From a virus, in IMG/VR virus record IMGVR_UViG_3300029319_000040, positions 1 to 60,885 of that record: DNA of 60,885 nt, one strand, 5' to 3'. Numbering within the stretch: position 1 is the first letter of the stretch; the number at the start of each line of letters is the position of its first letter. Below the pieces are notes generated by a model. It did not search any database, had not been told where the DNA came from, and saw only the letters and a list, made by a program, of their open reading frames with translations. The position numbers and the translations under genes are program-made. This document shows, piece after piece, positions 1 to 60,885 of the stretch.

Positions 1-98
1 GACTGGTCGGCATTTTTTTTGTACTAAGAAAGTACAAAAAATATGGGATTACGTCTGCGTTTTTGTACTTTTTAAAAATCACCTTGACAAGTGTGGGA
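1..98. repeat. Left copy of 98-bp end repeat
   Basis: Bases 1-98 are identical to 60787-60884; the next base differs (c at 99, t at 60885). The repeat holds a perfect hairpin (TTTTTTGTACT, loop AAGAA, AGTACAAAAAA, about 10-36) and the decamer TTACGTCTGC at 49-58. The simplest reading is a circular or circularly permuted genome whose contig overlaps itself; direct terminal repeats are the alternative. Confidence 0.9.
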
Positions 99-337
99 CA
101 TTTTGCATTCGATTTTATTTTTTTCAAAAAATCGTTAGACTGCTCGCCATTTTTTTTGTACTTTGGAAAAAATAACACCTGTATGCGAGCCATTTTCCGG
201 CGAACCCGACCTCCGACCTAATCGCATTACAAGTATATAATACTTTTCTGTCAGCGCATCTTAAACGCTTATATACTATAACTCCAGAAAAAAATAACTA
301 GGGGCAAAAAATTATCGCGTCCGACCCCTAAGTATAT
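99..337. other. Non-coding AT-rich left region
   Basis: I see no supportable gene here. It holds one copy of the end-region repeat (132-162, tcgttagactgctcgccatt followed by T-tract GTACT) and a near-palindromic TATA element AGTATATAATACTT at 232-245. With 60352-60885 it forms the one large gene-free region of the circularised genome, so it is a candidate origin or regulatory region (inference). Confidence 0.5.
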
Positions 338-413
338 TGGGCTGGGGGTATATAATACTTCCGAATGGCCCCCCCGTACCCCATACCAGATGGGCTGGGG
401 GTATATAATACTT
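338..413. repeat. Paired 23-bp direct repeats with TATA element
   Basis: A 23-bp sequence beginning TGGGCTGGGGGTATATAATA occurs at 338-360 and 391-413, with start points 53 bp apart. Both contain GTATATAATACTT, nearly palindromic and close to an archaeal TATA box. A third core lies at 232-245. They may be tandem promoters or factor-binding sites; their direction cannot be fixed because the core is nearly symmetric. Confidence 0.6.
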
Positions 414-420
414 TTGGGCC

Positions 421-606
421 GTTTTGTTATTTTTTTGTACTTTTTTTGTACTTTTTATATACTTTTTTGTCTTTTTTTCTTTTTTTGTATTTTCTTTTTT
501 TGTTATTTTTTTGTCTTTTTTTATTTTTTTGTCCAGTGTTTTTTTTGTACAGTATTTTTTGTCCATATAATTTTTTGTCCAAACAAAAAATTAAAAAAAA
601 GGGAGG
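421..606. repeat. Phased T-tract array, left
   Basis: About a dozen T-tracts of 5-9 bases are each capped by GTAC, GTCC, GTC or similar and spaced mostly 10-12 bp apart. A-tracts in helical phase are known to curve DNA, so curvature is a reasonable inference. The right edge, read on the minus strand just after the stop of the 607-771 gene, is CTCCC followed by eight T's and ATTTTTTG, which would serve as a U-tract terminator for the left minus operon. Confidence 0.55.
585..606 (-). terminator. U-tract terminator after left operon
   Basis: On the minus strand the 607-771 gene is followed at once by a T8 run and a second T6 run, in the style of archaeal U-tract terminators. No strong hairpin precedes it. 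Confidence 0.45.
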
Positions 607-771
607 TTAGTCCTCACCCCCTTCTCCCATACATCTATTGCAGTGGCATTCAGTTCCATGATAATAGTCTGTCGCTTTATCATAGCAAGGTTCGCATCTC
701 CATGAACCGTACACATAATAGTTTTTGGTCTTCTTTCTGCCGCAGTTACTACAAATAGGAGCATTCTTCAT
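607..771 (-). CDS. Small zinc-ribbon protein (54 aa)
   Basis: The ORF has ATG at 771 directly after the TAA of the upstream gene (772-774) and a TAA at 607-609. It has Cys pairs CSNC (7-10) and CEPC (26-29), then CHCNRC (42-47), as expected of a treble-clef or ribbon zinc binder. It ends in GEGGED. It is the last gene of a minus operon and is followed by a U-tract. The function is unknown; a nucleic-acid-binding role is inferred from the fold only. Confidence 0.7.
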   Translation of the reverse strand: MKNAPICSNCGRKKTKNYYVYGSWRCEPCYDKATDYYHGTECHCNRCMGEGGED

Positions 772-969
772 TTACTCAATCACCTCTATCCATCCAAACT
801 CCATGTATAAGTCGCCGTTTTCATCTTCCATTTCTAGTTCAATCCTTTTGAAAAATCTGCCTGTAAATCTACAAGTCCACATTTGAAAGTCACCTACCGC
901 ACCGCGCTCGCACCTATCGCACTCGCACCCGTAAGGAATAACTTGAAGGTCAAAAGTTTCATCAGCCAT
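772..969 (-). CDS. Hypothetical protein (65 aa)
   Basis: ATG follows the upstream TAA directly, and the SD GGAGGTGAT sits in the last codons of the upstream gene, which decides this start. It has a C-x-C-x2-C cluster (15-20) and a later Cys, so it may bind zinc. The C-terminal half is acidic. No recognisable family. Middle gene of the three-gene operon. Confidence 0.6.
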   Translation of the reverse strand: MADETFDLQVIPYGCECDRCERGAVGDFQMWTCRFTGRFFKRIELEMEDENGDLYMEFGWIEVIE

Positions 970-1440
970 TTATTCATCACCTCCGTCGGGTTGTACGGGG
1001 ATGACCTCATCGTTGATTAGGTCATATATTGCATACTGGTCAAATCTTACAGCAACTTCAAACGCATCATCAATATAATGAAGGACTTCAGTGGCATCAA
1101 GCACCAAATCATCACCATCTACCCACGCACCAAAATAAGCGGAAGGACTTTGATATTGAACCCATTGACAAAAGTTTTCAATAATCAAATGAAGTAAATG
1201 GTCATCACATAGTAGATAGTTAGATATTCTCAAATCATCGCCTAGATGTATGGCAACGGCGAAAGCCTGTCTATGTGTTGAAAAATCTTTATTGATAAAC
1301 ATAAATGTATCAGGATTAAACGGGTAGTAATCGATTTTATTATGCAATATCCCAAAAGTACACCCTCCGTTACTCTTGATATGCTCAAGAGCGAGGGGAG
1401 CAGTCAAAATTCGTTCATTGGGGTTGAATGTTTCCTCCAT
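970..1440 (-). CDS. Hypothetical protein (156 aa)
   Basis: First gene of the left minus operon. Its ATG at 1440 lies about 25-30 bp from a TATA box (GTATATAAG at 1466-1474), so the message is probably leaderless. The protein is acidic and mixed alpha/beta, without recognised motifs, and ends in PDGGDE, the codons that carry the SD of the next gene. Function unknown. Confidence 0.65.
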   Translation of the reverse strand: MEETFNPNERILTAPLALEHIKSNGGCTFGILHNKIDYYPFNPDTFMFINKDFSTHRQAFAVAIHLGDDLRISNYLLCDDHLLHLIIENFCQWVQYQSPSAYFGAWVDGDDLVLDATEVLHYIDDAFEVAVRFDQYAIYDLINDEVIPVQPDGGDE

Positions 1441-1463
1441 GATTTACCCTAGGCGCGACGGCT

Positions 1464-1476
1464 TATATACCTTTTC
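1464..1476 (-). promoter_or_regulatory. TATA promoter of left operon
   Basis: GGTATATAAGCC on the minus strand ends about 25 bp before the ATG at 1440, which fits leaderless transcription. A second TATA-like GCATATAAACA lies at about 1488-1498. Confidence 0.55.
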
Positions 1477-1507
1477 ATGATGAAAATGTTTATATGCTAT
1501 CGTTTTT

Positions 1508-1672
1508 TAGATGGTATCATGTAAGTTTTTTATGTCCGTTTTTTGTCTTTTTTTTGTACATTTTTTGTATGTTTTTTATACTTTTTTTGTCTGTGTTTTA
1601 TTTTTTTTTGTCCAATATTTTTTGTCTTTTTTTGTCCATATAATACACTGTAATATTTTTTGTCCATTAAAA
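1508..1672. repeat. Phased T-tract array, second copy
   Basis: T6-T9 tracts capped by GTCC, GTC, GTAC or GTAT are repeated about every 10-13 bp. The composition matches the array at 421-606. It fills the gap between a terminator (1660-1708) and a promoter (about 1470). The open frames across it are low-complexity and unlikely to be genes. Confidence 0.55.
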
Positions 1673-1708
1673 AAAATGCAAAAAAAATATGGGGGCCGAA
1701 GCCCCCAT
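1660..1708 (-). terminator. Hairpin + U-tract terminator with UUCG loop
   Basis: Read on the minus strand, an 8-bp stem ATGGGGGC/GCCCCCAT (1689-1708) closes a TTCG tetraloop and is followed by ATATTTTTTTT, GCA and a second T8. This is the classical form of an intrinsic terminator and is notable in an archaeal virus. It lies about 95 bp beyond the stop of the 1803-2132 gene. Confidence 0.8.
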
Positions 1709-1802
1709 GCGCCCGAAGACGACTTTGGCTCTCATTTTGATTCGCGGGTTTCAACTTCTTACTATCCTCCTATTTTGGTCATTCATTCAATACCCTTATT
1801 CC
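1709..1802. other. Short 3' untranslated stretch
   Basis: No gene seen between the stop codon at 1803 and the terminator hairpin at 1708. It probably forms the 3' untranslated end of the minus transcript. Confidence 0.4.
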
Positions 1803-2132
1803 TTATGCTAAGTACATATTCATGTCGTCAGAAGTAAGAGTTTTGATTTCTTCACCCCACCATACCTTACGGGCTACCATGTTAAGAGCCACAGGATTTT
1901 GAAGTATTATTGAAAAAGCATTTGCAGCACTTCCTAGAGAGCCAATTGCTCCAGTTGTTACACCTGCTAATATCAACGCCTCCATCAACTTCTGTGCTGC
2001 TCTTACGCTGCCTGATGGGTAAGGTTCGTCTAGCAATTTAACGGCTGTTTCAACTGCTTCATTTAATTCTGAAACATTCTTAGCGTTCATCTGCCAATCC
2101 CTTCTTACGATTTTATCATTTGAGTTAGTCAT
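1803..2132 (-). CDS. Hypothetical protein (109 aa)
   Basis: Start ATG at 2132 overlaps the upstream TAA by one base (TAATG). The middle (about 50-90) is hydrophobic and Gly/Ala-rich (LILAGVTTGAIGSLGSAANA), perhaps a membrane hairpin or amphipathic segment. No family recognised. Last gene before the hairpin terminator. Confidence 0.6.
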   Translation of the reverse strand: MTNSNDKIVRRDWQMNAKNVSELNEAVETAVKLLDEPYPSGSVRAAQKLMEALILAGVTTGAIGSLGSAANAFSIILQNPVALNMVARKVWWGEEIKTLTSDDMNMYLA

Positions 2133-2584
2133 TATTCATCACCTCCTTGGTCCGGCGACTCCGGCTCATCGGTTTGATATTTCAAAGGTAAATCACATTC
2201 TGAACAGTATTTGTAAGTATAACCATCATCGGCCATTTCTTCATAAGAATCAAGGCATTCATCACAGTTGCATTCATCTCGATACATACTCCATTTCAAA
2301 CGTGCATACTCATCAAGAAGAGAATCAATATCATGGGTTTCCTCATAGTAAATATCTATGTGATAAACACATGGCTCATATTCACCCATATTCTCAACAC
2401 ATAGTCTAATATTACCACCTAAAGGCCACACTCGTTCATATTGTTCGGTTGACTCATTCAAAATATCTTGAACTACATCGTGTTGAATCTCAGGATTTCC
2501 CCACATACTAACCGAAATAATCTCATGACCCTCAAAGTTATGGGAAAGGAAATGAAGGGCCGAAGCCCCGTCATACTTCTCCAT
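2132..2584 (-). CDS. Acidic zinc-ribbon-like protein (150 aa)
   Basis: Acidic protein whose last third carries CNCDEC and CSEC, a plausible four-Cys zinc site. It ends DQGGDE, encoding the SD of the next gene. ATG at 2584 follows the TAA of the upstream gene. A UUCG mini-hairpin (GGGC/GCCC, 2557-2568) lies near the 5' end of the coding sequence. Function unknown. Confidence 0.6.
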   Translation of the reverse strand: MEKYDGASALHFLSHNFEGHEIISVSMWGNPEIQHDVVQDILNESTEQYERVWPLGGNIRLCVENMGEYEPCVYHIDIYYEETHDIDSLLDEYARLKWSMYRDECNCDECLDSYEEMADDGYTYKYCSECDLPLKYQTDEPESPDQGGDE

Positions 2585-3436
2585 TTATTGCTCACCCCCT
2601 TGACTTCGATAGTTGAAGTAATCGCGGGTAACGAATACCTTGACAGGAGTGCAATAGATACCGCTCTCATTGAAGTTCTTGCCAATGTACTGCTCAACCT
2701 TAGCACCTTCAATGAAGAAGGTCATCTGCTTGCAGTCGGTCCACTGAGTGCCTCTATATGCTTGACCTGCCTTAGTGCGTTGCTTCCCCTTTTGGAACTC
2801 AACACGGCCAATAGAAAAGTAAGGGCGACCGTAACCGTCTAGGGCTAGAATGATGTGCTGGGCGTGTCGGGTGTGGTTTCTTGTAGATTCACGAAGTACG
2901 ACTTCATGAACACCCTCATCAAGCATTGAGCCACATGAACGGCATATGATTGAATTCAATGGAAATGTAGTACCACAAGAGCATAAGAAACGCTCTGAAT
3001 AGTGAAGCCCTTTGTCTAGGTTGGAAGTATGAACACCACTTCGACCACGTTGGTTCATGTCACTCATACCGCTAACCCTGTAAGGTGCTTCCCTAACTAC
3101 TCGGTTCTTATTGTCATCACCATGAGCCACAACACCAAAAGCGGAAGGATGCAACTCATTGAATTTCTGTGAACCCTTGATAGTATCTGAATCAATTACT
3201 GTGACACTAATGTCATTCAACTTGTTAATAACTGTCTTGATTCGCTGTCGTGGGCTGTAATCAATAACCCGACTTCTAGCAACTTGGCGAAGTGTCAAGA
3301 ACTCGGTTTTTTCGGTAACTTCTCCAAGAGTCTCAAGAATAGTCTCTCCAAGGACTTGAAGGTTTGAGTTAGGGGTGACCTCGTTCAACCCTGTGGCATT
3401 CGTTATCATATTCACTAATACGTTTTTACCTCGCAT
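2585..3436 (-). CDS. Zinc-finger protein of unknown function (283 aa)
   Basis: Four cysteines in two CxxC-type pairs (SCGTTF and CRSCGS) form a zinc ribbon in the middle; the rest is unrecognised. I prefer the ATG at 3436: the frame stays open 29 codons further to a TTG at 3523, but that stretch holds a clear TATA box (AGTTATATACT, 3457-3467) about 25 bp before the ATG, which implies a leaderless start. A second TATA at about 3550 could serve the longer form. It ends QGGEQ. It lies downstream of TerL in the same orientation, so a packaging or virion role is possible but unproven. Confidence 0.6.
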   Translation of the reverse strand: MRGKNVLVNMITNATGLNEVTPNSNLQVLGETILETLGEVTEKTEFLTLRQVARSRVIDYSPRQRIKTVINKLNDISVTVIDSDTIKGSQKFNELHPSAFGVVAHGDDNKNRVVREAPYRVSGMSDMNQRGRSGVHTSNLDKGLHYSERFLCSCGTTFPLNSIICRSCGSMLDEGVHEVVLRESTRNHTRHAQHIILALDGYGRPYFSIGRVEFQKGKQRTKAGQAYRGTQWTDCKQMTFFIEGAKVEQYIGKNFNESGIYCTPVKVFVTRDYFNYRSQGGEQ

Positions 3437-3456
3437 GATGTACCATTTTCTTATGT

Positions 3457-3467
3457 AGTATATAACT
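3457..3467 (-). promoter_or_regulatory. TATA promoter inside the longer ORF
   Basis: AGTTATATACT on the minus strand lies 21-31 bp before the ATG at 3436. Its position argues that the longer open frame upstream is not translated. Confidence 0.5.
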
Positions 3468-3545
3468 ATTTCCTGCCAAAAATCTGAAAGTCGCCACCTG
3501 TACATATGCTTAGTGCCACTCAAAATTTTTTACAAAATTTTTGAA

Positions 3546-3557
3546 ACCAAGTATTTA
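3546..3557 (-). promoter_or_regulatory. TATA box overlapping TerL stop codon
   Basis: The TAA stop of TerL lies inside GTATAAATACTT on the minus strand, a good archaeal TATA element. It would start transcription near 3525, upstream of the zinc-finger gene. Confidence 0.4.
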
Positions 3558-5063
3558 TACTCTACGTCGTCTTGTAACTCCGCCTATACCAGAACTACCG
3601 CGTCTTGGCAACGTATTTTTCTTGCTACCGCCTATCCACTCGCCGCCGGATAGAGAACCCATCGCAACGGCTATGTTACCTGTTGGAATCTGTAACTGGT
3701 CTACTGCGTGTGCAAATGCCATCGCCGCGTCGTTGTGCTTGCCCAAGTCTACAATGTTGCCCTCGCGCCACGCATGACTCTCTAATTCTTGAAGCAAAAT
3801 ATTTACTATACGTCTTGTTTCGTCATCACCATAAGGAAACATTATTTTTTCACGCTCAAACCAAACTCGCAGTCTATTCATCAGACCTTGCTTCAACACG
3901 CGATTACTAACGCGACTTTTGCGATAATCTATCGTAGCACCTTTTTGTGCCAGCAAACTTTCGTACAACTGCTGAAAACCCACATCTTCTGCTGCTAACG
4001 GTGCATTACCATATCTTTTTACCATGTCAATCAAAACATCAGCCTGTTTATCTGGTGGGAAGTCATTACGTCGCCACATATTTACAAAATGTACAAAGCC
4101 CTCGGAGTCTTGACGTACCACCACAATTACCGAATAGTCACGACCCAAACCATGTGCGGGGTCAAAACCAATAACATAACGAGAGTTGTGTATTTTTTCT
4201 GCCTCAAGCAAACCGTTCATGTTTAAGTTCTTACGAATAAGCATACGTGGGTACACGGCTGCTTCGTCATCTACAACTCTACACAGATACTCTTGTACAA
4301 AAGATAACTCGCCCATAGCCTGTTTTTGTTCTAATAAAAACTCAATAGGTCTATATTCAGGCCACAACTCTTGTGCTGGATTATTTTCTGCATCTTCTTT
4401 CCACTCATCCCAATTTTTGATAGCAGACCATGTACCAGATTTCCATGCGTCATTTTCTAACATCTCAGTATGATAAAGGTCATTCATGCTCATAGGAGTA
4501 CCAACCACATAAATGCTAGTACCGGGACTCAACATCGGCGTAATTTTTTTACGAAACCAGTCACGGGTAACACCGGGGTTCAAATCACCCATGTCATCTA
4601 GTACGTCATCGAATGCGACTGCCGCAGGGTGTTCACCACGAATAGCAGAGCCTACGCTAGTAGCACGAATCCATGCGCCGTTAGTAAAGCGTAGTTCTAA
4701 CTTGTTACCTCTACGTGGGTCAAGATACCTACTAAGTTCGGGATGCCTCTTCATATCTTCTCGTATTTCTTCAAGACGACGTATAGCCAAATCTTTACTA
4801 GCAGAAAATAACCAAATAGTAAAAGGTTTTTCACGCCATCTTTCAAATAAACATTGGTGTAGTAACTTTACTCTAAGAGTTGTAGATTTACTATGGTCCC
4901 TTGGCGCAATAATGCAAACCCGGTGAACTTGCGCTCCTTCTCTTTTACTGTACATATCCATCCATTCTCCAATGTGGTCGCCCCATGTGTAGCCCAACCA
5001 CTTGTAAAAATACTCAATACTACTTTTACTGCGAGCCATAGCAAAAGCGGAGTTATTAGACAT
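3555..5063 (-). CDS. terL: Terminase large subunit
   Basis: DNA-packaging motor ATPase/nuclease (502 aa). Residues 53-61 (APRDHSKST) are a variant Walker A, 148-154 (AVAFDDV) resemble Walker B, and VVGTP at 186-190 fits the coupling motif. The C-terminal RNase H-like nuclease shows D301 (GFDPAHG), D360 (AAEDVG) and D445 (KHNDAA). The ATG at 5063 is preferred because it has AGGTG upstream and does not overlap the microprotein ending at 5072; a start at 5111 is also open. It ends in an Arg-rich tail. It lies apart from the portal and capsid genes and on the other strand. Confidence 0.92.
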   Translation of the reverse strand: MSNNSAFAMARSKSSIEYFYKWLGYTWGDHIGEWMDMYSKREGAQVHRVCIIAPRDHSKSTTLRVKLLHQCLFERWREKPFTIWLFSASKDLAIRRLEEIREDMKRHPELSRYLDPRRGNKLELRFTNGAWIRATSVGSAIRGEHPAAVAFDDVLDDMGDLNPGVTRDWFRKKITPMLSPGTSIYVVGTPMSMNDLYHTEMLENDAWKSGTWSAIKNWDEWKEDAENNPAQELWPEYRPIEFLLEQKQAMGELSFVQEYLCRVVDDEAAVYPRMLIRKNLNMNGLLEAEKIHNSRYVIGFDPAHGLGRDYSVIVVVRQDSEGFVHFVNMWRRNDFPPDKQADVLIDMVKRYGNAPLAAEDVGFQQLYESLLAQKGATIDYRKSRVSNRVLKQGLMNRLRVWFEREKIMFPYGDDETRRIVNILLQELESHAWREGNIVDLGKHNDAAMAFAHAVDQLQIPTGNIAVAMGSLSGGEWIGGSKKNTLPRRGSSGIGGVTRRRRV

Positions 5064-5071
5064 AAAAGCAC

Positions 5072-5191
5072 CTATCTTGGCCCAAGAGCCTTTTCGCCAC
5101 AATAAGGACATATTCGTTTTAATGCTTTGGCGCGTATCATTCTATCTGCTGCCCAACCACAAGAGCGACATACAACTGCTTCCCATTCCAT
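5072..5191 (-). CDS. Zinc-ribbon microprotein (39 aa)
   Basis: CRSC (9-12) and CPYC (29-32) are two CxxC knuckles about 17 residues apart, a typical zinc ribbon, with a basic stretch between them. Its ATG overlaps the stop of the next microprotein upstream (TGATG). Stop at 5072, just before TerL. The conserved Cys spacing and overlap chain support a real gene. Confidence 0.65.
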   Translation of the reverse strand: MEWEAVVCRSCGWAADRMIRAKALKRICPYCGEKALGPR

Positions 5192-5325
5192 CAGTATCTT
5201 CTCCCTAGTTGAAATCTAACACAATCTTTGACACATTCAAAGCAAACAACCTTTTCATCAATCCACATTACTTCACGAAAGTAAATACTACATAAAGAAC
5301 ATTGAAATTGTTGAAAATCATTCAT
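5191..5325 (-). CDS. Zinc-ribbon microprotein (44 aa)
   Basis: CSLC (9-12) and CFEC (28-31), followed by C35, suggest a zinc ribbon. ATG at 5325 overlaps the end of the upstream microprotein by 8 bases and the stop overlaps the next ATG by one. Function unknown. Confidence 0.65.
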   Translation of the reverse strand: MNDFQQFQCSLCSIYFREVMWIDEKVVCFECVKDCVRFQLGRRY

Positions 5326-5455
5326 TTCGTACCACCCTCATATATCCACAGTATATTCTTTTACCTTCTTTGTAAACTATACATTTAGTATCGCAAAGCA
5401 CCTTTTCTTTGCCGCAACTATTACATCGGCGTAATTTAGGACTTTTACTCTTCAT
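5318..5455 (-). CDS. Basic Cys-rich microprotein (45 aa)
   Basis: CNSC (11-14), C21, C25 and C36 with a Lys/Arg-rich N-terminus. ATG at 5455 overlaps the end of the phosphoesterase gene by 11 bases. First of three overlapping Cys-rich microproteins that lead into TerL; a nucleic-acid-binding role is an inference. Confidence 0.6.
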   Translation of the reverse strand: MKSKSPKLRRCNSCGKEKVLCDTKCIVYKEGKRIYCGYMRVVRNE

Positions 5456-6923
5456 TTTCCATCACCGGAGCATACAAACTCCCAACTAATCCTTGTTCGC
5501 AATCAATAATGTGAGCGCACAGACCGGGACGAGAACGATAGCCGTGTCGTGCATGATACCTGTCTGTACCTGCTAGACTTGGCAACTGTACTACAAACGC
5601 ACCATTACTTTCAGTCAAAGACCTATGATGTAGATGTCCGTGAAACCATACGTGGTTTTCACAAAGACCCCACTCTTTACGTTGCTCTTGCGCCATCAAA
5701 CTAGGAAGTCTATCCGGCTTGATAGAATCACCATGAGTAAAGCCCAACAGATTTTCCTTCCAAACAATATACTGGCGTGTGTTGGCGTTGATAACTACAT
5801 CCACATCTTCTGCATTTTCATATACCGCGCTAAGATACATCATAAGTGCTAGACTGCTCATACGGTCATGGTTGCCCGGCATAAAGACTACTTGTATAGG
5901 AGCAACTGCTCTTAGCATCTCAATATGCTCACGGGCCATTTCGCAACCACTCATCATGATTTGACCCGGACTACCAGCAACGTCTTGCGGTGTACCCTTT
6001 GTTGTTGTAGCAAAGTCAGTGTCAATGTGAAACCAATCGCTACCTGTCGGAACAATAATCTTTTCAGGTTGACCCGGCAACCTACCAATTAGATTTTGTG
6101 TTTTAGAAATCAAGCGACTGCGAGCAACACCAAAGTCATATGCTTCTCCTGTCTCATCTTCCCAACCATATTTACCCCAATGAAAATCAGTAGGGGATAT
6201 AACCGCTACATATTCACTGATAGGAGTTTCTAACTTGATTGGTTTGTACCTAGCAGAAAAATCTACATCTGCCAAAAGACTACGGAACTCATTTAACAAG
6301 TAGTAGTCTAATTCGTTGAATGCCTCTGCATCTTTTTTCATTTGACGCATCATCTTCGCTTCTGCCTTTTTCATAAAACCCATACGCTGTTTTTCAATAA
6401 TGTCATCTATCATATCATCTACATTACGAGTAAGCATATCTTCGTCAGTGTATGGGTCCATTTCATGCTTCCACTTATGCACCTTTACGTATTCAGAAAT
6501 CCACTGTCGAGGAAATCCAAACTTTAGAGCCATTTGACTGATTGTGTAACCTTTTCCTGTAAAATCACTGTAAGCATTTTTCATCATACGGTGTGTGTCG
6601 CCATCGACTACTACCATACTACCTGTCATTTTCAATGACGTAATGTATCTATCATTGTGTTTATCGTAGTAATAATCTTCGCCACTTAGCCATCCATCTT
6701 CTTCGTCAGCAAATTCAGCAGGTTTTGGTAAAGACTCAAGATTATTTGTTTTCATGTATCTATTTATGTTCATTCTCCAAGCGGCTTCGTTACCTTGTTT
6801 TTCATCAACCTTAGACAAAAATCTAGCAAACTCAGCAATATTGTGCCAACCGTTGTTTATGTATTTTTGAATTAGTTCAGCAATATAAACTGCGCGTACC
6901 TTGACGCCCGTTTTACCTGTCAT
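5445..6923 (-). CDS. HTH + calcineurin-like metallophosphoesterase
   Basis: 492 aa. The N-terminal half contains a helix-turn-helix-like segment (TISQMALKFGFPRQWISEYV, about 125-145). The C-terminal half carries metallophosphatase motifs in order: PTDFHW (about 240), GSDWFH, GNHDR (about 350), THGD and HGHLHH (about 428). The usual GDxxD reads GSDWFHID. The family hydrolyses phosphoesters with two metals. An HTH part beside TerL could mean a terminase small-subunit-like or DNA-recognition role (inference). The ATG at 6923 is preferred over a TTG at 6932. Confidence 0.8.
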   Translation of the reverse strand: MTGKTGVKVRAVYIAELIQKYINNGWHNIAEFARFLSKVDEKQGNEAAWRMNINRYMKTNNLESLPKPAEFADEEDGWLSGEDYYYDKHNDRYITSLKMTGSMVVVDGDTHRMMKNAYSDFTGKGYTISQMALKFGFPRQWISEYVKVHKWKHEMDPYTDEDMLTRNVDDMIDDIIEKQRMGFMKKAEAKMMRQMKKDAEAFNELDYYLLNEFRSLLADVDFSARYKPIKLETPISEYVAVISPTDFHWGKYGWEDETGEAYDFGVARSRLISKTQNLIGRLPGQPEKIIVPTGSDWFHIDTDFATTTKGTPQDVAGSPGQIMMSGCEMAREHIEMLRAVAPIQVVFMPGNHDRMSSLALMMYLSAVYENAEDVDVVINANTRQYIVWKENLLGFTHGDSIKPDRLPSLMAQEQRKEWGLCENHVWFHGHLHHRSLTESNGAFVVQLPSLAGTDRYHARHGYRSRPGLCAHIIDCEQGLVGSLYAPVMENEE

Positions 6924-7215
6924 AAAACACAATGAGTTATGTTACTTAATAAAGGGATGGGGTCAGTCTATTGTTTTTATAGTTTTTGTAACCCACTGAA
7001 AGAAATAACAAATAGACGTAAAGCCTAAATACACAATTCTTTTTTTTCTTCTTTAATGTCTTTAGGGTTCTTCCTAATTTTCTTAAACATCTTTGAAACA
7101 AAAAAACAATTAAAAAAACCAGCAGACGTAAAGGCATTAATTTTTTCAGAAGAAAATTGAAAGAATAAAAACAATTCATGCAAACCTTGATTGGAAACTT
7201 AAATAATTACTAAAT
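6924..7215. promoter_or_regulatory. Divergent intergenic region
   Basis: About 290 bp between the minus packaging operon and the plus late module; the open frame across it is low-complexity. TTTATTAA at about 6947-6955 could be the minus TATA box. The decamer AGACGTAAAG occurs at 7014-7023 and 7124-7133. The longer form GCAGACGTAA at 7122-7131 also occurs, inverted, in the end repeat (49-58). These are candidate operator sites. Confidence 0.4.
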
Positions 7216-7482
7216 ATGAAAATAAATGCTTTAGACCTACCGGCATTGTGGTCTGCTCTCAAAGGCAAAGAAGATTTTCAAATGTGTTACGATGAAGCAC
7301 AAACCGCTTGTTTAGATGTACCCGGCTACGTCAACAGTAGTATAGTTCTTATTGCTATTTTTGCCGAAGCACTGTTCTTTATTTTTTTGTTTATATCTAC
7401 GCGGGTAATGTTAAAACATCGTAAAAAGACTCGTAAGGACAATGGAGCCAAGCGAGGGCAGGGCCATAATAGAGAGGCTTGA
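7216..7482 (+). CDS. Single-pass membrane protein (88 aa)
   Basis: One strong transmembrane helix (about 43-66, VLIAIFAEALFFIFLFIS) is followed by a very basic C-terminal tail, which suggests N-out/C-in topology. It is the first gene of the plus late module and overlaps the next gene by 41 bases. A holin-like or lysis role is possible from position and size, but there is no specific motif. Confidence 0.6.
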   Translation: MKINALDLPALWSALKGKEDFQMCYDEAQTACLDVPGYVNSSIVLIAIFAEALFFIFLFISTRVMLKHRKKTRKDNGAKRGQGHNREA

Positions 7483-7735
7483 CAGCCTCCGAACTAGAAT
7501 GGACCGACAGGATGGAAGAATAGGTGAAATCGTTGGCTACATACGTCAGCCGTATGAAAATACTAGCCGTTTGATGTCGTTAGAAAGCAAAGTAGACGAG
7601 ATACAAAAGGACATACAAGAAATAAAGGCGGGTCCGGTGTACTCACTAGACCGAGCAATAAACAAAAAAATCGCAAAAAGTGGCGGAATTCTTATGATTT
7701 TGCTAATTTTAGCCCAAAGTTTAGCGATGATTTAA
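7442..7735 (+). CDS. Coiled-coil protein with C-terminal TM helix (97 aa)
   Basis: The N-terminal 65 residues are heptad-rich and charged; the last 18 (GGILMILLILAQSLAMI) form a membrane anchor. The layout recalls XhlA-type phage proteins and some holin/antiholin partners. It overlaps the preceding membrane protein, so the two probably act together. Assignment to lysis is inference. Confidence 0.6.
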   Translation: MEPSEGRAIIERLDSLRTRMDRQDGRIGEIVGYIRQPYENTSRLMSLESKVDEIQKDIQEIKAGPVYSLDRAINKKIAKSGGILMILLILAQSLAMI

Positions 7736-7737
7736 TA
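7730..7737 (+). promoter_or_regulatory. TATA box upstream of portal gene
   Basis: TTTAATAA ends about 24 bp before the portal ATG at 7761. With no SD in front of that ATG, this fits a leaderless late promoter. It lies over the stop codon of the preceding gene. Confidence 0.4.
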
Positions 7738-7760
7738 ATCAGCGAAAATAGTCGCTTGTT

Positions 7761-9170
7761 ATGGTAGAGCGTAAGCCCCGTCGTTTTCCTTGGTTCACAA
7801 GAGAGGTAACGGCGGAAGAAGAAGAAGATGAGCCACAAGAACGTATTGCTACTAATACTCCACTTAGAGTAGCAGCAGGTATTCCCGATATTATGCGGGA
7901 CACCGAGGTTTTACAAAAAGACAGTAACTTTGACAATGAGTTTGACTTGTACGACAAAATGATTAAATTAGACCCCGAACTCAACGGAGCAGTCCGGGCC
8001 GTAAGCCTGACTGCTAACAATTATGAGATAGATTATTCGCGTGGTAAAAACGGCACAATAAGAAATGCTATCGAAGAACTTGTGCATAAAATTGATTTTG
8101 ATGATTTTCTTATCAACGCTATGCGTTCACTTATGGTATATGGTAACGACATCAACAAATTAGTTGGTAAAGCGGGTACAGGTATTACAGATGTTCAAAG
8201 TCTTCCAGTAAAGCAGATTACTATTGTAGACGAGCGTGGCGGTCTTGAGTCATACTTTGTAGCCACCGAAGACTCTCCAATCATTCGTGCTGTGACATAT
8301 ATGTTACGAGAGGCTACCCTTTACGAGCAAGAGTTCCCTGCCGATGAAATACTACACATTCGTATCGACTATCGCTCTAACTGGTTTACAGATAACAAAG
8401 GTCGTCGAACTTACGGTGTATGGGGCGCATCCAGATTTACGTCTTTGAAGCAACCTATTCGTGCAAAGTATAACACTATCAACAATCGTGTATCTTTGGA
8501 AGATGCGATGACCAAACAATTCATTACAATAGACAAATCTGCTATTGAACACATACAAGACCCACTTGAACAAAAAGAAAGATTACAACACATAATCGAC
8601 GAAGTTATCAAACTTTTCGATGGACTGCGAGGCGACCAGATACCAGTGCTTCCTCACTATGTACAATTACATCATGTAGATTTACAAAACACCATACCGT
8701 CTTCCGCAGACTTCCTAGACACTATCAATGCTGACATCGCAGCAGTTTTACAAGTCCCAAGAGTAGCGGCAGGTCAAGAACGCGGCTCAACCTTTGCTGC
8801 GACCTATAATGCTAACTTGTGGGCTGTACAAGCAATTAGCCGTCTTCAAAAGATTCTTGGCGAAGCAGTACACAAATTGTTTTCTATGCACCTTGATTTA
8901 CTAGGCATCAGTCATAGTATGGGCGATATACCACCAATTAGGTTTGAGGCTATGAATGAAGAGTCACCTCTTGCTATGATGCAAAGAGCGGTGCTTGGTT
9001 ACAATGCTGGTATCATTACACTAAATCAAGCACTAGATATGATTAACTTACCATTGGCTGACAGAGAAGGTGAACAAAGAAAGAAATCTTCAAACAACAG
9101 TCGTGGCATAGGTGACTTGCCTAGAGAGGATTCTCAACCGGGCGCGTCGGATTTGATGAACAATGAGTAA
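7761..9170 (+). CDS. Portal protein
   Basis: 469 aa. A long protein with the hallmarks of siphovirus portals: an acidic N-terminus, then the segment around YDKMIKLDPELNGAV, the clip/stem helices and a tunnel-loop region with AAGQERGSTFA. The family forms the dodecameric DNA entry channel at one capsid vertex and binds TerL. It is followed downstream by the protease and capsid genes as in HK97-like modules. The last 8 bases overlap the next membrane protein. Confidence 0.85.
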   Translation: MVERKPRRFPWFTREVTAEEEEDEPQERIATNTPLRVAAGIPDIMRDTEVLQKDSNFDNEFDLYDKMIKLDPELNGAVRAVSLTANNYEIDYSRGKNGTIRNAIEELVHKIDFDDFLINAMRSLMVYGNDINKLVGKAGTGITDVQSLPVKQITIVDERGGLESYFVATEDSPIIRAVTYMLREATLYEQEFPADEILHIRIDYRSNWFTDNKGRRTYGVWGASRFTSLKQPIRAKYNTINNRVSLEDAMTKQFITIDKSAIEHIQDPLEQKERLQHIIDEVIKLFDGLRGDQIPVLPHYVQLHHVDLQNTIPSSADFLDTINADIAAVLQVPRVAAGQERGSTFAATYNANLWAVQAISRLQKILGEAVHKLFSMHLDLLGISHSMGDIPPIRFEAMNEESPLAMMQRAVLGYNAGIITLNQALDMINLPLADREGEQRKKSSNNSRGIGDLPREDSQPGASDLMNNE

Positions 9171-9516
9171 AAAAAATGGTAGGTCGTTTAACGACAAGAT
9201 GATAGCACGTACTGTCCTACCAGTCATTTATTTGTGGATGGTATCTGCTGGCGCAGTTGTCGCTATGGGTATTTATCAACCTGACATTGTTTTAACTAAT
9301 CTTGATGGTTTTATTGCGTTGATTGCTATTATTGGTGGTGTTGCTGCTCCGGCATTTAACACTCTTATGCGTATGTGGGAATCAGAACAGGCCGCAGAAG
9401 TCGCTGAAATACCAGCAGACTTTGTGCATGAAAGAGAAAGAGAAGTTGAGCAACATCAACATACAATGATTGTAGAGAAACATGAGGCGGGTGTAACCAG
9501 TGGCAAAAAGTCCTGA
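9163..9516 (+). CDS. Two-TM membrane protein (117 aa)
   Basis: Two hydrophobic helices (about 17-37 and 47-67) are followed by an acidic, His-containing cytoplasmic-type tail. It overlaps the portal gene by 8 bases and the next gene by 17. Size and topology resemble class II holins; this is a hypothesis only. Confidence 0.6.
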   Translation: MSKKNGRSFNDKMIARTVLPVIYLWMVSAGAVVAMGIYQPDIVLTNLDGFIALIAIIGGVAAPAFNTLMRMWESEQAAEVAEIPADFVHEREREVEQHQHTMIVEKHEAGVTSGKKS

Positions 9517-10945
9517 TGACTTTGATATGCTTGTACGCAAGGCAAAAACTCTTGCAGAGGCCACTGGTCGTTCCGAAGAAGATGTTCTAGCAGACCTAAT
9601 GGATGATGGTGTGCTTAACGAGTCTAATAAAGAAAAACGCGACCTTGTATCTGAACTAAAGGAAGCAGCCGAACTTATCAACACTGTCCAAGCAATCAAC
9701 AAAGAAGTATCTGACAATAAAGTATTGAATGGTAATGGAAACAGTACAAAGGTCGAAGTCGATACTACGCTAGAGGGAGACATAGTAGACCGGGCTATCG
9801 AATCTGTTCAACGCAAGGCTGAAAATATCAAAAAAATACTAATATTGATTTCGCCACTTTTCCTAATACTAGGTGGCGGTAGCCTAGAAATGTTTGGTAT
9901 CACAAACATGGTCGGTGACGATGAGCCTGATGATTACGATGATACCTATTACGAAGTTTGGGGATGCACTGATTACTCAGCAGAAAATTACGACGAGTAT
10001 GCAAATATGGATGATGGTACTTGTTATTATCCTACTTATGGTTGTACTAACGATGCCGCACCTAATTATGACCCCGAAGCCGATATAGATGATGGTTCAT
10101 GTGAGCCAAATCCGCCCCCACCAAGACCCGGTTGTACAGACCCCGAAGCAGAAAACTATGATGAAGATGCACAGGAAGACGACGGCTCTTGTGAATACAA
10201 TGAGCCTGAACCAGAACCAGAACCAGAACCAGAACCGGAGCCTGAGCCTGAACCTGAACCTGAACCAGAAAACAATTGCACAGTAGCCATAACTAATCAT
10301 TATAGAGGTCATGTGCAAGATGATGAAGAACAAGATGCTATTTTACTAGCATTTAGAATAGTCCCTAATGATTGCGACGAAGAAATCTTAGAAATAGATA
10401 TTGATTTGTATTCCCAAGGAAATGATGACGACCCTGAATATACTTACTTTGTTAGTGTCACTGGTGACGAAGTACACGACATATCACACACATTTGATGA
10501 TGTAGATGTAGGTGCTTGGATTCCTAGAATAACTGCATCTATTGATGATGAGATACAAGAAAGAGTTTGGTTTTGGGGAATAGACGTAGAGCAACAAGTT
10601 TGTGAAATAAATCTATATAGTATCAATATAGGAACTAACAATACATCTGCGGTTGTATTTTATGACCTTGATTGCGGCACAGAACAAAATGACCTTGGTG
10701 GTTACAATGTATCTGTACAATTCCTTGTATATGCTGTCAACTCAAGTGATGACCCTATTGAATATAACACATCTTTACATTATATTGAAGGCTATGAAGA
10801 CGATACACATATGCTTCGACTAAGTAATTTTACAAGCAACAATACAACAGTTTATGACTTCTACTGGTATGCTATATGGGAGGATGCTGACGGAGAGCAA
10901 CAATTTATCGAGCGTAGTTGGTTGAATAGAGAGTTAAGTCCTTGA
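9500..10945 (+). CDS. Membrane-anchored surface protein with Asp/Cys repeats
   Basis: 481 aa from a GTG start. A charged, partly coiled-coil N-terminus (1-105) is followed by one TM helix (about 110-130). Then come three copies of a Cys repeat of the form GCTD-x-NYD-x-DDGSC (about 155-232), an EP dipeptide repeat (about 235-257) and a beta-rich C-terminal region of two probable Ig-like domains. The Asp-rich Cys repeat is common in secreted proteins of marine bacteria and archaea and probably binds calcium. It is predicted to be displayed outside a membrane: a receptor-binding, adhesion or superinfection factor. Its place between portal and protease is unusual. Confidence 0.75.
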   Translation: MAKSPDDFDMLVRKAKTLAEATGRSEEDVLADLMDDGVLNESNKEKRDLVSELKEAAELINTVQAINKEVSDNKVLNGNGNSTKVEVDTTLEGDIVDRAIESVQRKAENIKKILILISPLFLILGGGSLEMFGITNMVGDDEPDDYDDTYYEVWGCTDYSAENYDEYANMDDGTCYYPTYGCTNDAAPNYDPEADIDDGSCEPNPPPPRPGCTDPEAENYDEDAQEDDGSCEYNEPEPEPEPEPEPEPEPEPEPEPENNCTVAITNHYRGHVQDDEEQDAILLAFRIVPNDCDEEILEIDIDLYSQGNDDDPEYTYFVSVTGDEVHDISHTFDDVDVGAWIPRITASIDDEIQERVWFWGIDVEQQVCEINLYSINIGTNNTSAVVFYDLDCGTEQNDLGGYNVSVQFLVYAVNSSDDPIEYNTSLHYIEGYEDDTHMLRLSNFTSNNTTVYDFYWYAIWEDADGEQQFIERSWLNRELSP

Positions 10946-10953
10946 GGTGAAAA

Positions 10954-11385
10954 ATGTTCGACATTTTACAAGAAGTCGAACTAAAAGAGCGGCTGGAAAA
11001 CTTTCAAAGTTCTACTGACAAAGGTTATCCTGAATCTGTAACGCCACTTACATACTACACTAAAAAAGAAAATGATAAGATTTTAGCCTACTCTTCTTTT
11101 TCTGATATGGGTGATTTTTACTTTGTAGGTAACACTTACGTTATGCCGCATAGTAGAGGGCAAGGAATATACGGTAGATTACTAACTAGCAGAAATAAAC
11201 ACCTGTCTGACAAACCAAAGGTAACTCTTGTGAATCCAATCGAGGGTACAGATATAGAAATACTAAAAAATCAAGTGGCTAAACAAGGCGGTGTAGAAGT
11301 TACTTGTTATGAGCAAGTTGCAGATATAATGACCCAAGACCTTTACAAAACACTATGTTGTTTGCCGGTCTACATATACAGGTGA
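10954..11385 (+). CDS. GNAT-family acetyltransferase-like protein
   Basis: 143 aa with the acetyl-CoA pyrophosphate loop SRGQGIYGRLL (about 69-79) after a beta strand, as in GNAT motif A. Shorter than typical GNATs but with the core present. SD GAGGTGA precedes the ATG. Inserted between structural genes, it could modify a virion or host protein; the substrate is unknown. Confidence 0.6.
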   Translation: MFDILQEVELKERLENFQSSTDKGYPESVTPLTYYTKKENDKILAYSSFSDMGDFYFVGNTYVMPHSRGQGIYGRLLTSRNKHLSDKPKVTLVNPIEGTDIEILKNQVAKQGGVEVTCYEQVADIMTQDLYKTLCCLPVYIYR

Positions 11386-11389
11386 TACC

Positions 11390-13918
11390 ATGCCGGACCC
11401 GAAGCCAAATGAGAGTCGGGACGACTATATGGATAGGTGTATGGGTGATGATAAAATGGTAGAGCAGTTTGGTAATCCTAAACAAAGGGCTGCTGTATGC
11501 AATTCTTATTTTGAAGAGGGTAAAGCAGCATCAGAAGAATACGAAGATTGGGGAGAAAATGCTACGGCAGCAGAATACAAAGGTCGTAGTGTAACACTTA
11601 ACAAACCCTTTAGAACACCTAACGAAAGTAAAAAGTTCGGTGTGTATGTTAAAAATCCTAGTGGTCGCGTAATCATTGTAAGATTTGGCGACCCTAACAT
11701 GGAAATAAAACGCGATGACCCAAAGCGACGTAAGGCATTTCGTGACCGACATAACTGCGATACTGCAACAGATAAAACTACTCCTAGATATTGGTCATGT
11801 AGACAGTGGGAAAGTGGCCGAAGAGTAGAGGCAGAGTTTTCTGTTTGTGCTAGTTGTGAAACACAGGCTGCTTGTGCCGAGGCAGAAAATTGTATGGGTA
11901 ACGCAGAGGCACAAAAAGACCCACGTTCTACACCAGCCCCACCAAAAGATAGAAAGAAAGGCTCTAAGAGAAACAAGCCGGGTTCTGCTAGACCGGGCGG
12001 TAAAATTACTTTTTCAGAAAGTGTTACTAAGTCACTACAAAAGAAAGTAAAAGAACACAACGAAAAATCAGACCGTAAAGTTACACTAGGCAAATTGAAG
12101 GCTGTATATCGTAGAGGTGCTGGTGCTTACTCTACTTCTCACAGACCGGGGGTATCAAGGGCTGCTTGGTCTATGGCAAGAGTCAATGCCTTTCTTACAT
12201 TAGTTAGAAGAGGTAGACCTGCTAATCCTAAATATACGCAAGATAACGACCTTTTACCTTCTAACCATCCTAGAGCATCAGAAGAGTTGAATAATCACTC
12301 CGAAGATTTGGTCGCTATGGGCGGTTGCGATTGTGACTGTGATGATAACGCAATCGCTGAAAGAAACGGAGAAATGTACGATAACCCCGGCGAGGCTATG
12401 GACCGTGCTAAAGAAATGGGCTGTAATAAAATACATACTCACGATATAGAAGGCAAAACTATGTTTATGCCATGCGGCGATATGGAAGAATACCGTGAGA
12501 AAATGAAAGAGGCTTCTTATCATGATAAGAAAAAATATATGGCTTCTGATGAAGATGAATGGTATGATGATGACGAAATCATGGAAATGATGCTAGACAA
12601 CGCAGAAGCAAAAGAGCATTACAATACACCAACTCCGAAATCAGATGAAACTCATAAAGAATACATGGATAGATGTATGGCTATGGGCAACAGCGAAGCA
12701 GCGTGTAAGATAGCGCATGAAGGACATAAATTCAAAGACCAAGATAAACCACATACTAGGTCTGACCACGAAGCAAAACACAAGAAAGACCATGAAGAAG
12801 ATAAGTATGGTTATGCAGAAGAAATCTCTGTTACTATCGATTTAGATGTCTCAGATGTTGTTGCAGTTGTAGAGGCTACTACAAAACAAACTATACTAGA
12901 GATACGTGGAATTGCTTTTCACGAAGGTATGAATAAGAATAAATGGTCCCTAACTCGCGAAGGTGCAGAGATTGTGGTTGAGCAAATGGTGGGAGCAGAT
13001 GTAACACTCAACCATCCCAAAGCCCGTGAGGAAGGGGCGGGTTTTACCCGCAACATGAATGGTGATGTTGACGAAGCCGTTGTCGGTGTAGTCAAACAAG
13101 CATCCATTCGTGACCTTTCCGATGGTCGTTGGGAAGTAACTTATGTGGCTCATGTAATACGCACAGAATTATTTTCTGCTCTTGAATCTGGTCTTTGGAA
13201 CCGTGAAAACTATGGAGTTTCCATAGGAGGTACAGGAATACCAGTATCGTCCTCCGAGGACGGAATTGTGTTCGGTGAAAGGTTCCGATTTGACCATCTA
13301 GCGATAGTACACAAGCCAGCATATCCAAGGGCTAATATCGAATCAGTCAAGCGAATTAAAGCCGAAAAGGTAGAAATGAAAGCATCTGAAATGCTTAAGT
13401 ATGACTCAATACTTGACCAAGAACAACAACAGGTGATTGCTATGACCGATGAAGAAATGAATGACGCTAACAGCGAGATTGAAGCACTTAAGGCTCAACT
13501 TGTTTTAGCAAACGCAAGAGTAAACGAATTTGAGGCCGCAGAAGAAGCCCGCGCAGAAGAAGTAAGAATGGAATTAGTTTCCGAGGCTTCTGAACTAGGC
13601 ATGAGCGGTCATGACGACCTATCCACAGACACACTAAAGAGTCTAATCGCATCTTGGCGCGAATCTCATCCAGACCCGGAGCCAGTAGAAATGGCTCCTG
13701 TTGCAGAACCAGAGGTTGCTTCCGAAGAAGTTATTGCTTCCGAGAAGCCAACTGCTGTGGTTTCTAACTACCTCAACGGCAAACTTGTCGAAACCGATGC
13801 AAAGGCTTACGAAAAGGCATGGAACGCATGGGCTTCCGCTTGGAACAAGACACTTGCTGTTGCAGAGCGTGATTCAATGCGCGCACCAAGTTTTGAAGAA
13901 AGAATGGAGATGATTTAA
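11390..13918 (+). CDS. Prohead protease fused to scaffold-like domain
   Basis: 842 aa. A YMDRCM motif with a downstream Cys occurs twice (about 13-50 and 420-440) and recalls N-terminal motifs of phage head proteins. A Cys-rich part lies at 155-175, a CDCDCDD cluster at about 313 and an acidic stretch at 375-410. The protease-like domain follows (about 490-665): NHP near 540, NYGVSIGG near 610 and HLAIVHKPAYP near 636, matching the His and Ser regions of capsid maturation proteases. The C-terminus (665-770) is an acidic coiled coil like a scaffold. It lies just upstream of decoration and capsid genes. The catalytic residues are inferred. Confidence 0.75.
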   Translation: MPDPKPNESRDDYMDRCMGDDKMVEQFGNPKQRAAVCNSYFEEGKAASEEYEDWGENATAAEYKGRSVTLNKPFRTPNESKKFGVYVKNPSGRVIIVRFGDPNMEIKRDDPKRRKAFRDRHNCDTATDKTTPRYWSCRQWESGRRVEAEFSVCASCETQAACAEAENCMGNAEAQKDPRSTPAPPKDRKKGSKRNKPGSARPGGKITFSESVTKSLQKKVKEHNEKSDRKVTLGKLKAVYRRGAGAYSTSHRPGVSRAAWSMARVNAFLTLVRRGRPANPKYTQDNDLLPSNHPRASEELNNHSEDLVAMGGCDCDCDDNAIAERNGEMYDNPGEAMDRAKEMGCNKIHTHDIEGKTMFMPCGDMEEYREKMKEASYHDKKKYMASDEDEWYDDDEIMEMMLDNAEAKEHYNTPTPKSDETHKEYMDRCMAMGNSEAACKIAHEGHKFKDQDKPHTRSDHEAKHKKDHEEDKYGYAEEISVTIDLDVSDVVAVVEATTKQTILEIRGIAFHEGMNKNKWSLTREGAEIVVEQMVGADVTLNHPKAREEGAGFTRNMNGDVDEAVVGVVKQASIRDLSDGRWEVTYVAHVIRTELFSALESGLWNRENYGVSIGGTGIPVSSSEDGIVFGERFRFDHLAIVHKPAYPRANIESVKRIKAEKVEMKASEMLKYDSILDQEQQQVIAMTDEEMNDANSEIEALKAQLVLANARVNEFEAAEEARAEEVRMELVSEASELGMSGHDDLSTDTLKSLIASWRESHPDPEPVEMAPVAEPEVASEEVIASEKPTAVVSNYLNGKLVETDAKAYEKAWNAWASAWNKTLAVAERDSMRAPSFEERMEMI

Positions 13919-13919
13919 G

Positions 13920-14342
13920 ATGGTACAATTTAGTGGCGCAGACCCAAGAAACGGAACTCTAAAGACCGGAACCACTGTTAGTGGACCGGGACTTTTACTA
14001 ACTCACGACAGCACTAACAACACATTAGACCTAACAGCGAATAACGAAATCGCTATCGGTGTATCAGCAGGTGATTCAACCCGCGATGTTGATGGTGTTC
14101 TACAAACTTCTGCTGGAGCAAAAGTATCTTTCTTCCCATTAGGCGGAGTTTTGATGGTACAATCACAAGCATCCCAAACATACACTACCGGACTTTTAGT
14201 ATATGCACAAGCAGATGGATTAGTCGGTACAACTTCCTCTTCCCGAAAACTTTTGGGAATTTACGTAGGAGAAGGAGAAACTACTAGCAGTAGTGCTGGT
14301 GATATGATTCCTGTTATGACTGCTGGAGCGGCAACTGCTTAA
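13920..14342 (+). CDS. Capsid decoration protein-like (140 aa)
   Basis: Small beta-rich, Gly/Thr/Ser-rich protein directly between protease and major capsid protein, the usual place of lambda gpD-type cement proteins. The central part (VDGVLQTSAGAKVSFFPLGG) and a C-terminal AGDMIPVMT pattern fit that class. It would trim or cap the capsid surface. Assigned from position and composition. Confidence 0.65.
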   Translation: MVQFSGADPRNGTLKTGTTVSGPGLLLTHDSTNNTLDLTANNEIAIGVSAGDSTRDVDGVLQTSAGAKVSFFPLGGVLMVQSQASQTYTTGLLVYAQADGLVGTTSSSRKLLGIYVGEGETTSSSAGDMIPVMTAGAATA

Positions 14343-14355
14343 GGAGATGAATAAA

Positions 14356-15267
14356 ATGGCAAACGAAACATTAGACACAATATTGAACGCAGAAGCGGCT
14401 GCTGGGCCTTTTGGACCGGGCGACCAAGTTCTTGAGCAGACTTTAAGAGACTTTATCCAACTACAATCTAACGTCATCAGCGTTGGTACAAATCTTGTCG
14501 GAGTACGAAGTGTACCTTGGCTAGACTTCAAATGGTTCACTGGAATCACTGGAACTTTTACCTACCCATTAGATGATGTAGCAATCGTAGACCCAACAAA
14601 GATTGGAACTGCTAACTACTCAGTACAATTAGAGAAGGGACAGGGACGATGCACTTTCCTAGACGCTGTAAGACTCAGAGGCGAATCCTTTGAGAACATC
14701 GACAGGCAACAGTTGGCAATCATTCGTGGTCGTGCAGATACTATCGACAACCACATTCTAACAAAATTGATGGCTGGTGCTGGACAAACCAAGGCTGCAA
14801 CTGCTACCTTTGGTGCTTCTACTGCTGATGAGGAAAAAGACTTGTTAGATTCTATGGACTTAATCTTCGCTAACGCAAAGGTTTCTGGTGACGAGCCAAT
14901 GGCTCTTGTACTACCTGCTGACAAGAGAAGTGCTATGCTAAACACACAACTCTTTGGTAACGTAGTAGAGTCAATGACTGACCACCTACGAAGAATCGCT
15001 AACTTGACTGTGTACTACTCCCGTGATTTCGGTTCATCCAGTGCGCTAGGAAACGACGCTTTGTTGATGATTCCGGGCGGAGAAACTGCTGAATTCTTCA
15101 CATACAACGGACCGGGCTACCAAGAAACAGAATTGACTCGTATTCCGGGCGTCGGTTTCGACTGGCTCTTGACTGGTTACATGGGTACTGTTATCCATGA
15201 GTTCCAAGACGGTGCATCTGCTGGTACTAACAACCGAATTGTGAAGATTACAGGCGTAAGGGCTTAA
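14356..15267 (+). CDS. Major capsid protein (HK97-like)
   Basis: 303 aa. Placement after protease and decoration genes, the length, and the spine-helix/P-domain style pattern (long helix around 55-120, then beta-rich C-terminus with GVGFDWLLTGYMG) fit an HK97-fold capsid protein. The ATG at 14356 is chosen because AAGGAGAT lies 7 bases before it; the in-frame ATG at 14347 is too close. A long N-terminal scaffold arm is absent, consistent with the scaffold being fused to the protease. Confidence 0.8.
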   Translation: MANETLDTILNAEAAAGPFGPGDQVLEQTLRDFIQLQSNVISVGTNLVGVRSVPWLDFKWFTGITGTFTYPLDDVAIVDPTKIGTANYSVQLEKGQGRCTFLDAVRLRGESFENIDRQQLAIIRGRADTIDNHILTKLMAGAGQTKAATATFGASTADEEKDLLDSMDLIFANAKVSGDEPMALVLPADKRSAMLNTQLFGNVVESMTDHLRRIANLTVYYSRDFGSSSALGNDALLMIPGGETAEFFTYNGPGYQETELTRIPGVGFDWLLTGYMGTVIHEFQDGASAGTNNRIVKITGVRA

Positions 15268-15305
15268 TCTTAACAACGGGTTGATAATACTAGGACGGTG
15301 GAAAA

Positions 15306-15737
15306 ATGACAAAGAACATTAACAGAAAATTACAAAACCTACTTGATGGTGAAGCATCTAGGCCGGTTACAGCAAACGCTACTTCTGATGTTCCTCTTTT
15401 CCCTCTTGTGTATAAGATTGAAGTTACTGGCGGAGCAACTGCTAACTACGACATCACTGTTGCAGAAAGTTGCCAAGTTATTGATATTTATATTATTAAC
15501 AACGCTGCTGGAGACACATCTGATACAATACAAGTAACAAAAGGAACTGGTTCTAACCATATTAGTAACGCTATTGACAACTCTGGTGCTGCTGGTGCTG
15601 TTGTTGCTGCTTCAAGTTTGAGTGCAAGTCACAGAACTTTGGCTGCTGGAGATACACTTCGCGTAACACAGACTGATAACTCCGGTAGCGATGCTGGTGC
15701 AACATCTGTATATGTTGTAGTGTATAGAACTGCTTAA
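15306..15737 (+). CDS. Hypothetical virion protein (143 aa)
   Basis: Beta-rich, Ala/Thr/Ser-rich sequence with no Cys after residue 60 and a C-terminal VYVVVYRTA strand. It lies just after the capsid gene and could be a second decoration or fibre-like capsid protein. No family recognised. Confidence 0.6.
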   Translation: MTKNINRKLQNLLDGEASRPVTANATSDVPLFPLVYKIEVTGGATANYDITVAESCQVIDIYIINNAAGDTSDTIQVTKGTGSNHISNAIDNSGAAGAVVAASSLSASHRTLAAGDTLRVTQTDNSGSDAGATSVYVVVYRTA

Positions 15738-15747
15738 GGTGATACTT

Positions 15748-16104
15748 TTGGCTACTAAGGCTGGTCTTGCCAAACAACTGCGTAAGCAAGGCATACCTAT
15801 TCCGAAGGATGGCAAAATTGCTGATTATGAGCATAGGCTTAAACACTGGCTACCCGGACCCGGATGGATTGTAAGATTGGCCAAACCATCTACAAGAATG
15901 CCGGACCATCCAGTACGACTTCTAACTGATACAAAAGCGATGTATTGGATTCCTAACAGTGATATGGCTAAAGAAATTATAGAAAGCAAAATAGTGTTTG
16001 TCCTACAAAGAACTACGGAACCTCTAAAAGACACCGTAGTAATAGAGATACCAAAGGACTACGGAGTGAATAGCGATGACAGTGACAGTAACACAGATTC
16101 GTGA
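15748..16104 (+). CDS. Hypothetical head protein with SAP/HeH-like N-terminus (118 aa)
   Basis: The TTG at 15748 is preferred: AAGGTGAT lies 5 bases before it. The N-terminus (LAKQLRKQGIPIPKDGKIADY) resembles the short helix-extended-helix domains seen after capsid genes in some phages. The C-terminus is Ser/Asp-rich. The role is unknown. It overlaps the next gene by 29 bases. Confidence 0.55.
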   Translation: MATKAGLAKQLRKQGIPIPKDGKIADYEHRLKHWLPGPGWIVRLAKPSTRMPDHPVRLLTDTKAMYWIPNSDMAKEIIESKIVFVLQRTTEPLKDTVVIEIPKDYGVNSDDSDSNTDS

Positions 16105-16507
16105 CTTGTTAAATCGCCCGCGTGGTCTTAACGAAGGCACAATTACAGAGTACATTACTATTCGTACCGCAGAAGTAAATAAAAAGGCTCGCGGTGCAAA
16201 CTTTGGTGTGACTGCTGATAACGCACCAACAGATGCTCTAAAGGAATCAGCGATAAAATTCTTAGTATGTGTAGATTGTCTGCGCGTACTTATTGATACT
16301 ATACCAGCAGTACACCCTGAAAAAAAACAGGGTACTCAAGATATTAGGTATAATCAACAATTGAAGTCCTTTGAAAAACAGGCACTTGAAGCACTCCGCA
16401 CCATAGAAGAAAAGGGAGGCTCTGCATTTTATGTAAGTAATACAGCAACCCGTGTGGGCGGAACAGCGAGTGGAGCGCAGTTATCGGGTTCTTTAAACGA
16501 TGATTGA
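16076..16507 (+). CDS. Head-tail connector-like adaptor (143 aa)
   Basis: Mostly helical N-terminal 110 residues (IRDLLNRPRGLNEGTITEYI) and a flexible Gly/Ser/Thr-rich tail. Position between capsid and tail genes and the helical bundle pattern fit an HK97 gp6-type adaptor that binds the portal. Assigned from synteny more than from motifs. Confidence 0.5.
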   Translation: MTVTVTQIRDLLNRPRGLNEGTITEYITIRTAEVNKKARGANFGVTADNAPTDALKESAIKFLVCVDCLRVLIDTIPAVHPEKKQGTQDIRYNQQLKSFEKQALEALRTIEEKGGSAFYVSNTATRVGGTASGAQLSGSLNDD

Positions 16508-16524
16508 TAGTATGAGTGGGTGTT

Positions 16525-18678
16525 ATGGCGGTAGTTACTTGGATAGGCGGTAGTTCGACAGATGGAGCGGTTGCGGCGAATTGGAGTACCGGAGGACTTC
16601 CCAGCGCAGCAGATACCATCGTGTTTGATAATAACGCAACCCAAAATTGTAACTTTAGTTCGTCGGCTGTGTCTCAGGTTGTCCAGATTCAGATAAAATC
16701 TACATTTAATCATCAAATAGTTTTTGGAACATCTACTCACGCTATATCATTACAATCTATGATTATAGAAAAAACTGCTGCCATAGCAGCAACCACAGCA
16801 ACTACTTTTGCTTTTTCACACTCTTCCTTTCCTTTTACCAGTGGTGGGTTAGGTACATATGTTTCTTTTATATTAGGAAGTCCAGAACTTAATGATGCTA
16901 CTTTAGGTGTTTTTGTTGATGCTACTTCTCGTAGTAATGTAACATATACATTTGCTAATCCAGCATCTAGTAAAATGGTTATGGATGACGGTGTATATCC
17001 TAATGTAACTATAACTGCTCAAAGCGGAACTGCGTTTTTTAGTATGACTTATGGTACACCCGGAACAACTTTTGGAAAAGTAGATATGCTTAACTTCAAT
17101 GTATCTTCGGCAGTAGAAATACGAGAAAGTTCTGGTACTTATTATCCCTCTGCAAATGATAGTCTTAAGAAATTTAAGTTTGGTGGTACACTAACAATAG
17201 CAAGTAATTTTTTTGAGGCTTACAAATCACAAGTTGAATTTGTTGGCACATCTGGTACTTTGACTTTTCCAGCCGAAGGGCAAACTGCTACATATGGCGA
17301 TGGTACTTCATTTAGTACACAATTTCACGATGTTGTTATAACGGCAAACACAGCAGGTCATAGTGTAGGTTTAGCAGCAGGTAGAGTACTATCTTGTAAT
17401 TATCTTGAGATAGGGGAAGGTGCTAAATTTATTGGTCCGGCTACTCATCCCGGCGCAGAAATAAGGTCTATCAAAAGACCTTCTATATTTGGTACTTGGA
17501 ACTTTTCACAGGTAGCAGATGGTATTTACTCTTCTAACGACTCTAGGCCGTTTATGGGTGTACCACAAGGAGGCACAGGACTAATAACACATACCAAAGA
17601 TTTACTACTATTTGGTAATGACCAAAACGCTCTTGCATCTGACGCTAACTTAAGTTTTTCAAATAGCATTCTTCATGCAGACCAAGGTGTAAAAATAACT
17701 GAATCAGCAGACGCTCCCGACCATGTAGCAGGTACAGGTATTTTATGGGTCCATGATGATAACCCAAGCAACCTATACTTTACAGATGATGGGGGTAACG
17801 ATATAGCATTGACTAATGCTGGCTCTGCCGTTGGTGGCGGTGGTGGTATTACAGCACTTACAGGAAACGTAACCGCTAGTGGTTCTGGTTCTGTGGCTGC
17901 TACTATTGCTGACGAGGCTGTAACATATGCAAAGATGCAGCACGTATCAGCAACAAGCAGAGTATTAGGTAGGATTAGTTCTGGTGCTGGAGATGTTGAA
18001 GAACTTACAGGTGCTAACATTCGCACTATTGCTAATGTTGAAGATGGCGCAGATGTTACTGATGCAACCAATGTTAAATCAGCGTTAGATGGTATGTCAA
18101 TCACTAGCGTAACCCCTGCCGTAAATGATGAAATACTTATCCAAGACACAGACGATAGTGACAACCTAAAAACTGTTACATTTTCTGACATGGCTACTAC
18201 CGTACTTACTGGTGCGCCCGGTACAGGCACTATGGTAACTGAGTTTGTTGGAGTGCCTAGTGGAACCCCTAGCATAAATAGCGCAACATGGACAGACGTA
18301 AGTTTGGATGGTACTCCATTAGTAGGCTCTACATCAGATGTGCCTAACTACGCAGGTGGCGGCACTAAAAAAGGTTATACCATACCAGCAGACGGTCTTT
18401 ATTATGTTGAAGCGGCAGTAGGTTTTTCTGGATGGGCTGGTAACGATACCACTTATTACATCGCTAGAATCACACAGAATAGTAGTGGAGGAAGTGCATC
18501 GTTGGGTGCTACGTTTAGCCTTACTGGTAACAGTGATGGTGGAGACATAAATCCTGTGCAGTATTATCTAGCATTATCACAAAATGACCAAGTAGGTTTA
18601 GCAGTTTATCAGAATATTGGTTCTGCTAAAACAATTTATTTCGCGCAGTTATCAATTAGAAGGGTGTATGGAGTATGA
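16525..18678 (+). CDS. Tail fibre / receptor-binding protein (717 aa)
   Basis: N-terminal WIGGSS..ANWSTGGLPSAAD pattern is seen at the start of beta-helical fibre and adhesin proteins. The rest of the first 400 residues is repetitive beta structure. A Gly-rich hinge (about 435) leads to a segment common in phage fibres (TYAKMQHVSATSRVLGR). The last 120 residues (YYVEAAVGFSG...) look like a C1q/TNF-type jelly roll. ATG at 16525 is preferred over an upstream GTG. It is inserted among head-tail joining genes. Confidence 0.75.
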   Translation: MAVVTWIGGSSTDGAVAANWSTGGLPSAADTIVFDNNATQNCNFSSSAVSQVVQIQIKSTFNHQIVFGTSTHAISLQSMIIEKTAAIAATTATTFAFSHSSFPFTSGGLGTYVSFILGSPELNDATLGVFVDATSRSNVTYTFANPASSKMVMDDGVYPNVTITAQSGTAFFSMTYGTPGTTFGKVDMLNFNVSSAVEIRESSGTYYPSANDSLKKFKFGGTLTIASNFFEAYKSQVEFVGTSGTLTFPAEGQTATYGDGTSFSTQFHDVVITANTAGHSVGLAAGRVLSCNYLEIGEGAKFIGPATHPGAEIRSIKRPSIFGTWNFSQVADGIYSSNDSRPFMGVPQGGTGLITHTKDLLLFGNDQNALASDANLSFSNSILHADQGVKITESADAPDHVAGTGILWVHDDNPSNLYFTDDGGNDIALTNAGSAVGGGGGITALTGNVTASGSGSVAATIADEAVTYAKMQHVSATSRVLGRISSGAGDVEELTGANIRTIANVEDGADVTDATNVKSALDGMSITSVTPAVNDEILIQDTDDSDNLKTVTFSDMATTVLTGAPGTGTMVTEFVGVPSGTPSINSATWTDVSLDGTPLVGSTSDVPNYAGGGTKKGYTIPADGLYYVEAAVGFSGWAGNDTTYYIARITQNSSGGSASLGATFSLTGNSDGGDINPVQYYLALSQNDQVGLAVYQNIGSAKTIYFAQLSIRRVYGV

Positions 18679-18854
18679 GTAAAACATTACAACAAGTATT
18701 GGCAGAACAATATCCTACACTTGACCAAGTGCTTTACGGTGTGGTCGGTTGGGATGCGACGAACAATCAATCTGTTTTTATACGCAGGGCATGGCCTTCT
18801 GACCTTGGTACTGCACCAACAGACACACAACTTACGGAGTGGATGAATGAATGA
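18675..18854 (+). CDS. Small fibre-associated protein (59 aa)
   Basis: ATG overlaps the fibre stop (ATGA), so translation is probably coupled. Sequence SKTLQQVLAEQYPTLDQVLY then a Trp-containing C-terminus. A small chaperone or assembly partner for the fibre is plausible from position only. Confidence 0.6.
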   Translation: MSKTLQQVLAEQYPTLDQVLYGVVGWDATNNQSVFIRRAWPSDLGTAPTDTQLTEWMNE

Positions 18855-19021
18855 GCAAAAGAAAAGGAAAAATAGTGTATTTACCGCCGGAAAAGTCTTT
18901 TACCAATGTGAACATTGAAGAGACACCACATGGCTACAAGATTTACAGGCCGGGGGCAGATAGACCTTTTACAGTGATTCCGTTGTCGGCAGTTAAGCAA
19001 ATAGTATATGATAGAGAGTGA
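18851..19021 (+). CDS. Small basic protein (56 aa)
   Basis: ATG overlaps the preceding stop (ATGA). Basic N-terminus, compact beta-like C-terminus (YKIYRPGADRPFTV). No family recognised; part of the coupled cluster 18675-19272. Confidence 0.55.
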   Translation: MSKRKGKIVYLPPEKSFTNVNIEETPHGYKIYRPGADRPFTVIPLSAVKQIVYDRE

Positions 19022-19025
19022 AAAA

Positions 19026-19220
19026 ATGAGTGATTTAGAAATTTGGATTCCAGTAATAATGTTAGTAGTCGGTGCAGGTGCATGGGGCTTAAATAAATAC
19101 AAGAGCGTCATGGCTGATGGTAAAATTAGTCTTGAAGAAGTCCTTGACACCGTAAGCGAAGCAACTGACAAAGTTGAAGAAATCGCTGATGCGGTGGAGG
19201 ATGCTAAGGATGGACAATAA
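19026..19220 (+). CDS. Small TM protein with EF-hand-like loop (64 aa)
   Basis: One TM helix (about 6-22, WIPVIMLVVGAGAWGL) is followed by DGKISLEEVLDTV, a loop-helix like half of an EF-hand, and an acidic helix. ATG at 19026 is chosen for its SD-like GAGAGTGA; the upstream ATG at 19008 lies inside the previous gene. It resembles short phage holin-like proteins. Confidence 0.55.
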   Translation: MSDLEIWIPVIMLVVGAGAWGLNKYKSVMADGKISLEEVLDTVSEATDKVEEIADAVEDAKDGQ

Positions 19221-19272
19221 TCCTCGCTATCTTTTAGAATGGCTAGACCTTTACTTTCCAGTGGAGGAATAA
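19210..19272 (+). CDS. Possible 20-aa peptide
   Basis: ATG at 19210, preceded by GGAGG within the previous gene, opens a 20-codon frame with two Trp/Leu-rich turns (LLEWLDLYFPVEE). It is tightly overlapped with its neighbour. It may be a translated leader or coupling peptide. Confidence 0.3.
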   Translation: MDNNPRYLLEWLDLYFPVEE

Positions 19273-19275
19273 TCA

Positions 19276-19812
19276 ATGGTTTATTATTGCTCTGTTGCTG
19301 ATGTAGGCACACGCTTGGGGCTAAACAGTGACCAGCGTACACGCGCTAATACACGCATCACAAATTCAATTCGCAGGGCTACAATAGACATTGACCAATG
19401 CTATCGTGATTATGGTAGAGATGTGCCGTCACGCGAGATAGCAAGTACCACACTAAACGGTGCTATTTCTGCTGGTGCTACTACTATTACTTTGACTAGC
19501 GGTACAGGATTTAGTAGTGCTGGTAATGGTAACGTAGATGGTGACTCCTTTAAGTGGTCTGGTAAATCTACTAACGACCTTACAGGCGTTACAGGTATAT
19601 CCTTCGACCATGCTTCCGGTGTTACCGTAGAAGAAGGAGAGCAAGCACACGTATTACGTGAAATTTGCGCTGACTTAGCAGCAGCGTATTATTATGAAGA
19701 TGAATCTACATTTCAAACAACGGGTCCACAAGGTAGTATGAGAGGAACTGTATTACGCGAGAGAGGAACTAATAATTTAGTACGTCTTGCTCACCTCGGT
19801 TCAGTAGATTGA
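19276..19812 (+). CDS. Head-tail connector-like protein (178 aa)
   Basis: Helical N- and C-terminal parts (VADVGTRLGL..., EICADLAAAYYYED) surround a beta-rich insert (about 55-118, NGAISAGATTITL...). This is typical of gp6/stopper-family connectors with an inserted domain. It sits between the fibre cluster and the tail joining genes. Confidence 0.55.
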   Translation: MVYYCSVADVGTRLGLNSDQRTRANTRITNSIRRATIDIDQCYRDYGRDVPSREIASTTLNGAISAGATTITLTSGTGFSSAGNGNVDGDSFKWSGKSTNDLTGVTGISFDHASGVTVEEGEQAHVLREICADLAAAYYYEDESTFQTTGPQGSMRGTVLRERGTNNLVRLAHLGSVD

Positions 19813-19821
19813 GGTGACTAA

Positions 19822-20643
19822 ATGGCATACAGCACTACTACAAGAGGAAGAGGAAATCCGCGAACACGTTTAGCGGGAACAACACATCATAATCTTTTAA
19901 GTTTTACAACTTATGTAGATAAAGGCTCAAAAAAAATTATGGATAAATTTGGAGTTCTTTGCAGAGAGACTGTAAAACAGGCTATAATAGATGGTTATAA
20001 TGACGCTTTTATAGAAGCAAAAAAAGATGTTGGTATGCAATTAGAAGATGTTGATATTTTTGGTATGCCAAACCAAGCCGGAGTCACACAAAAATTTGTA
20101 AATAGGGCTAGTACTGCTAAATATCAAGGAAAACAACTGGTAAGGCATAATAGAAATAGAGAATCTAGCGCAGCCCAAAGAATATGGGACTCTTTAGGTT
20201 ATACTTTCTTACAAGATGCTAGAGGCTCTTATGTAAGAGCAATTGCCGGGTCAAGTGATGTGAATGACGGAAATACTCAATATAGTGGTGTTACTGCTGT
20301 TTCTGCGCCGGATGCTAACCCTAGAACTACTGAAAACAGAAAACCAAGTGGCGGATTTAATTTGGCAAAGGCTTACGAAGTAGGAGTACCACAGTTCAAA
20401 TATAATTTTAGAAGTAGTAGGCAGGGTTTTAAAGGCGTAACACCAACGCCTACTTTTTCATTTGATGCAAAGGTCGGAGAAGTATTATTAGTTAAAGATG
20501 CTAGGCATCCGGGTTTTGACGGTCTAGCGATAGTAGAAAGATTTCATGATAGGTTTAAAATACACTTAGATGAAAAGACGCTAAAACATCTAAAGATTGC
20601 TGAATTTAGTATGTTAAATAGAAGTGTTGGGAGGATGAGTTAA
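19822..20643 (+). CDS. Neck / gp10-like tail-joining protein (273 aa)
   Basis: Basic protein with a central helical part (VKQAIIDGYNDAFIEAKKDV) and beta-rich C-terminus, placed just before the tail terminator, where HK97-gp10-like proteins lie. No diagnostic motif. Last base overlaps the next gene's start (TAATGG). Confidence 0.45.
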   Translation: MAYSTTTRGRGNPRTRLAGTTHHNLLSFTTYVDKGSKKIMDKFGVLCRETVKQAIIDGYNDAFIEAKKDVGMQLEDVDIFGMPNQAGVTQKFVNRASTAKYQGKQLVRHNRNRESSAAQRIWDSLGYTFLQDARGSYVRAIAGSSDVNDGNTQYSGVTAVSAPDANPRTTENRKPSGGFNLAKAYEVGVPQFKYNFRSSRQGFKGVTPTPTFSFDAKVGEVLLVKDARHPGFDGLAIVERFHDRFKIHLDEKTLKHLKIAEFSMLNRSVGRMS

Positions 20644-21716
20644 TGGCTATCGCAACCAAGACACAATATTGGACAAGTCGTATGAACGGCACAAATCCAG
20701 CAGCGTTGTCTGGTACGTTCAACGAATCTTGGTCTGAAACTGGTAACGGAGGCGCAGCCAGTGGTGAATTTTGGAGAATAAACAACAATGGTTATTGGTC
20801 ACAAACCCCTACGACAAGCGATTATACAATTGTAACAGCATTTAAGTTTCCAGATACAGGGGCGTTGCCTAGTGATGGTACTGTGCTTATGCGCCTAGAT
20901 AATGGTGATTACAGAGTAGAAGTAAGAGCAAAGGGGAACTCATCTACCCTAGACCTTGTTGGTGCTAGTACGGCTACTACACCAGACCTTGATTTAGCAT
21001 TACAAGACGAAGAAGCAGTAGCAATTATACTACGCCTTACATTAGATTCTAGTGGTAATGCTAGGTTGTTTATGCGTGAAATTATAGAAGATGATGACGG
21101 TGCTACGCACTTCTTATCTGTAACCGCTTCTAGTGGTTCTGGTAAAGATGTACGGTGGGGTAACTCTTCTGGTACAATAGATTGGGGTTCAGTGTATTAC
21201 ACAAGCCTTGGTTCTTTCGGACCAGATGAATTATTACCTTCTGATTTTGCTCAAGATGCTTTGGCTCGTATGGGTCTTTCTGTTGTAGAGCAATTAAGAA
21301 ACAGCACAAGAATGTACTTAAAGACACAAGTAGATAACTCTTCAATAGTATATGGTTATGACTTATCTTCTGAAATGCTAAATCGTTTTGCCCCACCAAC
21401 GATACACGTTTTGATAGAAAGATTGTCGTCACCAGAGTTTGAGGCTTTATCTGGTAGTAAGATAACACAGAATTACAATGTGATGATTTTTGTTACCACA
21501 AAGGGAACAAATTATGAAAATGCTTATCGCATGGGTCTAAACATTATGGGAGAAGTTTTTGATGAACTATACATAAATACAGGACTGTTAGGCACTACTG
21601 ATAGCCTAACCTCATACAACGCTGATTTAGATTCTAGGAAAGACTCTGATGATTTTATTTGCGTACATCGATTAGAACTTTCATATATGCGTAGAATCGA
21701 TATGCGTCATCGTTAG
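20643..21716 (+). CDS. LamG-like domain fused to tail terminator
   Basis: 357 aa. Residues 1-190 look like a concanavalin/LamG jelly roll (TIVTAFKFPDTG, LDNGDYRVEVRAKG, LRLTLDSSGNARLFM). Residues 200-357 look like a tail completion/terminator protein that caps the tail tube. The LamG part would face outward and could bind glycans. A fusion at this position is unusual. Confidence 0.55.
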   Translation: MAIATKTQYWTSRMNGTNPAALSGTFNESWSETGNGGAASGEFWRINNNGYWSQTPTTSDYTIVTAFKFPDTGALPSDGTVLMRLDNGDYRVEVRAKGNSSTLDLVGASTATTPDLDLALQDEEAVAIILRLTLDSSGNARLFMREIIEDDDGATHFLSVTASSGSGKDVRWGNSSGTIDWGSVYYTSLGSFGPDELLPSDFAQDALARMGLSVVEQLRNSTRMYLKTQVDNSSIVYGYDLSSEMLNRFAPPTIHVLIERLSSPEFEALSGSKITQNYNVMIFVTTKGTNYENAYRMGLNIMGEVFDELYINTGLLGTTDSLTSYNADLDSRKDSDDFICVHRLELSYMRRIDMRHR

Positions 21717-21777
21717 ATAGGTGCGAATGCTTAATAATCAATCGGGGAATCAACAAATACTGTCGAGGTGCTAACCT

Positions 21778-22806
21778 ATGGTCGAATTCTTAAATCGTTA
21801 TGTCTCACTAGAGAAAGAATCATCTTACGGGTCTGAACCTAGCGGAACTCCTGTCTACGGAGAAGTTGATGATGAAAGTATTCGTCATAACTATGAACTT
21901 ATGACCCGTATGGATATGAGCCGACCTATCAGTTCAAAGTCCGTTACTGGAACCGAGTTTTCAGAAGGCGACATCAACCTCGCTATACAGGTTGATGACT
22001 TTGTAGGCAACTTACTTTACTCTTTCTTCCCACAAGACGCACTTACAACATCGGGTTCGGCTAACATTCATACACTAACAGAGCCTTCTCTTACCAGTGC
22101 ATCTGCTGGCGTTTATCCGTCATTTACTATTCGTGTTGGACGCGAAGAAAAAGAACACACCTTTACTGGTATGATGACTAACACATTAAGCATTAGTGCT
22201 TCGGTTGGAGAATACGCTACAATGAGTGTTGGTTTTGTTGGTAAAGCAGAATCGGCAACCTCCGCTCTTGCTACTCCTACATTCGATGGTGTTGCTCTTG
22301 ACGCACTATACTTCGCTAACGGACAAGTTAGATTCGATGATGGGACCGGCAGCGCACCAGCAGCAGTAGCATCTGTTAAATCATTTAGTTTTGATATTAA
22401 CCTAAATCGTGATACAGATAACGCATATGGTATTGGTAATAGCACTTATGGTCGCGCACCTCCAGCACAGCGCAGAGAAATTAGCGGAACAATTGAGTTT
22501 AACAAAGTAGTTTATACAAGTTCTCTTGATGAGCCTACTTACGATAACTTGATTGCCGCAGACGGTCTTGAATACAACGATGGTTCTTCTCCATCAATGA
22601 AACTAAAATTACTTGATGAAGCGGGAGCAGATTTTATTGACTTTGATTTCTTCAAGGTAAGATTTGAAGCACCCGAAGCATCAGTAAGTGGTCGTGATAC
22701 TAACACAATGACCGTGAACTTTGTAGGTTTGTATGATGATAACTTAGGTGCTATGAAGGTTGTTGCATCGGGAACTCAATTATCAGGCACACAGTATGAT
22801 GCTTGA
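21778..22806 (+). CDS. Major tail tube protein
   Basis: 342 aa. The N-terminus (YVSLEKESSYG...) and the repeated beta pattern with PTFTIRV-like strands, DTNTMTVNFVGLYDD and a Gly-rich end match siphovirus tube proteins, which stack as hexamers to form the tail. It lies upstream of the chaperones and tape measure, as in most tailed phages. SD-like GAGGTG lies about 8 bases upstream. Confidence 0.75.
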   Translation: MVEFLNRYVSLEKESSYGSEPSGTPVYGEVDDESIRHNYELMTRMDMSRPISSKSVTGTEFSEGDINLAIQVDDFVGNLLYSFFPQDALTTSGSANIHTLTEPSLTSASAGVYPSFTIRVGREEKEHTFTGMMTNTLSISASVGEYATMSVGFVGKAESATSALATPTFDGVALDALYFANGQVRFDDGTGSAPAAVASVKSFSFDINLNRDTDNAYGIGNSTYGRAPPAQRREISGTIEFNKVVYTSSLDEPTYDNLIAADGLEYNDGSSPSMKLKLLDEAGADFIDFDFFKVRFEAPEASVSGRDTNTMTVNFVGLYDDNLGAMKVVASGTQLSGTQYDA

Positions 22807-22815
22807 GGTGATTAG

Positions 22816-23010
22816 ATGAGTTTTGTAGAACTAGCAGAATCTCTTGGGTATGAAGTCGATGAGTCTTCCGCAGAAGTTCTAGGAAAAATTGAGAACAAAA
22901 GCGTAGCACTAAAATACATTCGCAGACTTCCTAAGAAGGCAACTAAAAAAGCAGCACCTAAGAAGGCTGCTGCTAAGAAAACACCTTCTAAGAAGGAGAG
23001 TGAAGAATAA
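22816..23010 (+). CDS. Lys/Ala-rich histone-tail-like protein (64 aa)
   Basis: An acidic first half (SLGYEVDESSAEVLG) is followed by a Lys/Ala/Pro tail with repeated KKAA/KKAT units, as in histone H1 or HU-like tails. It probably binds nucleic acid or acidic protein. SD GAGGTGAT precedes the ATG. It lies right after the tail tube gene. Confidence 0.6.
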   Translation: MSFVELAESLGYEVDESSAEVLGKIENKSVALKYIRRLPKKATKKAAPKKAAAKKTPSKKESEE

Positions 23011-23222
23011 TGGCAGTCGGTGACGGTGGCATTAAGATTGTCGATAAGACAAAGATTACTGTTGCAGAACTAAAAACCACACTGGCTGGTCTTGCATCAG
23101 AATTACAAACATTCCTTCGTGGTAGCACATTTGCTAACAACGATATTATTTATCAAATCATGTACGAGAGAAATAAGAACAGTAACGACGTTACTGTGTA
23201 TGTGGTGTTTGAAGACCAGTAA
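23010..23222 (+). CDS. Hypothetical tail-module protein (70 aa)
   Basis: Starts within the TAATGG at the end of the Lys-rich gene. Mostly mixed alpha/beta (ITVAELKTTLAGLASELQTF) and ending in VYVVFEDQ. No family recognised. Confidence 0.55.
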   Translation: MAVGDGGIKIVDKTKITVAELKTTLAGLASELQTFLRGSTFANNDIIYQIMYERNKNSNDVTVYVVFEDQ

Positions 23223-23235
23223 TAGGTGATTGGAA

Positions 23236-23343
23236 ATGTCGAGAAGATATACAAAACCAGTAAGTGAAGAGAAGCCAAAGAAGGCTTCAAAGAAGAAAAG
23301 TGGAAAAGTGAAGAAAGATGCCGGTACTAAAAAAGAAAATTGA
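23236..23343 (+). CDS. Lys-rich microprotein (35 aa)
   Basis: ATG at 23236; about 40% Lys with KKASKKKSGKVKK. It overlaps the start of the tail chaperone gene by 26 bases. Similar in composition to the 22816 gene product. It might be a DNA- or tail-tube-binding peptide. Confidence 0.45.
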   Translation: MSRRYTKPVSEEKPKKASKKKSGKVKKDAGTKKEN

Positions 23344-23674
23344 ATTGAACGACGGACGCAAGATTTGGGTGCGACAAGCATCCGGTATGCAGAAACTACG
23401 AATAGAAAACATACAAGCAAAGGTGTTTCGTAAGTTTAAGCATTATGGCGACCCTACTGAATGGACAGATGAGCAAAACGAAGAGTTTGTAAATGCTCTT
23501 GATGAAGCAGGTGGAGGCGTATCTACACAGATGGCTGATTGGATTCCAGATTGTATTCTTGATGACGATATTGATGTAGATACATTGACTAGCGAAGAAT
23601 TGAGAACATTACTAGCATTTGTTCGTGGAGATGACCCGGAGGGTGCAGTCCCTTTGGGCAATTCTTCCGAGTAG
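23318..23674 (+). CDS. Tail assembly chaperone, G-like (118 aa)
   Basis: Begins LKKKIELNDGRKIWVRQAS, as in phage tail assembly chaperones that start from a short beta strand, and has an acidic helical second half. It lies directly upstream of the tape measure, as lambda gpG does. The 3' end carries CCCTTTG at 23650-23656 in the 0 frame as C CCT TTG, a -1 slippery heptamer. Frameshifting there would yield a 214-aa GT-like product ending at 23961. Confidence 0.7.
   Translation: MPVLKKKIELNDGRKIWVRQASGMQKLRIENIQAKVFRKFKHYGDPTEWTDEQNEEFVNALDEAGGGVSTQMADWIPDCILDDDIDVDTLTSEELRTLLAFVRGDDPEGAVPLGNSSE
23650..23656 (+). promoter_or_regulatory. Candidate -1 frameshift slippery site
   Basis: CCCTTTG fits XXXYYYZ and reads C CCT TTG in the chaperone frame. 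Slipping back one base continues in the frame of the next ORF without a stop. An 8-bp perfect hairpin CGCCTTTG/CAAAGGCG (23678-23704, 11-nt loop) lies 21 bases downstream, further than the usual 5-9. Confidence 0.6.
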
Positions 23675-23961
23675 CCGCGCCTTTGTGTATGGCTTTCAAA
23701 GGCGTTTTACCTTCCGATTTATGGGAAAGGTATGACTGCGCGGGAGGGCAGCAACTACTTGAACTTGATTTAGTAGTAGCAAATGAAATAAATGACCGTA
23801 TAGGTGAAGCAACAAAAGATGCCAAGCGTGATGGTAAATCTATGGTTGCTAGGCGCAACCAAAAACGCGAACTCTTAAACAACAATAAAGACCTGTTCCA
23901 AGCGTTGAGAGATGCGAATGTTCCGATTGTGGGCAGTAATGAAAGTGGGGATAGTGAATGA
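23656..23961 (+). CDS. Tail chaperone T-domain, reached by -1 frameshift
   Basis: The frame is open from the slippery site through GQFFRVAAPLC, has no SD before its only early ATG (23689), and ends at 23961 (TGA). The protein-like sequence upstream of any start codon suggests a continuous fusion with the chaperone rather than an independent gene. It overlaps the tape measure start by ATGA. The T-domain in lambda binds the tail tube. Confidence 0.6.
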   Translation, partial: GQFFRVAAPLCMAFKGVLPSDLWERYDCAGGQQLLELDLVVANEINDRIGEATKDAKRDGKSMVARRNQKRELLNNNKDLFQALRDANVPIVGSNESGDSE

Positions 23962-26900
23962 TTGAACTTTTCCCCTCATGGATAATAGCAGTAGTATTCG
24001 CTGCGACCATGCTTGTTAATCGTGCTGGCGCATCCCGTGTTTTCTTCGATGTTATCGGTGTATTTTACGGTAACAGAATGTTAAAAGATGCTAAGGCACA
24101 GTTCGCAACTCTAAATTCACTTGCTCTTGATGGGTTGTCCGGTATTGAAGATGCTGCTTCGATGTTTGGCGCAAAGATGGCTGCTCTAACCGATGACGTA
24201 ATACCTATTGCTAACAGAATCGCAGATGCGCGTATTGAGTTTGAAAAGTTCGTAGAGTCTGCTGACGATGCAGATAAAATAGCCCGTGAAGTAGTTGAGA
24301 TAGGTCAAGGTTTTGGTTTCACAGCCGACCAAGCATTGATGGCCGCAGCACGTATGGCGCAGTTGTCTTCTGTTGTCGGTCCCGATGTTATACCTACTGC
24401 TACACAAGTAGGTATGGAATTTGGTTTGATTGGTGGCATGGGAACAGAAGAGGCCATGACCAAACTAATCAACTTACAACAACAAACTAACTTTATGTTG
24501 GGAGAAAATACATTAGAACAATTCCGCGCTATGGATGCAGAAGAACAAGCCAACGTTGTTAGAGAAAACAGTATAGCGACTCTTGACCAACTAAACACAA
24601 TTGAAAACAGAAGCGCAGCAACAATGCAACATATGACTTTCGTTATGAATCAGTTTGCGTCACAGGCAGATTTGGCAAATGAAAGCATAGCAGGTATGGC
24701 TGCCCAATCCGCTACTTTGATTGAGGCTGGTGAAGAACAAGGAAAGGCTGGTCGTGCGCTAAAACAAATCTACGCTAGGTTGGGTGCTGATACAAGCGGG
24801 GCTGCTAGTGAAATAGAAAAGTTAGGAGTTGCTACAAGAGATTCAAACGGCGATATGAGAGCATTAACACAAATAGTAAATGAACTTGCTCCCGAATATG
24901 CTAAGTTGAATGGTGAACAAAAAACAAATCTTGCTATTGCAGTAGCCGGTACTCATCATTATGCGCGTTTCTTAAAATTGATGGAGAACAATGAAAGAAC
25001 ACAGGAGTTAATGATACAATCTACTTTAGGTCTTAGCCCGGCTATGGATGAAGTAAATATTAGGTTACAAAATCAAGTTACTGTTCTTAGAGAAGCCGAA
25101 GCAGAATTAGATAGATACAAAGGCACTCTCGGTGATGCACTTACGCCTTCTGTTATTATGGCTACGCAAGTACAAGCAGAATACAATAAACAACTAACTT
25201 CTGTGTTTGCTGGTAGAGGCGGTGATTTCTTAAACAACTTATTCGGTGTTTCTAAAGTAGTTCAAGATACTGCTTCTGGTTTTTTTCAAAATTTCGTTAA
25301 TATTGTTCAAATGAACGTGGCTCTTGCGACACAAAAAGTTCTTACTGCTTCTTTACGGGGAGAAGAAATGATTAGAGAAGATTTTATGTCTAGTAAATTA
25401 AGAGGTCGTCAAAGATTTAATAATTTAATAAACACAGAATTAGAGGAACAAAACCAAAAATCAGCACTTGCCGGTATGATAGCAAGAGATTTGTTGATAA
25501 ACACAGAAACTAGAGCGATGATGGAAAGAACTGTAACTGATGAACAATTAAATCAAATGAAAAATGATTTGGCACGACAAGTATCAGAACAAAGAAGACT
25601 AGAAAATGAACAAGATATAATGCAATTTGAAAGGCAAAAAACTAAGGAACAACTCGCTAGACTTTCCCTTTTGCTTAGAGAAAATGAAATAGAGCAACAA
25701 ATAACACAAGAAGCAGCAGAACAGGCTCAGTTCGCTGCTGATGACGCAGCATCAGATTTAGATAAGCACAAAACGATGGATAAAAGAACAAAAGAGGCTA
25801 AACAACTTGAAGCGAGTGCAAATGCTCGCTTAGATTCATCTATGAAAGAAATACAATTAGCCGAACAACAATTAATAATTTTACGCGAACAACATGAAGA
25901 AATGTTAGAACATGAAATGAGTTTGGAACGATTAAAAGCAGATGATAGCGATAGATTAGAGTTAATAACTTTACAACTAAACGCTTTAAAAGAAAGAAAT
26001 AAAGAATCTGCTGCGGAAATAGGTCATATTATGGCAAACAGAGAAGCAGAAAGACAAAGAGTAGCGACTCAATCACAATTGGACGACGATGAAAAAATAG
26101 AAAAACAGGCACTTGCATATGGCAAACAGGCTGTTGCTGGACAACAACTTGCTATGTCCATGATGGCTGCTGGCTCCGCTATGATGATGTTTTCAGGCGC
26201 AACAGATAATGCAGAAGATAGGCAAAAGAGAATGCGAGTTGCTATGGTGTTGATGAATACCGCTATGATACCACAAATACTTAGTATGGCAAAACTAAGT
26301 AAAGAAATGGGCATAGGCATAAATTTAGAAACAATTAAGACGCTTGTGATGAAAAATTCAACAGTAGAAACTGCAAAGGCAACAACTGGCAATACTTTAC
26401 TCGCTGGTTCATACACAGCAGTAGCGACAGCAGCGCGGGCGGCGGGCGCGGCGGCCTTTAGTGCGAGTAAATCTATCGCAAAGTCTTTAGCACCGATGGC
26501 TGCTATGATTGGAATTGGTTATCTTTTGACAGGACTTATGGAAAGGGCTGGTGTGTTTGGTGATGCAGAATTATTTAGTGAAGAAGGAACTGCTAGCATA
26601 CAAGATACAGCAGAGGCTTTTGACAATAATACTAAATCAATAACAGAATTGGCTAATGAAATAGTAGAATATCAAAATGAACTAGACAGAATTGTTGATT
26701 TAGAAGGGCAGCAGTATGAAGATAGAAGAACTCAACTATTAGATTTGATTGCTCTAAATCAAAGATTGATTGGTGTCGTAGGAAGTCAAGTAGCAGAAGA
26801 ATTAGGTTTTCAACAGGCAGCAGAAACTTTATTTGCTTTGGAAGGTCAACTAGGTGATATAGAACAAAAGTTTGGTGCTTTTGACCCTGAAACAGGTACT

Positions 26901-27455
26901 TTTAAAGAGTTCTCTGATGAGTTTGGTATATTAGAGAACATTGGGCAGATAATGAATCGTAGTGATAGATTCATGAAAGAAGAATTAGACGCATCAAGGA
27001 TAGAAGCGCAACGACTGAGTAATGAAATAAATATTTTATTAGCCAGTAATGCAGATTTCGCTGAGTTTATCGAAACTAACGGTGTTACTAGCCTTGAACA
27101 GTTTATAGAAGCACTTGCTCAAAACGACAGAGAATTAGGAAATTTACAAGATACACTTAATGGCTCAGAAGGAGATTTAGGTGCTTTCAATTCAGAAATA
27201 GAAAATTCCATACAGTTGTTTGATGAATTTAACAACGCTAGAGAAGAGTTGTTCTTTGGTTTCAAGGCTGGTAACGTCACTGGTGATTTGGTAAAGCAGA
27301 TAGAGCAGAAGGGCGTTGAAAACTTTGTAGCCAATACTGAGATAATTATGACTAACAATTTCAACGGTATGACTACCGACCAAGTAGCAGATGAAATTTT
27401 GAGAAAGATAAACGAGAGAGCGGTAACTAACGGTATAAACGTAAGTCCAGCGTAA
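23958..27455 (+). CDS. Tape measure protein
   Basis: 1165 aa. A hydrophobic N-terminus (about 5-22) is followed by a helical region with FGFTADQALMAAARMAQLSS, the pattern of TP901-type tape measures. Long coiled coils occupy about 360-700. Hydrophobic segments (about 725-760 and 815-865) include Met/Ala- and Gly/Ala-rich stretches. It sets tail length and may enter the cell membrane during DNA ejection. Start ATG overlaps the chaperone stop. Confidence 0.85.
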   Translation: MIELFPSWIIAVVFAATMLVNRAGASRVFFDVIGVFYGNRMLKDAKAQFATLNSLALDGLSGIEDAASMFGAKMAALTDDVIPIANRIADARIEFEKFVESADDADKIAREVVEIGQGFGFTADQALMAAARMAQLSSVVGPDVIPTATQVGMEFGLIGGMGTEEAMTKLINLQQQTNFMLGENTLEQFRAMDAEEQANVVRENSIATLDQLNTIENRSAATMQHMTFVMNQFASQADLANESIAGMAAQSATLIEAGEEQGKAGRALKQIYARLGADTSGAASEIEKLGVATRDSNGDMRALTQIVNELAPEYAKLNGEQKTNLAIAVAGTHHYARFLKLMENNERTQELMIQSTLGLSPAMDEVNIRLQNQVTVLREAEAELDRYKGTLGDALTPSVIMATQVQAEYNKQLTSVFAGRGGDFLNNLFGVSKVVQDTASGFFQNFVNIVQMNVALATQKVLTASLRGEEMIREDFMSSKLRGRQRFNNLINTELEEQNQKSALAGMIARDLLINTETRAMMERTVTDEQLNQMKNDLARQVSEQRRLENEQDIMQFERQKTKEQLARLSLLLRENEIEQQITQEAAEQAQFAADDAASDLDKHKTMDKRTKEAKQLEASANARLDSSMKEIQLAEQQLIILREQHEEMLEHEMSLERLKADDSDRLELITLQLNALKERNKESAAEIGHIMANREAERQRVATQSQLDDDEKIEKQALAYGKQAVAGQQLAMSMMAAGSAMMMFSGATDNAEDRQKRMRVAMVLMNTAMIPQILSMAKLSKEMGIGINLETIKTLVMKNSTVETAKATTGNTLLAGSYTAVATAARAAGAAAFSASKSIAKSLAPMAAMIGIGYLLTGLMERAGVFGDAELFSEEGTASIQDTAEAFDNNTKSITELANEIVEYQNELDRIVDLEGQQYEDRRTQLLDLIALNQRLIGVVGSQVAEELGFQQAAETLFALEGQLGDIEQKFGAFDPETGTFKEFSDEFGILENIGQIMNRSDRFMKEELDASRIEAQRLSNEINILLASNADFAEFIETNGVTSLEQFIEALAQNDRELGNLQDTLNGSEGDLGAFNSEIENSIQLFDEFNNAREELFFGFKAGNVTGDLVKQIEQKGVENFVANTEIIMTNNFNGMTTDQVADEILRKINERAVTNGINVSPA

Positions 27456-27471
27456 GTGAAGTGGTGAAGGC

Positions 27472-30400
27472 ATGGTAAGAAGTACAACATTAGATTATCA
27501 ATTCATGCTGGCTGGCTACTATGACGATTTTAACGGTGCTAGAGCCATTCCTAACGACGATAACGACCCAACCCTTACCGCAGCCTATGACAGCGATAAA
27601 ACCCACTACGGCAATCCTATGAATGGAGAGGCTACTCTCAATCCTCGTTACCGTTGGGCTTTGCCTGATAGAAACCAAGTAGCAGGTCAAGATAAAGTAG
27701 TATCTGCTACATTCTGCTACATAAAAAGCGTAAGCCCCGCAGAATGGCTTACCTACGACATCAACAGACAAAGCCCGGAAAAGTGGGAAGGTAGAGCGCA
27801 ACTACAATATCCCGACAGTCATGTAGCAAACAAATATCGATTCAATAACTCTGGTAGTGATGGTTACTTATTATTTTGTAATGGTCATGATACAACTGGC
27901 TCTTACTACATACCAACAGGTGATTACGACTCTACCTTTGGTAGAGAAGAAAGGCAGCCTTATACTATTGAATACTACGATGATGGTACAAGCACTAGCG
28001 AAAGCAACGCAGGGGAACTAGACACAATAAATCCGTCATCAGTAACTTATATGCAACGCGCTCATCTAACAGGTTGCTGGATGGCAGAAAGAAACTTTGA
28101 TTTTAACCACTTTACAACTCCTTCTAGCGATACGGTAGAAACACCTAGACTTCACTATATGCCACATCGTTCTCCGTCCGGTATGCCTTTTTTGTGCATA
28201 CAAACTTATTTCAAAGATAATGCAAACATAGTAGTAGATAGTGAAAAAAGACCTGCCATAGCATATGATGGAATGCTAAACAGTAGACAAGATAACGATA
28301 CCTTTGGAATAAGATTTGCTATTCAATCGTTGTCTATGGGTAATTTAGCACAAAGTTATGTGGCAAACTCACCAAAACTTACAATACAAATAGGTTTTCC
28401 GTCTTCTATAACACCAACAGGAGAAAAAGGTTTTTCAGAAAATACAAATACGGCTGCTATCGAATGGGAAATAGATTTAGGTGCTAGTACCGCAGCCAAC
28501 AACGGTTTAGGCGGTACATATGATTATCATAATCAGATAACAACTTGGGACGGGTCTACATACAACCCCGCATCTTTATGGATTGACCTTGAGTTTCAGA
28601 TAGACTACACAAACAATAGATTTACTGTCTACAAAGACGGTACTGCTGTAAAAAATACTAGCGGTACTGATGGGCCTTTTGCGATGAACAACAACGGAGA
28701 TACTGGCGCGGCGTTTTTACCTAGTGCTATGAAGGGCTGGCAAATTATTGTAGAAGAAGGGACTAATGCTGCTAATGATAATCATTACACTCTTATGATA
28801 GATAGAGTAGGTTTGTATCAATGTATGACTGAAAGAGCAGATGGTACTGTTTTGCCGCCTATAACAAACATGAAGATGAGTAATCCTGTCAATGGTACTT
28901 CTACCCTCAAAATAGATATTGCTGATGATGCTGCGATGAATACATCAAACGGACAAATAGGTTTTCGTACCCAAGATTATAGTCATTTCTTGTCTAATAT
29001 TTTTACCGGCACTGTTGCAGATTGGAATTTATTGTTTTTCTACAAAGGCATAGATAGACCCATATGGAGAGGACCGTTTCAAGGAATGACTGTCAATCAA
29101 ACAGAAAGAAGTAGAACTCTAAGTTTGACCGCAAAAGACGCATTATCTGTAATGGATAGACAAGTTCCTTTGTGGGATTTGGGGCAACTAGGAGAAAACA
29201 CAACAGAAAGTTCTACTGCTTACTGGAACAAAGAATCTGTTGATTTTAACAGCGCATTTTACATGGGCGCAACCGCACTTAGGACATTTAACTCTACGGT
29301 AGGTTTAGACAAAGATGATAGTTATTTAGTAAGAAATGACCAAAGAACACAGATTTATTCTGCTCATCCTATACAGATGTATAACAACGAAGATGTTGAG
29401 TTCGGTCCAAACGATTTACAAGAACAATACGAAGGGTTTGGTATTGTGGGTTTTAGCATAAGCAGACCTGCATCTGCTGGTGGCACTACAACAACAAAAG
29501 TTTTTCTCAATGGAGCAAGCCTCTATACAACGAGTAGTACAGTAAGTACAATAAGAACAACTTCTCACAATTGCACAAGTAAAAGTCCTAGTGCAGTATC
29601 TACATACACAAGCCCCGAAGGAGATACCAAACAAGTTCTTGATTTTGCTACTAGCGATTTAGCATTTGTCCCTCTTAGTGGAGTAGAGTTTATTTATGCT
29701 GGTAGATTTTGCCCAACAGGTCAAAGAATGACTTTAAGCACTGGAGTTTCTAGTTATTCACAATATATTAATGGCAAGTATAACTTGATTTTTGACGCAG
29801 ACCCCGGATTAAAAGCAGGTGACGTTTTCTTTGTTCCTCCTGCTACCTTTGGGCATTTTAATAGTGGTAGTACCACTGATGACTATGACCAAATAACGAA
29901 CAAACCACTAAAGGTTGCTTCTACAAAAACAATAGATAATACTTGGACTGTACCCATACCATTTCCTAACGCTGGTACTACTCAAACTATGTTTAGTGGT
30001 TTAGATGGAAGTCCATCTACCTTATTTGTTGTTACTGTAACAAAAGAATATGGTAGTAGTGGTGTTGAATATGGAACTTTTACAACAACAGGCGGTTTGA
30101 CTGGTGATGTTAAAGGTGTTATATGTAGGGATTTCGGAACAATATCTCCGGCAAGCGGAACTTCAATAGCAACTAGGGCTATACATTCTACTTGGATGAG
30201 AGATTTAGCAAACTCTCTTTGGTTCAAGTATCACTTTGGTATTATACAAAATACTGCTGATGCTACTGGTACAATACAAGCGAATGTAACGCCTAACGCT
30301 ACGACTGTACAGATAGATGCTACTTCTTATGGTCAAATATCACAAAACGCTGGTTTGGCTCAAATCACCAATACAGATGGCACTGTCGATACTTTTATAT

Positions 30401-33400
30401 GGAGAAAGAAACTTACAACTGGCGGTAACTATTATCTTGTTGGTTGTTCTTTCATCAGTCAAACACATCTAAGTGGTGCGATTATCAATGTGGTTTCTAC
30501 TAGCGACAGTTACAAACATTGTTGGCTTCTTTGGTCGGATATGAGAAATGATGGTAGAGCCGATGCTGATGGTAGCACAAGAAAAACAGAGTTTGGTATT
30601 ATAGAACCTACGGTTGATAATTATAACGTAGAGTTGTTTTTCGTAGACCAAACTGATGAAAACGGAAACCCGGACTCTTTTACAGATTTGAAACTAGGTT
30701 CAGATGTAGATTTATGGGAAGTAGATGCTACAAACGACCCTTCTACTCAAGGTGCTTTTTCTAAACCGTTAGATTTTTCTACAACTACTGCTGTTACAAG
30801 TCTTGGGGATTCTAGTGGTGCTTTAGAATTGACAGTAGGTTCTGGTCATGGTGTTGTGGCGAATGACTATATCTATGTCCTTAACAGTCTGTATCATGAC
30901 AAACTTTACGAGGTCGCTGGCGTATCTTCTACTAAAATAACATTGGGTGCTGCTACTTTTCAGCAAGCAGATTCTATGGGTACTGGTGGTGCTTTCTTCG
31001 TTAAGACGACAGGAAGCGAGGAAGAAGCACTTACTCAATATCATGATTGGGAAGACAAAGCAGGTGCTTTCTTAGTAGTAGATAGTTCTAAGTTCTTCAA
31101 CCTAAATACAATAGTCAATAACGGTAAAAGTGGGCAAAGTGCTGGAGGTAGAACCGACCTTGGGGATTATGTTGCTACTGGTGAAGGTTTCCCGGTTTTG
31201 ATAGATAATTACTGGTCAGAGGCTATGGCTACGTACAAAACAGTAGAAGAACCTTATGGGCAACATCCCAATCAATTTAGACTTACTTCCGATGCTAGTA
31301 CAGCAGATAGTAGTATTTTACAAAATGATAGACACATACGTTTGGCTGCCGGAGATGAGTTTCCTACTGCTGGTTTGGGTCGAGTCATAGCAAGAAAGGG
31401 AAGTGGTCAGAATCAGACTCAAACAATTGGCTACATTACTTGGGATGCTACAAATCAAACAAACTTTACAGGAAGTGTTACAAGTGTTGATAACACCGCG
31501 TCTGCTTTGACTAAAATAACTGATTCTTCTGCTGATTTTACAGAACTTAAGAAAATTGTAGATGCTGGTCATCAACCATTCATTATTAACACGACTCAAA
31601 GTAATGCGTTAGGGATAATTGTCGCTTGTCCCTCTACCACTGTTATTCATGTTGCTACTGTCTCTAGTATGACGGCAGCAACTTATGGCACTTATAGTAA
31701 TATTGCTGGCTTTACCGCCGCTAGTAGTGACGGATATATTATACCCCCACAACTTGTTAATGTTTTTGGCTCTACACTATCTACACAATCTATCACTACC
31801 ACATCTTCTCCTTCTACATTAGAGCAAGCATTGGTGGCCGATAAAATGGCTTTTGGTAGTGAATCTAAAATACACTTCCCAAGTATGGTTATAGGCACAG
31901 GAGATAGTCAGTATGACTCTATAACTGTTCTGAATTCTGTCTCTACACAACATATGACTAGACTTATGATGAGAGTCACAGGGTTTGTAGAATCACCAAA
32001 CATAGGGACTTACTTTGAGAGTGACAAGATGAGAATGTTGTTCAACGCTGGTTTGATGAAGACTTGGCTACCACGTACTAGAATTACTGCCATGCACGAT
32101 ATAGCAAATGTACCTAACACTACAATCATGACCACAGATGGCACTACTACGGCGGCATCGCAAGATTCGTTTGGTTCGGTCTTTGATGCTAGGACTAAGA
32201 CTATTTTTGCGATTGTCAAGGGAACACAAGAGGGTAGTGGAGTAGGTAGAAGTCTAGGCGTAGCACAAACATTCTCATATCTAGTAGGTAGAGATTCAAG
32301 AATAGAATTACGACCTAAGTACAATAGTGGTTATTTGTTTGATAGAAGTAATCTGATAGTCAGTACTATGAAAGCCGACTCTGCCTCCGTAGTGACTAAT
32401 GTGAGAGTGTATTACAACAATGGTAAGGCGTTTGCAGACTTCCCTACACCAACTGTTTCAGATACTACTAGATGGCAAATAGTAGAGCATCCTAGTATCA
32501 TAAATAGTAGAGAAGCGCAATCAATAGCAAAGCATACATTTGAAAAACTAAAGGACAGTAGAATATCTATCACCGCATCTCCAATACTACAAACAAGCAG
32601 TCAACACACAACAGATAAAATGATGACAGGAGGCAGGTTTGGTTACATCGCAGATACCCATAGAGTTCTTGACCATCAAGACTATACTTACTCTTACGAT
32701 TGGGCGCACGTAGCAGCCGGTTTCACTCCCTTCCCCGGCATGGTCAACGCTATGGATGGGAACCTCAAGACTAGCACAGACCTGTATCATCGTTATGGGC
32801 AGTCTGCTCCTTACACCTCTATCACCGCTACTAGCGCATCTGATATAGAATGGACGGACCAATACTATTTCTATGGTGCTAACAGTCTAAACTACGCATT
32901 ACAAATAGTTCATGTGCCGGAAGATATGCCATATATTAGTGAGACAACAGGTAATGAAATGAGGCTGTTTGTAGGTCTTAAACCCGGTCAAAGCGGAACA
33001 GATATAGACAATGCTGAATTTGTTTTACTCATGCAAGACTATACTTTCTCTAACAGCGCAACTACTAATGGCTATACTTCTTCTACTGTCGCATCTTTGA
33101 CTGCATCTGGTGGAAGTGGTCGTATATCTTCTTTGAATGTCAAAAATAGTGGTTTCTATGAGATGTCTATACCAACTTCTTATTCTTCAACTCTAGCGGG
33201 CGCAGGGGCTAAGATAGTAGTTTCTTTCAACGCTGAATATTGTCGCGCACTTCTAAGACATAGATGTGGCGACCCTACACACGCAGATATACTGAAAAAT
33301 GCACACGGTATAACAGGATTCGCTACTAGCGTAATTACTGGTGGTAACGACAACAGTATTTTTCCTCTAGGTGGTAGAAGATACAGTGAGTTCGGTGATT

Positions 33401-34503
33401 TTGCTTACGGCAGAAGTGAATGGTATGCTCCTAGACTTCATATAGTCAATGATATGAGATTTATCCCCGGAACATTCGCAACATACACAGACCAAGGTTT
33501 GAATCTATCTAGCGAAGTCCTAACTATACAAAACGTCAACTGGAGTATAAGTGGTAGAGATACTAGCGATGTTACTTTAACTCTTGAAAGAGATGAATCG
33601 AGAGGTGCTGATAACATAGTCTCTTACATAGCCAGCAACACCATCAACCCTAGAACTGGCACTACTGGCGGCGGCCCACCTAATCCGCTTGCAGGTAGTT
33701 CCGGCTCAACAAACGTATCTGGTATGCCTGATGGTTTCGGCCCGTTACCTAGTGGACCCGCAAACCCATCCGCCTATCTACCGACTGGTGGCACTAAACC
33801 TACCCCCGCAGGTGGATGGAAAGACGGTGGTGGTGCAGGTCTACCGTCTGGTAGCGGTACTAACAATCTAACAGCAGGTGCATATGGTAACATGAAAGGT
33901 AGAATGAATCTCGATTCAGATAATTTTAGTCATCAATCTTCTTTCAACATTTTAGGTCAGAAGAGACAAGGGCCGAAGCCCGGTGCTATGAAAGAGGTAT
34001 CGGCATTCAATAGTTATATGCCAGCCTCCGGTAACGCTACAAAAACAGATGACGGTATGGTGTTACCGGGCGTAGGTCATTCTGATAACACAGGTGATAA
34101 GACTTCATCTATTGAAGGAACTACTATTGTGCCTATCGACGCTTTGAACAACGAAATCAACATAACAGGAAAGGTAACTTGTTCGGGTAGTTTTGGTGCT
34201 GATGGACAAGTATCGGTTTTGACTGTAACTGCATTATGTATAGACACAGACACTACAATAACCAATACTGTAACAATACCAGTAGGTAGTAACAACAGAA
34301 CAGTAGAATTACTACCAACTGCTTTGTTAGACGGTGCGGGTACATACGGTAACAAAATAAAAGTAACTGTAAGTCGCTCTCCCGATGCTGGTAGTGATAC
34401 GGCAGACAATCATTCGGTAATAATACACAACATAGGTGTTTCTTTCAAGAGGTCCGCTTTCTTCTCTCCAAGTCTAGGAAGTGAATTCACTCCGTTTGAA
34501 TAG
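27472..34503 (+). CDS. Giant tail tip / host-recognition protein (2343 aa)
   Basis: Largest gene. A beta-rich N-terminus with a LamG-like domain (about 320-460, from IEWEIDLGA to VEEGTNAAND) is followed by a hub-like segment (about 470-570, LSLTAKDALSVMDRQVPLWD) and a long run of repetitive beta structure. A Gly/Pro/Ser linker (about 2065-2145) leads to a C-terminal beta domain. It lies after the tape measure as tip/fibre proteins do, and likely forms the tip that contacts the host. Only 4 or so Cys are seen in long stretches. It ends head-to-head with the nuclease gene (17-bp overlap). Confidence 0.7.
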   Translation: MVRSTTLDYQFMLAGYYDDFNGARAIPNDDNDPTLTAAYDSDKTHYGNPMNGEATLNPRYRWALPDRNQVAGQDKVVSATFCYIKSVSPAEWLTYDINRQSPEKWEGRAQLQYPDSHVANKYRFNNSGSDGYLLFCNGHDTTGSYYIPTGDYDSTFGREERQPYTIEYYDDGTSTSESNAGELDTINPSSVTYMQRAHLTGCWMAERNFDFNHFTTPSSDTVETPRLHYMPHRSPSGMPFLCIQTYFKDNANIVVDSEKRPAIAYDGMLNSRQDNDTFGIRFAIQSLSMGNLAQSYVANSPKLTIQIGFPSSITPTGEKGFSENTNTAAIEWEIDLGASTAANNGLGGTYDYHNQITTWDGSTYNPASLWIDLEFQIDYTNNRFTVYKDGTAVKNTSGTDGPFAMNNNGDTGAAFLPSAMKGWQIIVEEGTNAANDNHYTLMIDRVGLYQCMTERADGTVLPPITNMKMSNPVNGTSTLKIDIADDAAMNTSNGQIGFRTQDYSHFLSNIFTGTVADWNLLFFYKGIDRPIWRGPFQGMTVNQTERSRTLSLTAKDALSVMDRQVPLWDLGQLGENTTESSTAYWNKESVDFNSAFYMGATALRTFNSTVGLDKDDSYLVRNDQRTQIYSAHPIQMYNNEDVEFGPNDLQEQYEGFGIVGFSISRPASAGGTTTTKVFLNGASLYTTSSTVSTIRTTSHNCTSKSPSAVSTYTSPEGDTKQVLDFATSDLAFVPLSGVEFIYAGRFCPTGQRMTLSTGVSSYSQYINGKYNLIFDADPGLKAGDVFFVPPATFGHFNSGSTTDDYDQITNKPLKVASTKTIDNTWTVPIPFPNAGTTQTMFSGLDGSPSTLFVVTVTKEYGSSGVEYGTFTTTGGLTGDVKGVICRDFGTISPASGTSIATRAIHSTWMRDLANSLWFKYHFGIIQNTADATGTIQANVTPNATTVQIDATSYGQISQNAGLAQITNTDGTVDTFIWRKKLTTGGNYYLVGCSFISQTHLSGAIINVVSTSDSYKHCWLLWSDMRNDGRADADGSTRKTEFGIIEPTVDNYNVELFFVDQTDENGNPDSFTDLKLGSDVDLWEVDATNDPSTQGAFSKPLDFSTTTAVTSLGDSSGALELTVGSGHGVVANDYIYVLNSLYHDKLYEVAGVSSTKITLGAATFQQADSMGTGGAFFVKTTGSEEEALTQYHDWEDKAGAFLVVDSSKFFNLNTIVNNGKSGQSAGGRTDLGDYVATGEGFPVLIDNYWSEAMATYKTVEEPYGQHPNQFRLTSDASTADSSILQNDRHIRLAAGDEFPTAGLGRVIARKGSGQNQTQTIGYITWDATNQTNFTGSVTSVDNTASALTKITDSSADFTELKKIVDAGHQPFIINTTQSNALGIIVACPSTTVIHVATVSSMTAATYGTYSNIAGFTAASSDGYIIPPQLVNVFGSTLSTQSITTTSSPSTLEQALVADKMAFGSESKIHFPSMVIGTGDSQYDSITVLNSVSTQHMTRLMMRVTGFVESPNIGTYFESDKMRMLFNAGLMKTWLPRTRITAMHDIANVPNTTIMTTDGTTTAASQDSFGSVFDARTKTIFAIVKGTQEGSGVGRSLGVAQTFSYLVGRDSRIELRPKYNSGYLFDRSNLIVSTMKADSASVVTNVRVYYNNGKAFADFPTPTVSDTTRWQIVEHPSIINSREAQSIAKHTFEKLKDSRISITASPILQTSSQHTTDKMMTGGRFGYIADTHRVLDHQDYTYSYDWAHVAAGFTPFPGMVNAMDGNLKTSTDLYHRYGQSAPYTSITATSASDIEWTDQYYFYGANSLNYALQIVHVPEDMPYISETTGNEMRLFVGLKPGQSGTDIDNAEFVLLMQDYTFSNSATTNGYTSSTVASLTASGGSGRISSLNVKNSGFYEMSIPTSYSSTLAGAGAKIVVSFNAEYCRALLRHRCGDPTHADILKNAHGITGFATSVITGGNDNSIFPLGGRRYSEFGDFAYGRSEWYAPRLHIVNDMRFIPGTFATYTDQGLNLSSEVLTIQNVNWSISGRDTSDVTLTLERDESRGADNIVSYIASNTINPRTGTTGGGPPNPLAGSSGSTNVSGMPDGFGPLPSGPANPSAYLPTGGTKPTPAGGWKDGGGAGLPSGSGTNNLTAGAYGNMKGRMNLDSDNFSHQSSFNILGQKRQGPKPGAMKEVSAFNSYMPASGNATKTDDGMVLPGVGHSDNTGDKTSSIEGTTIVPIDALNNEINITGKVTCSGSFGADGQVSVLTVTALCIDTDTTITNTVTIPVGSNNRTVELLPTALLDGAGTYGNKIKVTVSRSPDAGSDTADNHSVIIHNIGVSFKRSAFFSPSLGSEFTPFE

Positions 34504-35206
34504 GCTCTCTTAGTGAGAGGATTCTCTTTGCCTTTTCTCTACCTATACCTTTTACTTCCATGATAGATTTCTGTGATGTTCTCTTGTTGAGTATCTTAGG
34601 TATAGTCCCGAACTTACGAAGAAGTTCTTGAGCCATGTGTGGGGTTATGCCTTGTATCGAAGAGAGTACCTTTACTCGCGGGTCCAAATCAGATGTTTGA
34701 CTAATCCTAACTTCCTCTGGTACTTTTCCTAATCTGTTGCTGATTAGATGATTAGTGTGCATGGTCATAATAAAATCTACAAAGTCGTCCATAGTAAGCA
34801 ACTCCATGAATTTTATGTTGGGGAATCGAGAATAGAACGAAATCTTGAATGCTTTTATCACTGAGCGCATCTTAGCCATTTCTTTCGCCACCAGTTGCGC
34901 CGAGGGTCTACCGCCCGGAACCCAAGGCTTCAATTTAGTACCATAAACTACCAGCATAGGATTCTCAAATGTCTCTTCTAAATCACGAAGTTGAGATACG
35001 ATAGTTCTAGTTCTTCCTATACCCAAGATAGACCTGTACAAGTCGTTTATTTCTTTGGCTTCTATGCCTATATCTCCTATGATATAATCAGCAGAATCTA
35101 ATCTAGCAACCTTGGATATTCCGTCGCTAGATTGGTTCGCATTTCCGCCCCTTATCAGCATCTTGTGGATTAACTTCTCGTTCTCACGGTCATCTATGAG
35201 AATCAT
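34487..35206 (-). CDS. XPF/ERCC4-family structure-specific nuclease
   Basis: 239 aa. DDRE at 5-8, GD at 44-45 and EAKEINDL at 49-56 correspond to the XPF nuclease motif (GDxxxERKxxxD), with the Arg of ERK replaced by Ala; Glu and Lys remain. The C-terminus (about 170-235) has two helix-hairpin-helix motifs (GITPHMAQELL, VKGIGREKAKRIL). The family cuts branched DNA (forks, flaps). ATG lies about 25 bp after a TATA box that overlaps the primase stop codon. Confidence 0.85.
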   Translation of the reverse strand: MILIDDRENEKLIHKMLIRGGNANQSSDGISKVARLDSADYIIGDIGIEAKEINDLYRSILGIGRTRTIVSQLRDLEETFENPMLVVYGTKLKPWVPGGRPSAQLVAKEMAKMRSVIKAFKISFYSRFPNIKFMELLTMDDFVDFIMTMHTNHLISNRLGKVPEEVRISQTSDLDPRVKVLSSIQGITPHMAQELLRKFGTIPKILNKRTSQKSIMEVKGIGREKAKRILSLREPIQTE

Positions 35207-35225
35207 AGTTGTTGTTACGATAACT

Positions 35226-35240
35226 CCCTTTATTAATTAA
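35226..35240 (-). promoter_or_regulatory. TATA box at primase stop codon
   Basis: TTAATTAATAAAGGG on the minus strand contains the primase TAA and lies about 25 bp before the nuclease ATG at 35206. It fits a leaderless promoter. Confidence 0.45.
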
Positions 35241-36249
35241 CTCTTCTTAGATTATGCGCCCAACAATCGTGACCATCACAAAGACCGCGAGCAGCGTACC
35301 AACCAGCAGAAGGCGACCTATCGTAAGTCAACAAAGTTCTGATGTGACCTCGACTTACACTAGGATTGAAGTCTCTCCAGTTTAGAGTTTCTATGTAGGT
35401 CAATATTTCATCCTCCATAGATTTCATTTTGTCTGCCGGTACACTAGACGCTGGCGCGAACCAACGTAGGTTTTCGGCCATATGTAGTACTAAGGCTACA
35501 CGAATCTCATGACTAGGGTTGCTAACCTGTATTGCTCTATCTAGGCAGGGAGGAATGGGTACAGTGCTATGTGTACCTACTTCTCCTGAAAAAGTTCCGC
35601 TAGATACCCATTGTTCTGTTTCTGGATTATCGATAGCCCATTTTGTAATCGAGAACGTAGCAGATAAATCATCACCGCGAAACGGGTCCAAGTGGGTGTA
35701 ATCATCCACTGGTCTTGTCGGTATGACAAAATCCATAGGTGATTCTGCAAAACCACGCGCATCTATATTGACTGCCCATCTACCTCTACTAACATTATAG
35801 GTGTCTGGAATCCTAGTCATCTTCTTAGCGAAACCTACACCATCTAATGTCTTTAGGTCATGCGCTTTGCTTCGCTCATATCGATTCAATTTACGGTCCC
35901 AAGAACCTCCAATAACAGGGTCTTTGAATAGTTGGTGTACGTGGAATCCACGACCAGTAGCGACTAATCTTACATCGCCTTCTAAGCGATTTATCAGCGT
36001 TGCTACATCGCGCTTGACATCATCGATACCACCACGCTCTCCCATGTCGAAATCCCACCAAGCGCGGTCTATAACTACACTATCGTAGTCTGGTTTCCAA
36101 GGTCTTTTGGGGTCACGCTCCCTGAAAGAAAACAAAGATGTATAGCAGTTCGCTTTGCCGTTGACTGTATCTACATATGACGAAAATCTATCTAAGGAAG
36201 GACAAATACTACGTCGTAGACCAATCTCGCGGGGAAAAGAAAGTAGCAT
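35233..36249 (-). CDS. Archaeo-eukaryotic primase (catalytic)
   Basis: 338 aa. The AEP core has WDFDM (DFD, 66-68) as the metal-binding motif I, GRGFHVH (99-105) as the SxH-type motif II and a later basic patch. The C-terminus has C324, C329 and H332 in a short Cys/His cluster that may bind metal. It synthesises primers for PolB. No PriL-like gene was seen, so it probably acts as a single subunit. Confidence 0.85.
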   Translation of the reverse strand: MLLSFPREIGLRRSICPSLDRFSSYVDTVNGKANCYTSLFSFRERDPKRPWKPDYDSVVIDRAWWDFDMGERGGIDDVKRDVATLINRLEGDVRLVATGRGFHVHQLFKDPVIGGSWDRKLNRYERSKAHDLKTLDGVGFAKKMTRIPDTYNVSRGRWAVNIDARGFAESPMDFVIPTRPVDDYTHLDPFRGDDLSATFSITKWAIDNPETEQWVSSGTFSGEVGTHSTVPIPPCLDRAIQVSNPSHEIRVALVLHMAENLRWFAPASSVPADKMKSMEDEILTYIETLNWRDFNPSVSRGHIRTLLTYDRSPSAGWYAARGLCDGHDCWAHNLRRVN

Positions 36250-36252
36250 AAC

Positions 36253-36414
36253 TCAACCAACCACCTGCTCATGCCCACAAGCGCAAACTGCTACAACGAT
36301 AGGAGTTCTTTCGCCACCTTCCTCGCTAGTTACACTCCATAGAGTCATCTCATCTACCCACTCGCATTCGCCGCTACCGTCGTCGTTTGCACATACTGTT
36401 ACTTCTTTACTCAT
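36253..36414 (-). CDS. Cys-containing small protein (53 aa)
   Basis: ATG overlaps the Cas4-like stop (ATGA). Cys at 8, 17, 44 and 46 with a His at 48 could form a zinc site. Acidic in the middle. Sits between the Cas4-like nuclease and the primase, and may be a cofactor of either; this is inference. Confidence 0.6.
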   Translation of the reverse strand: MSKEVTVCANDDGSGECEWVDEMTLWSVTSEEGGERTPIVVAVCACGHEQVVG

Positions 36415-37262
36415 GTTATCACATCTGGTTCTAATCCGCTAAGAATCCCATCGCACGACATGGAAAAATCACACCATTCGGGGCAAAAATAATCATTCCA
36501 CTTCATCGGCCATTGATGGGAAACTAGAGACTCTATGGTGTCGTTTAAGGATTGGGGGAATGTATTAAGTGACCTTGTTGGCACTTTTTCCATAACTGCT
36601 ACACCGCAGGTTTCTCCAAGCCAAACCTCTTTACCACGCTTGCCGATTTCATCTAACATACGTTCATCAGTGCAGTCTGGAGCAATATACAAGAAGTGTG
36701 TTATGTTCTCAAACCCTGCTAGAGTCAGCATTCTATGATAGAAAACAAGTTCTTTACGGGTACGACTTAACTTGGAAGGATTCATGTTTCCAGTCTTAAG
36801 TTCTACGATGATGATACCGCCGTCGGGGTGACGTAAAACACCGTCAATCATACCACTCCAAATGATAGGGATAGTACCTTGATTTTCGGTTACGAAATCT
36901 TCATACAGGTATCTCTTCTCTTCTACCTCGACTACATCAAGACTACCAAAAGACGACGCTATACCGTGAATCAACTTAGCCATTTCATCTACCCCGACAT
37001 CTCCAGCAACACCCTCTTTTTCGGCCACTACTGGTATAACATCGGGTCCATCTACTAGGCCCGCTTCCATTACAGAATGTATAGCAGTACCACGAATCGC
37101 AGCCTCGCCAACAGGAGGACTAGGTACACCACTCATGTATCTCCACCAATACTGGCGAGGACACTTTTGGTAGTTCATGAACGAAGATTTGCTTACTCTC
37201 AAGATAGGTAGTTCCCCCACCTTGTAAGAGGATTGTTCTATCTGTTGTGGTGTAGCATCCAT
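36411..37262 (-). CDS. Cas4-like RecB-family nuclease
   Basis: 283 aa. KSSFMNYQKCPRQYWW is the N-terminal Cas4/RecB signature, with C34. The nuclease core shows GMIDGV (Asp, about 143) and VELKTG (ExK, about 157-159). C260, C264 and C270 with C34 give the four Cys of a 4Fe-4S cluster. The family has 5'-3' exonuclease activity and occurs in many archaeal viruses for end processing or recombination. No CRISPR array or other cas gene is in the window. Confidence 0.88.
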   Translation of the reverse strand: MDATPQQIEQSSYKVGELPILRVSKSSFMNYQKCPRQYWWRYMSGVPSPPVGEAAIRGTAIHSVMEAGLVDGPDVIPVVAEKEGVAGDVGVDEMAKLIHGIASSFGSLDVVEVEEKRYLYEDFVTENQGTIPIIWSGMIDGVLRHPDGGIIIVELKTGNMNPSKLSRTRKELVFYHRMLTLAGFENITHFLYIAPDCTDERMLDEIGKRGKEVWLGETCGVAVMEKVPTRSLNTFPQSLNDTIESLVSHQWPMKWNDYFCPEWCDFSMSCDGILSGLEPDVIT

Positions 37263-37399
37263 CAGATAACCTCCGCACCGAGAATATCTTCTAGGGTGCG
37301 GATAAGCAAGCGTCTAGGTACATCTCCTAGATGTGCGCCCTGTTTTAGACCGGCTATGTACCGTGTCAATCGGTGGGCCATATCATCTGGACTTCTCAT
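37262..37399 (-). CDS. Small helical protein (45 aa)
   Basis: ATG at 37399 overlaps the stop of the 37396-37695 gene (ATGA), and its TGA overlaps the Cas4-like ATG (TGATG). Mostly helical and basic, with LTRYIAGLKQGAHLGD. Function unknown. Confidence 0.6.
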   Translation of the reverse strand: MRSPDDMAHRLTRYIAGLKQGAHLGDVPRRLLIRTLEDILGAEVI

Positions 37400-37695
37400 T
37401 CGCTTTCCTCCGCGTAGTCATCAAGAGTAGTTTGGTTTTTGTAAAGTGGTTGTTCACAAGAAGGACAATGTGTTTCTCTTTCTATTCCTTCTATGATTGG
37501 TAGAAGTATTTCTTGATTACAAGATTCACACATTATTTCTTCTGCTTTGTCCACTTCCTTTAGATAAGAAAATAGTATCACATTAAGTCTGTGTATATCC
37601 ATACTAACAGCCTTAGTGAATTGGGTTAAGTACTGTCTCATATCCATAATATCAGACTGTACCTCCCGTATAGTTGGCTTCCGTTGTCGGCTCAT
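37396..37695 (-). CDS. Helical zinc-ribbon protein (99 aa)
   Basis: The first half is helical (MRQYLTQFTKAVSMDIHRL); the second half has MCESC and CPSC knuckles about 20 residues apart. SD AAGGTGA precedes ATG. Likely a regulator or small DNA-associated factor; family unknown. Confidence 0.65.
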   Translation of the reverse strand: MSRQRKPTIREVQSDIMDMRQYLTQFTKAVSMDIHRLNVILFSYLKEVDKAEEIMCESCNQEILLPIIEGIERETHCPSCEQPLYKNQTTLDDYAEESE

Positions 37696-37713
37696 ATATA
37701 TCCTTCACCTTGT

Positions 37714-37735
37714 TTGCATATAAACATTTATATCC
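37714..37735 (-). promoter_or_regulatory. TATA elements overlapping polB stop
   Basis: On the minus strand GGATATAAATG (PolB TAA inside) is followed by TTTATATGC. Both lie 20-40 bp before the ATG at 37695. They probably drive the nuclease/primase cluster. Confidence 0.45.
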
Positions 37736-39944
37736 ACTGAGTTTTACTCAATCCGTTCAAAGCGTTGTACAAAGGCTGTACGTCCCACTTCATCACATTG
37801 TAATAAGGTAGAACTTTATCTACTACAAACTTACTTGCCAAAGTCCTAAAACCTACTTTAGTTATACCCTCTATGTCTTTAGGGTCATCAAAGGCTACGT
37901 ATTTACCCTCATCATTAATAGTCACTAAGAAGTATGAACCAGCACCGTAACCTTTACCAAGATGTTCGTTGGCCCACATCGCACCGGCAGAAGGACCGGA
38001 CAACACCTTATACTCCTTAAGTGATTTTTCTAATTTACCCTTCATACACAGTTCCACAATCTCACAACCACCAGACACAATATCATCAATAAGAGATGTT
38101 AGATTTTTAGTTATTGCTACTTCGGGCTGACCTGATAACATAGCATTTAGAGTCTCTTTCATGGCCTCTTTCATGACTGGAGGCATCCTAGATTGTTTTA
38201 ACTCAATACCTTTGACGTACAGACTAGGCTCATGGTATTGCCCATCAGTCCATACGGTGATACCAGCGTATCTATTTTTAGCCATAATAACCATACTGTT
38301 ACACCACTTTTCAAATTCAGTAATGATAGGAAACATCTTTTCATTGATTCTTGATACTGCTTCTAGTCCAGTATCAGGGTCAGGTATCTCACAAAATACG
38401 CTATCAGTATGACCATAGCGAACTGTAAGCCCTTCTTCATTAGCCAACTCCTTCAATCTACCTAAAGTCTGTCTTGATGTGTATGTGATTGCTTGCGCTA
38501 CATCGGGGTGATACAGACCGTATTTAGAATCACCGGCTGCGCCGTACATGGATGCAACTAGAGTTTTACAGGCGAACTGCATAGTGTCCCACTTATCATG
38601 ATTGTCGGGGTCATCTTTCATCATTTTCTTGTAGTGGTTTCTTAGGTCGGTCAACTTATCCATTTGTCGGACAAGTAACCCTTTGTTTCCTTGTCTAAAA
38701 CAAGTACCGTTACCACAATCCTTCCCTTCGGGGTCTAACGTGTCCCAAGATATATTATGTAACTCGGCGTTACTATGATACATGGCCCTAATATCCAAAA
38801 TACCCATATTATGATAAATACCACTCTCAACGTCCATAACTTCTGCTCCAGTGTAGGGTCTGTAATCGAACTGTGGTTTAGTAGGTATTCTCATATCAAA
38901 TTCTTTGTCTACCAAAGAGAGTGATGTAAATAATTTAGTAACAAACGGTGTAGAGCGTAAATCGCATTGAACGATGTGTTGTATAGCACAATAATACTCG
39001 ATAGCGTTTATCAAAGAGTTTAGGCGGGGCAACAATCTTACGTCCTGTACTGCATATTTTAGATATAGAGGAAAGTCACTATAATATGTATCGTGTCCAT
39101 CTTCTAACGCTACCTTAGAGTCTTTCAAACATTCAGTAGCAACATCATCAAGACGATACCCCGAAAGTTTGCCGTTTTTCATCTCCCACAACTTTGAGAA
39201 TGCAATCATAAGGTCTATACAATTCCTCCCTACTATCGGTTGCTCCCAATCGCCAAACTTCCAACGAAAACGACGCATAGGAGACATATTACCCGGATTG
39301 ATACCGAGCGACCTACATCGTTCTGCTATGGTCTTGATGTCTGCCCCGACCACGAACCAACCAGTAATGATGTCGGGGTCACAACGCTTCATATGATTAA
39401 TAAAATGTTCTAACATAGTCTTTTCATCAGAAAAACACATAGCGTGAGTTTCGTAGTGATGGTCGCCTATCTTACTGTATTTACCGGCGTCATAATCTGG
39501 ATGCACGAACCAAACATACTCTCTTTCTGTGTAGGAGTCAAAAACTACTATAATTCTCATTTCGTTGGTGTCCGGCGACCATTCACAATCCATGAACCAA
39601 ATACGATGATTGTAGTTAGGAATAGGGGGCAAACCTTCATTTATTCTATCAGTTAGAACTCTATTTACGAAAGGTATGTTGCCTTCCCAAGTCGGCCCTA
39701 CGTCTTTGATTGCACGTAGTTGGTCTGGATGAGATACTGTTACTTTAGTTAGGTTTTCTTTGTACACGCCTTTGTAGCCAGCCTCTTTACTAACTGCCTC
39801 AACCCATTTCGCAGATTCATCAGTCACAAAGACGTAAGGCCAGTGGTCATTGTCTTTGATAACTTTACGAACATCGTTTTCATCTCTATAACGGATGATT
39901 ACTTCTCGACCTTTACCCTGTTCGACTATCATCGCAACCACCAT
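37728..39944 (-). CDS. polB: Family B DNA polymerase
   Basis: 738 aa. The exonuclease domain has FMDCEW (ExoI, about 114), ITGWFVVGAD (ExoII) and YAVQD (ExoIII). The polymerase motif A reads DIRAMYHS (about 388), motif B KTLVASMYG (about 451) and motif C YGHTDS (about 508). The first Asp of YGDTDS is His and the Asn of motif B is Ala; the second Asp, the key metal ligand, remains. The length is on the short side. Replicates the genome with the clamp, clamp loader and primase nearby. Confidence 0.92.
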   Translation of the reverse strand: MVVAMIVEQGKGREVIIRYRDENDVRKVIKDNDHWPYVFVTDESAKWVEAVSKEAGYKGVYKENLTKVTVSHPDQLRAIKDVGPTWEGNIPFVNRVLTDRINEGLPPIPNYNHRIWFMDCEWSPDTNEMRIIVVFDSYTEREYVWFVHPDYDAGKYSKIGDHHYETHAMCFSDEKTMLEHFINHMKRCDPDIITGWFVVGADIKTIAERCRSLGINPGNMSPMRRFRWKFGDWEQPIVGRNCIDLMIAFSKLWEMKNGKLSGYRLDDVATECLKDSKVALEDGHDTYYSDFPLYLKYAVQDVRLLPRLNSLINAIEYYCAIQHIVQCDLRSTPFVTKLFTSLSLVDKEFDMRIPTKPQFDYRPYTGAEVMDVESGIYHNMGILDIRAMYHSNAELHNISWDTLDPEGKDCGNGTCFRQGNKGLLVRQMDKLTDLRNHYKKMMKDDPDNHDKWDTMQFACKTLVASMYGAAGDSKYGLYHPDVAQAITYTSRQTLGRLKELANEEGLTVRYGHTDSVFCEIPDPDTGLEAVSRINEKMFPIITEFEKWCNSMVIMAKNRYAGITVWTDGQYHEPSLYVKGIELKQSRMPPVMKEAMKETLNAMLSGQPEVAITKNLTSLIDDIVSGGCEIVELCMKGKLEKSLKEYKVLSGPSAGAMWANEHLGKGYGAGSYFLVTINDEGKYVAFDDPKDIEGITKVGFRTLASKFVVDKVLPYYNVMKWDVQPLYNALNGLSKTQWI

Positions 39945-40054
39945 TTATCCTTTGTTTCGGTAGGGATATAACTGTTCTTGTAGCACTTGTAACAAAGACG
40001 ATGGATAGGGTGCAAGACCGCCCACCGCTTACATTTTTTACATACACCAGACAT
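39929..40054 (-). CDS. Zinc-ribbon microprotein (41 aa)
   Basis: CKKC (5-8) and CYKC (21-24) in a basic protein. The open frame reaches back to 40177, but the upstream part holds a TATA box (CTTTATATACTT, about 40096-40107) and GC-rich non-coding sequence, so the ATG at 40054 is preferred. It overlaps the PolB start by 16 bases. Confidence 0.6.
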   Translation of the reverse strand: MSGVCKKCKRWAVLHPIHRLCYKCYKNSYIPTETKDKWWLR

Positions 40055-40093
40055 AGCAATCACAAAAATTTTTTCCAAAAAATTCGTAGAAAC

Positions 40094-40108
40094 AAGTATA
40101 TAAAGCGG
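40094..40108 (-). promoter_or_regulatory. TATA promoter upstream of polB
   Basis: CTTTATATACTTG on the minus strand, about 40-55 bp before the ATG at 40054. The leader would be about 20-25 bases. It probably drives the microprotein and polB. Confidence 0.5.
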
Positions 40109-40142
40109 AAACGGCGGGAGCGGAGGATAGACCCCCTGCCCA

Positions 40143-40162
40143 TCCCGCGATGTTCTGCGGGA
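40143..40162 (-). promoter_or_regulatory. GC hairpin between HTH gene and polB promoter
   Basis: TCCCGC/GCGGGA stem with an 8-nt loop in the 157-bp gap, flanked by GC-rich sequence and with no U-tract. It may end transcription from the clamp gene or insulate the polB promoter; weak evidence. Confidence 0.3.
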
Positions 40163-40211
40163 GAGAATGACCCTCATATACCGTTATTACCGGGCAAACC
40201 GCGAAATGAAC

Positions 40212-40499
40212 TTACTTTCTTCTACCTCTTGCTCTTGTCTCGATACCAAACTTGTTTAGCCACTTTAAGATAGCCATAGGCGTTACACCGTAGTCGTCGG
40301 CTATATCTGCCATACTTCTACCCAACACCTCATACTGATTTCTTAACCACTCTTCATTACGGTAGTCTTTGCTCTTTTTAACCAATCTACCGCTAAATCC
40401 CCATTCACCAAGGGGTTGTTCTACCAACCCATCTTCGGGATGAATCGTAATGCTAGTTGTGTTGCCGTCGTCGTCTGTCAATAATATTTCTGCTTTCAT
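40212..40499 (-). CDS. Helix-turn-helix protein (95 aa)
   Basis: C-terminal HTH (SMADIADDYGVTPMAILKWL, about 65-84) with a basic tail (ETRARGRRK). ATG at 40499 is chosen for GGAGTGAT upstream. A DNA-binding regulator or replication factor beside the clamp gene. Confidence 0.7.
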   Translation of the reverse strand: MKAEILLTDDDGNTTSITIHPEDGLVEQPLGEWGFSGRLVKKSKDYRNEEWLRNQYEVLGRSMADIADDYGVTPMAILKWLNKFGIETRARGRRK

Positions 40500-40504
40500 A
40501 TAAA

Positions 40505-41314
40505 TCACTCCAATAACCCCACTTGGAAAACCATGTCTCCATTAGGGAATACGAACAGAATACGGGTTCCTTGTCCGTATTCACTGAAATCTAGGAAATG
40601 TAATGTAACATCTCCCCCATAATGTTTGAGTACCGAATCGATACCGCCTTCAATAGTTACCTCGCCAGCATCTAACATTTGGTCGGGTAGAGAAAAGATA
40701 GTTTCAGTAGCACCTTTCAATTCAGAGCCTACTTTGACGGACACATAATCAGCCTCATAAGAAAAGGTAAAGCGATTAGTCTTCTGTCCATTGATAGCAT
40801 CGCACCGTAGAGCCTCAAACAATTCAGATGAGTCAAGTGTGATAGAGAACTTAGGTAGTAGCCATTCACCCGTACTTTGCACTAAATACGCCCCATCTTC
40901 TCTCAGTTGGTCGAATCTATTTAGGCTTTTCTCAGCCCAAACAGATATTGCGTCAGGACAGTTAGCAAAGGCTGGAGCGTTGAGACTACTTGTTAGGGTC
41001 GTCTTCTTGTTCCTTGATTTTATCTCCAACTTATCGTTAGCCCATGACAAAGATACTTCTGTCCCATGATACGGTAGAATTCCTAGTACCGCGTCGATAG
41101 ATGCGATTGGTATATTGACCACCGGACTTTCATTAGGTGTAGAGAAACGCGAAAGGGAAGTAACACCATCACGCACTATGTTGATTGTCTCAATACAATC
41201 ACCAATGGGACGAAGTAGAGTAGATTCTACTTGGTCTTGCTTCTTGCCAGCAACCGTTTGTGGCCGCTTAGTTAGCGTAAGAAGCCTAGTCAGCGCATCG
41301 TTTCTAACATTCAT
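40505..41314 (-). CDS. PCNA-like sliding clamp
   Basis: 269 aa. The two-domain beta pattern, the interdomain region (about 130-150), the second-domain FTFSYEADYVSVKVGSE strand pair and the final GDVTLHFLDF...FVFPNG strand fit a PCNA-type clamp. Identity with cellular PCNAs seems low. Neighbours PolB and RFC support the call. Confidence 0.65.
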   Translation of the reverse strand: MNVRNDALTRLLTLTKRPQTVAGKKQDQVESTLLRPIGDCIETINIVRDGVTSLSRFSTPNESPVVNIPIASIDAVLGILPYHGTEVSLSWANDKLEIKSRNKKTTLTSSLNAPAFANCPDAISVWAEKSLNRFDQLREDGAYLVQSTGEWLLPKFSITLDSSELFEALRCDAINGQKTNRFTFSYEADYVSVKVGSELKGATETIFSLPDQMLDAGEVTIEGGIDSVLKHYGGDVTLHFLDFSEYGQGTRILFVFPNGDMVFQVGLLE

Positions 41315-41318
41315 TCAA

Positions 41319-42299
41319 TCACTCCCAATTCAAGAAAGGTAGACCAGACCAATTTACTTTGCCATCTTTGACAGATAGAATAGTGTGTGTCTCGCCTAGA
41401 TGTTCCATGTTGTGACCCTTCATTTCTTCAATGATTGCCTTTACTGCCCATTCACCTTCGGCTAAGGATTTGTCTCCCTTAACACCAGCCGCAGGGTCAG
41501 CCTTTTTCATGTATCTAGTTAGGAATATTTGTTGTGAGAAACAACGCATAGTTCCCTTCTCCCATTCAGGGCGTTCACCGACACTCATTAGGACTTTGCC
41601 ACCAGAGCCGTTATCCACATACTCTTGAATAGGTTTCAAGTGGAATGTGAAGAACACCTTCGGTACATCTAAACCATGAATACGTTGAATAGTATCTCGG
41701 AACAGTTTGTTACGAATGCGCCATTCTGCTTGGTTGAATCTATCTCCATCTTCGGGATTGACCGGATTCTTAGAGCGATTCTGCAATACATAAGTCATAG
41801 CCTGTTCGCACCACTTGAGGAAAGTAGAGCCACCATCAAAGATGATACCAGCATATTCTTCTCCAGCCTTAACACGTTCTGCTACAATATTAGTAAACCA
41901 CGATACCTTATCGATAAGAGCCGTATAGTTCACAGAGTTATCGTCATTGAAGATAGAATCATCTAACTCATCAAAGAGAGGAAGCACTATGATATTGTCC
42001 TTTCCGGGGTACAGATAATCAACGGTCTGCTTGGCAGAATTGTCCACATCGAAGATAGCGACTTTCTTTCCAGCCTCAATCTCCGCTTTTAGAAGGTCAA
42101 GTGCGAGTCCAGTTTTAGCAGTATTCTCACGGCCAACAAGAGCCATACGAACAGGACGATACTTTGCTTGGTTGTTGTCAAACAAGTTATTGTAGTAGTC
42201 TGCATCGTAAGCCGTCTTCATGGCTGGATTAGGAGTAGCGGCAGGGGCCGCAGTTGCGGTTACACTACGACCTTTGTATTCTGATTGGCCCCAACTCAT
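41319..42299 (-). CDS. RadA/RecA-like ATPase
   Basis: 326 aa. Walker A GRENTAKT (56-63; Ala at the usual Gly) and Walker B YAGIIFDGG (about 150) in a RecA-like core. The N-terminal 45 residues (Ala/Pro-rich) may be a flexible arm. Related to phage AAA-24/RadA-type ATPases used in recombination or replication. The ATG at 42299 overlaps the stop of the upstream gene (ATGA). Confidence 0.75.
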   Translation of the reverse strand: MSWGQSEYKGRSVTATAAPAATPNPAMKTAYDADYYNNLFDNNQAKYRPVRMALVGRENTAKTGLALDLLKAEIEAGKKVAIFDVDNSAKQTVDYLYPGKDNIIVLPLFDELDDSIFNDDNSVNYTALIDKVSWFTNIVAERVKAGEEYAGIIFDGGSTFLKWCEQAMTYVLQNRSKNPVNPEDGDRFNQAEWRIRNKLFRDTIQRIHGLDVPKVFFTFHLKPIQEYVDNGSGGKVLMSVGERPEWEKGTMRCFSQQIFLTRYMKKADPAAGVKGDKSLAEGEWAVKAIIEEMKGHNMEHLGETHTILSVKDGKVNWSGLPFLNWE

Positions 42300-43501
42300 G
42301 CGTCCCACCCATCATCCACAGAATCTACTGGTACGTCTGCCATAGGAGCAATCGCATCGAAGGCCCACCAACCATTTACAGATAGTCGGTACTCATCATC
42401 TTGAGTCTTCCAAGGTTGTGCAATCACAAGTACCTTAGTACCAACGGCGAAGTCAATCATACTTTCTTGGGAAGCAGGGATATAGATGTCCACCACTGGA
42501 GCCATAGAAGTAATATCCAAGTCAGCAACTACTAGATTGAAGCCACCGTTGTCGCGAGGTTCAATACTAATAACTTCTGTAAGTACACCAATGAGTCTAT
42601 CCCACCATCCATCAGTCCCATGATTAGCCTCATAGAACGGACCAACGGCATCAAGATTCTTCAATAGGTCATCGCCAAGCATACTGCCCATCAGACCACC
42701 ATCTTCGCTACGGAAGGGCGGTAGAGGGAATTCAGATGCTAGTGAATCGTCGCGGTTGAACACTGATACTCCAGCCTTAGCATAACCAACACCGTTGCGA
42801 CCCATACGAACCGCATAAGTTCCGGGTACAAAGGTAGGAGGTGCATCTTCGGCAACACTACCGGAAGCCTTGATTGTTACAGGGCCGTCAGCAGTAGCGA
42901 ATAACATAGTTCTCTCTAATTCCTTAGTAGGTCTAGCGGAGCCGTACTTGAAGTTAGCATCACCCGATGGGAAAGTCGGAGACTTGTTATCCCATACTAT
43001 GTAGTAGTAAGTAGACTCATCAAGTTGCTTGATATTCTTAGGCAACTCTGTAACTGAATCTTCATCGTAGTCTGCTTCAAAAGCAACTTTGTTTCGTAGA
43101 GATGGGTTGATAGCACGACTATAAGTACCGTCGTAATTATCGGTAAAGATTACTACTTTGCCCTGTGTTACTAAGGATTCTCGTACATCTTCACTAGCCA
43201 TCTTTAGAGTGTTGTCCATCTTACGGTATAGCAATTGGCCCCAATCTTTGTATCTAGGCACACTGATAAACATACCCTTTAGGGATTCAGCACCACTTCT
43301 TTTTAACTTAGCACTTTCGGATGCCAATTGTCTTGCTGCAACTCGTAGAGCAAACACTCCGCACTCTTCGTCATTCTTTCCAGCGTTTCGCCATGCTGAA
43401 CCCTGTTCTTCAAGAACAGATTCCATTCTCGTTTTGAGAACAGATACATCAACACCAACATTCGTTGCCACATTCTTCATCATATCTTCGGTTGTAGTCA
43501 T
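42296..43501 (-). CDS. RPA-like OB-fold single-strand binding protein (401 aa)
   Basis: The helical N-terminal part (1-80) is followed by beta-rich domains. The C-terminal third (DLDITSMAPVVDIYIPAS...VLVIAQPW) looks like an OB fold, as in RPA-type proteins. It lies between the RFC and RadA genes. SD AGGAAGTGA; a TATA box (ATTTATATGC) sits about 40 bp upstream. Evidence for the OB fold is pattern-level. Confidence 0.55.
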   Translation of the reverse strand: MTTTEDMMKNVATNVGVDVSVLKTRMESVLEEQGSAWRNAGKNDEECGVFALRVAARQLASESAKLKRSGAESLKGMFISVPRYKDWGQLLYRKMDNTLKMASEDVRESLVTQGKVVIFTDNYDGTYSRAINPSLRNKVAFEADYDEDSVTELPKNIKQLDESTYYYIVWDNKSPTFPSGDANFKYGSARPTKELERTMLFATADGPVTIKASGSVAEDAPPTFVPGTYAVRMGRNGVGYAKAGVSVFNRDDSLASEFPLPPFRSEDGGLMGSMLGDDLLKNLDAVGPFYEANHGTDGWWDRLIGVLTEVISIEPRDNGGFNLVVADLDITSMAPVVDIYIPASQESMIDFAVGTKVLVIAQPWKTQDDEYRLSVNGWWAFDAIAPMADVPVDSVDDGWDA

Positions 43502-43537
43502 TCTATCACTTCCTGTGTATTTTCACCCAAATCGCTT

Positions 43538-43549
43538 AAGCATATAAAT
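43538..43549 (-). promoter_or_regulatory. TATA promoter of RPA-RadA-clamp operon
   Basis: ATATTTATATGC on the minus strand, 37-48 bp before the ATG at 43501, which allows a leader of about 15-20 bases with an SD. Confidence 0.5.
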
Positions 43550-43553
43550 ATTC

Positions 43554-44447
43554 TCATTCTACACACTCCCTTACAAAATTGGCGAGTATAAGGTCCGACG
43601 ATATGCCGGAAATGAGGTCGCGTTGTGCATTTATCAACGCATTGACGATTAGTAGTTTCGATTCTTGTTTTGCATCAGATTCTACCATGTAGTCAAAGAT
43701 GCCTCGTAGAGTATCTGCTAAGGGTTGCCCTTTGATAATCTTCAATGCGCCATCGAAGGACTTCTCTCGTACTGCTACACGAAGGAACTTAGCGTAGTCC
43801 ACAACGGGAGTATCTAAGGAAAACAAGAACTTGTCTTTGTCTGCACCATAATTAACATATGCTTGTAAGAAATTTATAGCAGAGCGAGCATCGCTATGAT
43901 GTTTTGCTATACGCTGAATAGTATCGTCCATCCTAACGAAACCAGCGACGTTTTCTTTGAGTGTTATCTCCCGTAAAATCCTTGCTATATCCCCTTTATA
44001 GTAAGGGCGGAAATGTATTACTTTGCATCGCGATTGTAGCCAAGGAGAAACCTTAGCGAGATTGTTACAAGTCAATATGAAATAACCATGAGCATTCTCC
44101 ATAACTCCTTTGAGAGCGGATTGGGCCGCATCAGTCAATTGGTCTGCCTCATCAAGTAGGAAAATTTGTTTGTCATTACCTGTTCTCGTTCTAGGGATTA
44201 GTTCTTCTTCGATGAACCCAATACCCCTCTCATTCCTAGTAGAAGCATTGAACACATGAAGTTGCATCCCAAACTCATTAGCCAAAACGCGAGCAATAGT
44301 AGTTTTCCCTGTACCCGGTTCTTGAGAATGAAACAAGAAATTCTGCGATACATAACCCATATTCTCAAATTGGGCTACAATATCATCACGACCTATCACA
44401 TCTTTGAATGTGGTGGGCCTATGCTTCTGTGACCATATCTCAGTCAT
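43554..44447 (-). CDS. rfcS: Replication factor C small subunit (clamp loader)
   Basis: 297 aa AAA+ ATPase. WSQKHRPTTFKDVIG opens the family; Walker A EPGTGKTT (43-50), Walker B IFLLDEAD (95-102) and SRC (139-141) are present, followed by the lid and collar. Loads the PCNA-like clamp. No recognised large subunit is seen; the 45483-46157 product is the only weak candidate. ATG overlaps the upstream stop by one base. Confidence 0.93.
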   Translation of the reverse strand: MTEIWSQKHRPTTFKDVIGRDDIVAQFENMGYVSQNFLFHSQEPGTGKTTIARVLANEFGMQLHVFNASTRNERGIGFIEEELIPRTRTGNDKQIFLLDEADQLTDAAQSALKGVMENAHGYFILTCNNLAKVSPWLQSRCKVIHFRPYYKGDIARILREITLKENVAGFVRMDDTIQRIAKHHSDARSAINFLQAYVNYGADKDKFLFSLDTPVVDYAKFLRVAVREKSFDGALKIIKGQPLADTLRGIFDYMVESDAKQESKLLIVNALINAQRDLISGISSDLILANFVRECVE

Positions 44448-44695
44448 TATTCACCACCACAAATCCTGTGTTCTTCTGGTAGATGCTTAACTCGCTTTTC
44501 ACGCATACCTCTCAAAATATCCTTAATGTTTTTTAGTGCCGTGTTATATCTTTTGACTGCTACACTATCACCCATCGGTACTAAACCATCTTCTGCCAAT
44601 TCTTGAGTGCTAGTATAATCATAGCCCTCTTCATCACCAATCAACATATTCAGTATTTCCCATTCAACGTGTTTCACACTCTTTGCTCTAATCAT
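44447..44695 (-). CDS. Hypothetical protein (82 aa)
   Basis: Helical protein (VEWEILNMLIGDEEGYD..., ALKNIKDILRGMREKR) that ends in CGGE, encoding the SD for RFC. It is the first gene after the P1 composite promoter. No family recognised. Confidence 0.6.
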   Translation of the reverse strand: MIRAKSVKHVEWEILNMLIGDEEGYDYTSTQELAEDGLVPMGDSVAVKRYNTALKNIKDILRGMREKRVKHLPEEHRICGGE

Positions 44696-44732
44696 TCATC
44701 ATTCCCCCTTACATATTGTACTCGACCAGTAA

Positions 44733-44766
44733 GGTTATAAACATTACGGTTAGCAGTAAGAGTGTG
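44733..44766 (-). promoter_or_regulatory. Composite promoter P1
   Basis: CACACTCTTACTGCTAA (44750-44766) followed by TTTATAACC (44733-44741). Drives 44447-44695 and RFC. The boxed motif directly precedes the coding end of 44772-45170. Confidence 0.7.
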
Positions 44767-44771
44767 TCGCC

Positions 44772-45170
44772 TCATGAGCGAATACAATGAAGACAAACTT
44801 GTGATTCTGGTGGGAAAACTCGGTTTCGGCCACATACTGAACACTTCTCCATCTTACTCTTTTCTTTTGGTGTTGCTACGCTAGGACTTCTTGTATATGT
44901 GATGTCGTCCTTACTGTGTATCAACTCCCTATTAATATCATATATCGCGTGTTTGGATTTAACTCCTACGGCGTTTTCTACCTTTTCACTCCCTACTATT
45001 ATGACCTGTGTATTTTTAGCAAGTAAGGAAGACAATGTGTGTGGCGAAGGAACTACTCTAACAGATTTAGTCTGTGTTAGATGTGTAGCCATCTTCTCCT
45101 TCGTCATCGGACCATGCTCCCAAAGCAGGTCTACAATCAACCTACGGATTCTTCGGTTGTTAGCACCCAT
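44772..45170 (-). CDS. Winged-helix + zinc-ribbon protein (132 aa)
   Basis: N-terminal winged-helix-like part (IVDLLWEHGPMTKEKMATHL), TLSSLLAKN and IYDIN, plus a C-terminal CSVC/CLHC zinc ribbon (about 109-130). One of five related proteins in the window. TTAATAAA about 28 bp upstream suggests leaderless transcription. Probably a viral transcription regulator. Confidence 0.7.
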   Translation of the reverse strand: MGANNRRIRRLIVDLLWEHGPMTKEKMATHLTQTKSVRVVPSPHTLSSLLAKNTQVIIVGSEKVENAVGVKSKHAIYDINRELIHSKDDITYTRSPSVATPKEKSKMEKCSVCGRNRVFPPESQVCLHCIRS

Positions 45171-45198
45171 TGACTTATGAATATATCAAACACCTTTA

Positions 45199-45486
45199 TT
45201 AATCATCCCCCAAAGAAAGCCACATCGATGACTCTACAAACGCTTCCGCGTGTCTATGCCTTCTATATTCTTGCCAATCCCACTGATTAGGTTTTAGAGC
45301 AGTAGTCTTGATTTCAGCCTCTACTGGCCTTTGGATATTTTCACTGTGGGTAAATTCTATATTGGCAATCTTGTTGATTATTTTGGCAAGCGAATTCATC
45401 ATATATTCTGCAATATTTGGACTTACAAACCAAACGAATACAACACCAATCAAAAGAGGTATGTCAAAAAGATAAGGGTTACTCAT
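45199..45486 (-). CDS. Membrane-anchored protein (95 aa)
   Basis: One TM segment (about 8-25, IPLLIGVVFVWFVSPNI) near the N-terminus, then a soluble C-terminal domain with Trp/Arg. ATG at 45486 overlaps the upstream stop (ATGA). Function unknown. Confidence 0.6.
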   Translation of the reverse strand: MSNPYLFDIPLLIGVVFVWFVSPNIAEYMMNSLAKIINKIANIEFTHSENIQRPVEAEIKTTALKPNQWDWQEYRRHRHAEAFVESSMWLSLGDD

Positions 45487-46157
45487 ACCCAACCCACCAC
45501 CTTTTCTTTTGTCTTCTTTAGATTCTTGACAGTATCTCCACCATCCCTAACTTCGTTACGAACCTCGGCACTACCATCTATGATTTCCCTCCAATACAAA
45601 TCATTAGAACGAAACGGCTTAGGAGGCAACTGCACCTTAGACTTCTTCTTAGGCCAAACCACACGTTTGCCACTAGGCTTGATAGCATAAGCAACAATCG
45701 CGTAAATGTATTTATCTGCTACCTCATACTTACATTCATTCAGTAGTCTATGTAAATTTATATCATCCGGCCTATTCGCCTCTACAAACGAGAGAAGTAG
45801 GGGAACGGGAACGGATTGTATTTGTTGGTACACAAAGTTTCTATCTCGGACTCTAAACACACATTGTATCGCTCTAATATGGTCTTCTTTATCTTTGTTA
45901 AGAGAATCATCTACTATGACAAAATCAGAACTCTTGTCCGTAAGTTTCGGAGGCTTTTCAGTAATTATTACAAGACGATAGGAGATTAGGTCGCGCCATT
46001 CTAAAGCATCTTTCTCCGTGAATTTATCTGAATGGAGAATGAGTGTAAGATTAGCCACGCTCGGAGAAGTATTGATTTCTTTGAACATCTCGACGTAGTT
46101 GCCTTCTTTGTACGGTCTTTCGTCGGCACTATAAATCACTACTCCCAATAAGGCCAC
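45483..46157 (-). CDS. Hypothetical protein, possible clamp-loader-like (224 aa)
   Basis: GTG start at 46157 overlapping the previous gene by 19 bases; a GTG at about 46139 is an alternative. Beta strand and helix alternation (LTLILHSDK, YRLVIITEK), then helices and a basic C-terminus (WPKKKSKVQ). No Walker motifs. A degenerate clamp-loader subunit is only a weak possibility. Confidence 0.45.
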   Translation of the reverse strand: MALLGVVIYSADERPYKEGNYVEMFKEINTSPSVANLTLILHSDKFTEKDALEWRDLISYRLVIITEKPPKLTDKSSDFVIVDDSLNKDKEDHIRAIQCVFRVRDRNFVYQQIQSVPVPLLLSFVEANRPDDINLHRLLNECKYEVADKYIYAIVAYAIKPSGKRVVWPKKKSKVQLPPKPFRSNDLYWREIIDGSAEVRNEVRDGGDTVKNLKKTKEKVVGWV

Positions 46158-46402
46158 CCCTCTTCTATGATGTGGTTTTTGATACGGTCCATTTGTTTCC
46201 TACTGAGATTCCAAACCCTCATGACTTCTGCACTACTGATAGAGTAATGACCACAATACCATTTCAATCCGTAGGTATCTAGTATAGGTATGAGTCCAGT
46301 CTCATCCATAGCAGAGAACAACTTAGGCAAGTCGTCCTTGTAGATAGCCCTATTCACCAACTGTCGTGCGTGTGTTCTCCATTTGATAGGCTCTCCAGTC
46401 AT
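46139..46402 (-). CDS. Small helical DNA-binding-like protein (87 aa)
   Basis: The ATG at 46402 overlaps the upstream TAA (TAATG). The C-terminal part (SSAEVMRVWNLSRKQMDRIK) reads as a helix-turn-helix. No family recognised. Confidence 0.6.
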   Translation of the reverse strand: MTGEPIKWRTHARQLVNRAIYKDDLPKLFSAMDETGLIPILDTYGLKWYCGHYSISSAEVMRVWNLSRKQMDRIKNHIIEEGWPYWE

Positions 46403-47028
46403 TACAAATCCTCCCATTCTACATCTATGACAGTATGTGTAGGTGCTTTCAAAGATGCCATATGCAACTCTATTTTGTCTAATAAGTCGGGATGAGGTTC
46501 AAGAGTATTTACTAAGTTACGCATGAAATCATTCATACGATTCTCGGCAAGAAGCAATTGAGAATCTACCCCAATCTCCTTCTTCAATTGACCTACAAGT
46601 TTCAAAGAGGTATTTGCTTGAGCAACTAACTTTGTAGCATCAGCGACCCACTCTGATGATATACCATCTTGTGCCTTTAGCACTTCTAACTCATCCAGCC
46701 ATCCGACCAAACGAAGGACAAGACCTTCTGCCATATCTAAGGTATTGATTGACTCTTCTCGCATCTTCTCTACATGGGATGCTTCTTCGGGGTCGAACTC
46801 TAAGTGATTATCCATATGATTGTCACAAGTACCTTCGGGCCAACCATATCTTACTTCTACTATATTAGGTCCGATTTCCCTATTGCTCAATTGAATTTCC
46901 AATTGTCTTTTACCAGCCAAATCACAAAAGGGACAAGGAGAAGATTTGAGAACCCATCTAAGAGTTTCAATGACTATCGGTTCACCCGACTGTGCTAGTC
47001 GTTCTTCTATCTCCCGTTGAGTTTTCAT
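46402..47028 (-). CDS. Zinc-containing helical protein (208 aa)
   Basis: An N-terminal CPFC with C67, H70 and H74 (about 32-75) may form a zinc site. The rest is helical and coiled (about 80-185). The helical part is reminiscent of terminase small subunits but is not decisive. ATG overlaps a 24-aa microprotein stop (ATGA). Confidence 0.55.
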   Translation of the reverse strand: MKTQREIEERLAQSGEPIVIETLRWVLKSSPCPFCDLAGKRQLEIQLSNREIGPNIVEVRYGWPEGTCDNHMDNHLEFDPEEASHVEKMREESINTLDMAEGLVLRLVGWLDELEVLKAQDGISSEWVADATKLVAQANTSLKLVGQLKKEIGVDSQLLLAENRMNDFMRNLVNTLEPHPDLLDKIELHMASLKAPTHTVIDVEWEDL

Positions 47029-47099
47029 TTAGTTCTCTCCCACTTACAGTGCAAACATTCCCTATGCTTTGAAATCATTCCACAACATTGACATCTCAT
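47025..47099 (-). CDS. Cys-rich microprotein (24 aa)
   Basis: CQCC (3-6) and CLHC (15-18): two Cys knuckles in 24 residues, enough for one zinc ion. ATG overlaps the stop of 47096-47362 (ATGA) and its own TGA overlaps the next ATG (ATGA). Tight overlaps at both ends support translation. Confidence 0.5.
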   Translation of the reverse strand: MRCQCCGMISKHRECLHCKWERTK

Positions 47100-47362
47100 T
47101 CTTCTTCCCCCCTTACAACATCCCAAATGTAAACAGTACCTTGCATACCACTTTTGTAAAATCTAGCATCCTTCTTTAGCCATCTCGCGGCCTGATTGAT
47201 AGTAACACCAGCCCTTGATGAACAAATAGATTTACCGTTCTTGAAAGTAGCGTAACGTAAAACTTGCCTCAAGGTGCAAGGTCCGTTATGCAATAAATAT
47301 TCGTACATAGCATCCACCGCCCAAGGCGTTGTTCTTTTAGCCCTTGAAGTTCTAGGACTCAT
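47096..47362 (-). CDS. Winged-helix-like protein (88 aa)
   Basis: AMYEYLLHNGPCTLRQVLRY, then AGVTINQAARWLKKDARF and VYIWDV, the pattern shared with four other proteins here. Likely DNA-binding. The C-terminal EEE encodes an SD. Confidence 0.65.
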   Translation of the reverse strand: MSPRTSRAKRTTPWAVDAMYEYLLHNGPCTLRQVLRYATFKNGKSICSSRAGVTINQAARWLKKDARFYKSGMQGTVYIWDVVRGEEE

Positions 47363-48693
47363 TCTTGTTCACCCCAAGGATTAGGCCCGCGCTCATTTGT
47401 AACAGGTCCGATACGACACATAACACCTCGTCGCCCTCTACCTTTCTTAGCCGAAGGCTCATACTCTCTATACCAAGGCTGCCCTTGTAGATTCTCAATA
47501 ATCCAACGCTTTGCTGATTGATAGTCACCAGCAGTAACCATACGAGAAACCTCTTTGATAAGTGTGGACTTTGTAATATCTTGCATCCAAAACGCATCTT
47601 TCATGAGTAGTGTGTCTGCATCCATAACTCTCCTTCTCATCATCAAGGACTTGGCTAGAATATCTTCTAGTCGCTCATCCATAGTTACAAGCAACGGTTC
47701 ACCCCCACGATAATTTGGACTCATCATGTGGTAGCCTATTGCTATACGCCTAAAAAGGTCTGCCTCAAACGAGCGTACCTTTGGTGATTCCAACCATGCT
47801 AAGATAGAGTCATCAAACAAAACACCGCTAGGAGGATTAGCCACCGCATCATCTAATCTAGTTCGTAACCATCCTTTGATTGCTATGGCCTTTTCTGCCA
47901 ACGATACCCTTTCCTCGGTAGTCATGTTAGATTGAGCGTGTTGCGCTCTTTTGAAAGCCAACTCTTTCTCATCACTCATCTCAATATCTATGATAAAGAA
48001 ACGACGGTCAAGACCAGAATCTAACTCAAATCTAGCAGGTTGCGTACCAGCCCAAACAGTGTAGCGAGTAGTGTACTGAACCCAACCAGCCTTCATACCT
48101 TTCTGCACTCTACCATTATCTAATGATGTAAGAAGTTGGTTTTTCATATCTAGGCTATGGTCTTTCTTGGAGGCATCAGACATAGATGAGAACTCTTCAA
48201 AACCAAGGAACCCACCGCATAGTTCTCTAGCGATAGGTCTGCCCATGATGTCGCCATCTTCATTCACTGAACCAAACATACCTGCTTCTGTTATACTGTT
48301 CGGTCCCATCATAGTTCTAAATCCTTCTCCCAAATCAGCGTTGAAATTATGAAGGAGTCCAGTGCCTTCTGCTAGGAACATAAGAATCAAAACCGATTTA
48401 CCAGAACCCTTTGCACCACGAAGCATGATGTGGATTCTTGTATCAGGTAGTTGCGACATCGGAGTGTAGAACGGTATGTTACTATGTCTCAAAGGACAAG
48501 AGGTAATAGTAAAATCATTCTCTGCATCTACTAATGGAGATTCGGGGTCGAAGTCACATCTACTGCATTTGTTTAGTGCATTGAAGATATGCGCGCCAAC
48601 AGAACAAACGAATATAGGTATCTTATCATCTACACCAACATAGTGATTTCTTTTAGCGAAATCCTTTACCTCTTCTATTATATCGAAACTCAT
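47359..48693 (-). CDS. MCM-like AAA+ helicase
   Basis: 444 aa. A short N-terminal domain with Cys at 30, 43, 46 and 66 (zinc) is followed by Walker A GAKGSGKS (93-100), Walker B-like FLGFEE (162-167), sensor VWAGTQ (about 213-218) and LDRRF (228-232) as Arg finger, in MCM order. A wing-like C-terminus follows. The MCM N-terminal region is shorter than in cellular MCMs. The likely replicative helicase. Confidence 0.8.
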   Translation of the reverse strand: MSFDIIEEVKDFAKRNHYVGVDDKIPIFVCSVGAHIFNALNKCSRCDFDPESPLVDAENDFTITSCPLRHSNIPFYTPMSQLPDTRIHIMLRGAKGSGKSVLILMFLAEGTGLLHNFNADLGEGFRTMMGPNSITEAGMFGSVNEDGDIMGRPIARELCGGFLGFEEFSSMSDASKKDHSLDMKNQLLTSLDNGRVQKGMKAGWVQYTTRYTVWAGTQPARFELDSGLDRRFFIIDIEMSDEKELAFKRAQHAQSNMTTEERVSLAEKAIAIKGWLRTRLDDAVANPPSGVLFDDSILAWLESPKVRSFEADLFRRIAIGYHMMSPNYRGGEPLLVTMDERLEDILAKSLMMRRRVMDADTLLMKDAFWMQDITKSTLIKEVSRMVTAGDYQSAKRWIIENLQGQPWYREYEPSAKKGRGRRGVMCRIGPVTNERGPNPWGEQE

Positions 48694-49490
48694 ATGTGAT
48701 AGCCCCCACTACTGTCATTCTCATCAAAGAAAGGAGGATTCAATCTGCCGTCGGTTTCAAAGGAGTTCAATATACCTCTGAACTCATTTACTGTTGTAGA
48801 ATCAGAATCAACCTTTAGTCCCAAACTATCTGAATAGAAATCTATTAGATGTTGAACGGCCACTTCATCTACGCCCATATTGTCACTCTTAACACAAATC
48901 AACATAGACAAATAACCATTACCACTATCTCTATCTGTTAGTTTAGCGTAAAGTTCACAGAATATCCAACAAGGGGTCATCAGTCCTAGTTCGCTATTCT
49001 GCACCCCACCTTTCATATCTTTGTCGTGGAAATCATACATAATCAAATCAGAGCCACCGATTGCCTTTTCACTATGGGCAACAGAAGTAAGCATGAATAA
49101 CTGCTCTACACCTAATTCCAAAAACAAATTGACTACATCTCTAGCCATAGGATAACACCACAACCAATTAGTAGTATCTGTTGGAGTATTAGGTTCAGGC
49201 CAATTCGTCAATCTAAGGAGGTAAATTCTATCCCCCTCTTCATCTTCTAATTCGTACACAAGCCAGCAAGGTTCTAACAAATCTGGAATAGCGTTGAAAG
49301 GCTCGACAGATTGATACCTTGAGTAAATCCTAGCGACGGGTTCTCTACCACCGATAACACTCATGGAAGATACCAAAGAAGCATGACCTGACTCTCCCTG
49401 CATAAATATAATCAGAGCAGAAGGTTTTGTTTCATGCGCCTTATCTGTCCATATAACATCAATATCTTCGTAACTCTCCATCTCAGGCAT
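48690..49490 (-). CDS. PAC2-family-like protein (266 aa)
   Basis: ALIIFMQGESGHASLVSSM, then GREPVARIYS, LVYELEDEEG...LLRLTNWP and VVNLFLELGVEQLFML follow the order of motifs in PAC2 (proteasome-assembly-chaperone-like) proteins of archaea. The acidic C-terminal part differs. ATG at 49490 is preferred over GTG at 49502. It sits beside the helicase, and a link to proteasome or protein turnover would be new for a virus; the assignment is from pattern memory. Confidence 0.45.
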   Translation of the reverse strand: MPEMESYEDIDVIWTDKAHETKPSALIIFMQGESGHASLVSSMSVIGGREPVARIYSRYQSVEPFNAIPDLLEPCWLVYELEDEEGDRIYLLRLTNWPEPNTPTDTTNWLWCYPMARDVVNLFLELGVEQLFMLTSVAHSEKAIGGSDLIMYDFHDKDMKGGVQNSELGLMTPCWIFCELYAKLTDRDSGNGYLSMLICVKSDNMGVDEVAVQHLIDFYSDSLGLKVDSDSTTVNEFRGILNSFETDGRLNPPFFDENDSSGGYHI

Positions 49491-49491
49491 A

Positions 49492-49965
49492 TCAATCACC
49501 ACCGTCTTTACCCAAAACCTGTTCGGATATTAATAACTGTATAGAATCTGCCATACTCTTAGGTAATTGTTCTAAGGTAGATACTCGGTGTTTAGTCGAG
49601 TCTTCATACCATACTGCCATTTCTTCAATGCTTACTGCTTGATATACAGGTATAGGTGTAGTGTAACGAGAATAAGTTTTCATCGTACTACCTTCTGGTA
49701 TTGTTCTTCTGCTAGATTTTTCTTCTCCTATCTTACGAAAGAATTTATTCTTAGACAGTATTTGAGTTACTTGATTAGTAGTGTAAGACCCTTGGTTTTT
49801 TCCATAAACATAAGTCTCCCCTTTGTTAGTCTTTCTAGTTTTAGTCGATTCTAGTTCTTTCAAGTGTTCTATAATCTCATGAGTATTAGCACTCCCCACT
49901 TCATTTAAGAAGTTCCAAATTTTCATTTTCAACTTACTGTGTCTACATCTTCTTCTATTTGCCAT
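49492..49965 (-). CDS. Winged-helix-like protein (157 aa)
   Basis: KIWNFLNEVGSANTHEIIEHL and TTNQVTQILSKNKFFRKIG match the shared family pattern; the middle is basic, the C-terminus is acidic and ends GKDGGD. ATG at 49965 has GGAGAGTGA upstream; the in-frame GTG at 49974 is less likely. Confidence 0.65.
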   Translation of the reverse strand: MANRRRCRHSKLKMKIWNFLNEVGSANTHEIIEHLKELESTKTRKTNKGETYVYGKNQGSYTTNQVTQILSKNKFFRKIGEEKSSRRTIPEGSTMKTYSRYTTPIPVYQAVSIEEMAVWYEDSTKHRVSTLEQLPKSMADSIQLLISEQVLGKDGGD

Positions 49966-49974
49966 TCTTTTCAC

Positions 49975-50141
49975 TCTCCTAAATTAATTCAGAAATAATT
50001 AATCGCTACACCAATCCCCGATTCTACTAATTCTTTTTTTGTTTCATAGATGTTTCAGAGAATAATCCTCTTTTTCTAAACACACTAAAGACGAATAAAA
50101 AGAATTCGTAAAAACGGTGGGCTGGTAGCCATTATTTATTT
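49975..50141. other. Intergenic region
   Basis: Contains TTAATTCAGAAATAATTAA and T-rich stretches. It has TATA-like sequences but no copy of the composite motif and no gene. Possibly a promoter for the 49492-49965 gene. Confidence 0.4.
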
Positions 50142-51011
50142 CTAGTCACCTCCGAATAAATCAAAATAATTAATCGCATCGCGAGCATCTAATCTTTCAA
50201 GAATAAACACATCACTCATCTTTAGTCTACGAGTAGCACCATTTATTCTTGATTCATTTATTTTTTCTTTCTTACGCTCTGTAAATATCAAAGCACTACC
50301 TAATATACAGGCATCTTCCATTGTGATAAAACAACCCATGAATGTCTTCATATCTACTGAACAAAACGTACCTTCTAAGTTGATTGTTGGCACTGGCTGA
50401 ACGAATAGATTAGACCAATCAAGACCTACATTTACTCTAGCAACGAAAGATAAAACAGGTTTCTTAGATTTAAAATATTGTCTTTGTGTGATAAGAACTT
50501 CATGATTGCCCTCTTTGTTGGGTATAGTTGCTTTGATACATATTCTCATACCTACTGATTCCTTTTCTTCATGAGGATATGGATTGGTAGTTATTGTAGC
50601 GTCGTAGCCTCTTTCTTGTATGGTCTGTATCAAACCTATCAACCATGCGTAATCTTCAAACTTCTCTTGAGTCACCGCTTTTATTTCTGTACTCACTGGC
50701 CCTCTCCATAATGTGACAAAACAACCCTCTGAACTTTGTACCAATTCAGTCAATAGTTCTGAAAAAGGAGTTTGTAAATCCATCATACTATCATAGACAT
50801 CACGCCGATACGGTGGCGGAGATGGATGACATAAAGCAACAACCAAATCATACACTGTTCTTCTATCAGTGATATGGCCCATGAGTCTATCGTCTTGATG
50901 CAACAAGGATAAGTCACAAGACATAAGATTGCCCAATCTACCAGTAGTAAAATACTGAACCTTGATGTCCCTAGTATCGATTACTAAAGGTGCTAGATTA
51001 TCTGTGTTCAT
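50142..51011 (-). CDS. Hypothetical protein (289 aa)
   Basis: Mixed alpha/beta protein with beta strands around VQYFTTGRLGNL, FVTLWRGPV, and ILGSALIFTERKKEK. No diagnostic motif recognised. Overlaps nothing; 2 bases from its upstream neighbour. Ends LFGGD. Confidence 0.55.
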   Translation of the reverse strand: MNTDNLAPLVIDTRDIKVQYFTTGRLGNLMSCDLSLLHQDDRLMGHITDRRTVYDLVVALCHPSPPPYRRDVYDSMMDLQTPFSELLTELVQSSEGCFVTLWRGPVSTEIKAVTQEKFEDYAWLIGLIQTIQERGYDATITTNPYPHEEKESVGMRICIKATIPNKEGNHEVLITQRQYFKSKKPVLSFVARVNVGLDWSNLFVQPVPTINLEGTFCSVDMKTFMGCFITMEDACILGSALIFTERKKEKINESRINGATRRLKMSDVFILERLDARDAINYFDLFGGD

Positions 51012-51013
51012 TC

Positions 51014-51304
51014 TTACAACCCCCTTTGCATGGCTTTGTACTCTTCTTTTGTGTAATGGTCTTCAACTTTAGGAACAAACATTTTGATAATGTAAATCCA
51101 ATGACGTACAAGTTCTAATTCCTTCGGATGCTCTTGTAAGTTTTGAGCCTTCTCTTGTAATACTCTTAGAACTCCTTTACGAAAAACACCACTTCTAATG
51201 ATTCCTGTATAACTAACAACCCAATCAAGTTCGCCACCAAAACCATTGTGTTTGTAGAATTCACTCGTCATTTTATCTGCTAATACTTCATACCATTCAC
51301 TCAT
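51014..51304 (-). CDS. Hypothetical protein (96 aa)
   Basis: Helical, mixed-charge protein (LADKMTSEFYKHNGFGGE...). No motifs. Downstream of the zinc protein at 51307 with only two bases between. Confidence 0.6.
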   Translation of the reverse strand: MSEWYEVLADKMTSEFYKHNGFGGELDWVVSYTGIIRSGVFRKGVLRVLQEKAQNLQEHPKELELVRHWIYIIKMFVPKVEDHYTKEEYKAMQRGL

Positions 51305-51306
51305 TC

Positions 51307-51615
51307 TTACAACCCCCTTTCCTTCTTGATGTTTCTTAGAACTCTAGCAAATGCCTTCCACTTCTTGTTGTATTCTCTTGTAAATTGTGAATTGTTAGGC
51401 GGCTTGACTCCGACCCACGGAGCGATACCTAAGATAACATTCTCAAGCATCTTTATTTGATGTTGGTCATAATCATTAATCACCGATTCAAAAACACTAT
51501 CCTCCATTTTACAGTTAGGACATAATACATACCCTTCTTCATCGGGTAATGTGTCCTCTTTAGATGTAGCCTCAAATTTCTCAAAGCAACCTTCACAAGT
51601 CATTGTTATGCCCAT
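51307..51615 (-). CDS. Zinc-ribbon protein (102 aa)
   Basis: CEGC (about 7-10) and CPNC (about 31-34) form a ribbon, followed by helices. ATG at 51615 overlaps the preceding TGA (TGATG), which decides the start. Confidence 0.65.
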   Translation of the reverse strand: MGITMTCEGCFEKFEATSKEDTLPDEEGYVLCPNCKMEDSVFESVINDYDQHQIKMLENVILGIAPWVGVKPPNNSQFTREYNKKWKAFARVLRNIKKERGL

Positions 51616-51929
51616 CAGATAGTCACCCCCAACCATTCTTCTGCCTCTTGTAAATCTTTGAGTCTGTAAGTCAATACTAGATTAGATTGCTTGTACACTG
51701 ACCCCTTTTCTATACCATGCCAGCCTCTCATTAGATTACCAATGGTTCTAACACTAGGTAGATTGAAACCGATAGAATGAATCTGTCTTTTTGAATTGTC
51801 CCTTCTTTGTGCAATTATACCAATTATTTCATCTGCTGAAATAAATTCAGTACCGTTGTCTGCTTCTTCTTTCAAGGCTCTAAGTATAGCCTTCCTCACT
51901 CTAATATGTTTTCTTTGTCGCTTACGCAT
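51615..51929 (-). CDS. Winged-helix-like protein (104 aa)
   Basis: KAILRALKEEADNGTEFISA, then LPSVRTIGNLMRGWHG and LVLTYRLKD. The same three-part pattern as the other family members, with a more basic N-terminus. It follows composite promoter P2. Confidence 0.6.
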   Translation of the reverse strand: MRKRQRKHIRVRKAILRALKEEADNGTEFISADEIIGIIAQRRDNSKRQIHSIGFNLPSVRTIGNLMRGWHGIEKGSVYKQSNLVLTYRLKDLQEAEEWLGVTI

Positions 51930-51965
51930 CTCTCATTCCTCCTTGTTAAATATACATTCGTGGTC

Positions 51966-52001
51966 AAGTATATAGTACTTGTCATTAGCAGTAAGAGTGT
52001 G
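51966..52001 (-). promoter_or_regulatory. Composite promoter P2
   Basis: CACACTCTTACTGCTAA (51985-52001), 10 bp, TATATACTT (51968-51974), then a leader with AACAAGGAGG. The upstream gene ends at 52002, with its TGA abutting the motif. Drives 51615-51929 and the genes after it. Confidence 0.75.
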
Positions 52002-52130
52002 TCACTCTTCCTCATCGGGCCAACCGCAATAATCGCACCAAGCAGTAGGAGTATCATCGTAATCTCCTTCTATAACAAGAGTGCAATCGCACCTAGGACA
52101 ACTTCTATTTCTAGCATATCCCCAACCCAT
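52002..52130 (-). CDS. Zinc-ribbon microprotein (42 aa)
   Basis: CPRC (11-14) with C16 and CDYC (32-35) form a ribbon; ends PDEEE, then TGA next to promoter P2. ATG at 52130 is 9 bases from GGAGG; an ATG at 52139 is too close. Confidence 0.6.
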   Translation of the reverse strand: MGWGYARNRSCPRCDCTLVIEGDYDDTPTAWCDYCGWPDEEE

Positions 52131-52131
52131 T

Positions 52132-52401
52132 TCATTCATCCTCCATTATTAGTTTCAACATCACTAAGTAACCAATCAAGTCATCTATGATGTCCATATC
52201 ACTCTCAATACTATCGTTACCTCTAGCCAATCGTGATAGTTTGTCATCGATGCGTACTCTAACTCCGGCTTGTGAATCTAACTTTGAGAACAAACGAATA
52301 GGATTGTTCACACTGTCTCCATACTGCTGATTCTTAGCAATCAACAATTGACCTATGCGAGTTAGTAAATTAGTTACTTTAGCAGCGAAAGGGTCACTCA
52401 T
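52132..52401 (-). CDS. Nucleotide-modification-associated (DUF1599-like) protein (89 aa)
   Basis: KNQQYGDSVNNPIRLF, then RVRIDDKLSRLARG and DDLIGYLVMLKL match small phage proteins of the Nmad1/DUF1599 type, helical and MazG-like in pattern. ATG at 52401 overlaps the preceding TGA (ATGA). May act on nucleotides; the match is at pattern level. Confidence 0.55.
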   Translation of the reverse strand: MSDPFAAKVTNLLTRIGQLLIAKNQQYGDSVNNPIRLFSKLDSQAGVRVRIDDKLSRLARGNDSIESDMDIIDDLIGYLVMLKLIMEDE

Positions 52402-52898
52402 GCTATCGCCCCCTTCCACCATGAAGGGGCAGGTCGTCCCTTCTGCCACTTAGCAAACGTCTTGGAATGATAGTATGCTCGGTATGCTTTGACTGCATCT
52501 GCATCTTTGAACTCATCCGGCATAGCCTGAGCGAAGGGAGTCAATGGGCCTTCGGGAATCAAGTGAGCCATGTTAGATAGTATCTCGATACCATCAGCAC
52601 AAAAATGAGTCTTGTCGAATCTCTTGGTGTATTCTTCTGCTAATGCGGCGGCATGATAACAAGCCCAAATGAAATTGTCTCTTGAGTCACCACAAAAACG
52701 GGTCGCGGGATGATTGTGGTAGCCACCCTTGAGAGGCGTACCTTTCTTAGTAAGAGGCATCTGCTCTGGTGTAGCACCATGTCTGATGACGGCACTACCT
52801 AGTTGCTGGTAAAGTTCTACAACCATCTTAGGTACGTGCTTGTCGCAATACATTTTGGCCGATACAATCGGGTCTTCATCTAGTACAAATATGTTCAT
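52398..52898 (-). CDS. Conserved phage protein with HP motif (166 aa)
   Basis: MNIFVLDEDPIVSAKMYCDK, then HNHPATRF...SRDNFIWACYHA and EYTKRF resemble a protein frequent in marine phage genomes, of unknown function. His/Cys spacing may bind metal. The ATG at 52898 is preferred for its SD AAGGAGG 9 bases upstream. Confidence 0.6.
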   Translation of the reverse strand: MNIFVLDEDPIVSAKMYCDKHVPKMVVELYQQLGSAVIRHGATPEQMPLTKKGTPLKGGYHNHPATRFCGDSRDNFIWACYHAAALAEEYTKRFDKTHFCADGIEILSNMAHLIPEGPLTPFAQAMPDEFKDADAVKAYRAYYHSKTFAKWQKGRPAPSWWKGAIA

Positions 52899-52899
52899 C

Positions 52900-53277
52900 T
52901 CATTCATCCTCCTTGGTGCGGTCAGAGGTGGCTAGTGCCTCCCCCGACAACGATTCTGCTACTTGACTGTTGGATATAAATGTTTCTGTATTTACTATAT
53001 CCCAAACTTTTCTAGTAACTTTACCTTCTCCAGTGTAACTAAAAACTCTCACTGTTTCATTAGAATGAAATCTAGGGTCACGCTTTAGAACAGTGGTCAA
53101 TGATATAGGTGAACACGGAGAAATCTTTGGCATAGAACCATCTACATTTCTAACTGAGGTGTATAACTCATGAGCAGTAGCCGGTCCATAATCACGAATG
53201 TAATCATAACATCGGTCACGATAATTACTGTACTTGATAGCAAAGCCACCATACTTTTTTTCTGCTCTACCCATCAT
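52900..53277 (-). CDS. Winged-helix-like protein (125 aa)
   Basis: YDYIRDYGPATAHELYTSVR, then ISLTTVLKRDPRFHSN and TRKVWDIV show the shared pattern most clearly. ATG overlaps the preceding TGA (ATGA). Acidic tail KEDE is SD-encoded. Confidence 0.65.
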   Translation of the reverse strand: MMGRAEKKYGGFAIKYSNYRDRCYDYIRDYGPATAHELYTSVRNVDGSMPKISPCSPISLTTVLKRDPRFHSNETVRVFSYTGEGKVTRKVWDIVNTETFISNSQVAESLSGEALATSDRTKEDE

Positions 53278-53519
53278 TCTTCCTCCAGCATGGTTTTGTA
53301 CTCTTCTTCTCCTTCATTTTCCATAGCCACAATCAATTGTTTCATTTCATAAACTCTTTTGGTTCTACTCCAAAGTTTGTAGGCATTATCGCTCATCTTT
53401 TCTAATTCCTCAAGAGTATATCTATTCAAAATTCTGCTGGGCATCCTTTCTTTCATATAATAAACTAAGTCGTCTATCCATTCCCATTCAATCGGTTTCA
53501 TTCCTAACATATCATTCAC
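53274..53519 (-). CDS. Hypothetical helical protein (81 aa)
   Basis: Follows composite promoter P3. Helical, with WIDDLVYYMKERMPS... and a highly acidic C-terminus (EGEEEYKTMLEEE). No family recognised. Confidence 0.6.
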   Translation of the reverse strand: MNDMLGMKPIEWEWIDDLVYYMKERMPSRILNRYTLEELEKMSDNAYKLWSRTKRVYEMKQLIVAMENEGEEEYKTMLEEE

Positions 53520-53820
53520 TCTCCTTGGTATTTATCCATTCTTGGTAATGCTTATAGTCTTTTTCATCAACAGTAAGAGTGTGTACATCTCGATAGTTTG
53601 CTCTGTGAACCCCGATGTCATATTCTACATCTACTGAATACAAAAACTCCCTGATTGTTTTATCGTCTATCTTATTACTTTGTAAAAGTTCATCAAGAAC
53701 ACAAACTATAACCCTTCTATCTGCATCGCTACCGTTCATAGCAGTATCAAGTATCTTAGAGAACTTGTTGAATCTAAGACTTTTCATCTTGATTAAGTGT
53801 GCATACTCTACTTCATCCAT
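53512..53820 (-). CDS. Hypothetical protein with promoter-encoded segment (102 aa)
   Basis: The segment VHTLTVDEKDYKHY (about 79-92) is encoded by promoter P3 and is followed by INTKESE. The first 75 residues are helical. Reads like several other genes whose 3' ends carry a promoter. Confidence 0.6.
   Translation of the reverse strand: MDEVEYAHLIKMKSLRFNKFSKILDTAMNGSDADRRVIVCVLDELLQSNKIDDKTIREFLYSVDVEYDIGVHRANYRDVHTLTVDEKDYKHYQEWINTKESE
53550..53583 (-). promoter_or_regulatory. Composite promoter P3
   Basis: CACACTCTTACTGTTGA (53567-53583), then GACTATAAGC (53550-53559), then a leader with GAATGGATAAATACCAAGG. Lies inside the coding end of 53512-53820 and serves 53274-53519. Confidence 0.75.
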
Positions 53821-54024
53821 TCAGTCCATCTCCTGTACTATCTCTTCAATCCACTCTAACTGCTTATCTACATCAGCATGATATATTCTCTGATAGAACT
53901 CAAAGAAGTCATGTACAGTATTCTCTCCGAACTCATGAATCATGTATTCGATGTTTTCTCGGTCCATCTTTGTTACATCAACTGCAACATGAACTGCAAG
54001 TGCTTTCATTTCGTGATAACTCAT
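53821..54024 (-). CDS. Hypothetical helical protein (67 aa)
   Basis: ATG at 54024 overlaps the preceding TGA. Helical, with VHVAVDVTKMDRENIEYMI and an acidic C-terminus. No family recognised. Confidence 0.6.
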   Translation of the reverse strand: MSYHEMKALAVHVAVDVTKMDRENIEYMIHEFGENTVHDFFEFYQRIYHADVDKQLEWIEEIVQEMD

Positions 54025-54155
54025 TCTATCGCCTCCCATGTGAGGTCAAGTCCTTGCTCGACTATCGCCTTCGCTATAAGATATTGCTCATAAGTTATAC
54101 TCTTTCCAGAACGATGTAAGTTCAATCCGTAAAACACAGTTTCGCTCATACTCAT
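54021..54155 (-). CDS. Small hypothetical protein (44 aa)
   Basis: ATG at 54155, TGA overlapping the next ATG (ATGA). Helical, with a Lys/Ser-rich middle. The ATG at 54149 is an alternative start. Confidence 0.5.
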   Translation of the reverse strand: MSMSETVFYGLNLHRSGKSITYEQYLIAKAIVEQGLDLTWEAIE

Positions 54156-54156
54156 T

Positions 54157-54696
54157 CTACCACAACCATCCTAAGAATCTTCTGATTAGACCAACCTTTC
54201 TATGTAGGAGTGAATGATGTTCAGCAGTAATTGAGTCAAAACAGGCTTGTAGTTCTTCTAGTTGATTTTCTAGTGCTTCGACTCTATCTTCTAAGTCATC
54301 GTACTCTAAACCTTCTTTGATAATATCATAATCAATGTGGTCATCAATATCAAAATTATTCCACGCGGACTCGATAATACAATCTTCGATGTTGTATCTG
54401 ATGGTATCATAGTCTAAGTGGTCATTGACTTGTTCAAGAATGTCATCCTCAATGTTATATCTAATATCATTAGCATCGATGTAATCAATAACATCAATGT
54501 AATCGGACAAATCCATGTTACCCATAAAGTTCTCAATGATAGGCTCTACCTCGGTTTCTAAATCACATTCAATATACTCCCCGAAATTAGTATTCTCAAG
54601 ATGGCAGTCTACTGCTTTCTGAACCCATTCGGTATTAACCTCATCTATCACTCCTTCAATTATCGTTCTTTCGTTTATGTCTATTTCTATCTTCAT
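54157..54696 (-). CDS. Acidic protein with internal repeats and coiled coil (179 aa)
   Basis: Imperfect repeats of a D/I/Y-rich unit with IRYNIED occur twice (about 72-110), with DYIDVIDYID-like turns. A coiled coil (DRVEALENQLEELQACF) precedes a basic and hydrophobic C-terminus (FLGWLW). Strongly acidic, so perhaps a DNA-mimic or scaffold; that is inference. Confidence 0.6.
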   Translation of the reverse strand: MKIEIDINERTIIEGVIDEVNTEWVQKAVDCHLENTNFGEYIECDLETEVEPIIENFMGNMDLSDYIDVIDYIDANDIRYNIEDDILEQVNDHLDYDTIRYNIEDCIIESAWNNFDIDDHIDYDIIKEGLEYDDLEDRVEALENQLEELQACFDSITAEHHSLLHRKVGLIRRFLGWLW

Positions 54697-54708
54697 TTCA
54701 ATCACTCC

Positions 54709-54936
54709 TTATTCTTCCTCACTACTGCTCGGACAATTAGAACTACCAGTCTCAGGTATATAACTGTTGTCGTCAGCAGTAAGAGTGTGTTCGTCTTCTT
54801 TCTTGTTCAGGTGGATATGTGGAATCATTACATCTCTAATACATCTCATACAGACATAATCTCCACCAAAGACTAATGTTAGGACATTACCTTCGCCACA
54901 AAGACAACATGAATGATATTGTAATCCAGTTTCCAT
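54709..54936 (-). CDS. Zinc-ribbon protein with promoter-encoded tail (75 aa)
   Basis: CCLCGE (about 9-12) and CMRC (about 28-31), then HLNKKEDEHTLTADDNSYIP, whose last part is read from composite promoter P4. ATG at 54936 overlaps the preceding TAA. Ends SSEEE. Confidence 0.6.
   Translation of the reverse strand: METGLQYHSCCLCGEGNVLTLVFGGDYVCMRCIRDVMIPHIHLNKKEDEHTLTADDNSYIPETGSSNCPSSSEEE
54755..54789 (-). promoter_or_regulatory. Composite promoter P4
   Basis: CACACTCTTACTGCTGA (54773-54789), then GTTATATACC (54755-54764). Entirely within the coding region of the gene ending at 54709; drives 54157-54696. Confidence 0.75.
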
Positions 54937-55322
54937 TATTCTTCCTCCCCCCAATTATTTTCAGCGTTGTAATTATAATCCTTCTTGTGGCAGAACCAAA
55001 CCGTACAACCTGTATTGTGTATTTTAGCGTAACAAACAATACTCGACCTGTAATTGAAATAATCCTGATATTGTCCTAAAGTGTTACATAGATTGTCTGT
55101 GAAAGATTTTAGCGAACCAAACTTTATGTGTGGAGAAGGTATATCCAGTGAATTATAAGCACCAAATATAGCCCTAAAGTATTTTACATCACTAGGATGA
55201 CTAGCATCACGTTTAGCCTTCCGTACCAATTTCATGACATCATCCGCATTATCAAACGGACCTTGCCAATCGCTGTCTTCTACATCATCCCAATCTAATG
55301 TGTATGTTATTTTCTGTTTCAT
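54936..55322 (-). CDS. Hypothetical protein (128 aa)
   Basis: Alpha/beta, Trp/Asp-rich N-terminus (LDWDDVEDSDWQGPF). The C-terminus (NWGEEE) encodes the SD of the next gene. No family recognised. Confidence 0.55.
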   Translation of the reverse strand: MKQKITYTLDWDDVEDSDWQGPFDNADDVMKLVRKAKRDASHPSDVKYFRAIFGAYNSLDIPSPHIKFGSLKSFTDNLCNTLGQYQDYFNYRSSIVCYAKIHNTGCTVWFCHKKDYNYNAENNWGEEE

Positions 55323-55687
55323 TATTCTTCACTCTCCCTGTTTGTTCTCATTTCCCATTTCTTCTTAGGTGTAATCAATTTTCTAAAGTAGCATCCTTCA
55401 TGAGTATCTATGTGGCCCAATGAATCAAGCCACCGTACGATTTCTACATCTAAGTTACTTGTGCCGTCATAGTCGTATAGCAATCCGTTCTCATTAAGAT
55501 ATAGTCCTCCATCACCATAGAATTCATCTCCACTTGTTTCCTTATCATAGATTTCAAATCCACCTCGGCCCTTTTCTTCATTGACCCATGCTTTAATTTT
55601 CATGGTTGTTTCTACTCTAGGAGTAGCACCCCATGAGCCTTCATAACAAACAAAGCAAACTACTTCTGTATCTAAACGCTCGGTCAT
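55322..55687 (-). CDS. Hypothetical protein (121 aa)
   Basis: Beta-rich, with AWVNEEKGRGGFEIYDKET and a C-terminal ESEE. ATG and upstream stop overlap (ATGA). Function unknown. Confidence 0.55.
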   Translation of the reverse strand: MTERLDTEVVCFVCYEGSWGATPRVETTMKIKAWVNEEKGRGGFEIYDKETSGDEFYGDGGLYLNENGLLYDYDGTSNLDVEIVRWLDSLGHIDTHEGCYFRKLITPKKKWEMRTNRESEE

Positions 55688-55938
55688 TCTTGTTCACCTT
55701 CCTTGAAAACTGCTTCAACATCGGGGGCATATTCTACAACCCATTCTTTGTATTTTCTTAGACTTTTGATTTCCTCTAATAACTCTAGGTTGTGTTCTTT
55801 GTGGATTCGTAAGTGTTGTTCAAGATTGCATATATCATTCTCATACCTTGTCATTTCCAAATGATAAATCTTTACAACATCATTAACGGCATCTTTTATT
55901 CTCTTCGCGCTTCTATCTATTTCTTCTACGTTTCTCAT
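55684..55938 (-). CDS. Coiled-coil protein (84 aa)
   Basis: Helical with heptads (ICNLEQHLRIHKEHNLELLE) and an acidic C-terminus EGEQE. ATG overlaps the preceding TGA. Function unknown. Confidence 0.6.
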   Translation of the reverse strand: MRNVEEIDRSAKRIKDAVNDVVKIYHLEMTRYENDICNLEQHLRIHKEHNLELLEEIKSLRKYKEWVVEYAPDVEAVFKEGEQE

Positions 55939-56135
55939 TCTATCATCTCCCTTATTTTAATCATTTGGACTCTATTGTGAATATGAGTTTCCTCTTTCAT
56001 TTCATCCCAATATCCAGAGGACAAAATGTTCACAATCCAATCAGCCATTTCACCGATTGAAGCATTAACTACTAAGTCCTTGTAAATATCAATCCATTCT
56101 TCATGCTTGTTTATTATCTCTTGTACTCTTGTCAT
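55935..56135 (-). CDS. Hypothetical helical protein (66 aa)
   Basis: Follows composite promoter P5. Helical, with HEEWIDIYKDLVVNASIGEM. No family recognised. Confidence 0.6.
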   Translation of the reverse strand: MTRVQEIINKHEEWIDIYKDLVVNASIGEMADWIVNILSSGYWDEMKEETHIHNRVQMIKIREMIE

Positions 56136-56170
56136 TCAATCATCTCCTTCTTATCTAACGATTCTCCCTC

Positions 56171-56206
56171 AAGTATATGAATCTTCTGATTAGCAGTAAG
56201 AGTGTG
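56171..56206 (-). promoter_or_regulatory. Composite promoter P5
   Basis: CACACTCTTACTGCTAA (56190-56206), then TTCATATACTTGAG (56171-56181), then a leader with AGAATCGTTAGATAAGAAGG. Just downstream of the ArdC-like gene; drives 55935-56135. Confidence 0.75.
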
Positions 56207-56213
56207 CTAATCA

Positions 56214-57251
56214 TTATTCTTCCTCCTTCTTATCTTCTTCTTTGAAACCGAACACATCAGGCATCAGTAGTTCACAAGCCCTTTGAGCCTTTGAAGCAGA
56301 ACTGTTGATGAACTTAGCACCACCATCCTTAGCCTCTTTGATAGCCTTTAGCCAACTTTGAAGATATGATGCTGAATTTTCTAGTCCTTCCTCAAGAGCC
56401 TTCCCTTCGATTCCAGCACCCATACAGAGCATAGCCGCACCCATCTCAGCAACCAGTTCTTCTCTAGCATAATCCTCGCCTCCAAACATTCCACTCAAGT
56501 CCCTATCTAATCTTGAAGCATGACCAGTCCAATGAACTGCCTCATGGAAAGCAGTACCAACTCGACCTTCTGCCGTCTTGAATAAATCTCTGTTGGGGAG
56601 ATGGATATAATCTTGACTAGGTGAATAGTATGCTCTACCCTGCTTTGATTCTCTAAAGTCGATTTCCAAATCCTCTACCATTTTATCGAATATCCTTTCA
56701 GCATCAATGATAGCCATTTCCTTTTTCTTCTTCTCTTCCTTCTTGGTCATCTTAGGCTTCTCAATCGGTGGCAGACCTGTTTCTGCTCTGTTGAATACTA
56801 AGAAATACTTAGGATGGAATGAGTGTCTAACTCTTTCTTCTCCAGTCACCTCATCTTCTTCAATCCACCTAGACTTCTTCCAATAGACAACGGGATGAGA
56901 CTTAGCACCTTTCTGAACTCCAAAGTATTCGTCGGAACCGATAGATTTAGCGTGTTGTTCTCCCTTCTTCTTCCAGATATTGTAAGTACCCCACTGATTA
57001 TCGACATAATTATTTTCATCCCGAACTATACTTAGATACCAGACATTAGTGCCTCGATATGATTTACCAGTAGATGCTGAAACAGGTAGGTCTGTACCAA
57101 ACATTCCGAATGATTGACCACCCTTCCAAGGTTTGTTCCAAGGTCGGACTCCCTTCTCCAGATTTTCGATTATCTTTGATGCTACTTTCTTATGAACATC
57201 TAAAGCCTTCTGTCTTGCATTTCCTTTCTTCTTTGTTTTCGTTCTAGCCAT
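56214..57251 (-). CDS. ArdC-like antirestriction protein (345 aa)
   Basis: N-terminal ArdC-type domain (LDVHKKVASKIIENLEKGVR, then PWNKPWKGG and SYRGTNVWYL). The C-terminal zincin-like domain has FHEAVHWTGH (about 231-240) and YAREELVAEMGAA, the HExxH and distal Glu. The family binds single-stranded DNA and protects incoming DNA from restriction. Basic N-terminus; Lys/Glu-rich insert at about 165-180. Follows composite promoter P6, so probably early. Confidence 0.85.
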   Translation of the reverse strand: MARTKTKKKGNARQKALDVHKKVASKIIENLEKGVRPWNKPWKGGQSFGMFGTDLPVSASTGKSYRGTNVWYLSIVRDENNYVDNQWGTYNIWKKKGEQHAKSIGSDEYFGVQKGAKSHPVVYWKKSRWIEEDEVTGEERVRHSFHPKYFLVFNRAETGLPPIEKPKMTKKEEKKKKEMAIIDAERIFDKMVEDLEIDFRESKQGRAYYSPSQDYIHLPNRDLFKTAEGRVGTAFHEAVHWTGHASRLDRDLSGMFGGEDYAREELVAEMGAAMLCMGAGIEGKALEEGLENSASYLQSWLKAIKEAKDGGAKFINSSASKAQRACELLMPDVFGFKEEDKKEEE

Positions 57252-57293
57252 ATTAGTTGCCTCCTTCTGTTGTTATTTTACCATTCGTGGTAT

Positions 57294-57328
57294 CGTTTAT
57301 AGTCTCTTCGGTCTGCACTAAGAGTGTG
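57294..57328 (-). promoter_or_regulatory. Composite promoter P6
   Basis: CACACTCTTAGTGCAGA (57312-57328), then GACTATAAACG (57294-57304), then a leader with GGTAAAATAACAACAG and an SD. Begins two bases after the stop of 57330-57587 and drives the ArdC-like gene. Confidence 0.75.
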
Positions 57329-57329
57329 T

Positions 57330-57587
57330 TCATTCTACCACCTGCCCTCTCTTGATAATTTCTGACTGTGTGATTGTGAAATCTCCCAATCTATCAGAGT
57401 GTCCACTAACTTGATAACCCTGAGATAACATACGCTCTGCTGATTTTCTCCAATATCCTTTTCCATCATCGGAAAAAGAATAACCCGGAATGAACTTTCT
57501 ATCTTGAAATACATAGTCTAAAGCCCCCTTCCTAGTAGTGAAAACCAAAGCACCATAATTGGCATCAGTTACAACATAAACACTCAT
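57330..57587 (-). CDS. Hypothetical protein (85 aa)
   Basis: Beta/alpha protein with VVTDANYGALVFTTRKGALD and a C-terminus leading into promoter P6. ATG overlaps the stop of a microprotein. Function unknown. Confidence 0.6.
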   Translation of the reverse strand: MSVYVVTDANYGALVFTTRKGALDYVFQDRKFIPGYSFSDDGKGYWRKSAERMLSQGYQVSGHSDRLGDFTITQSEIIKRGQVVE

Positions 57588-57658
57588 GCTAACACCTCTT
57601 CACCATCTTCAACAAGTTCTTGAATAATCTTAAGCATTTCATCAGATATATCACTCAT
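57584..57658 (-). CDS. Acidic microprotein (24 aa)
   Basis: MSDISDEMLKIIQELVEDGE... a single amphipathic helix. Its ATG overlaps the upstream stop and its stop overlaps the next ATG (both ATGA), the pattern of translated coupled genes. Confidence 0.45.
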   Translation of the reverse strand: MSDISDEMLKIIQELVEDGEEVLA

Positions 57659-57918
57659 TCTTCCTCGCCTCCAAACTTAATCCTTATGTGTTCTTCAACA
57701 GATATATTTTCATCTCCATGAACCATCATCATGTATTCTCTGAAACCGGATGGGTCATAAAATGCCATTTCATTACAATGTGCTATTTCATCAAACCTCT
57801 GTGCCTTTATCGTTCTACAATCTGCACAAATATGTCTTTCCTCGGCAGTAGTCGGCATCTTCTCATAGAACAATATTGGTTGTCCACATTCTGTACAAGT
57901 ATATGGTGTTCTTCTCAT
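57655..57918 (-). CDS. Zinc-ribbon protein (87 aa)
   Basis: CTEC (8-11) and CADC (31-34), then helices, and C-terminal GGEEE. A DnaK-suppressor-like or ribbon type is possible from the Cys spacing. Function unknown. Confidence 0.65.
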   Translation of the reverse strand: MRRTPYTCTECGQPILFYEKMPTTAEERHICADCRTIKAQRFDEIAHCNEMAFYDPSGFREYMMMVHGDENISVEEHIRIKFGGEEE

Positions 57919-57919
57919 C

Positions 57920-58147
57920 TTAGTTGCCTCCTGTGACTTGGATTATCTCTCCTTCAAACGGATTGTCAATCTTCTCATCTCTACCCTTTCCAGTTATCAA
58001 GTTGAAGTTACAAAGCATCCAGACAATTCCAGCAGAAGTATAACCTTGCTTGGCAAGTTTGATTATCTTCTCTGTCATTATCTTGTCTGCTTCATCCTCA
58101 ATTTCATTTTTCATTTGTTCTAGTTCTTTCATTGTTATCTCCATCAT
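57920..58147 (-). CDS. Hypothetical helical protein (75 aa)
   Basis: Follows composite promoter P7. Helical coiled N-terminus (KELEQMKNEIEDEADKIM). ATG overlaps the preceding TGA (ATGA). Confidence 0.6.
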   Translation of the reverse strand: MMEITMKELEQMKNEIEDEADKIMTEKIIKLAKQGYTSAGIVWMLCNFNLITGKGRDEKIDNPFEGEIIQVTGGN

Positions 58148-58464
58148 ACCAACTCCTTCTTGTTATTTACCGATTCTCGCTCAACTATATTAATATTGTC
58201 ATCAGCAGTAAAAGTGTGTTCCGAATATCTCCTTTCGATTTTCTGAATCAATCTCTTTCTTGAATCTGATATTTCTAAGTCTGCACCATTCCAACCATTG
58301 ATTCCTTTGCATTCTCCATATGAAACCCACATTGTATATCCACCAAACAATCCATCAGAATACCAACCTCTATTTTGTAGTAGATGTCTTTTTTCTTGAC
58401 TGTCTGTGTAAATCCACAGATTTCCTTTGCCATATCTATTTTTACCTGCATTTTCCAAACTCAT
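58144..58464 (-). CDS. Hypothetical protein with promoter-encoded tail (106 aa)
   Basis: LWIYTDSQEKRHLLQNRGWY in the N-terminal half, and RYSEHTFTADDNINIVE in the tail, read from promoter P7. ATG at 58464 overlaps the preceding TGA. Function unknown. Confidence 0.6.
   Translation of the reverse strand: MSLENAGKNRYGKGNLWIYTDSQEKRHLLQNRGWYSDGLFGGYTMWVSYGECKGINGWNGADLEISDSRKRLIQKIERRYSEHTFTADDNINIVERESVNNKKELV
58185..58218 (-). promoter_or_regulatory. Composite promoter P7
   Basis: CACACTTTTACTGCTGA (58202-58218), one change from consensus, then AATATTAATATAG (58185-58197), then a leader with GAATCGGTAAATAACAAG and an SD. Within the coding end of 58144-58464; drives 57920-58147. Confidence 0.7.
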
Positions 58465-58643
58465 TCTGATTGCCTCCTTGCTACATCTGAAACTATACAT
58501 CTGATTTGAGCATCATCAAACTCGCCTCTTTGGTGCATTTTATCTATTGTCCGAATCAAGTCGTAAGCCACATCTCTATCTCCTTCAAGACATTCTGTTA
58601 GTATTCTAGCCAATCTATTATAGTTCATTTCATCATTATCCAT
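58461..58643 (-). CDS. Hypothetical helical protein (60 aa)
   Basis: Helical, with ARILTECLEGDRDVAYDLI. ATG 58643 directly follows the TAA of the preceding gene. No family recognised. Confidence 0.6.
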   Translation of the reverse strand: MDNDEMNYNRLARILTECLEGDRDVAYDLIRTIDKMHQRGEFDDAQIRCIVSDVARRQSE

Positions 58644-58931
58644 TTATTCATCCCCCTTACATTTACATTCATTTTCCAATCCTAATCCGAAGACATCAAC
58701 AATATGTCTCGGTGGATTAGGTGCATTTGGAATACAGTTGAAGCAACAGAATATACTTGGGTTTTCATCTACTAATGTTCTGATAAAACCTCCTAATTCC
58801 TCTATTCTGCTTTCATATTTTTTAGTCCATTCCGACCCATTTTCAATGATTTGATTTCTCTGTTCATAGGCCGATTCTAGTCGTTCTTCTAGTCTTTGTA
58901 TTTCTATTTCTAATTCTTTCTTGGTTGGCAT
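58644..58931 (-). CDS. Coiled-coil protein with Cys tail (95 aa)
   Basis: Heptad-rich N-terminus (ELEIEIQRLEERLESAYEQR), then CCFNC and a CKCKGDE end. Follows composite promoter P8. Function unknown. Confidence 0.6.
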   Translation of the reverse strand: MPTKKELEIEIQRLEERLESAYEQRNQIIENGSEWTKKYESRIEELGGFIRTLVDENPSIFCCFNCIPNAPNPPRHIVDVFGLGLENECKCKGDE

Positions 58932-58968
58932 CTCGCATTCCTCCTTGTTATTTTACAATTATTCCCTA

Positions 58969-59003
58969 AGTACTTAAACCTTCCTATCAGCACTAAGAGT
59001 GTG
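58969..59003 (-). promoter_or_regulatory. Composite promoter P8
   Basis: CACACTCTTAGTGCTGA (58987-59003), then GGTTTAAGTACTT (58968-58979), then a leader with GTAAAATAACAAGGAGG. Overlaps the coding end of 58974-59498; drives 58644-58931. Confidence 0.7.
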
Positions 59004-59498
59004 TTCTTTGTTACAATCGCCACAGAGAACCATTCTCGGTCCTCTCTCTGGTATGTGCATTGAGATATGAGTTATGTTTGCCGGATTTGCATTTCCTTTG
59101 CATTTCTTACATTGAATCCTTCTCAAAGCCAATCTATGACCAATCGGTATTGAATCAGCAGAAATCATATCTTTAGTCAATTCAGCCAACTTTTTACGAA
59201 TCCTAGTGGTTTTGGTTTTGACCTTGATTTTCCTTTTGAATTCTTTGCCTGATAATGGGTCATTCATCTTGATTACTAATTCTGCCCTTGCTTTTGTTGT
59301 ATCTGTATTTCGATGTTTCAACAATGCTTTAGTCTGATTTTTACGATTGGAATGTTTGCCTCGATTTTCAGGAATATCGAATGGGAAACAATCTCGACAT
59401 AATTGTTCATCAACATCAACACGTTTGTAGCATTGAGTTCTTCTTGAACAATTTTCGCCTTTGCATTTTCTTGAACCAATTCTAATTATCTCATTCAT
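58974..59498 (-). CDS. Basic zinc-finger protein (174 aa)
   Basis: Two Cys clusters: C12, C17, C23, C34, C37 near the N-terminus and CKKC plus CGDC in the last 45 residues. The middle is Lys/Arg-rich (KRKIKVKTKTTRIRKKLAEL). The tail EHTLSADRKV is read from promoter P8. Likely nucleic-acid binding. Confidence 0.65.
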   Translation of the reverse strand: MNEIIRIGSRKCKGENCSRRTQCYKRVDVDEQLCRDCFPFDIPENRGKHSNRKNQTKALLKHRNTDTTKARAELVIKMNDPLSGKEFKRKIKVKTKTTRIRKKLAELTKDMISADSIPIGHRLALRRIQCKKCKGNANPANITHISMHIPERGPRMVLCGDCNKEHTLSADRKV

Positions 59499-59547
59499 CA
59501 GACCACATCCATGCTATAACCATAATAATACTAATCTCAAATATCAT
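59491..59547 (-). CDS. Possible TM micropeptide (18 aa)
   Basis: FEISIIMVIAWMW makes a short hydrophobic helix. ATG overlaps the preceding TGA (ATGA) and the end overlaps the next gene by 8 bases. Plausible as a translated peptide; too short to be sure. Confidence 0.3.
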   Translation of the reverse strand: MIFEISIIMVIAWMWSDE

Positions 59548-59885
59548 TGTTCATCTACCTCCATTATCATTGAGTCTTTCACTTCTCTAATTTTATCCAA
59601 TACCTCATCTAATTGAATTGGCTTGATATTTCCGTTATGGTCAACCATCATACCTTTAGGTATTTTACTAAAGACAGGGGCAAAGTGTAAATGATAGACC
59701 AAATCATACAATTCATTCAACATTTTCTTTTGAGATATTATTTGCTCTTTTGTTGGATTTAGAATAATTTGGCTATCCCCTTCACCTTCTGAATGCCATT
59801 GACAAATAGGACAACAAGAATAGACATCACCATCACCAAGATTTTGATACTTTATTTCTTCACCACAAACATCGCACGTACTCAT
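59544..59885 (-). CDS. Zinc-ribbon protein (113 aa)
   Basis: CDVC (4-7) and CPIC (about 25-28) form the ribbon; the rest is helical, with a conserved-looking LDEVLDKIREVKD end. ATG at 59885 is chosen over the frame's upstream start. Confidence 0.6.
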   Translation of the reverse strand: MSTCDVCGEEIKYQNLGDGDVYSCCPICQWHSEGEGDSQIILNPTKEQIISQKKMLNELYDLVYHLHFAPVFSKIPKGMMVDHNGNIKPIQLDEVLDKIREVKDSMIMEVDEQ

Positions 59886-59890
59886 TTCAA

Positions 59891-60061
59891 TCACCAGTGA
59901 ATGATACTAAGTTCGTATCTAATTCGTCGTTCATCAGAATCTTCTCGCCATTCTGTAAGCATCTGTATCGTTTCTTTCAAGCCCATATATTCATCATCAC
60001 TTAGAATTTGAGCCATCTTCGCTTTGCATTCTTCTATTTCTTCTGTATAGTCACATTTCAT
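59891..60061 (-). CDS. Small helical protein (56 aa)
   Basis: Acidic, helical, with ECKAKMAQILSDDEYMGLKE. Its ATG overlaps the TAA of the first operon gene (TAATG). Function unknown. Confidence 0.6.
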   Translation of the reverse strand: MKCDYTEEIEECKAKMAQILSDDEYMGLKETIQMLTEWREDSDERRIRYELSIIHW

Positions 60062-60270
60062 TATGCCCACCTCACTTTGTTACCAATGGTGTTAGTGATT
60101 AGTAATCCACCATTTGCCTCAACTAGAACTACTGGTCCCTTCCTAGTTCTTGTTGGTCTTACTACCATTGGATTGATACCGAGTCTTCTTGCTACTTGAG
60201 CCATATCCTCAGACCAACCACTAGGTAGTTCTTCGTTCATTTCGTCGTTCATAAAATTGTTTGTAATCAT
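60061..60270 (-). CDS. Small DNA-binding-like protein, first minus gene (69 aa)
   Basis: DMAQVARRLGINPMVV reads as a helix-turn-helix, followed by a beta pair (GPVVLVEANGGLLIT). ATG at 60270 follows GGAGGAATCGCG; the open frame upstream is TATA and non-coding sequence. It begins the long minus early-type region and could be a regulator. Confidence 0.6.
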   Translation of the reverse strand: MITNNFMNDEMNEELPSGWSEDMAQVARRLGINPMVVRPTRTRKGPVVLVEANGGLLITNTIGNKVRWA

Positions 60271-60305
60271 CGCGATTCCTCCCATATTTAGTAATAGGCA
60301 ATACC

Positions 60306-60320
60306 TAGTATATAGACTTT
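60306..60320 (-). promoter_or_regulatory. TATA promoter of first minus gene
   Basis: GTCTATATACTAGG on the minus strand, about 36-50 bp before the ATG at 60270. It lacks the CACACTCTTACTGCTGA motif found at downstream promoters. Confidence 0.5.
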
Positions 60321-60351
60321 GTGTTTGGCCGTTTTTTCGATTTTGAGGCAT

Positions 60352-60569
60352 TTCGTACTTAAATTGTTACTTTTGGGGCATCATTTTGTATCACTGGTGA
60401 AGGTTGTATCTATTTTGATTCCTATGAAAAAGTGGTTTCAAATCGAATATGAGGTAGTGAAATCAACCTCTGATTGATAATTATTTATGGTAGAATTGTA
60501 ACATTTTGATGATAGAAAATGACTGAAAAACCTACCATCACAACTAAGCAATAGCAGATTTCAAGACAT
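60352..60569. other. Non-coding AT-rich right region
   Basis: No gene supported. AT-rich, without the T-tract GTAC repeat until 60570. Forms part of the large gene-free region with 1-606. Confidence 0.4.
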
Positions 60570-60786
60570 ATTTTTTTGTACTTTTATTTTATCTCAAAAA
60601 AAATTAACAATATTTTTTTGTACTTTTTGTTTTCTCTACCAAAAAAGGTACAAAATTTTTTTGTACTTTTATTTTATTTCTCTAAAAAATAACATTTTAT
60701 TTTTTTTGTACTTTTATTTTTTGCGTCGAAAAAATAACAAAATTTTCAAAAATGTTAATTTTCGCCTGTATTTTATAACTTCGTTA
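60570..60786. repeat. Tandem 43-bp T-tract GTAC repeats
   Basis: Units starting at 60570, 60612, 60655 and 60699 (spacing 42-44 bp) each begin ATTTTTTTGTAC followed by T-rich sequence. Three of them continue into an A-run with a TTAAC or TAAC end; the unit at 60612 ends AGGTACAAAA instead. The same core starts the end repeat at about 60798. These look like iterons of a candidate replication origin. Confidence 0.65.
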
Positions 60787-60885
60787 GACTGGTCGGCATT
60801 TTTTTTGTACTAAGAAAGTACAAAAAATATGGGATTACGTCTGCGTTTTTGTACTTTTTAAAAATCACCTTGACAAGTGTGGGAT
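60787..60885. repeat. Right copy of 98-bp end repeat
   Basis: Identical to 1-98 except for the final base. It is preceded by tcgttaga, and the 31-bp stretch 60781-60811 recurs with two substitutions at 132-162. The element is therefore related to a local repeat family as well as being a possible assembly overlap. Confidence 0.9.

Follow-up and report, generated by a model that had tools for sequence, protein, structure and literature searches.

The overlapping reading frames and their neighbourhood

Two overlapping open reading frames lie on the plus strand of the window, the whole 60,885-nucleotide stretch of viral DNA analysed here, between the genes for the tail tube and tape measure proteins. 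ORF1 (23318..23674) runs from an ATG at 23318 to a TAG at 23672-23674, as read directly from the sequence, and would be the N-terminal, G-like part of a tail assembly chaperone, its 118-aa product presumably being the abundant one. Near its end is a putative slippery heptamer (23650..23656, plus strand), embedded in the 0-frame codons GTC CCT TTG GGC, on which the P-site Pro tRNA could move from CCT to CCC and the A-site Leu tRNA from TTG to TTT. The preliminary description had phased this CCCTTTG as C CCT TTG and had the -1 frame open through GQFFRVAAPLC into a second reading frame, giving a 214-aa fusion, all of which is confirmed by direct reading. No stop interrupts the -1 frame from about 23635 until a TGA at 23959-23961, the peptide it encodes from the heptamer on is P F G Q F F R V A A P L C M A F K G and the fusion amounts to 113 + 101 = 214 aa. 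The T-like ORF2 (23656..23961, plus strand) would be entered by -1 frameshifting, the ORF1 TAG serving ribosomes that have not shifted. It had also been described as having a late ATG and no Shine-Dalgarno sequence, and this holds since the first -1-frame ATG is at 23689 (a TTG is found at 23683) and nothing resembling a Shine-Dalgarno sequence precedes that ATG. Among the window genes examined, X XXY YYZ heptamers occur in frame 46 times in 14,330 codon positions and CCCTTTG just once, and chance would be expected to place only ~0.04 X XXY YYZ heptamers in the 13-codon overlap (0.02 if Y is A or T).

The tape measure gene (23958..27455, plus strand) matches PhageMin_Tail (1.6e-14) and several PHROG tape-measure families, bearing out the earlier proposal that the two ORFs directly precede it, as G/GT do in phage lambda. 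Small genes separate ORF1 from the tail tube gene (21778..22806, plus strand; Phage_tube_2, 1.3e-21), and the same gene order is found in relatives. Small lysine-rich ORFs are present upstream of ORF1 at 23236-23343 and 22816-23010, the former overlapping the ORF1 start by 26 nt. The ORF2 stop and the tape measure ATG overlap as ATGA (23958-23961), which suggests translational coupling. In one lineage of relatives (L112, L113, L118, L129 and L139) the tail tube ORF is much longer, spanning 537-633 codons from stop to stop versus ~340.

We infer a chaperone function mainly because of gene position and the frameshift itself. No meaningful profile match was found for ORF1 or ORF2 among the tail assembly chaperone families of Pfam and PHROGs, and ORF1, the portal and a 306-aa structural protein did not match named relatives in a phage collection. 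The AlphaFold model of ORF1 has a pLDDT of 92.5. When it was compared with the PDB using Foldseek, the HK97 chaperone (2ob9) was the second match, a weak one (E 0.41), and in a viral library ~12 of the named top-50 matches were tail assembly proteins, none of them significant alone.

The source is an uncultured marine virus, and its host is likely archaeal. The best PDB matches of its clamp loader are archaeal RFC small subunits, its polymerase B matches archaeal enzymes, with Halorubrum virus HRTV-11 having the top score among the matches listed, and an ERCC4 (XPF/Hef-type) nuclease with a helix-hairpin-helix domain (34487-35206, minus strand) resembles archaeal proteins. The clamp loader and the terminase have matches in T4-like phages as well, and no relative that would provide a host link was found in scans of genome contigs. 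An ArdC-type anti-restriction protein with ArdcN and MPTase-PolyVal domains is encoded on the minus strand (56214-57251). A family B polymerase and a clamp loader are also common to the window and to the Aoguangviridae/magroviruses, tailed viruses of marine archaea with genomes of 90-100 kb (PMC10768690). The ICTV genome map of these viruses marks a tail assembly chaperone (PMC10768690), and no mention of a frameshift in them was found in the literature searched.

The junction in relatives

Relatives of ORF1 were identified by tblastn (58) and, for further ones, by profile search. Scans of uncultured viral contigs yielded 434 loci with both ORFs, many of which are overlapping pieces of the same contigs, so that the count to use is that of the 136 distinct junctions. 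Relative to ORF1, the frame of ORF2 is -1 in 434/434 loci and +1 in none, nor are the two ever fused as a single ORF among these loci. For a first set of 102 distinct junctions, the slip site was placed without reference to the Lys-Gly motif; in every one of them it lies exactly 16 codons from a conserved Lys-Gly pair of ORF2, without indels, and at this same register a slip-prone sequence is present in all 136 distinct junctions. The position of the ORF1 stop, counted from the start of the heptamer, varies (+7, +10, +13, +16, +19, +22 or +34), and a spacing that is fixed in the -1 frame independently of this stop is what is expected if the ORFs form a fusion.

Conservation of the heptamer in relatives had been set beforehand as the test on which a frameshift could fail, and the frameshift reading survives it across the 136 distinct junctions. 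A canonical X XXY YYZ heptamer in the correct phase is found in 125 of them; the remaining 11 are non-canonical and have a TTTT run only, which counts against this reading. Some relatives have lost the CCC part of the heptamer, but this is confined to two related lineages, which gained TTTT or TTTTTTG. At the level of individual nucleotides, the Pro codon of the slip site is CCT in all 100 CCCTTTG/CCCTTTA junctions and the codon before it ends in C in 100/100, be it for Ile, Val, Pro, Leu, Cys or Thr (ATC, GTC, CCC, CTC, TGC and ACC), whereas elsewhere in ORF1 a final C is found in just 7-21% of the codons for Val, Ile, Leu, Pro and Thr. Since the sequences tested fall into 30 separate clusters of ORF1 (80% identity), this pattern is not due to near-copies.

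Selection on the protein extends across the ORF1 stop. Between that stop and the first ATG, pN/pS in the main group is 0.26 in the -1 frame versus 0.78 and 5.1 in the other frames; by this measure, the linker is evolving as a -1-frame protein. A helix predicted in a structure model of the -1-frame product (residues 5-15) spans the stop. An ORF2 that is a separate gene, with its own start at 23689 or 23683 or translated by termination-reinitiation after the ORF1 stop, would dispense with frameshifting altogether. An independent start cannot, however, explain the 21 junctions in which there is no ATG, GTG or TTG from the heptamer through Lys-Gly (30 have no ATG there), even though the window and most relatives do have an ATG at the LCMAFKG motif. 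Neither would a separate gene account for the constant 16 codons between slip site and Lys-Gly, nor for conservation in the -1 frame that reaches upstream of the start, both in the main group and in a clade with a TTTT run (pN/pS of 0.05 upstream of the overlapping ATG versus 1.9 in the 0 frame). It is in many members of this TTTT clade that TAATG or TGATG overlaps the ORF1 stop, as reinitiation would have it, and a public viral protein of 85 aa that matches ORF2 (A0A516MCV4) was, to judge from its length, apparently annotated as a separate gene. Taken together, we regard a separate ORF2 as very unlikely.

Other explanations fare worse still. Slippage of RNA polymerase, rather than of the ribosome, might be envisaged on the six-T run of one derived clade, but at the usual site the runs are of just three bases (CCC and TTT), which are too short for it, and the conserved feature is a codon phase, X XXY YYZ, making this scenario barely credible. 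That the apparent frameshift is a sequencing or assembly error, or a sign of gene decay, might be suspected as the data are metagenome assemblies only, but it is refuted, and its probability practically nil, because the 136 distinct junctions share the same split, their slippery nucleotides are conserved and both ORFs are under purifying selection.

ORF1 and ORF2 are thus very probably a single tail assembly chaperone gene with a programmed -1 frameshift, similar to lambda G/GT. Comparison of the relatives shows a single frame relation, a fixed spacing, conserved slippery nucleotides and protein-level selection across the stop and, on these comparative grounds, ORF2 is translated as a fusion with ORF1. 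In the proposed scheme, most ribosomes would finish at the ORF1 stop and produce the short 118-aa form, while on C CCT TTG a minority would move back by one base, run past the stop and enter ORF2 to produce the 214-aa fusion, as lambda does with G and GT; we infer the efficiency of this shift and the ratio of the two proteins. The analogy with lambda suggests that the short form would coat the tape measure protein and that the C-terminal extension of the fusion would recruit tail tube subunits.

A frameshift in the tail chaperone gene is characteristic of tailed phages and already known; unusual here is the strength of the comparative support, from 136 junctions. The lambda G/GT frameshift uses GGGAAAG (reviewed in PMC5009743), and there too two products arise from overlapping ORFs before the tape measure gene, although the heptamer here is CCCTTTG and there is no detectable sequence homology. 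The preliminary description implied that such a frameshift would be novel for an archaeal virus, which turns out not to be the case since a -1 frameshift at the same gene position was predicted earlier in tailed haloarchaeal viruses, i.e. HVTV-1 and HCTV-1/2/5 (PMC5009743, PMC8211752) and Hardycor1 (PMC7911831), with the heptamers GGGAAAC, AAAAAAC and GGGAAAG (HCTV-1, -2, -5) and GGGAAAT (Hardycor1). These predictions concern single genomes and, so far as the papers cited show, come without family-wide comparison. In HF1-like haloviruses the shift is believed to be +1 (PMC7230728), and -1 frameshifting has been demonstrated in archaea in one case only, a Sulfolobus fucosidase, according to a 2021 review (PMC8211752, PMC8037382). 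In the open literature, no paper was found that joins Poseidoniales, frameshift and tail, and none on CCCTTTG in a chaperone frameshift role. The comparison gives strong evidence that a large, uncultured group of marine tailed viruses uses a chaperone frameshift of the lambda type; ORF2 could be mistaken for a separate gene in them.

Turnover of the slip site

Slipperiness is kept in the heptamer forms seen in relatives, which are CCCTTTG, CCCTTTA, CCCTTTT and, once, TTTTTTG. Slip-site variants include ACCTTTTC as well as TTTTTTG, and this natural variation offers a direct way to test the rules by which a probably archaeal ribosome slips. When the fusion proteins are placed on a tree, changes in the first base of the heptamer are confined to the one clade with a TTTT run, which has 27 tree rows, 11 of them with a non-canonical XCCTTTT or XCATTTT. 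A four-T run would permit perfect re-pairing of the Phe tRNA, and re-pairing of the Pro tRNA may no longer be needed. In the TTTT clade, as opposed to the window, we therefore consider it rather probable that the CCC part is dispensable and that single-tRNA Phe slippage on T TTT and/or reinitiation is at work. The confinement of first-base changes to this clade, where there are seven changes of label, five of them forced by well-supported branches, argues for such a change of mechanism, as does the finding that selection in the -1 frame upstream of the ATG persists in the subset without the C (pN 0.019, pS 0.323). Furthermore, L058 and L191 have kept ORF2 with neither a canonical heptamer nor an overlapping ATG. 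However, the losses are shallow, hence some of the selection signal may be older than they are, and sequence alone cannot separate reinitiation from slippage; reinitiation at the ATG overlapping the ORF1 stop may contribute in this clade.

TTTTTTG is the heptamer of the phage P2 type. In a nine-member clade of relatives distinct from the window (L261, L277, L278, L283, L284, L288 and L291-L293), it has replaced the usual site one codon further downstream and is followed, 5 nt downstream, by an 8-bp hairpin (GUGAGGGU-NGC-ACCCUCAC). In L100 and L103, CCC-type and TTTTTTG sites are found in tandem (CCCTTTTTTG).

Candidate RNA stimulators

A perfect 8-bp stem had been noted downstream of the heptamer, and such a hairpin is indeed present at 23678..23704 (plus strand), with arms CGCCTTTG/CAAAGGCG at 23678-23685/23697-23704. 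As a conserved stimulator it was rejected, because all eight pairs are kept in only 5/101 relatives' junctions and it begins 21 nt after the heptamer, too far downstream for a stimulatory structure, whose spacing would be 5-9 nt. The hairpin is therefore probably not part of the frameshift mechanism. The minimum free energy at this site has a z of -1.1 versus synonymous shuffles, and a search for H-type pseudoknots found none in the window. RNAalifold found no consensus RNA structure common to all relatives, and a search with synonymous-codon shuffles found no structure in the TTTT clade. The window's own clade has no stimulatory structure that is clearly conserved, which counts against the frameshift reading. 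A Shine-Dalgarno-like GGAGG upstream of the heptamer was also considered as a conserved stimulator; the exact GGAGG varies among relatives, and its role is doubtful because Glu/Asp-Gly codons force GAN GGN.

The most interesting lead is a candidate pseudoknot in relatives, which provides a concrete candidate for a stimulator. In a clade of 16 junctions with the stop directly after the heptamer, synonymous divergence is 0.00 at +15 to +30 and 0.16-0.22 up to +60, versus ~0.4-0.7 in the flanks. A candidate H-type pseudoknot in this clade, in L029, in L043 and in the L113 group does at least as well as nearly all of 60 synonymous-codon shuffles. Its first stem, which starts 7-10 nt after the heptamer, exists in the versions UAGAG:CUCUA, CACAAG:CUUGUG and GCAAG:UUUGC, in registers that differ between lineages, and covariation is seen in the second stem (GCCCCCU:AGGGGGU, GCCCCUU:AAGGGGU or GCGCCCU:AGGGCGU). 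The second stem keeps 96.6% of its pair cells, with compensatory changes from C-G to G-C at the third bases of Ala and Gly codons and from C-G to U-A between Pro and Lys codons. Neither the number of doubly changed cells nor the covariation score is matched in any of 500 shuffles, a result that describes rather than proves covariation as the sequences were chosen for showing the structure. In the 115 junctions with Ala-Pro and Lys-Gly, which were chosen regardless of structure, the Ala and Gly third bases pair 40 times versus 20.9 expected, and in the group with stops at +22/+34 they pair 18 times versus 9.0, counts that are inflated by relatedness, for which the shuffles make no correction.

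That some relatives stimulate the frameshift with a conserved H-type pseudoknot 7-10 nt after the heptamer is thus put forward tentatively, as possible rather than probable. If true, this would be pseudoknot-stimulated -1 frameshifting in viruses of archaea, and slippery sites and stimulators would replace each other over evolution, family-wide. In a number of loci (L024, L025, L027, L095, L102, L104, L119, L125, L136, L217, L262, L263 and L267-L270), the ~60 nt after the heptamer are nearly invariant even at synonymous positions, which would fit an H-type pseudoknot.

Follow-up and report, generated by a model that had tools for sequence, protein, structure and literature searches.

The stretch of DNA analysed here (hereafter the window, or the window virus in pairwise comparisons) comprises positions 1–60,885 of the IMG/VR record IMGVR_UViG_3300029319_000040. 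A 99-bp direct terminal repeat with one mismatch, at 1–99 and 60787–60885, indicates that the genome is complete, circular or terminally redundant, with a length of about 60.8 kb. The window is the genome of an archaeal-type tailed virus, with genes for a family B DNA polymerase, an RFC-like clamp loader, a terminase, a portal and a minor tail protein of the tape-measure type. No tRNA was found and no lysogeny genes were seen in the window, the named phage records queried with a 444-aa core protein contained no relative, and a search of bacterial and archaeal genomes with a viral protein yielded no provirus. The archaeal-type replication genes and the TATA promoters, together with the host suggested in the original prediction, suggest a marine archaeon of Poseidoniales type as a putative host. 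A close relative (L044) lacks about 12 kb of early genes (window 44448–56203) and carries a few hundred base pairs of other genes in their place (L044 11052–11397). The 270-aa core gene at 48690–49502 shares only 39–42% identity with relatives G004, G006 and G009, while its neighbours share 96–97% and 81–82%. A weak similarity links positions 52398–52907 to the pyrimidine dimer DNA glycosylase family, which is widespread in viral contigs.

The window contains eight copies of a 17-bp motif, CACACTCTTASTGCTRA, all on the minus strand and each with at most one mismatch, as the original prediction had claimed. In dinucleotide shuffles, the mean number of matches at up to three mismatches is 0.28 and the largest 2, against the eight copies observed. 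The motif stands as first described, and its consensus is better written as CACACTCTTASTGCTRA than in the initial wording, because three copies end in TAA. One further match (1828–1844), with three mismatches, lies inside a coding stretch common to a relative and was excluded as a copy.

Each copy is part of a composite promoter on the minus strand. In all eight, 19–21 bp separate the first base of the CTTAC/CTTAG core from the start of a TATA-like box, and the start codon lies 64–84 bp past the motif. Specifically, the promoter at 58932–59003 consists of the motif (58987–59003), a TATA-like TTTAAG and a leader, and precedes the gene at 58644–58931. The promoter at 58148–58218 (motif 58202–58218) precedes the gene at 57920–58147, and that at 57252–57328 (motif 57312–57328) lies directly in front of a minus-strand gene for an ArdC-type antirestriction protein (ArdcN + MPTase-PolyVal; 56214–57251). 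Further along are the promoters at 56136–56206 (motif 56190–56206; gene 55935–56135), 54706–54789 (motif 54773–54789; gene 54157–54705) and 53520–53583 (motif 53567–53583; gene 53274–53519). The last two, at 51930–52001 (motif 51985–52001) and 44696–44766 (motif 44750–44766), serve a winged-helix gene (51615–51929) and the gene at 44447–44695, which heads an RFC-to-PolB replication gene run. A predicted common leader, GAATnG..TAAATAACAAGGAGG, recurs up to the Shine-Dalgarno sequence in about six of the eight, and the leaders of the copies at 44766 and 54789 differ.

The constant distance to the TATA box bears out the earlier placement of the motif upstream of it and marks the motif as a promoter-linked cis-element. 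The accompanying suggestion of a B-recognition-type (BRE) contact is not supported, because a BRE is purine-rich and abuts the TATA box, whereas the motif ends about 8–10 bp before it and is pyrimidine-rich in its 5′ part. Nor is the motif a protein-coding repeat: upstream reading frames end at offsets of −7 to +81 or more from it, and both the frames and the stop positions differ between copies. Apart from the ArdC-type gene, the winged-helix gene and the head of the replication run, the genes behind the motif are small and of unassigned function, and none of the structural genes of the window has a copy in front. From this gene content, the genes under the motif are probably early genes.

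To place the motif in a wider context, we gathered relatives by PolB and the 444-aa core protein and sought further promoter motifs in two ways, one anchored on the TATA box and the other based on expectation maximisation, with the reverse strand and shuffled sequence as controls. Relative G001 carries the motif of the window (dialect A). In G006, G009 and G004, several core proteins are 91–97% identical to those of the window, yet another sequence, CCTTACGAACCCGCYAYC (dialect B), stands at the same promoter position, in 11, 5 and 2 copies, respectively, and G008 carries ACCTTACGCTGCGCCAN (dialect C) at that position in 11–12 copies. Among other relatives, GACGCTTGCGA occurs at many loci of more distant viruses, TGCTTGCGTSGTC in L086/L096/L089/L091, TTGCTTTCGTTAACTGCG in L104/L105, and GTGTGTCTTAGTCGG in L123/L128. 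Pairs of motif and TATA box, counted on the forward strand, the reverse strand and with a reversed-pattern control, number 10/0/0 for dialect A, 18/0/0 for B, 12/0/0 for C and 59/0/0 for F, and the D, E and T patterns have small backgrounds in these counts. Within one virus the dialects are unmixed by this measure, apart from single stray matches and an overlap of D with E, which are both variants of one motif; occurrence on the other strand is almost nil. A CTT(A/G/T)C-like core is common to most dialects and lies 19–27 bp from the TATA box, with three outliers at 14 bp. Sequence comparison supports the view of the motif as a virus-specific regulatory element placed upstream of the BRE.

In an exact-motif search of all viral contigs, dialect A was found in only two true relatives (L011 and L012). 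The remaining matches stand outside any such promoter setting and resemble chance or coding occurrences. Repeats obtained by whole-genome counting in distant relatives are mostly coding or palindromic and have no link to a TATA box.

A search of 244 Poseidoniales genomes with up to one mismatch returned 5 matches to the motif against about 13 for the reversed control, thus no enrichment, and dialect F, the commonest among the relatives, gave 0 matches together with its TATA box; on these searches a host element was rejected. It is likewise very unlikely that a host regulator binds the motif and that the dialects mirror different hosts. Such an explanation would account for the CTTRC-like core of most dialects, as sites of one conserved factor might have, but it is at odds with the missing enrichment in the 244 genomes and with the fact that the dialect differs, alongside a viral gene, between viruses with 97% core-protein identity. 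The original prediction had left the dedicated factor as virus-encoded or host; the first half is favoured, with the product of 51615–51929 as the candidate, and the second is very unlikely.

The dialects are exchanged in place at orthologous promoters. The motif in front of the winged-helix gene is A, B or C by lineage, and the site of 53274–53519, which is A in the window, is B in the orthologs of G006 and G009. Similarly, the site of 54157–54705 is A in the window and B in the G006 ortholog, while at 44447–44695 the site is kept, as A in the window versus C in a relative's ortholog. At the position of the promoter 44696–44766, dialect B and C motifs stand in relatives.

Alignment of the window with G006 defines the exchanged block. 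DNA of 91% identity stops at 52001/27854, the first motif base in each genome, and similarity restarts at 51615/27508, the end of the winged-helix ORF. These breakpoints indicate that the exchanged block is exactly the motif, the promoter and the winged-helix gene, a minus-strand A/B module at 51616–52001 with conserved DNA on both sides. In addition, homology between the window and G001 starts 2 bp before the motif of the promoter at 58932–59003 and exactly at the motif of that at 58148–58218. The genes upstream of both edges are unrelated to those of the window, indicating that genes travel with their promoters. Independent switches of the A/B type are few. The two homology edges would also be expected if the repeats were recombination or gene-cassette junctions of mobile promoter–gene modules, with no regulator site in them, an explanation that we consider highly improbable: the sharp TATA spacing and the in-place dialect switching need a sequence-reading factor, and breaks at promoter edges are expected anyway if a gene moves with its promoter.

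The best candidate for that trans-factor, on the evidence of its upstream motif, predicted fold and divergence, is the hypervariable 104-aa protein encoded at 51615–51929 on the minus strand. The AlphaFold2 model is a winged helix with a helical bundle and a beta-hairpin wing (pLDDT 85). Foldseek matches it to PadR/LmrR-like and archaeal regulators with probability up to 1.00, every E value being above 0.001. A PDB sequence search with the winged-helix profile gave weak matches only, and the protein has no Pfam or PHROG assignment. An iterated profile search drifted into winged-helix paralogs; candidates were instead scored in competition with four paralog families, which gave orthologs at nearly 50 loci. 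Scanning further for winged-helix relatives of the A/B/C type added nothing to the known contigs, and a word-count test at the winged-helix promoters was abandoned because of noise.

The window protein shares 34–36% identity with its dialect B orthologs, compared with about 70–95% for the gene neighbours. When virus pairs are ranked by a core protein, the window and G006 have 97% core identity against 29% for the winged helix, and the window and G004, the same A/B contrast, have 96% against 30%, whereas the other listed pairs with at least 94% core identity retain at least 69% in the winged-helix protein. As the family is fast-evolving everywhere, divergence alone is weak evidence. The recognition-helix segments largely cluster by dialect.

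The motif lies directly before the winged-helix gene in dialects A, B and C. At F loci, an F site lies upstream of 15 of 18 winged-helix orthologs versus 42 of 516 other genes (p about 3e-13, a value that ignores shared ancestry and for which sites were called by the script's TATA list). The three misses are L087, L092 and L093; by eye, L087 and L092 show an (A/G)ACGCTTGCGAGTCAG..CTTATAC context outside the TATA list of the pattern. In a hold-out of 78 newly fetched loci, at least two F sites were found in L266 only (6 forward, 0 reverse). L266 also encodes a winged-helix ortholog whose recognition helix is F-like, although a motif cannot be seen immediately in front of this gene. In L110/L111 the winged-helix protein is about 60% identical to that of L108 and has a near-identical recognition helix, yet the F sites are lost, while at one or more orthologous promoters the TATA region has stayed the same. 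No dialect is detectable at several of the loci that encode an ortholog.

Another viral protein, either a winged-helix paralog (for example 44447–44695 or 52900–53277) or the product of a dialect-specific early gene, is an unlikely cognate factor. In its favour, there are several winged-helix-like paralogs, and each dialect has many early genes of its own; however, 44772–45170 and 47096–47362 are well conserved between A and B, 44447–44695 has no match in the B records, and only the 51615–51929 family both spans the dialects and regularly follows the motif. A virus-encoded regulator is the best reading of the motif.

On balance, we lean towards a model in which the 17-bp motif is the site of the virus-encoded winged-helix protein 51615–51929, which activates early promoters, with site and protein changing together in each lineage. 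In this model, the protein would bind the motif just upstream of the BRE and TATA box, at an early promoter set that would include its own promoter and the head of the replication gene run. The bound regulator would most likely recruit TBP/TFB and turn these promoters on together, and the motif before 51615–51929 would provide positive autoregulation. Co-change of site and protein per virus lineage would create private promoter codes. Binding of the motif by 51615–51929 is suggested by the genomic pattern set out above, and activation is its presumed mode of action.

The position of the motif upstream of the BRE favours activation, which by analogy we place somewhat ahead of repression. In archaea, a site upstream of the BRE is typical of activators, and one over the promoter or further downstream is typical of repressors (PMC5512572); TrmBL1 acts in both ways, as an activator at upstream sites and as a repressor at downstream ones (PMC4706686). 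The main rival, that 51615–51929 is an Aca-like autorepressor, is possible but less likely. Strong early promoters would then fire at once on infection and later be shut together, as the protein on the motif blocked TFB at the BRE. This has an archaeal precedent in Aca8, a winged-helix gene behind a virus-specific early motif that is thought to repress it (PMC11065993). It also agrees with an ArdC-type antirestriction gene under the motif, and the motif ends near enough to the TATA box for a winged-helix footprint to reach the BRE. Against this, every dialect has its site on the upstream side of the BRE and not over the BRE, TATA box or start site, whereas archaeal repressors usually occlude these elements and the upstream sites of TrmBL1 and EarA activate (PMC4706686, PMC5512572). 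Furthermore, the promoter heading the replication gene run also has the motif.

Viruses of Sulfolobales have virus-specific regulatory sequences of early genes; one of the genes so preceded is the winged-helix gene aca8, which has been read as repression, and the class is marked by transcription immediately after infection and by control of anti-defence genes (Bhoobalan-Chitty et al. 2024, PMC11065993). As in those viruses, one consensus beside a TATA promoter precedes many genes of one virus and differs virus by virus, and a winged-helix gene itself lies behind the shared sequence, the likeness to Aca8 being one of fold and gene position (PMC11065993). Of the genes under the sequence in the window, one is of the ArdC antirestriction type, one heads the replication run and most others are unassigned. 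Unlike the Sulfolobales arrangement (PMC11065993), the window has a separate site upstream of the BRE at fixed spacing, and the dialects occur in tailed marine viruses and switch between near-identical viruses by exchange of motif, promoter and regulator. The main text of PMC11065993 does not mention Poseidoniales, magroviruses or Caudoviricetes, and the magrovirus paper (PMC10160649) contains no promoter analysis. The site immediately upstream of the BRE is shared with EarA, TrmBL1, TFB-RF1 and Ptr2 (PMC5512572, PMC4706686, PMC5569661); these are host factors, whereas the candidate here is virus-encoded and lineage-private. In kind, the system is thus known from Sulfolobales viruses; what appears new in the sequences analysed here is the separate pre-BRE element at fixed spacing, the family-wide dialects, the coordinated switching and the co-exchanged candidate regulator. 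The stoperators of cluster A mycobacteriophages are also dispersed asymmetric sites in one orientation, with subgroup variants that track the cognate regulator, and are the repressor sites of temperate phages. Unlike stoperators, the sites here all accompany a TATA promoter, in a genome where genes for lysogeny were not seen.

The motif system looks like a swappable gene-control code. More speculatively, early genes throughout this marine archaeal tailed-virus group might be under private codes, each read by its own winged-helix activator, with whole regulons re-coded in near-identical genomes through motif–promoter–regulator exchange. If private codes are real, they could act as regulatory immunity or exclusion among co-infecting relatives. 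How viruses of uncultured marine archaea regulate their genes has hardly been studied, and a repeated, aligned site set with a named candidate regulator makes the proposal directly testable in vitro. Near-identical viruses in which a regulator and all its sites change together amount to a natural experiment, and the dialects offer a sequence handle for picking out early, possibly anti-defence, genes in such genomes.

Other repeat families accompany the promoter motifs. A second lineage-specific repeat is AAAGTACAAAAAAA in the window (1–500, 1562 and 60584–60885) and GGTTACAAAAACA in G006, G008 and G009 (G008 42.0–49.5 kb; G006 34.9–36.9 kb). This family has about 10–24 copies, most of them grouped where the early region begins with non-coding DNA, and a few copies in G006 and G008 directly abut the promoter motif; the repeats are possibly origin iterons or the sites of another regulator. 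In two viruses that also bear F sites, GTTTATAACCGTAATC is repeated with its conserved part 3′ of the TATA box (L101 14284, 15195 and 18287; L103 7533, 8443 and 11531), possibly forming a second promoter class. In L106, ATTTGTAGATA occurs more than 20 times, in either orientation, in a cluster at 243–2895 near one end of the locus.

Follow-up and report, generated by a model that had tools for sequence, protein, structure and literature searches.

The question raised by this locus is why four genes encoding unrelated proteins end in nearly the same peptide, of the HTLTADD type. The window, that is, the whole stretch of viral DNA analyzed here (60,885 nucleotides), carries these genes at the following positions:

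53512..53820, minus strand, tail-bearing gene ending in VHTLTVDEKD
54709..54936, minus strand, tail-bearing gene ending in EHTLTADDNS
58144..58464, minus strand, tail-bearing gene ending in EHTFTADDNI
58974..59498, minus strand, tail-bearing gene ending in EHTLSADRKV

All four open reading frames, with the C-termini reported in the first-pass annotation, were reproduced at these coordinates, and BLAST places the four proteins in separate families. Very probably, a composite promoter lies inside the 3' end of each preceding gene and is translated as its tail, with the DNA conserved, the peptide a by-product, and a putative viral winged-helix protein as the reader.

The DNA underlying the tails is an element, CACACTCTTASTGCWRA, of which the window holds eight copies, all on the minus strand; at 8 of 8 counted sites, it is followed 21–23 nt on by a TATA-like box and then by a gene start. 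Half of the copies (4 of 8) lie inside the 3' ends of the four unrelated genes, and the other four, with the same DNA, are intergenic (44750, 51985, 56190, and 57312); the latter had been missed in the first-pass annotation. A DNA motif scan allowing up to 2 mismatches gave 5 matches compared with 0 in 100 shuffles, and a second pattern matched 9 times, never on the plus strand, while its reversed-pattern control had 0 matches; the ninth match (1828), with 2 mismatches and lacking a properly spaced TATA-like box, was left out of the count. On the gene strand, there were 10 pattern hits versus 0 on the opposite strand, and a TATA-like hexamer stands at +20..24 in 8 of these 10, against a background of 1.2–1.3% of positions. 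Judged from this architecture, the eight elements with their boxes would be promoters, in agreement with the earlier proposal that the same DNA is both promoter and coding tail:

58932..59006, minus strand, candidate composite promoter of gene 58644–58931, with the element CACACTCTTAGTGCTGA and the TATA-like box TTTAAG; the initial portion is read as the tail EHTLSADRKV of 58974–59498, and the TAA stop of that gene falls within the box
58148..58221, minus strand, candidate composite promoter of gene 57920–58147, read as the tail EHTFTADDNINIVERESVNNKKELV of 58144–58464
57252..57331, minus strand, candidate composite promoter, intergenic, before the ArdC-type antirestriction gene 56214–57251
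56136..56209, minus strand, candidate composite promoter, intergenic, before gene 55935–56135
54697..54792, minus strand, candidate composite promoter of gene 54157–54696, read as the tail EHTLTADDNSYIPETGSSNCPSSSEEE of 54709–54936
53511..53586, minus strand, candidate composite promoter of gene 53274–53510, read as the tail VHTLTVDEKDYKHYQEWINTKESE of 53512–53820
51930..52004, minus strand, candidate composite promoter, intergenic, before the winged-helix gene; swapped in place between relatives (alignment)
44696..44769, minus strand, candidate composite promoter, intergenic, before gene 44447–44695, itself upstream of the clamp-loader gene

The shared C-terminus could instead function as a peptide, perhaps tagging proteins for degradation or targeting, and be selected as protein, with the likeness of the DNA secondary; four unrelated window proteins and one encoded by a relative (G001) do share the tail in the same frame. 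However, the same DNA is intergenic four times, and the tail is missing or swapped in close homologues. For 3 of the 4 tail genes, a relative with a core identity of 80–95% either lacks such a tail or ends in another: the G001 relative of the 58974 gene (95% over 59 aa) ends in LCGSCGVVE, that of the 58144 gene (86%) ends in KIERRYVE, and the relatives of the 54709 gene in G006 and G009 (80% and 82%, respectively) have another tail. The only relatives found for the 53512 gene, 33% identical, are also tailless. The reverse case is the window gene 54936–55322, which ends in NNWGEEE and whose G006 and G009 relatives (53% and 52%) extend as TPYEPATENYISVEVED and TPNEPATENYISVEVED, respectively. 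The G001 gene 11211–11513, unrelated to the window tail genes, carries HTLTADDNINIVERELVNNKKELV because the same downstream gene follows. Copies of G006, G009, G004, and G008 (L106, L107, and L186–L189) were dropped from the tail comparison. Among the homologues found, none keeps the tail peptide without the promoter DNA; homologues drop or swap the tail where the promoter is absent or replaced, which upholds the original claim that selection acts on the DNA rather than on the peptide.

Reading frames and codons, the two checks that had been suggested for this claim, also speak against a functional peptide. The window's four tails read the element in one common frame, but among relatives, different genes use different frames, two in class B and three in class D (see below). 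The four-fold wobble bases in the window tails are all T, and the observed changes alter amino acids (L/F, T/S, and A/V); 7 of 8 pairs show less synonymous change in the tail than in the core, the exception being L207/L214, where the tail has more of it. A peptide selected as such is already contradicted by the homologues, and we regard it as extremely improbable. The restriction on the evolution of the C-termini that had been suspected exists while the promoter is present, but it is only temporary, as a tail appears or vanishes together with its promoter.

In close relatives (polymerase 91–93% identical), a different element, ACCTTACRAACCCGC, occupies the same promoter position, and the tails, translated in two frames, are PYEPATE or LTNP. 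Further classes beyond these two (A and B, respectively) behave alike: in classes A–D and others, one sequence is common to many small variable genes per genome and differs between viruses. The spacing from element to TATA-like box is 21–23 nt in class A (11 sites), 23–25 nt in B (16), 22–24 nt in C (10), and mostly 24–27 nt in D (48). At 51985, the exchange is in place: in the alignment, TGGCCCGATGAGGAAGAGT is shared, different elements follow, and then TATATACTTGA is shared. Viruses with exchanged elements share many proteins at 91–97% identity.

A de novo search for words upstream of genes found no clear element in G010, G012, G014, G015, G017, G018, and G020. A TATA-anchored search of loci longer than 8 kb among L106–L265 outdid the word search, yielding class D and others, and most of these loci had no repeated word. 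For pattern D, 47 of 87 gene-strand hits in 10 loci are without a listed TATA hexamer; by eye, many of these have a variant such as CTTAAAAG, and others are coding or chance. Scanning viral_contigs with the exact pattern gave 9 stretches, of which 2 (L009 and L010) belong to relatives; the remaining 7 (5 of one sequence and 2 of another) lack this context and are apparently chance matches. The strongest repeats of G006 and G008 (GTTTTTGTAACC) were rejected as promoter elements and are instead dispersed repeats, probably origin-related; other dispersed repeats occur near the genome ends.

Gene-content breakpoints fall at the element sites, and this, along with the other repeats near the genome ends, would fit recombination or replication sites rather than promoters. 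The strict orientation and the fixed distances to the TATA-like box and ribosome site argue for promoters and make such an alternative quite improbable, although recombination may well use the promoter repeats as well.

What would read the element is suggested by the gene behind the copy at 51985:

51615..51929, minus strand, small winged-helix protein that is proposed to read the element; predicted model with pLDDT 85.2 and a PadR/LmrR-like fold, diverging between element types

The predicted model has helices at residues 2–24, 32–47, and 60–67 and strands at 73–80 and 83–90, that is, three helices and a beta wing, and matches LmrR with a Z score of 9.7 over 88 residues (rmsd 2.8); the best Foldseek E value was 0.0058. 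A Pfam search gave no hit for the window's protein and weak HTH hits for some family members. VIA-align rows beyond the PadR/LmrR types (ORC, Zur, and others) reflect the common winged-helix arrangement and were discounted as to identity.

The gene sits behind its own lineage's element, and the protein is 34–36% identical between two element types versus 95% between G004 and G006, which have the same element; its identity to the G006 protein (34%) is the second lowest of 24 shared genes. Other genes diverging between A and B are 53512–53820 (33%) and 48690–49490 (39–42%). The link between regulator and element comes mainly from comparing A with B, the one close contrast; C is more distant. An element of class A–D lies directly upstream of the gene in 17 of 33 homologues, including those of the window, G004, G006, and G008; G001 carries class A elements, and the regulator gene was not seen on its partial contig. 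In the divergence comparison, an element class was assigned for 16 of 32 regulator records. The regulator alignment comprised 27 homologues, leaving out L109 and L199 (start uncertain), L239, L246, and near-copies; L246 was dropped from the regulator family set.

Should a host transcription factor read the element instead, different elements would mark different hosts and the winged-helix protein would have another job, as the 16 of 33 regulator homologues with no class A–D element seen upstream might suggest. The winged-helix gene, however, diverges with the element far beyond most of its neighbors and is exchanged in place together with its promoter, and we consider a host reader unlikely. 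From these sequence relationships, we infer that 51615–51929 encodes the reader.

With the promoter activity, binding protein, and sign of regulation that we infer, each early gene or small operon of this archaeal tailed virus would have a composite promoter of ~75 bp, in which a lineage-specific upstream element is followed 21–23 nt on by a TATA-like box and then by an initiator, a ribosome site, and the start codon. Because the genes are packed tightly, the promoter would often fall within the 3' end of the preceding gene, where the ribosome would read the element as codons up to the next stop, producing an HTLTADD-type tail; this by-product would disappear with the promoter or, on promoter exchange, give way to the peptide of another lineage. 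The virus-coded winged-helix protein, its own gene behind the same element, would read the element and act on the basal TBP/TFB promoter. The constant spacing between element and TATA-like box makes an activator the likelier role. An Aca-like repressor of early genes is a possible but less favored role: the rudivirus wHTH protein Aca8 is described in PMC11065993 as thought to repress early genes with virus-specific sequences, but the element here is located, at constant spacing, some two helical turns before the TATA-like box and does not cover it.

The virus probably infects marine archaea. It carries tailed-virus genes, namely, terminase and portal (PHROGs), as well as polB, clamp-loader, and ERCC4 nuclease genes. 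On the question of a Poseidoniales host or magrovirus affiliation, no close relative was found in the 'phages' database; two scans of genome_contigs found no host contig. PADLOC gave no match for 8 early proteins. A Pfam search found no name for 47359–48693, which from its sequence appears to be a P-loop protein; the label 'helicase' was dropped for want of supporting evidence.

A broader proposal, to which we give slightly less than an even chance, is that the winged-helix regulator and its dispersed cognate promoters (8–10 or more per genome) switch specificity together between close archaeal viruses, like immunity types. Such a switch would rewrite the C-termini of many unrelated proteins, which would then label the regulon type, and cassettes with the wrong element would be silent, so that the element would limit the trade of early, probably anti-defense, genes. 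As a caution, shared C-terminal motifs in compact viral proteomes may be translated promoter DNA. The tails offer a clean natural experiment on DNA-level selection within coding sequence, and the regulators paired with their sites, in some cases in viruses whose neighboring proteins are 97% identical, would allow specificity change of a whole regulon to be studied in viruses known only from metagenomes. The element would also be a marker for early, probably anti-defense, genes.

Among known systems, the promoter early stem-loops (PeSL) of T4-type phages are promoter cassettes that may provide homology for early-gene shuffling; unlike the promoters proposed here, they are bacterial, sigma-70-type promoters with stem-loops, and we know of no translated tails for them.

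The class I intergenic repeats of halovirus HF2 (56–58 bp), shown by reporter assays to be promoters (PMC8707807), resemble the candidate promoters of the window as repeated sequences of an archaeal tailed virus; in HF2, they occur among its early and middle genes. There the repeats lie between genes and keep their positions across the genus, whereas half of the copies in the window fall in coding sequence and close relatives have different elements. Stoperators of Cluster A mycobacteriophages differ in step with the repressor sequence and resemble the present elements as many asymmetric sites per genome, mostly in one orientation (PMC6550527); however, they belong to bacterial phages and have no promoter at a set spacing. 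The closest match, and a kind already known, appears to be the virus-specific early promoters and wHTH protein Aca8 of crenarchaeal viruses. According to PMC11065993, each of these viruses has its own sequence around the TATA/BRE core, common to its early genes, with the core promoter constant and the flanks varying between viruses, and Aca8 is always preceded by the virus-specific regulatory sequence. The likeness lies in a sequence common to one virus's early genes and in a wHTH gene behind it, here in 17 of 33 homologues; that system belongs to rudiviruses, lipothrixviruses, and other crenarchaeal viruses, whereas here a tailed virus has an element ~22 nt upstream of the box that is exchanged in place between relatives and translated as protein tails.

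Four genes of the window end in HTLTADD-type peptides, and inspection of ORF ends, frames and codons placed all four tails where the first-pass annotation had located them:

53512-53820, minus strand: tail gene
54709-54936, minus strand: tail gene
58144-58464, minus strand: tail gene
58974-59498, minus strand: tail gene

The DNA underlying these tails is CACACTCTTASTGCWRA, which occurs far more often than expected by chance (5 matches vs 0 in 100 shuffles); a second pattern scan returned 9 matches, all on one strand, and 0 in the control. Eight window sites share a common layout, in which the element is followed, in order, by a TATA-like hexamer (21-23 nt past the start of CTCTTA), a ribosome site and a start codon; among the 11 class A sites listed, the script did not recognize the ribosome site at 2 (window 44750 and one in the related record G002). 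A looser pattern gave 10 matches on the window's gene strand, 8 of them followed by a TATA-like box at +20 to +24; the background frequency of such a box is 1.2-1.3%. Four of the eight sites fall in coding tails and four are intergenic, with equal DNA. Window 1803-2132, as well as its counterpart in the class A record G001, encodes a protein end, KTLTSDDMNMYLA, over an element copy with two mismatches (1828); a TATA-like box at the right distance is absent there, and this copy may represent a decayed promoter or a chance match.

Within the ACT CTT ACT GCT stretch of the four coding copies, all 14 four-fold degenerate codons end in T, compared with 37-46% of ACN, CTN and GCN codons, the three sets to which the comparison is limited, in the called genes of the window; because the copies may share descent, no probability is attached to this uniformity. 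The copies differ in this stretch by L to F, T to S and A to V changes. Homologues are decisive in identifying the DNA, rather than the peptide, as what is conserved. The G001 relative of 58974-59498 (95% over 59 residues) carries neither tail nor element, and that of 58144-58464 (86%) terminates in KIERRYVE, separated from the promoter by two other genes, the last of which, unrelated, bears HTLTADDNINIVERELVNNKKELV. Relatives of 54709-54936 in the class B records G006 and G009 (80-82%) have a different tail, and the sole relatives of 53512-53820 (33% identical, 66 residues) are tailless. Conversely, window gene 54936-55322 terminates in NNWGEEE, and its G006 and G009 relatives extend into the class B promoter as TPYEPATENYISVEVED and TPNEPATENYISVEVED. 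Eight pairs of tail-bearing homologues were compared: synonymous change was proportionally less frequent in the tail than in the core in 7 and more frequent in 1, the tails being short and three of the pairs non-independent. The proposal that selection acts on the DNA and not on the peptide is supported by the loss or replacement of tails among homologues and by the reduced synonymous change.

Other lineages employ other elements. The class B element, ACCTTACRAACCCGC, is found in G004 and G006 (polymerase 91-93% identical to that of the window) and in G009, which contains only part of the polymerase gene; the box is present at all 16 sites in these three records. The more distant G008 (78%) uses ACCTTACGSTGCGCC, with the box at 10 of 12 pattern matches, ACGCTTGCG is the element of a broad group of records, and additional elements occur in L192/L202, L111 and L229/L234. 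Of 117 sites scored across 40 records, 41 are read as the end or part of an upstream frame, and the proteins concerned fall into 29 families; a few of the 41 are doubtful because the frame continues for many residues. In class D, six families share a DACE or DACD ending, or one close to these, and the elements are read in frames 0, 1 and 2; DDACE is absent from a 75-90% identical relative in L111, whose element differs.

The element has been exchanged in place, together with the gene of its proposed reader:

51615-51929, minus strand: small protein, predicted to be a PadR/LmrR-like winged-helix regulator (model pLDDT 85.2)

Upstream of this gene, the window and G006 share TGGCCCGATGAGGAAGAGT, followed by wholly different elements and then by shared TATATACTTGA, past which the gene itself differs. 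Regulator identity between the window and G006 is 34%, the second lowest among 24 shared genes, vs 95% between G006 and G004, which have the same element; the polymerases of these three are roughly equidistant (91-93%). Among record pairs with at least 90% identity in the P-loop protein (47359-48693, so named from sequence alone), regulators are 52-98% identical (mean 72.6) in 8 same-element pairs, vs 38 and 40% in 2 different-element pairs; at 80-90%, same-element pairs average 47.2 (30 pairs) and different-element pairs 36.1 (9 pairs), the pairs being non-independent and the aligner different from that of the 24-gene comparison. Of 33 regulator homologues, 17 have a class A-D element immediately before the gene, and in the remaining 16 none was seen there. 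Gene 53274-53510 kept its body (81% identical to the G009 relative) while its promoter was exchanged (class A vs B). The replication block DNA of class A G001 is closer to that of class B G004 (92.9% over 3.3 kb) than to that of the class A window (90.9%), so element type does not track the neighboring genes. Five small proteins resemble winged-helix proteins in sequence (44772-45170, 47096-47362, 49492-49974, 51615-51929 and 52900-53277); among those compared, only 51615 strongly tracks element type. Gene 48690-49490, which matched no known family, also tracks it (39-42% for the window vs G006/G004; 90% for G006 vs G004).

The minus-strand genes at about 44 to 60 kb are putative early genes. 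An ArdC-type antirestriction gene (56214-57251) sits directly behind an element, which suggests that neighboring early genes of no known function are anti-defense genes. Gene 52398-52898 keeps 94-97% identity between records of element types A and B and weakly matches a pyrimidine dimer glycosylase family, below the family cutoff; 106 relatives were found in viral contigs, of which 80 were kept.

Terminase and portal genes mark this as a tailed-virus record, which also encodes a family B polymerase, a clamp-loader, the ArdC-type protein and an ERCC4-type nuclease. Judging by gene content and TATA-like boxes, the virus is most likely a relative of the magroviruses that infects a marine archaeon; the searches for relatives and for host contigs found no named close relative and no host contig. 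The genome is circular or permuted, given that the record ends share a repeat and G001 spans the junction of the window start and end. About 20 copies of TTTTTTGTACTTTT surround the ends (1-600, 1540-1660 and 60340-60850), with lineage-specific counterparts in G006 (16 of GTTTTTGTAACC) and G008 (64); these are probably origin-binding or similar sites, likewise differing between lineages.

The nearest described case comes from crenarchaeal viruses, whose early regulatory sequences are specific to each virus and where the gene of the wHTH protein Aca8 always bears the virus's own regulatory sequence (PMC11065993). In HF2, an archaeal tailed virus, a reporter assay identified such repeats as promoters (PMC8707807), and in Cluster A mycobacteriophages a repressor and many asymmetric sites change jointly (PMC6550527). 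A literature search returned no paper combining Poseidoniales, virus, promoter and TATA, and the word promoter is absent from a magrovirus survey (PMC10160649). From this comparison, the new features relative to the known systems are that promoters are overprinted as tails and that element and regulator are exchanged in place.
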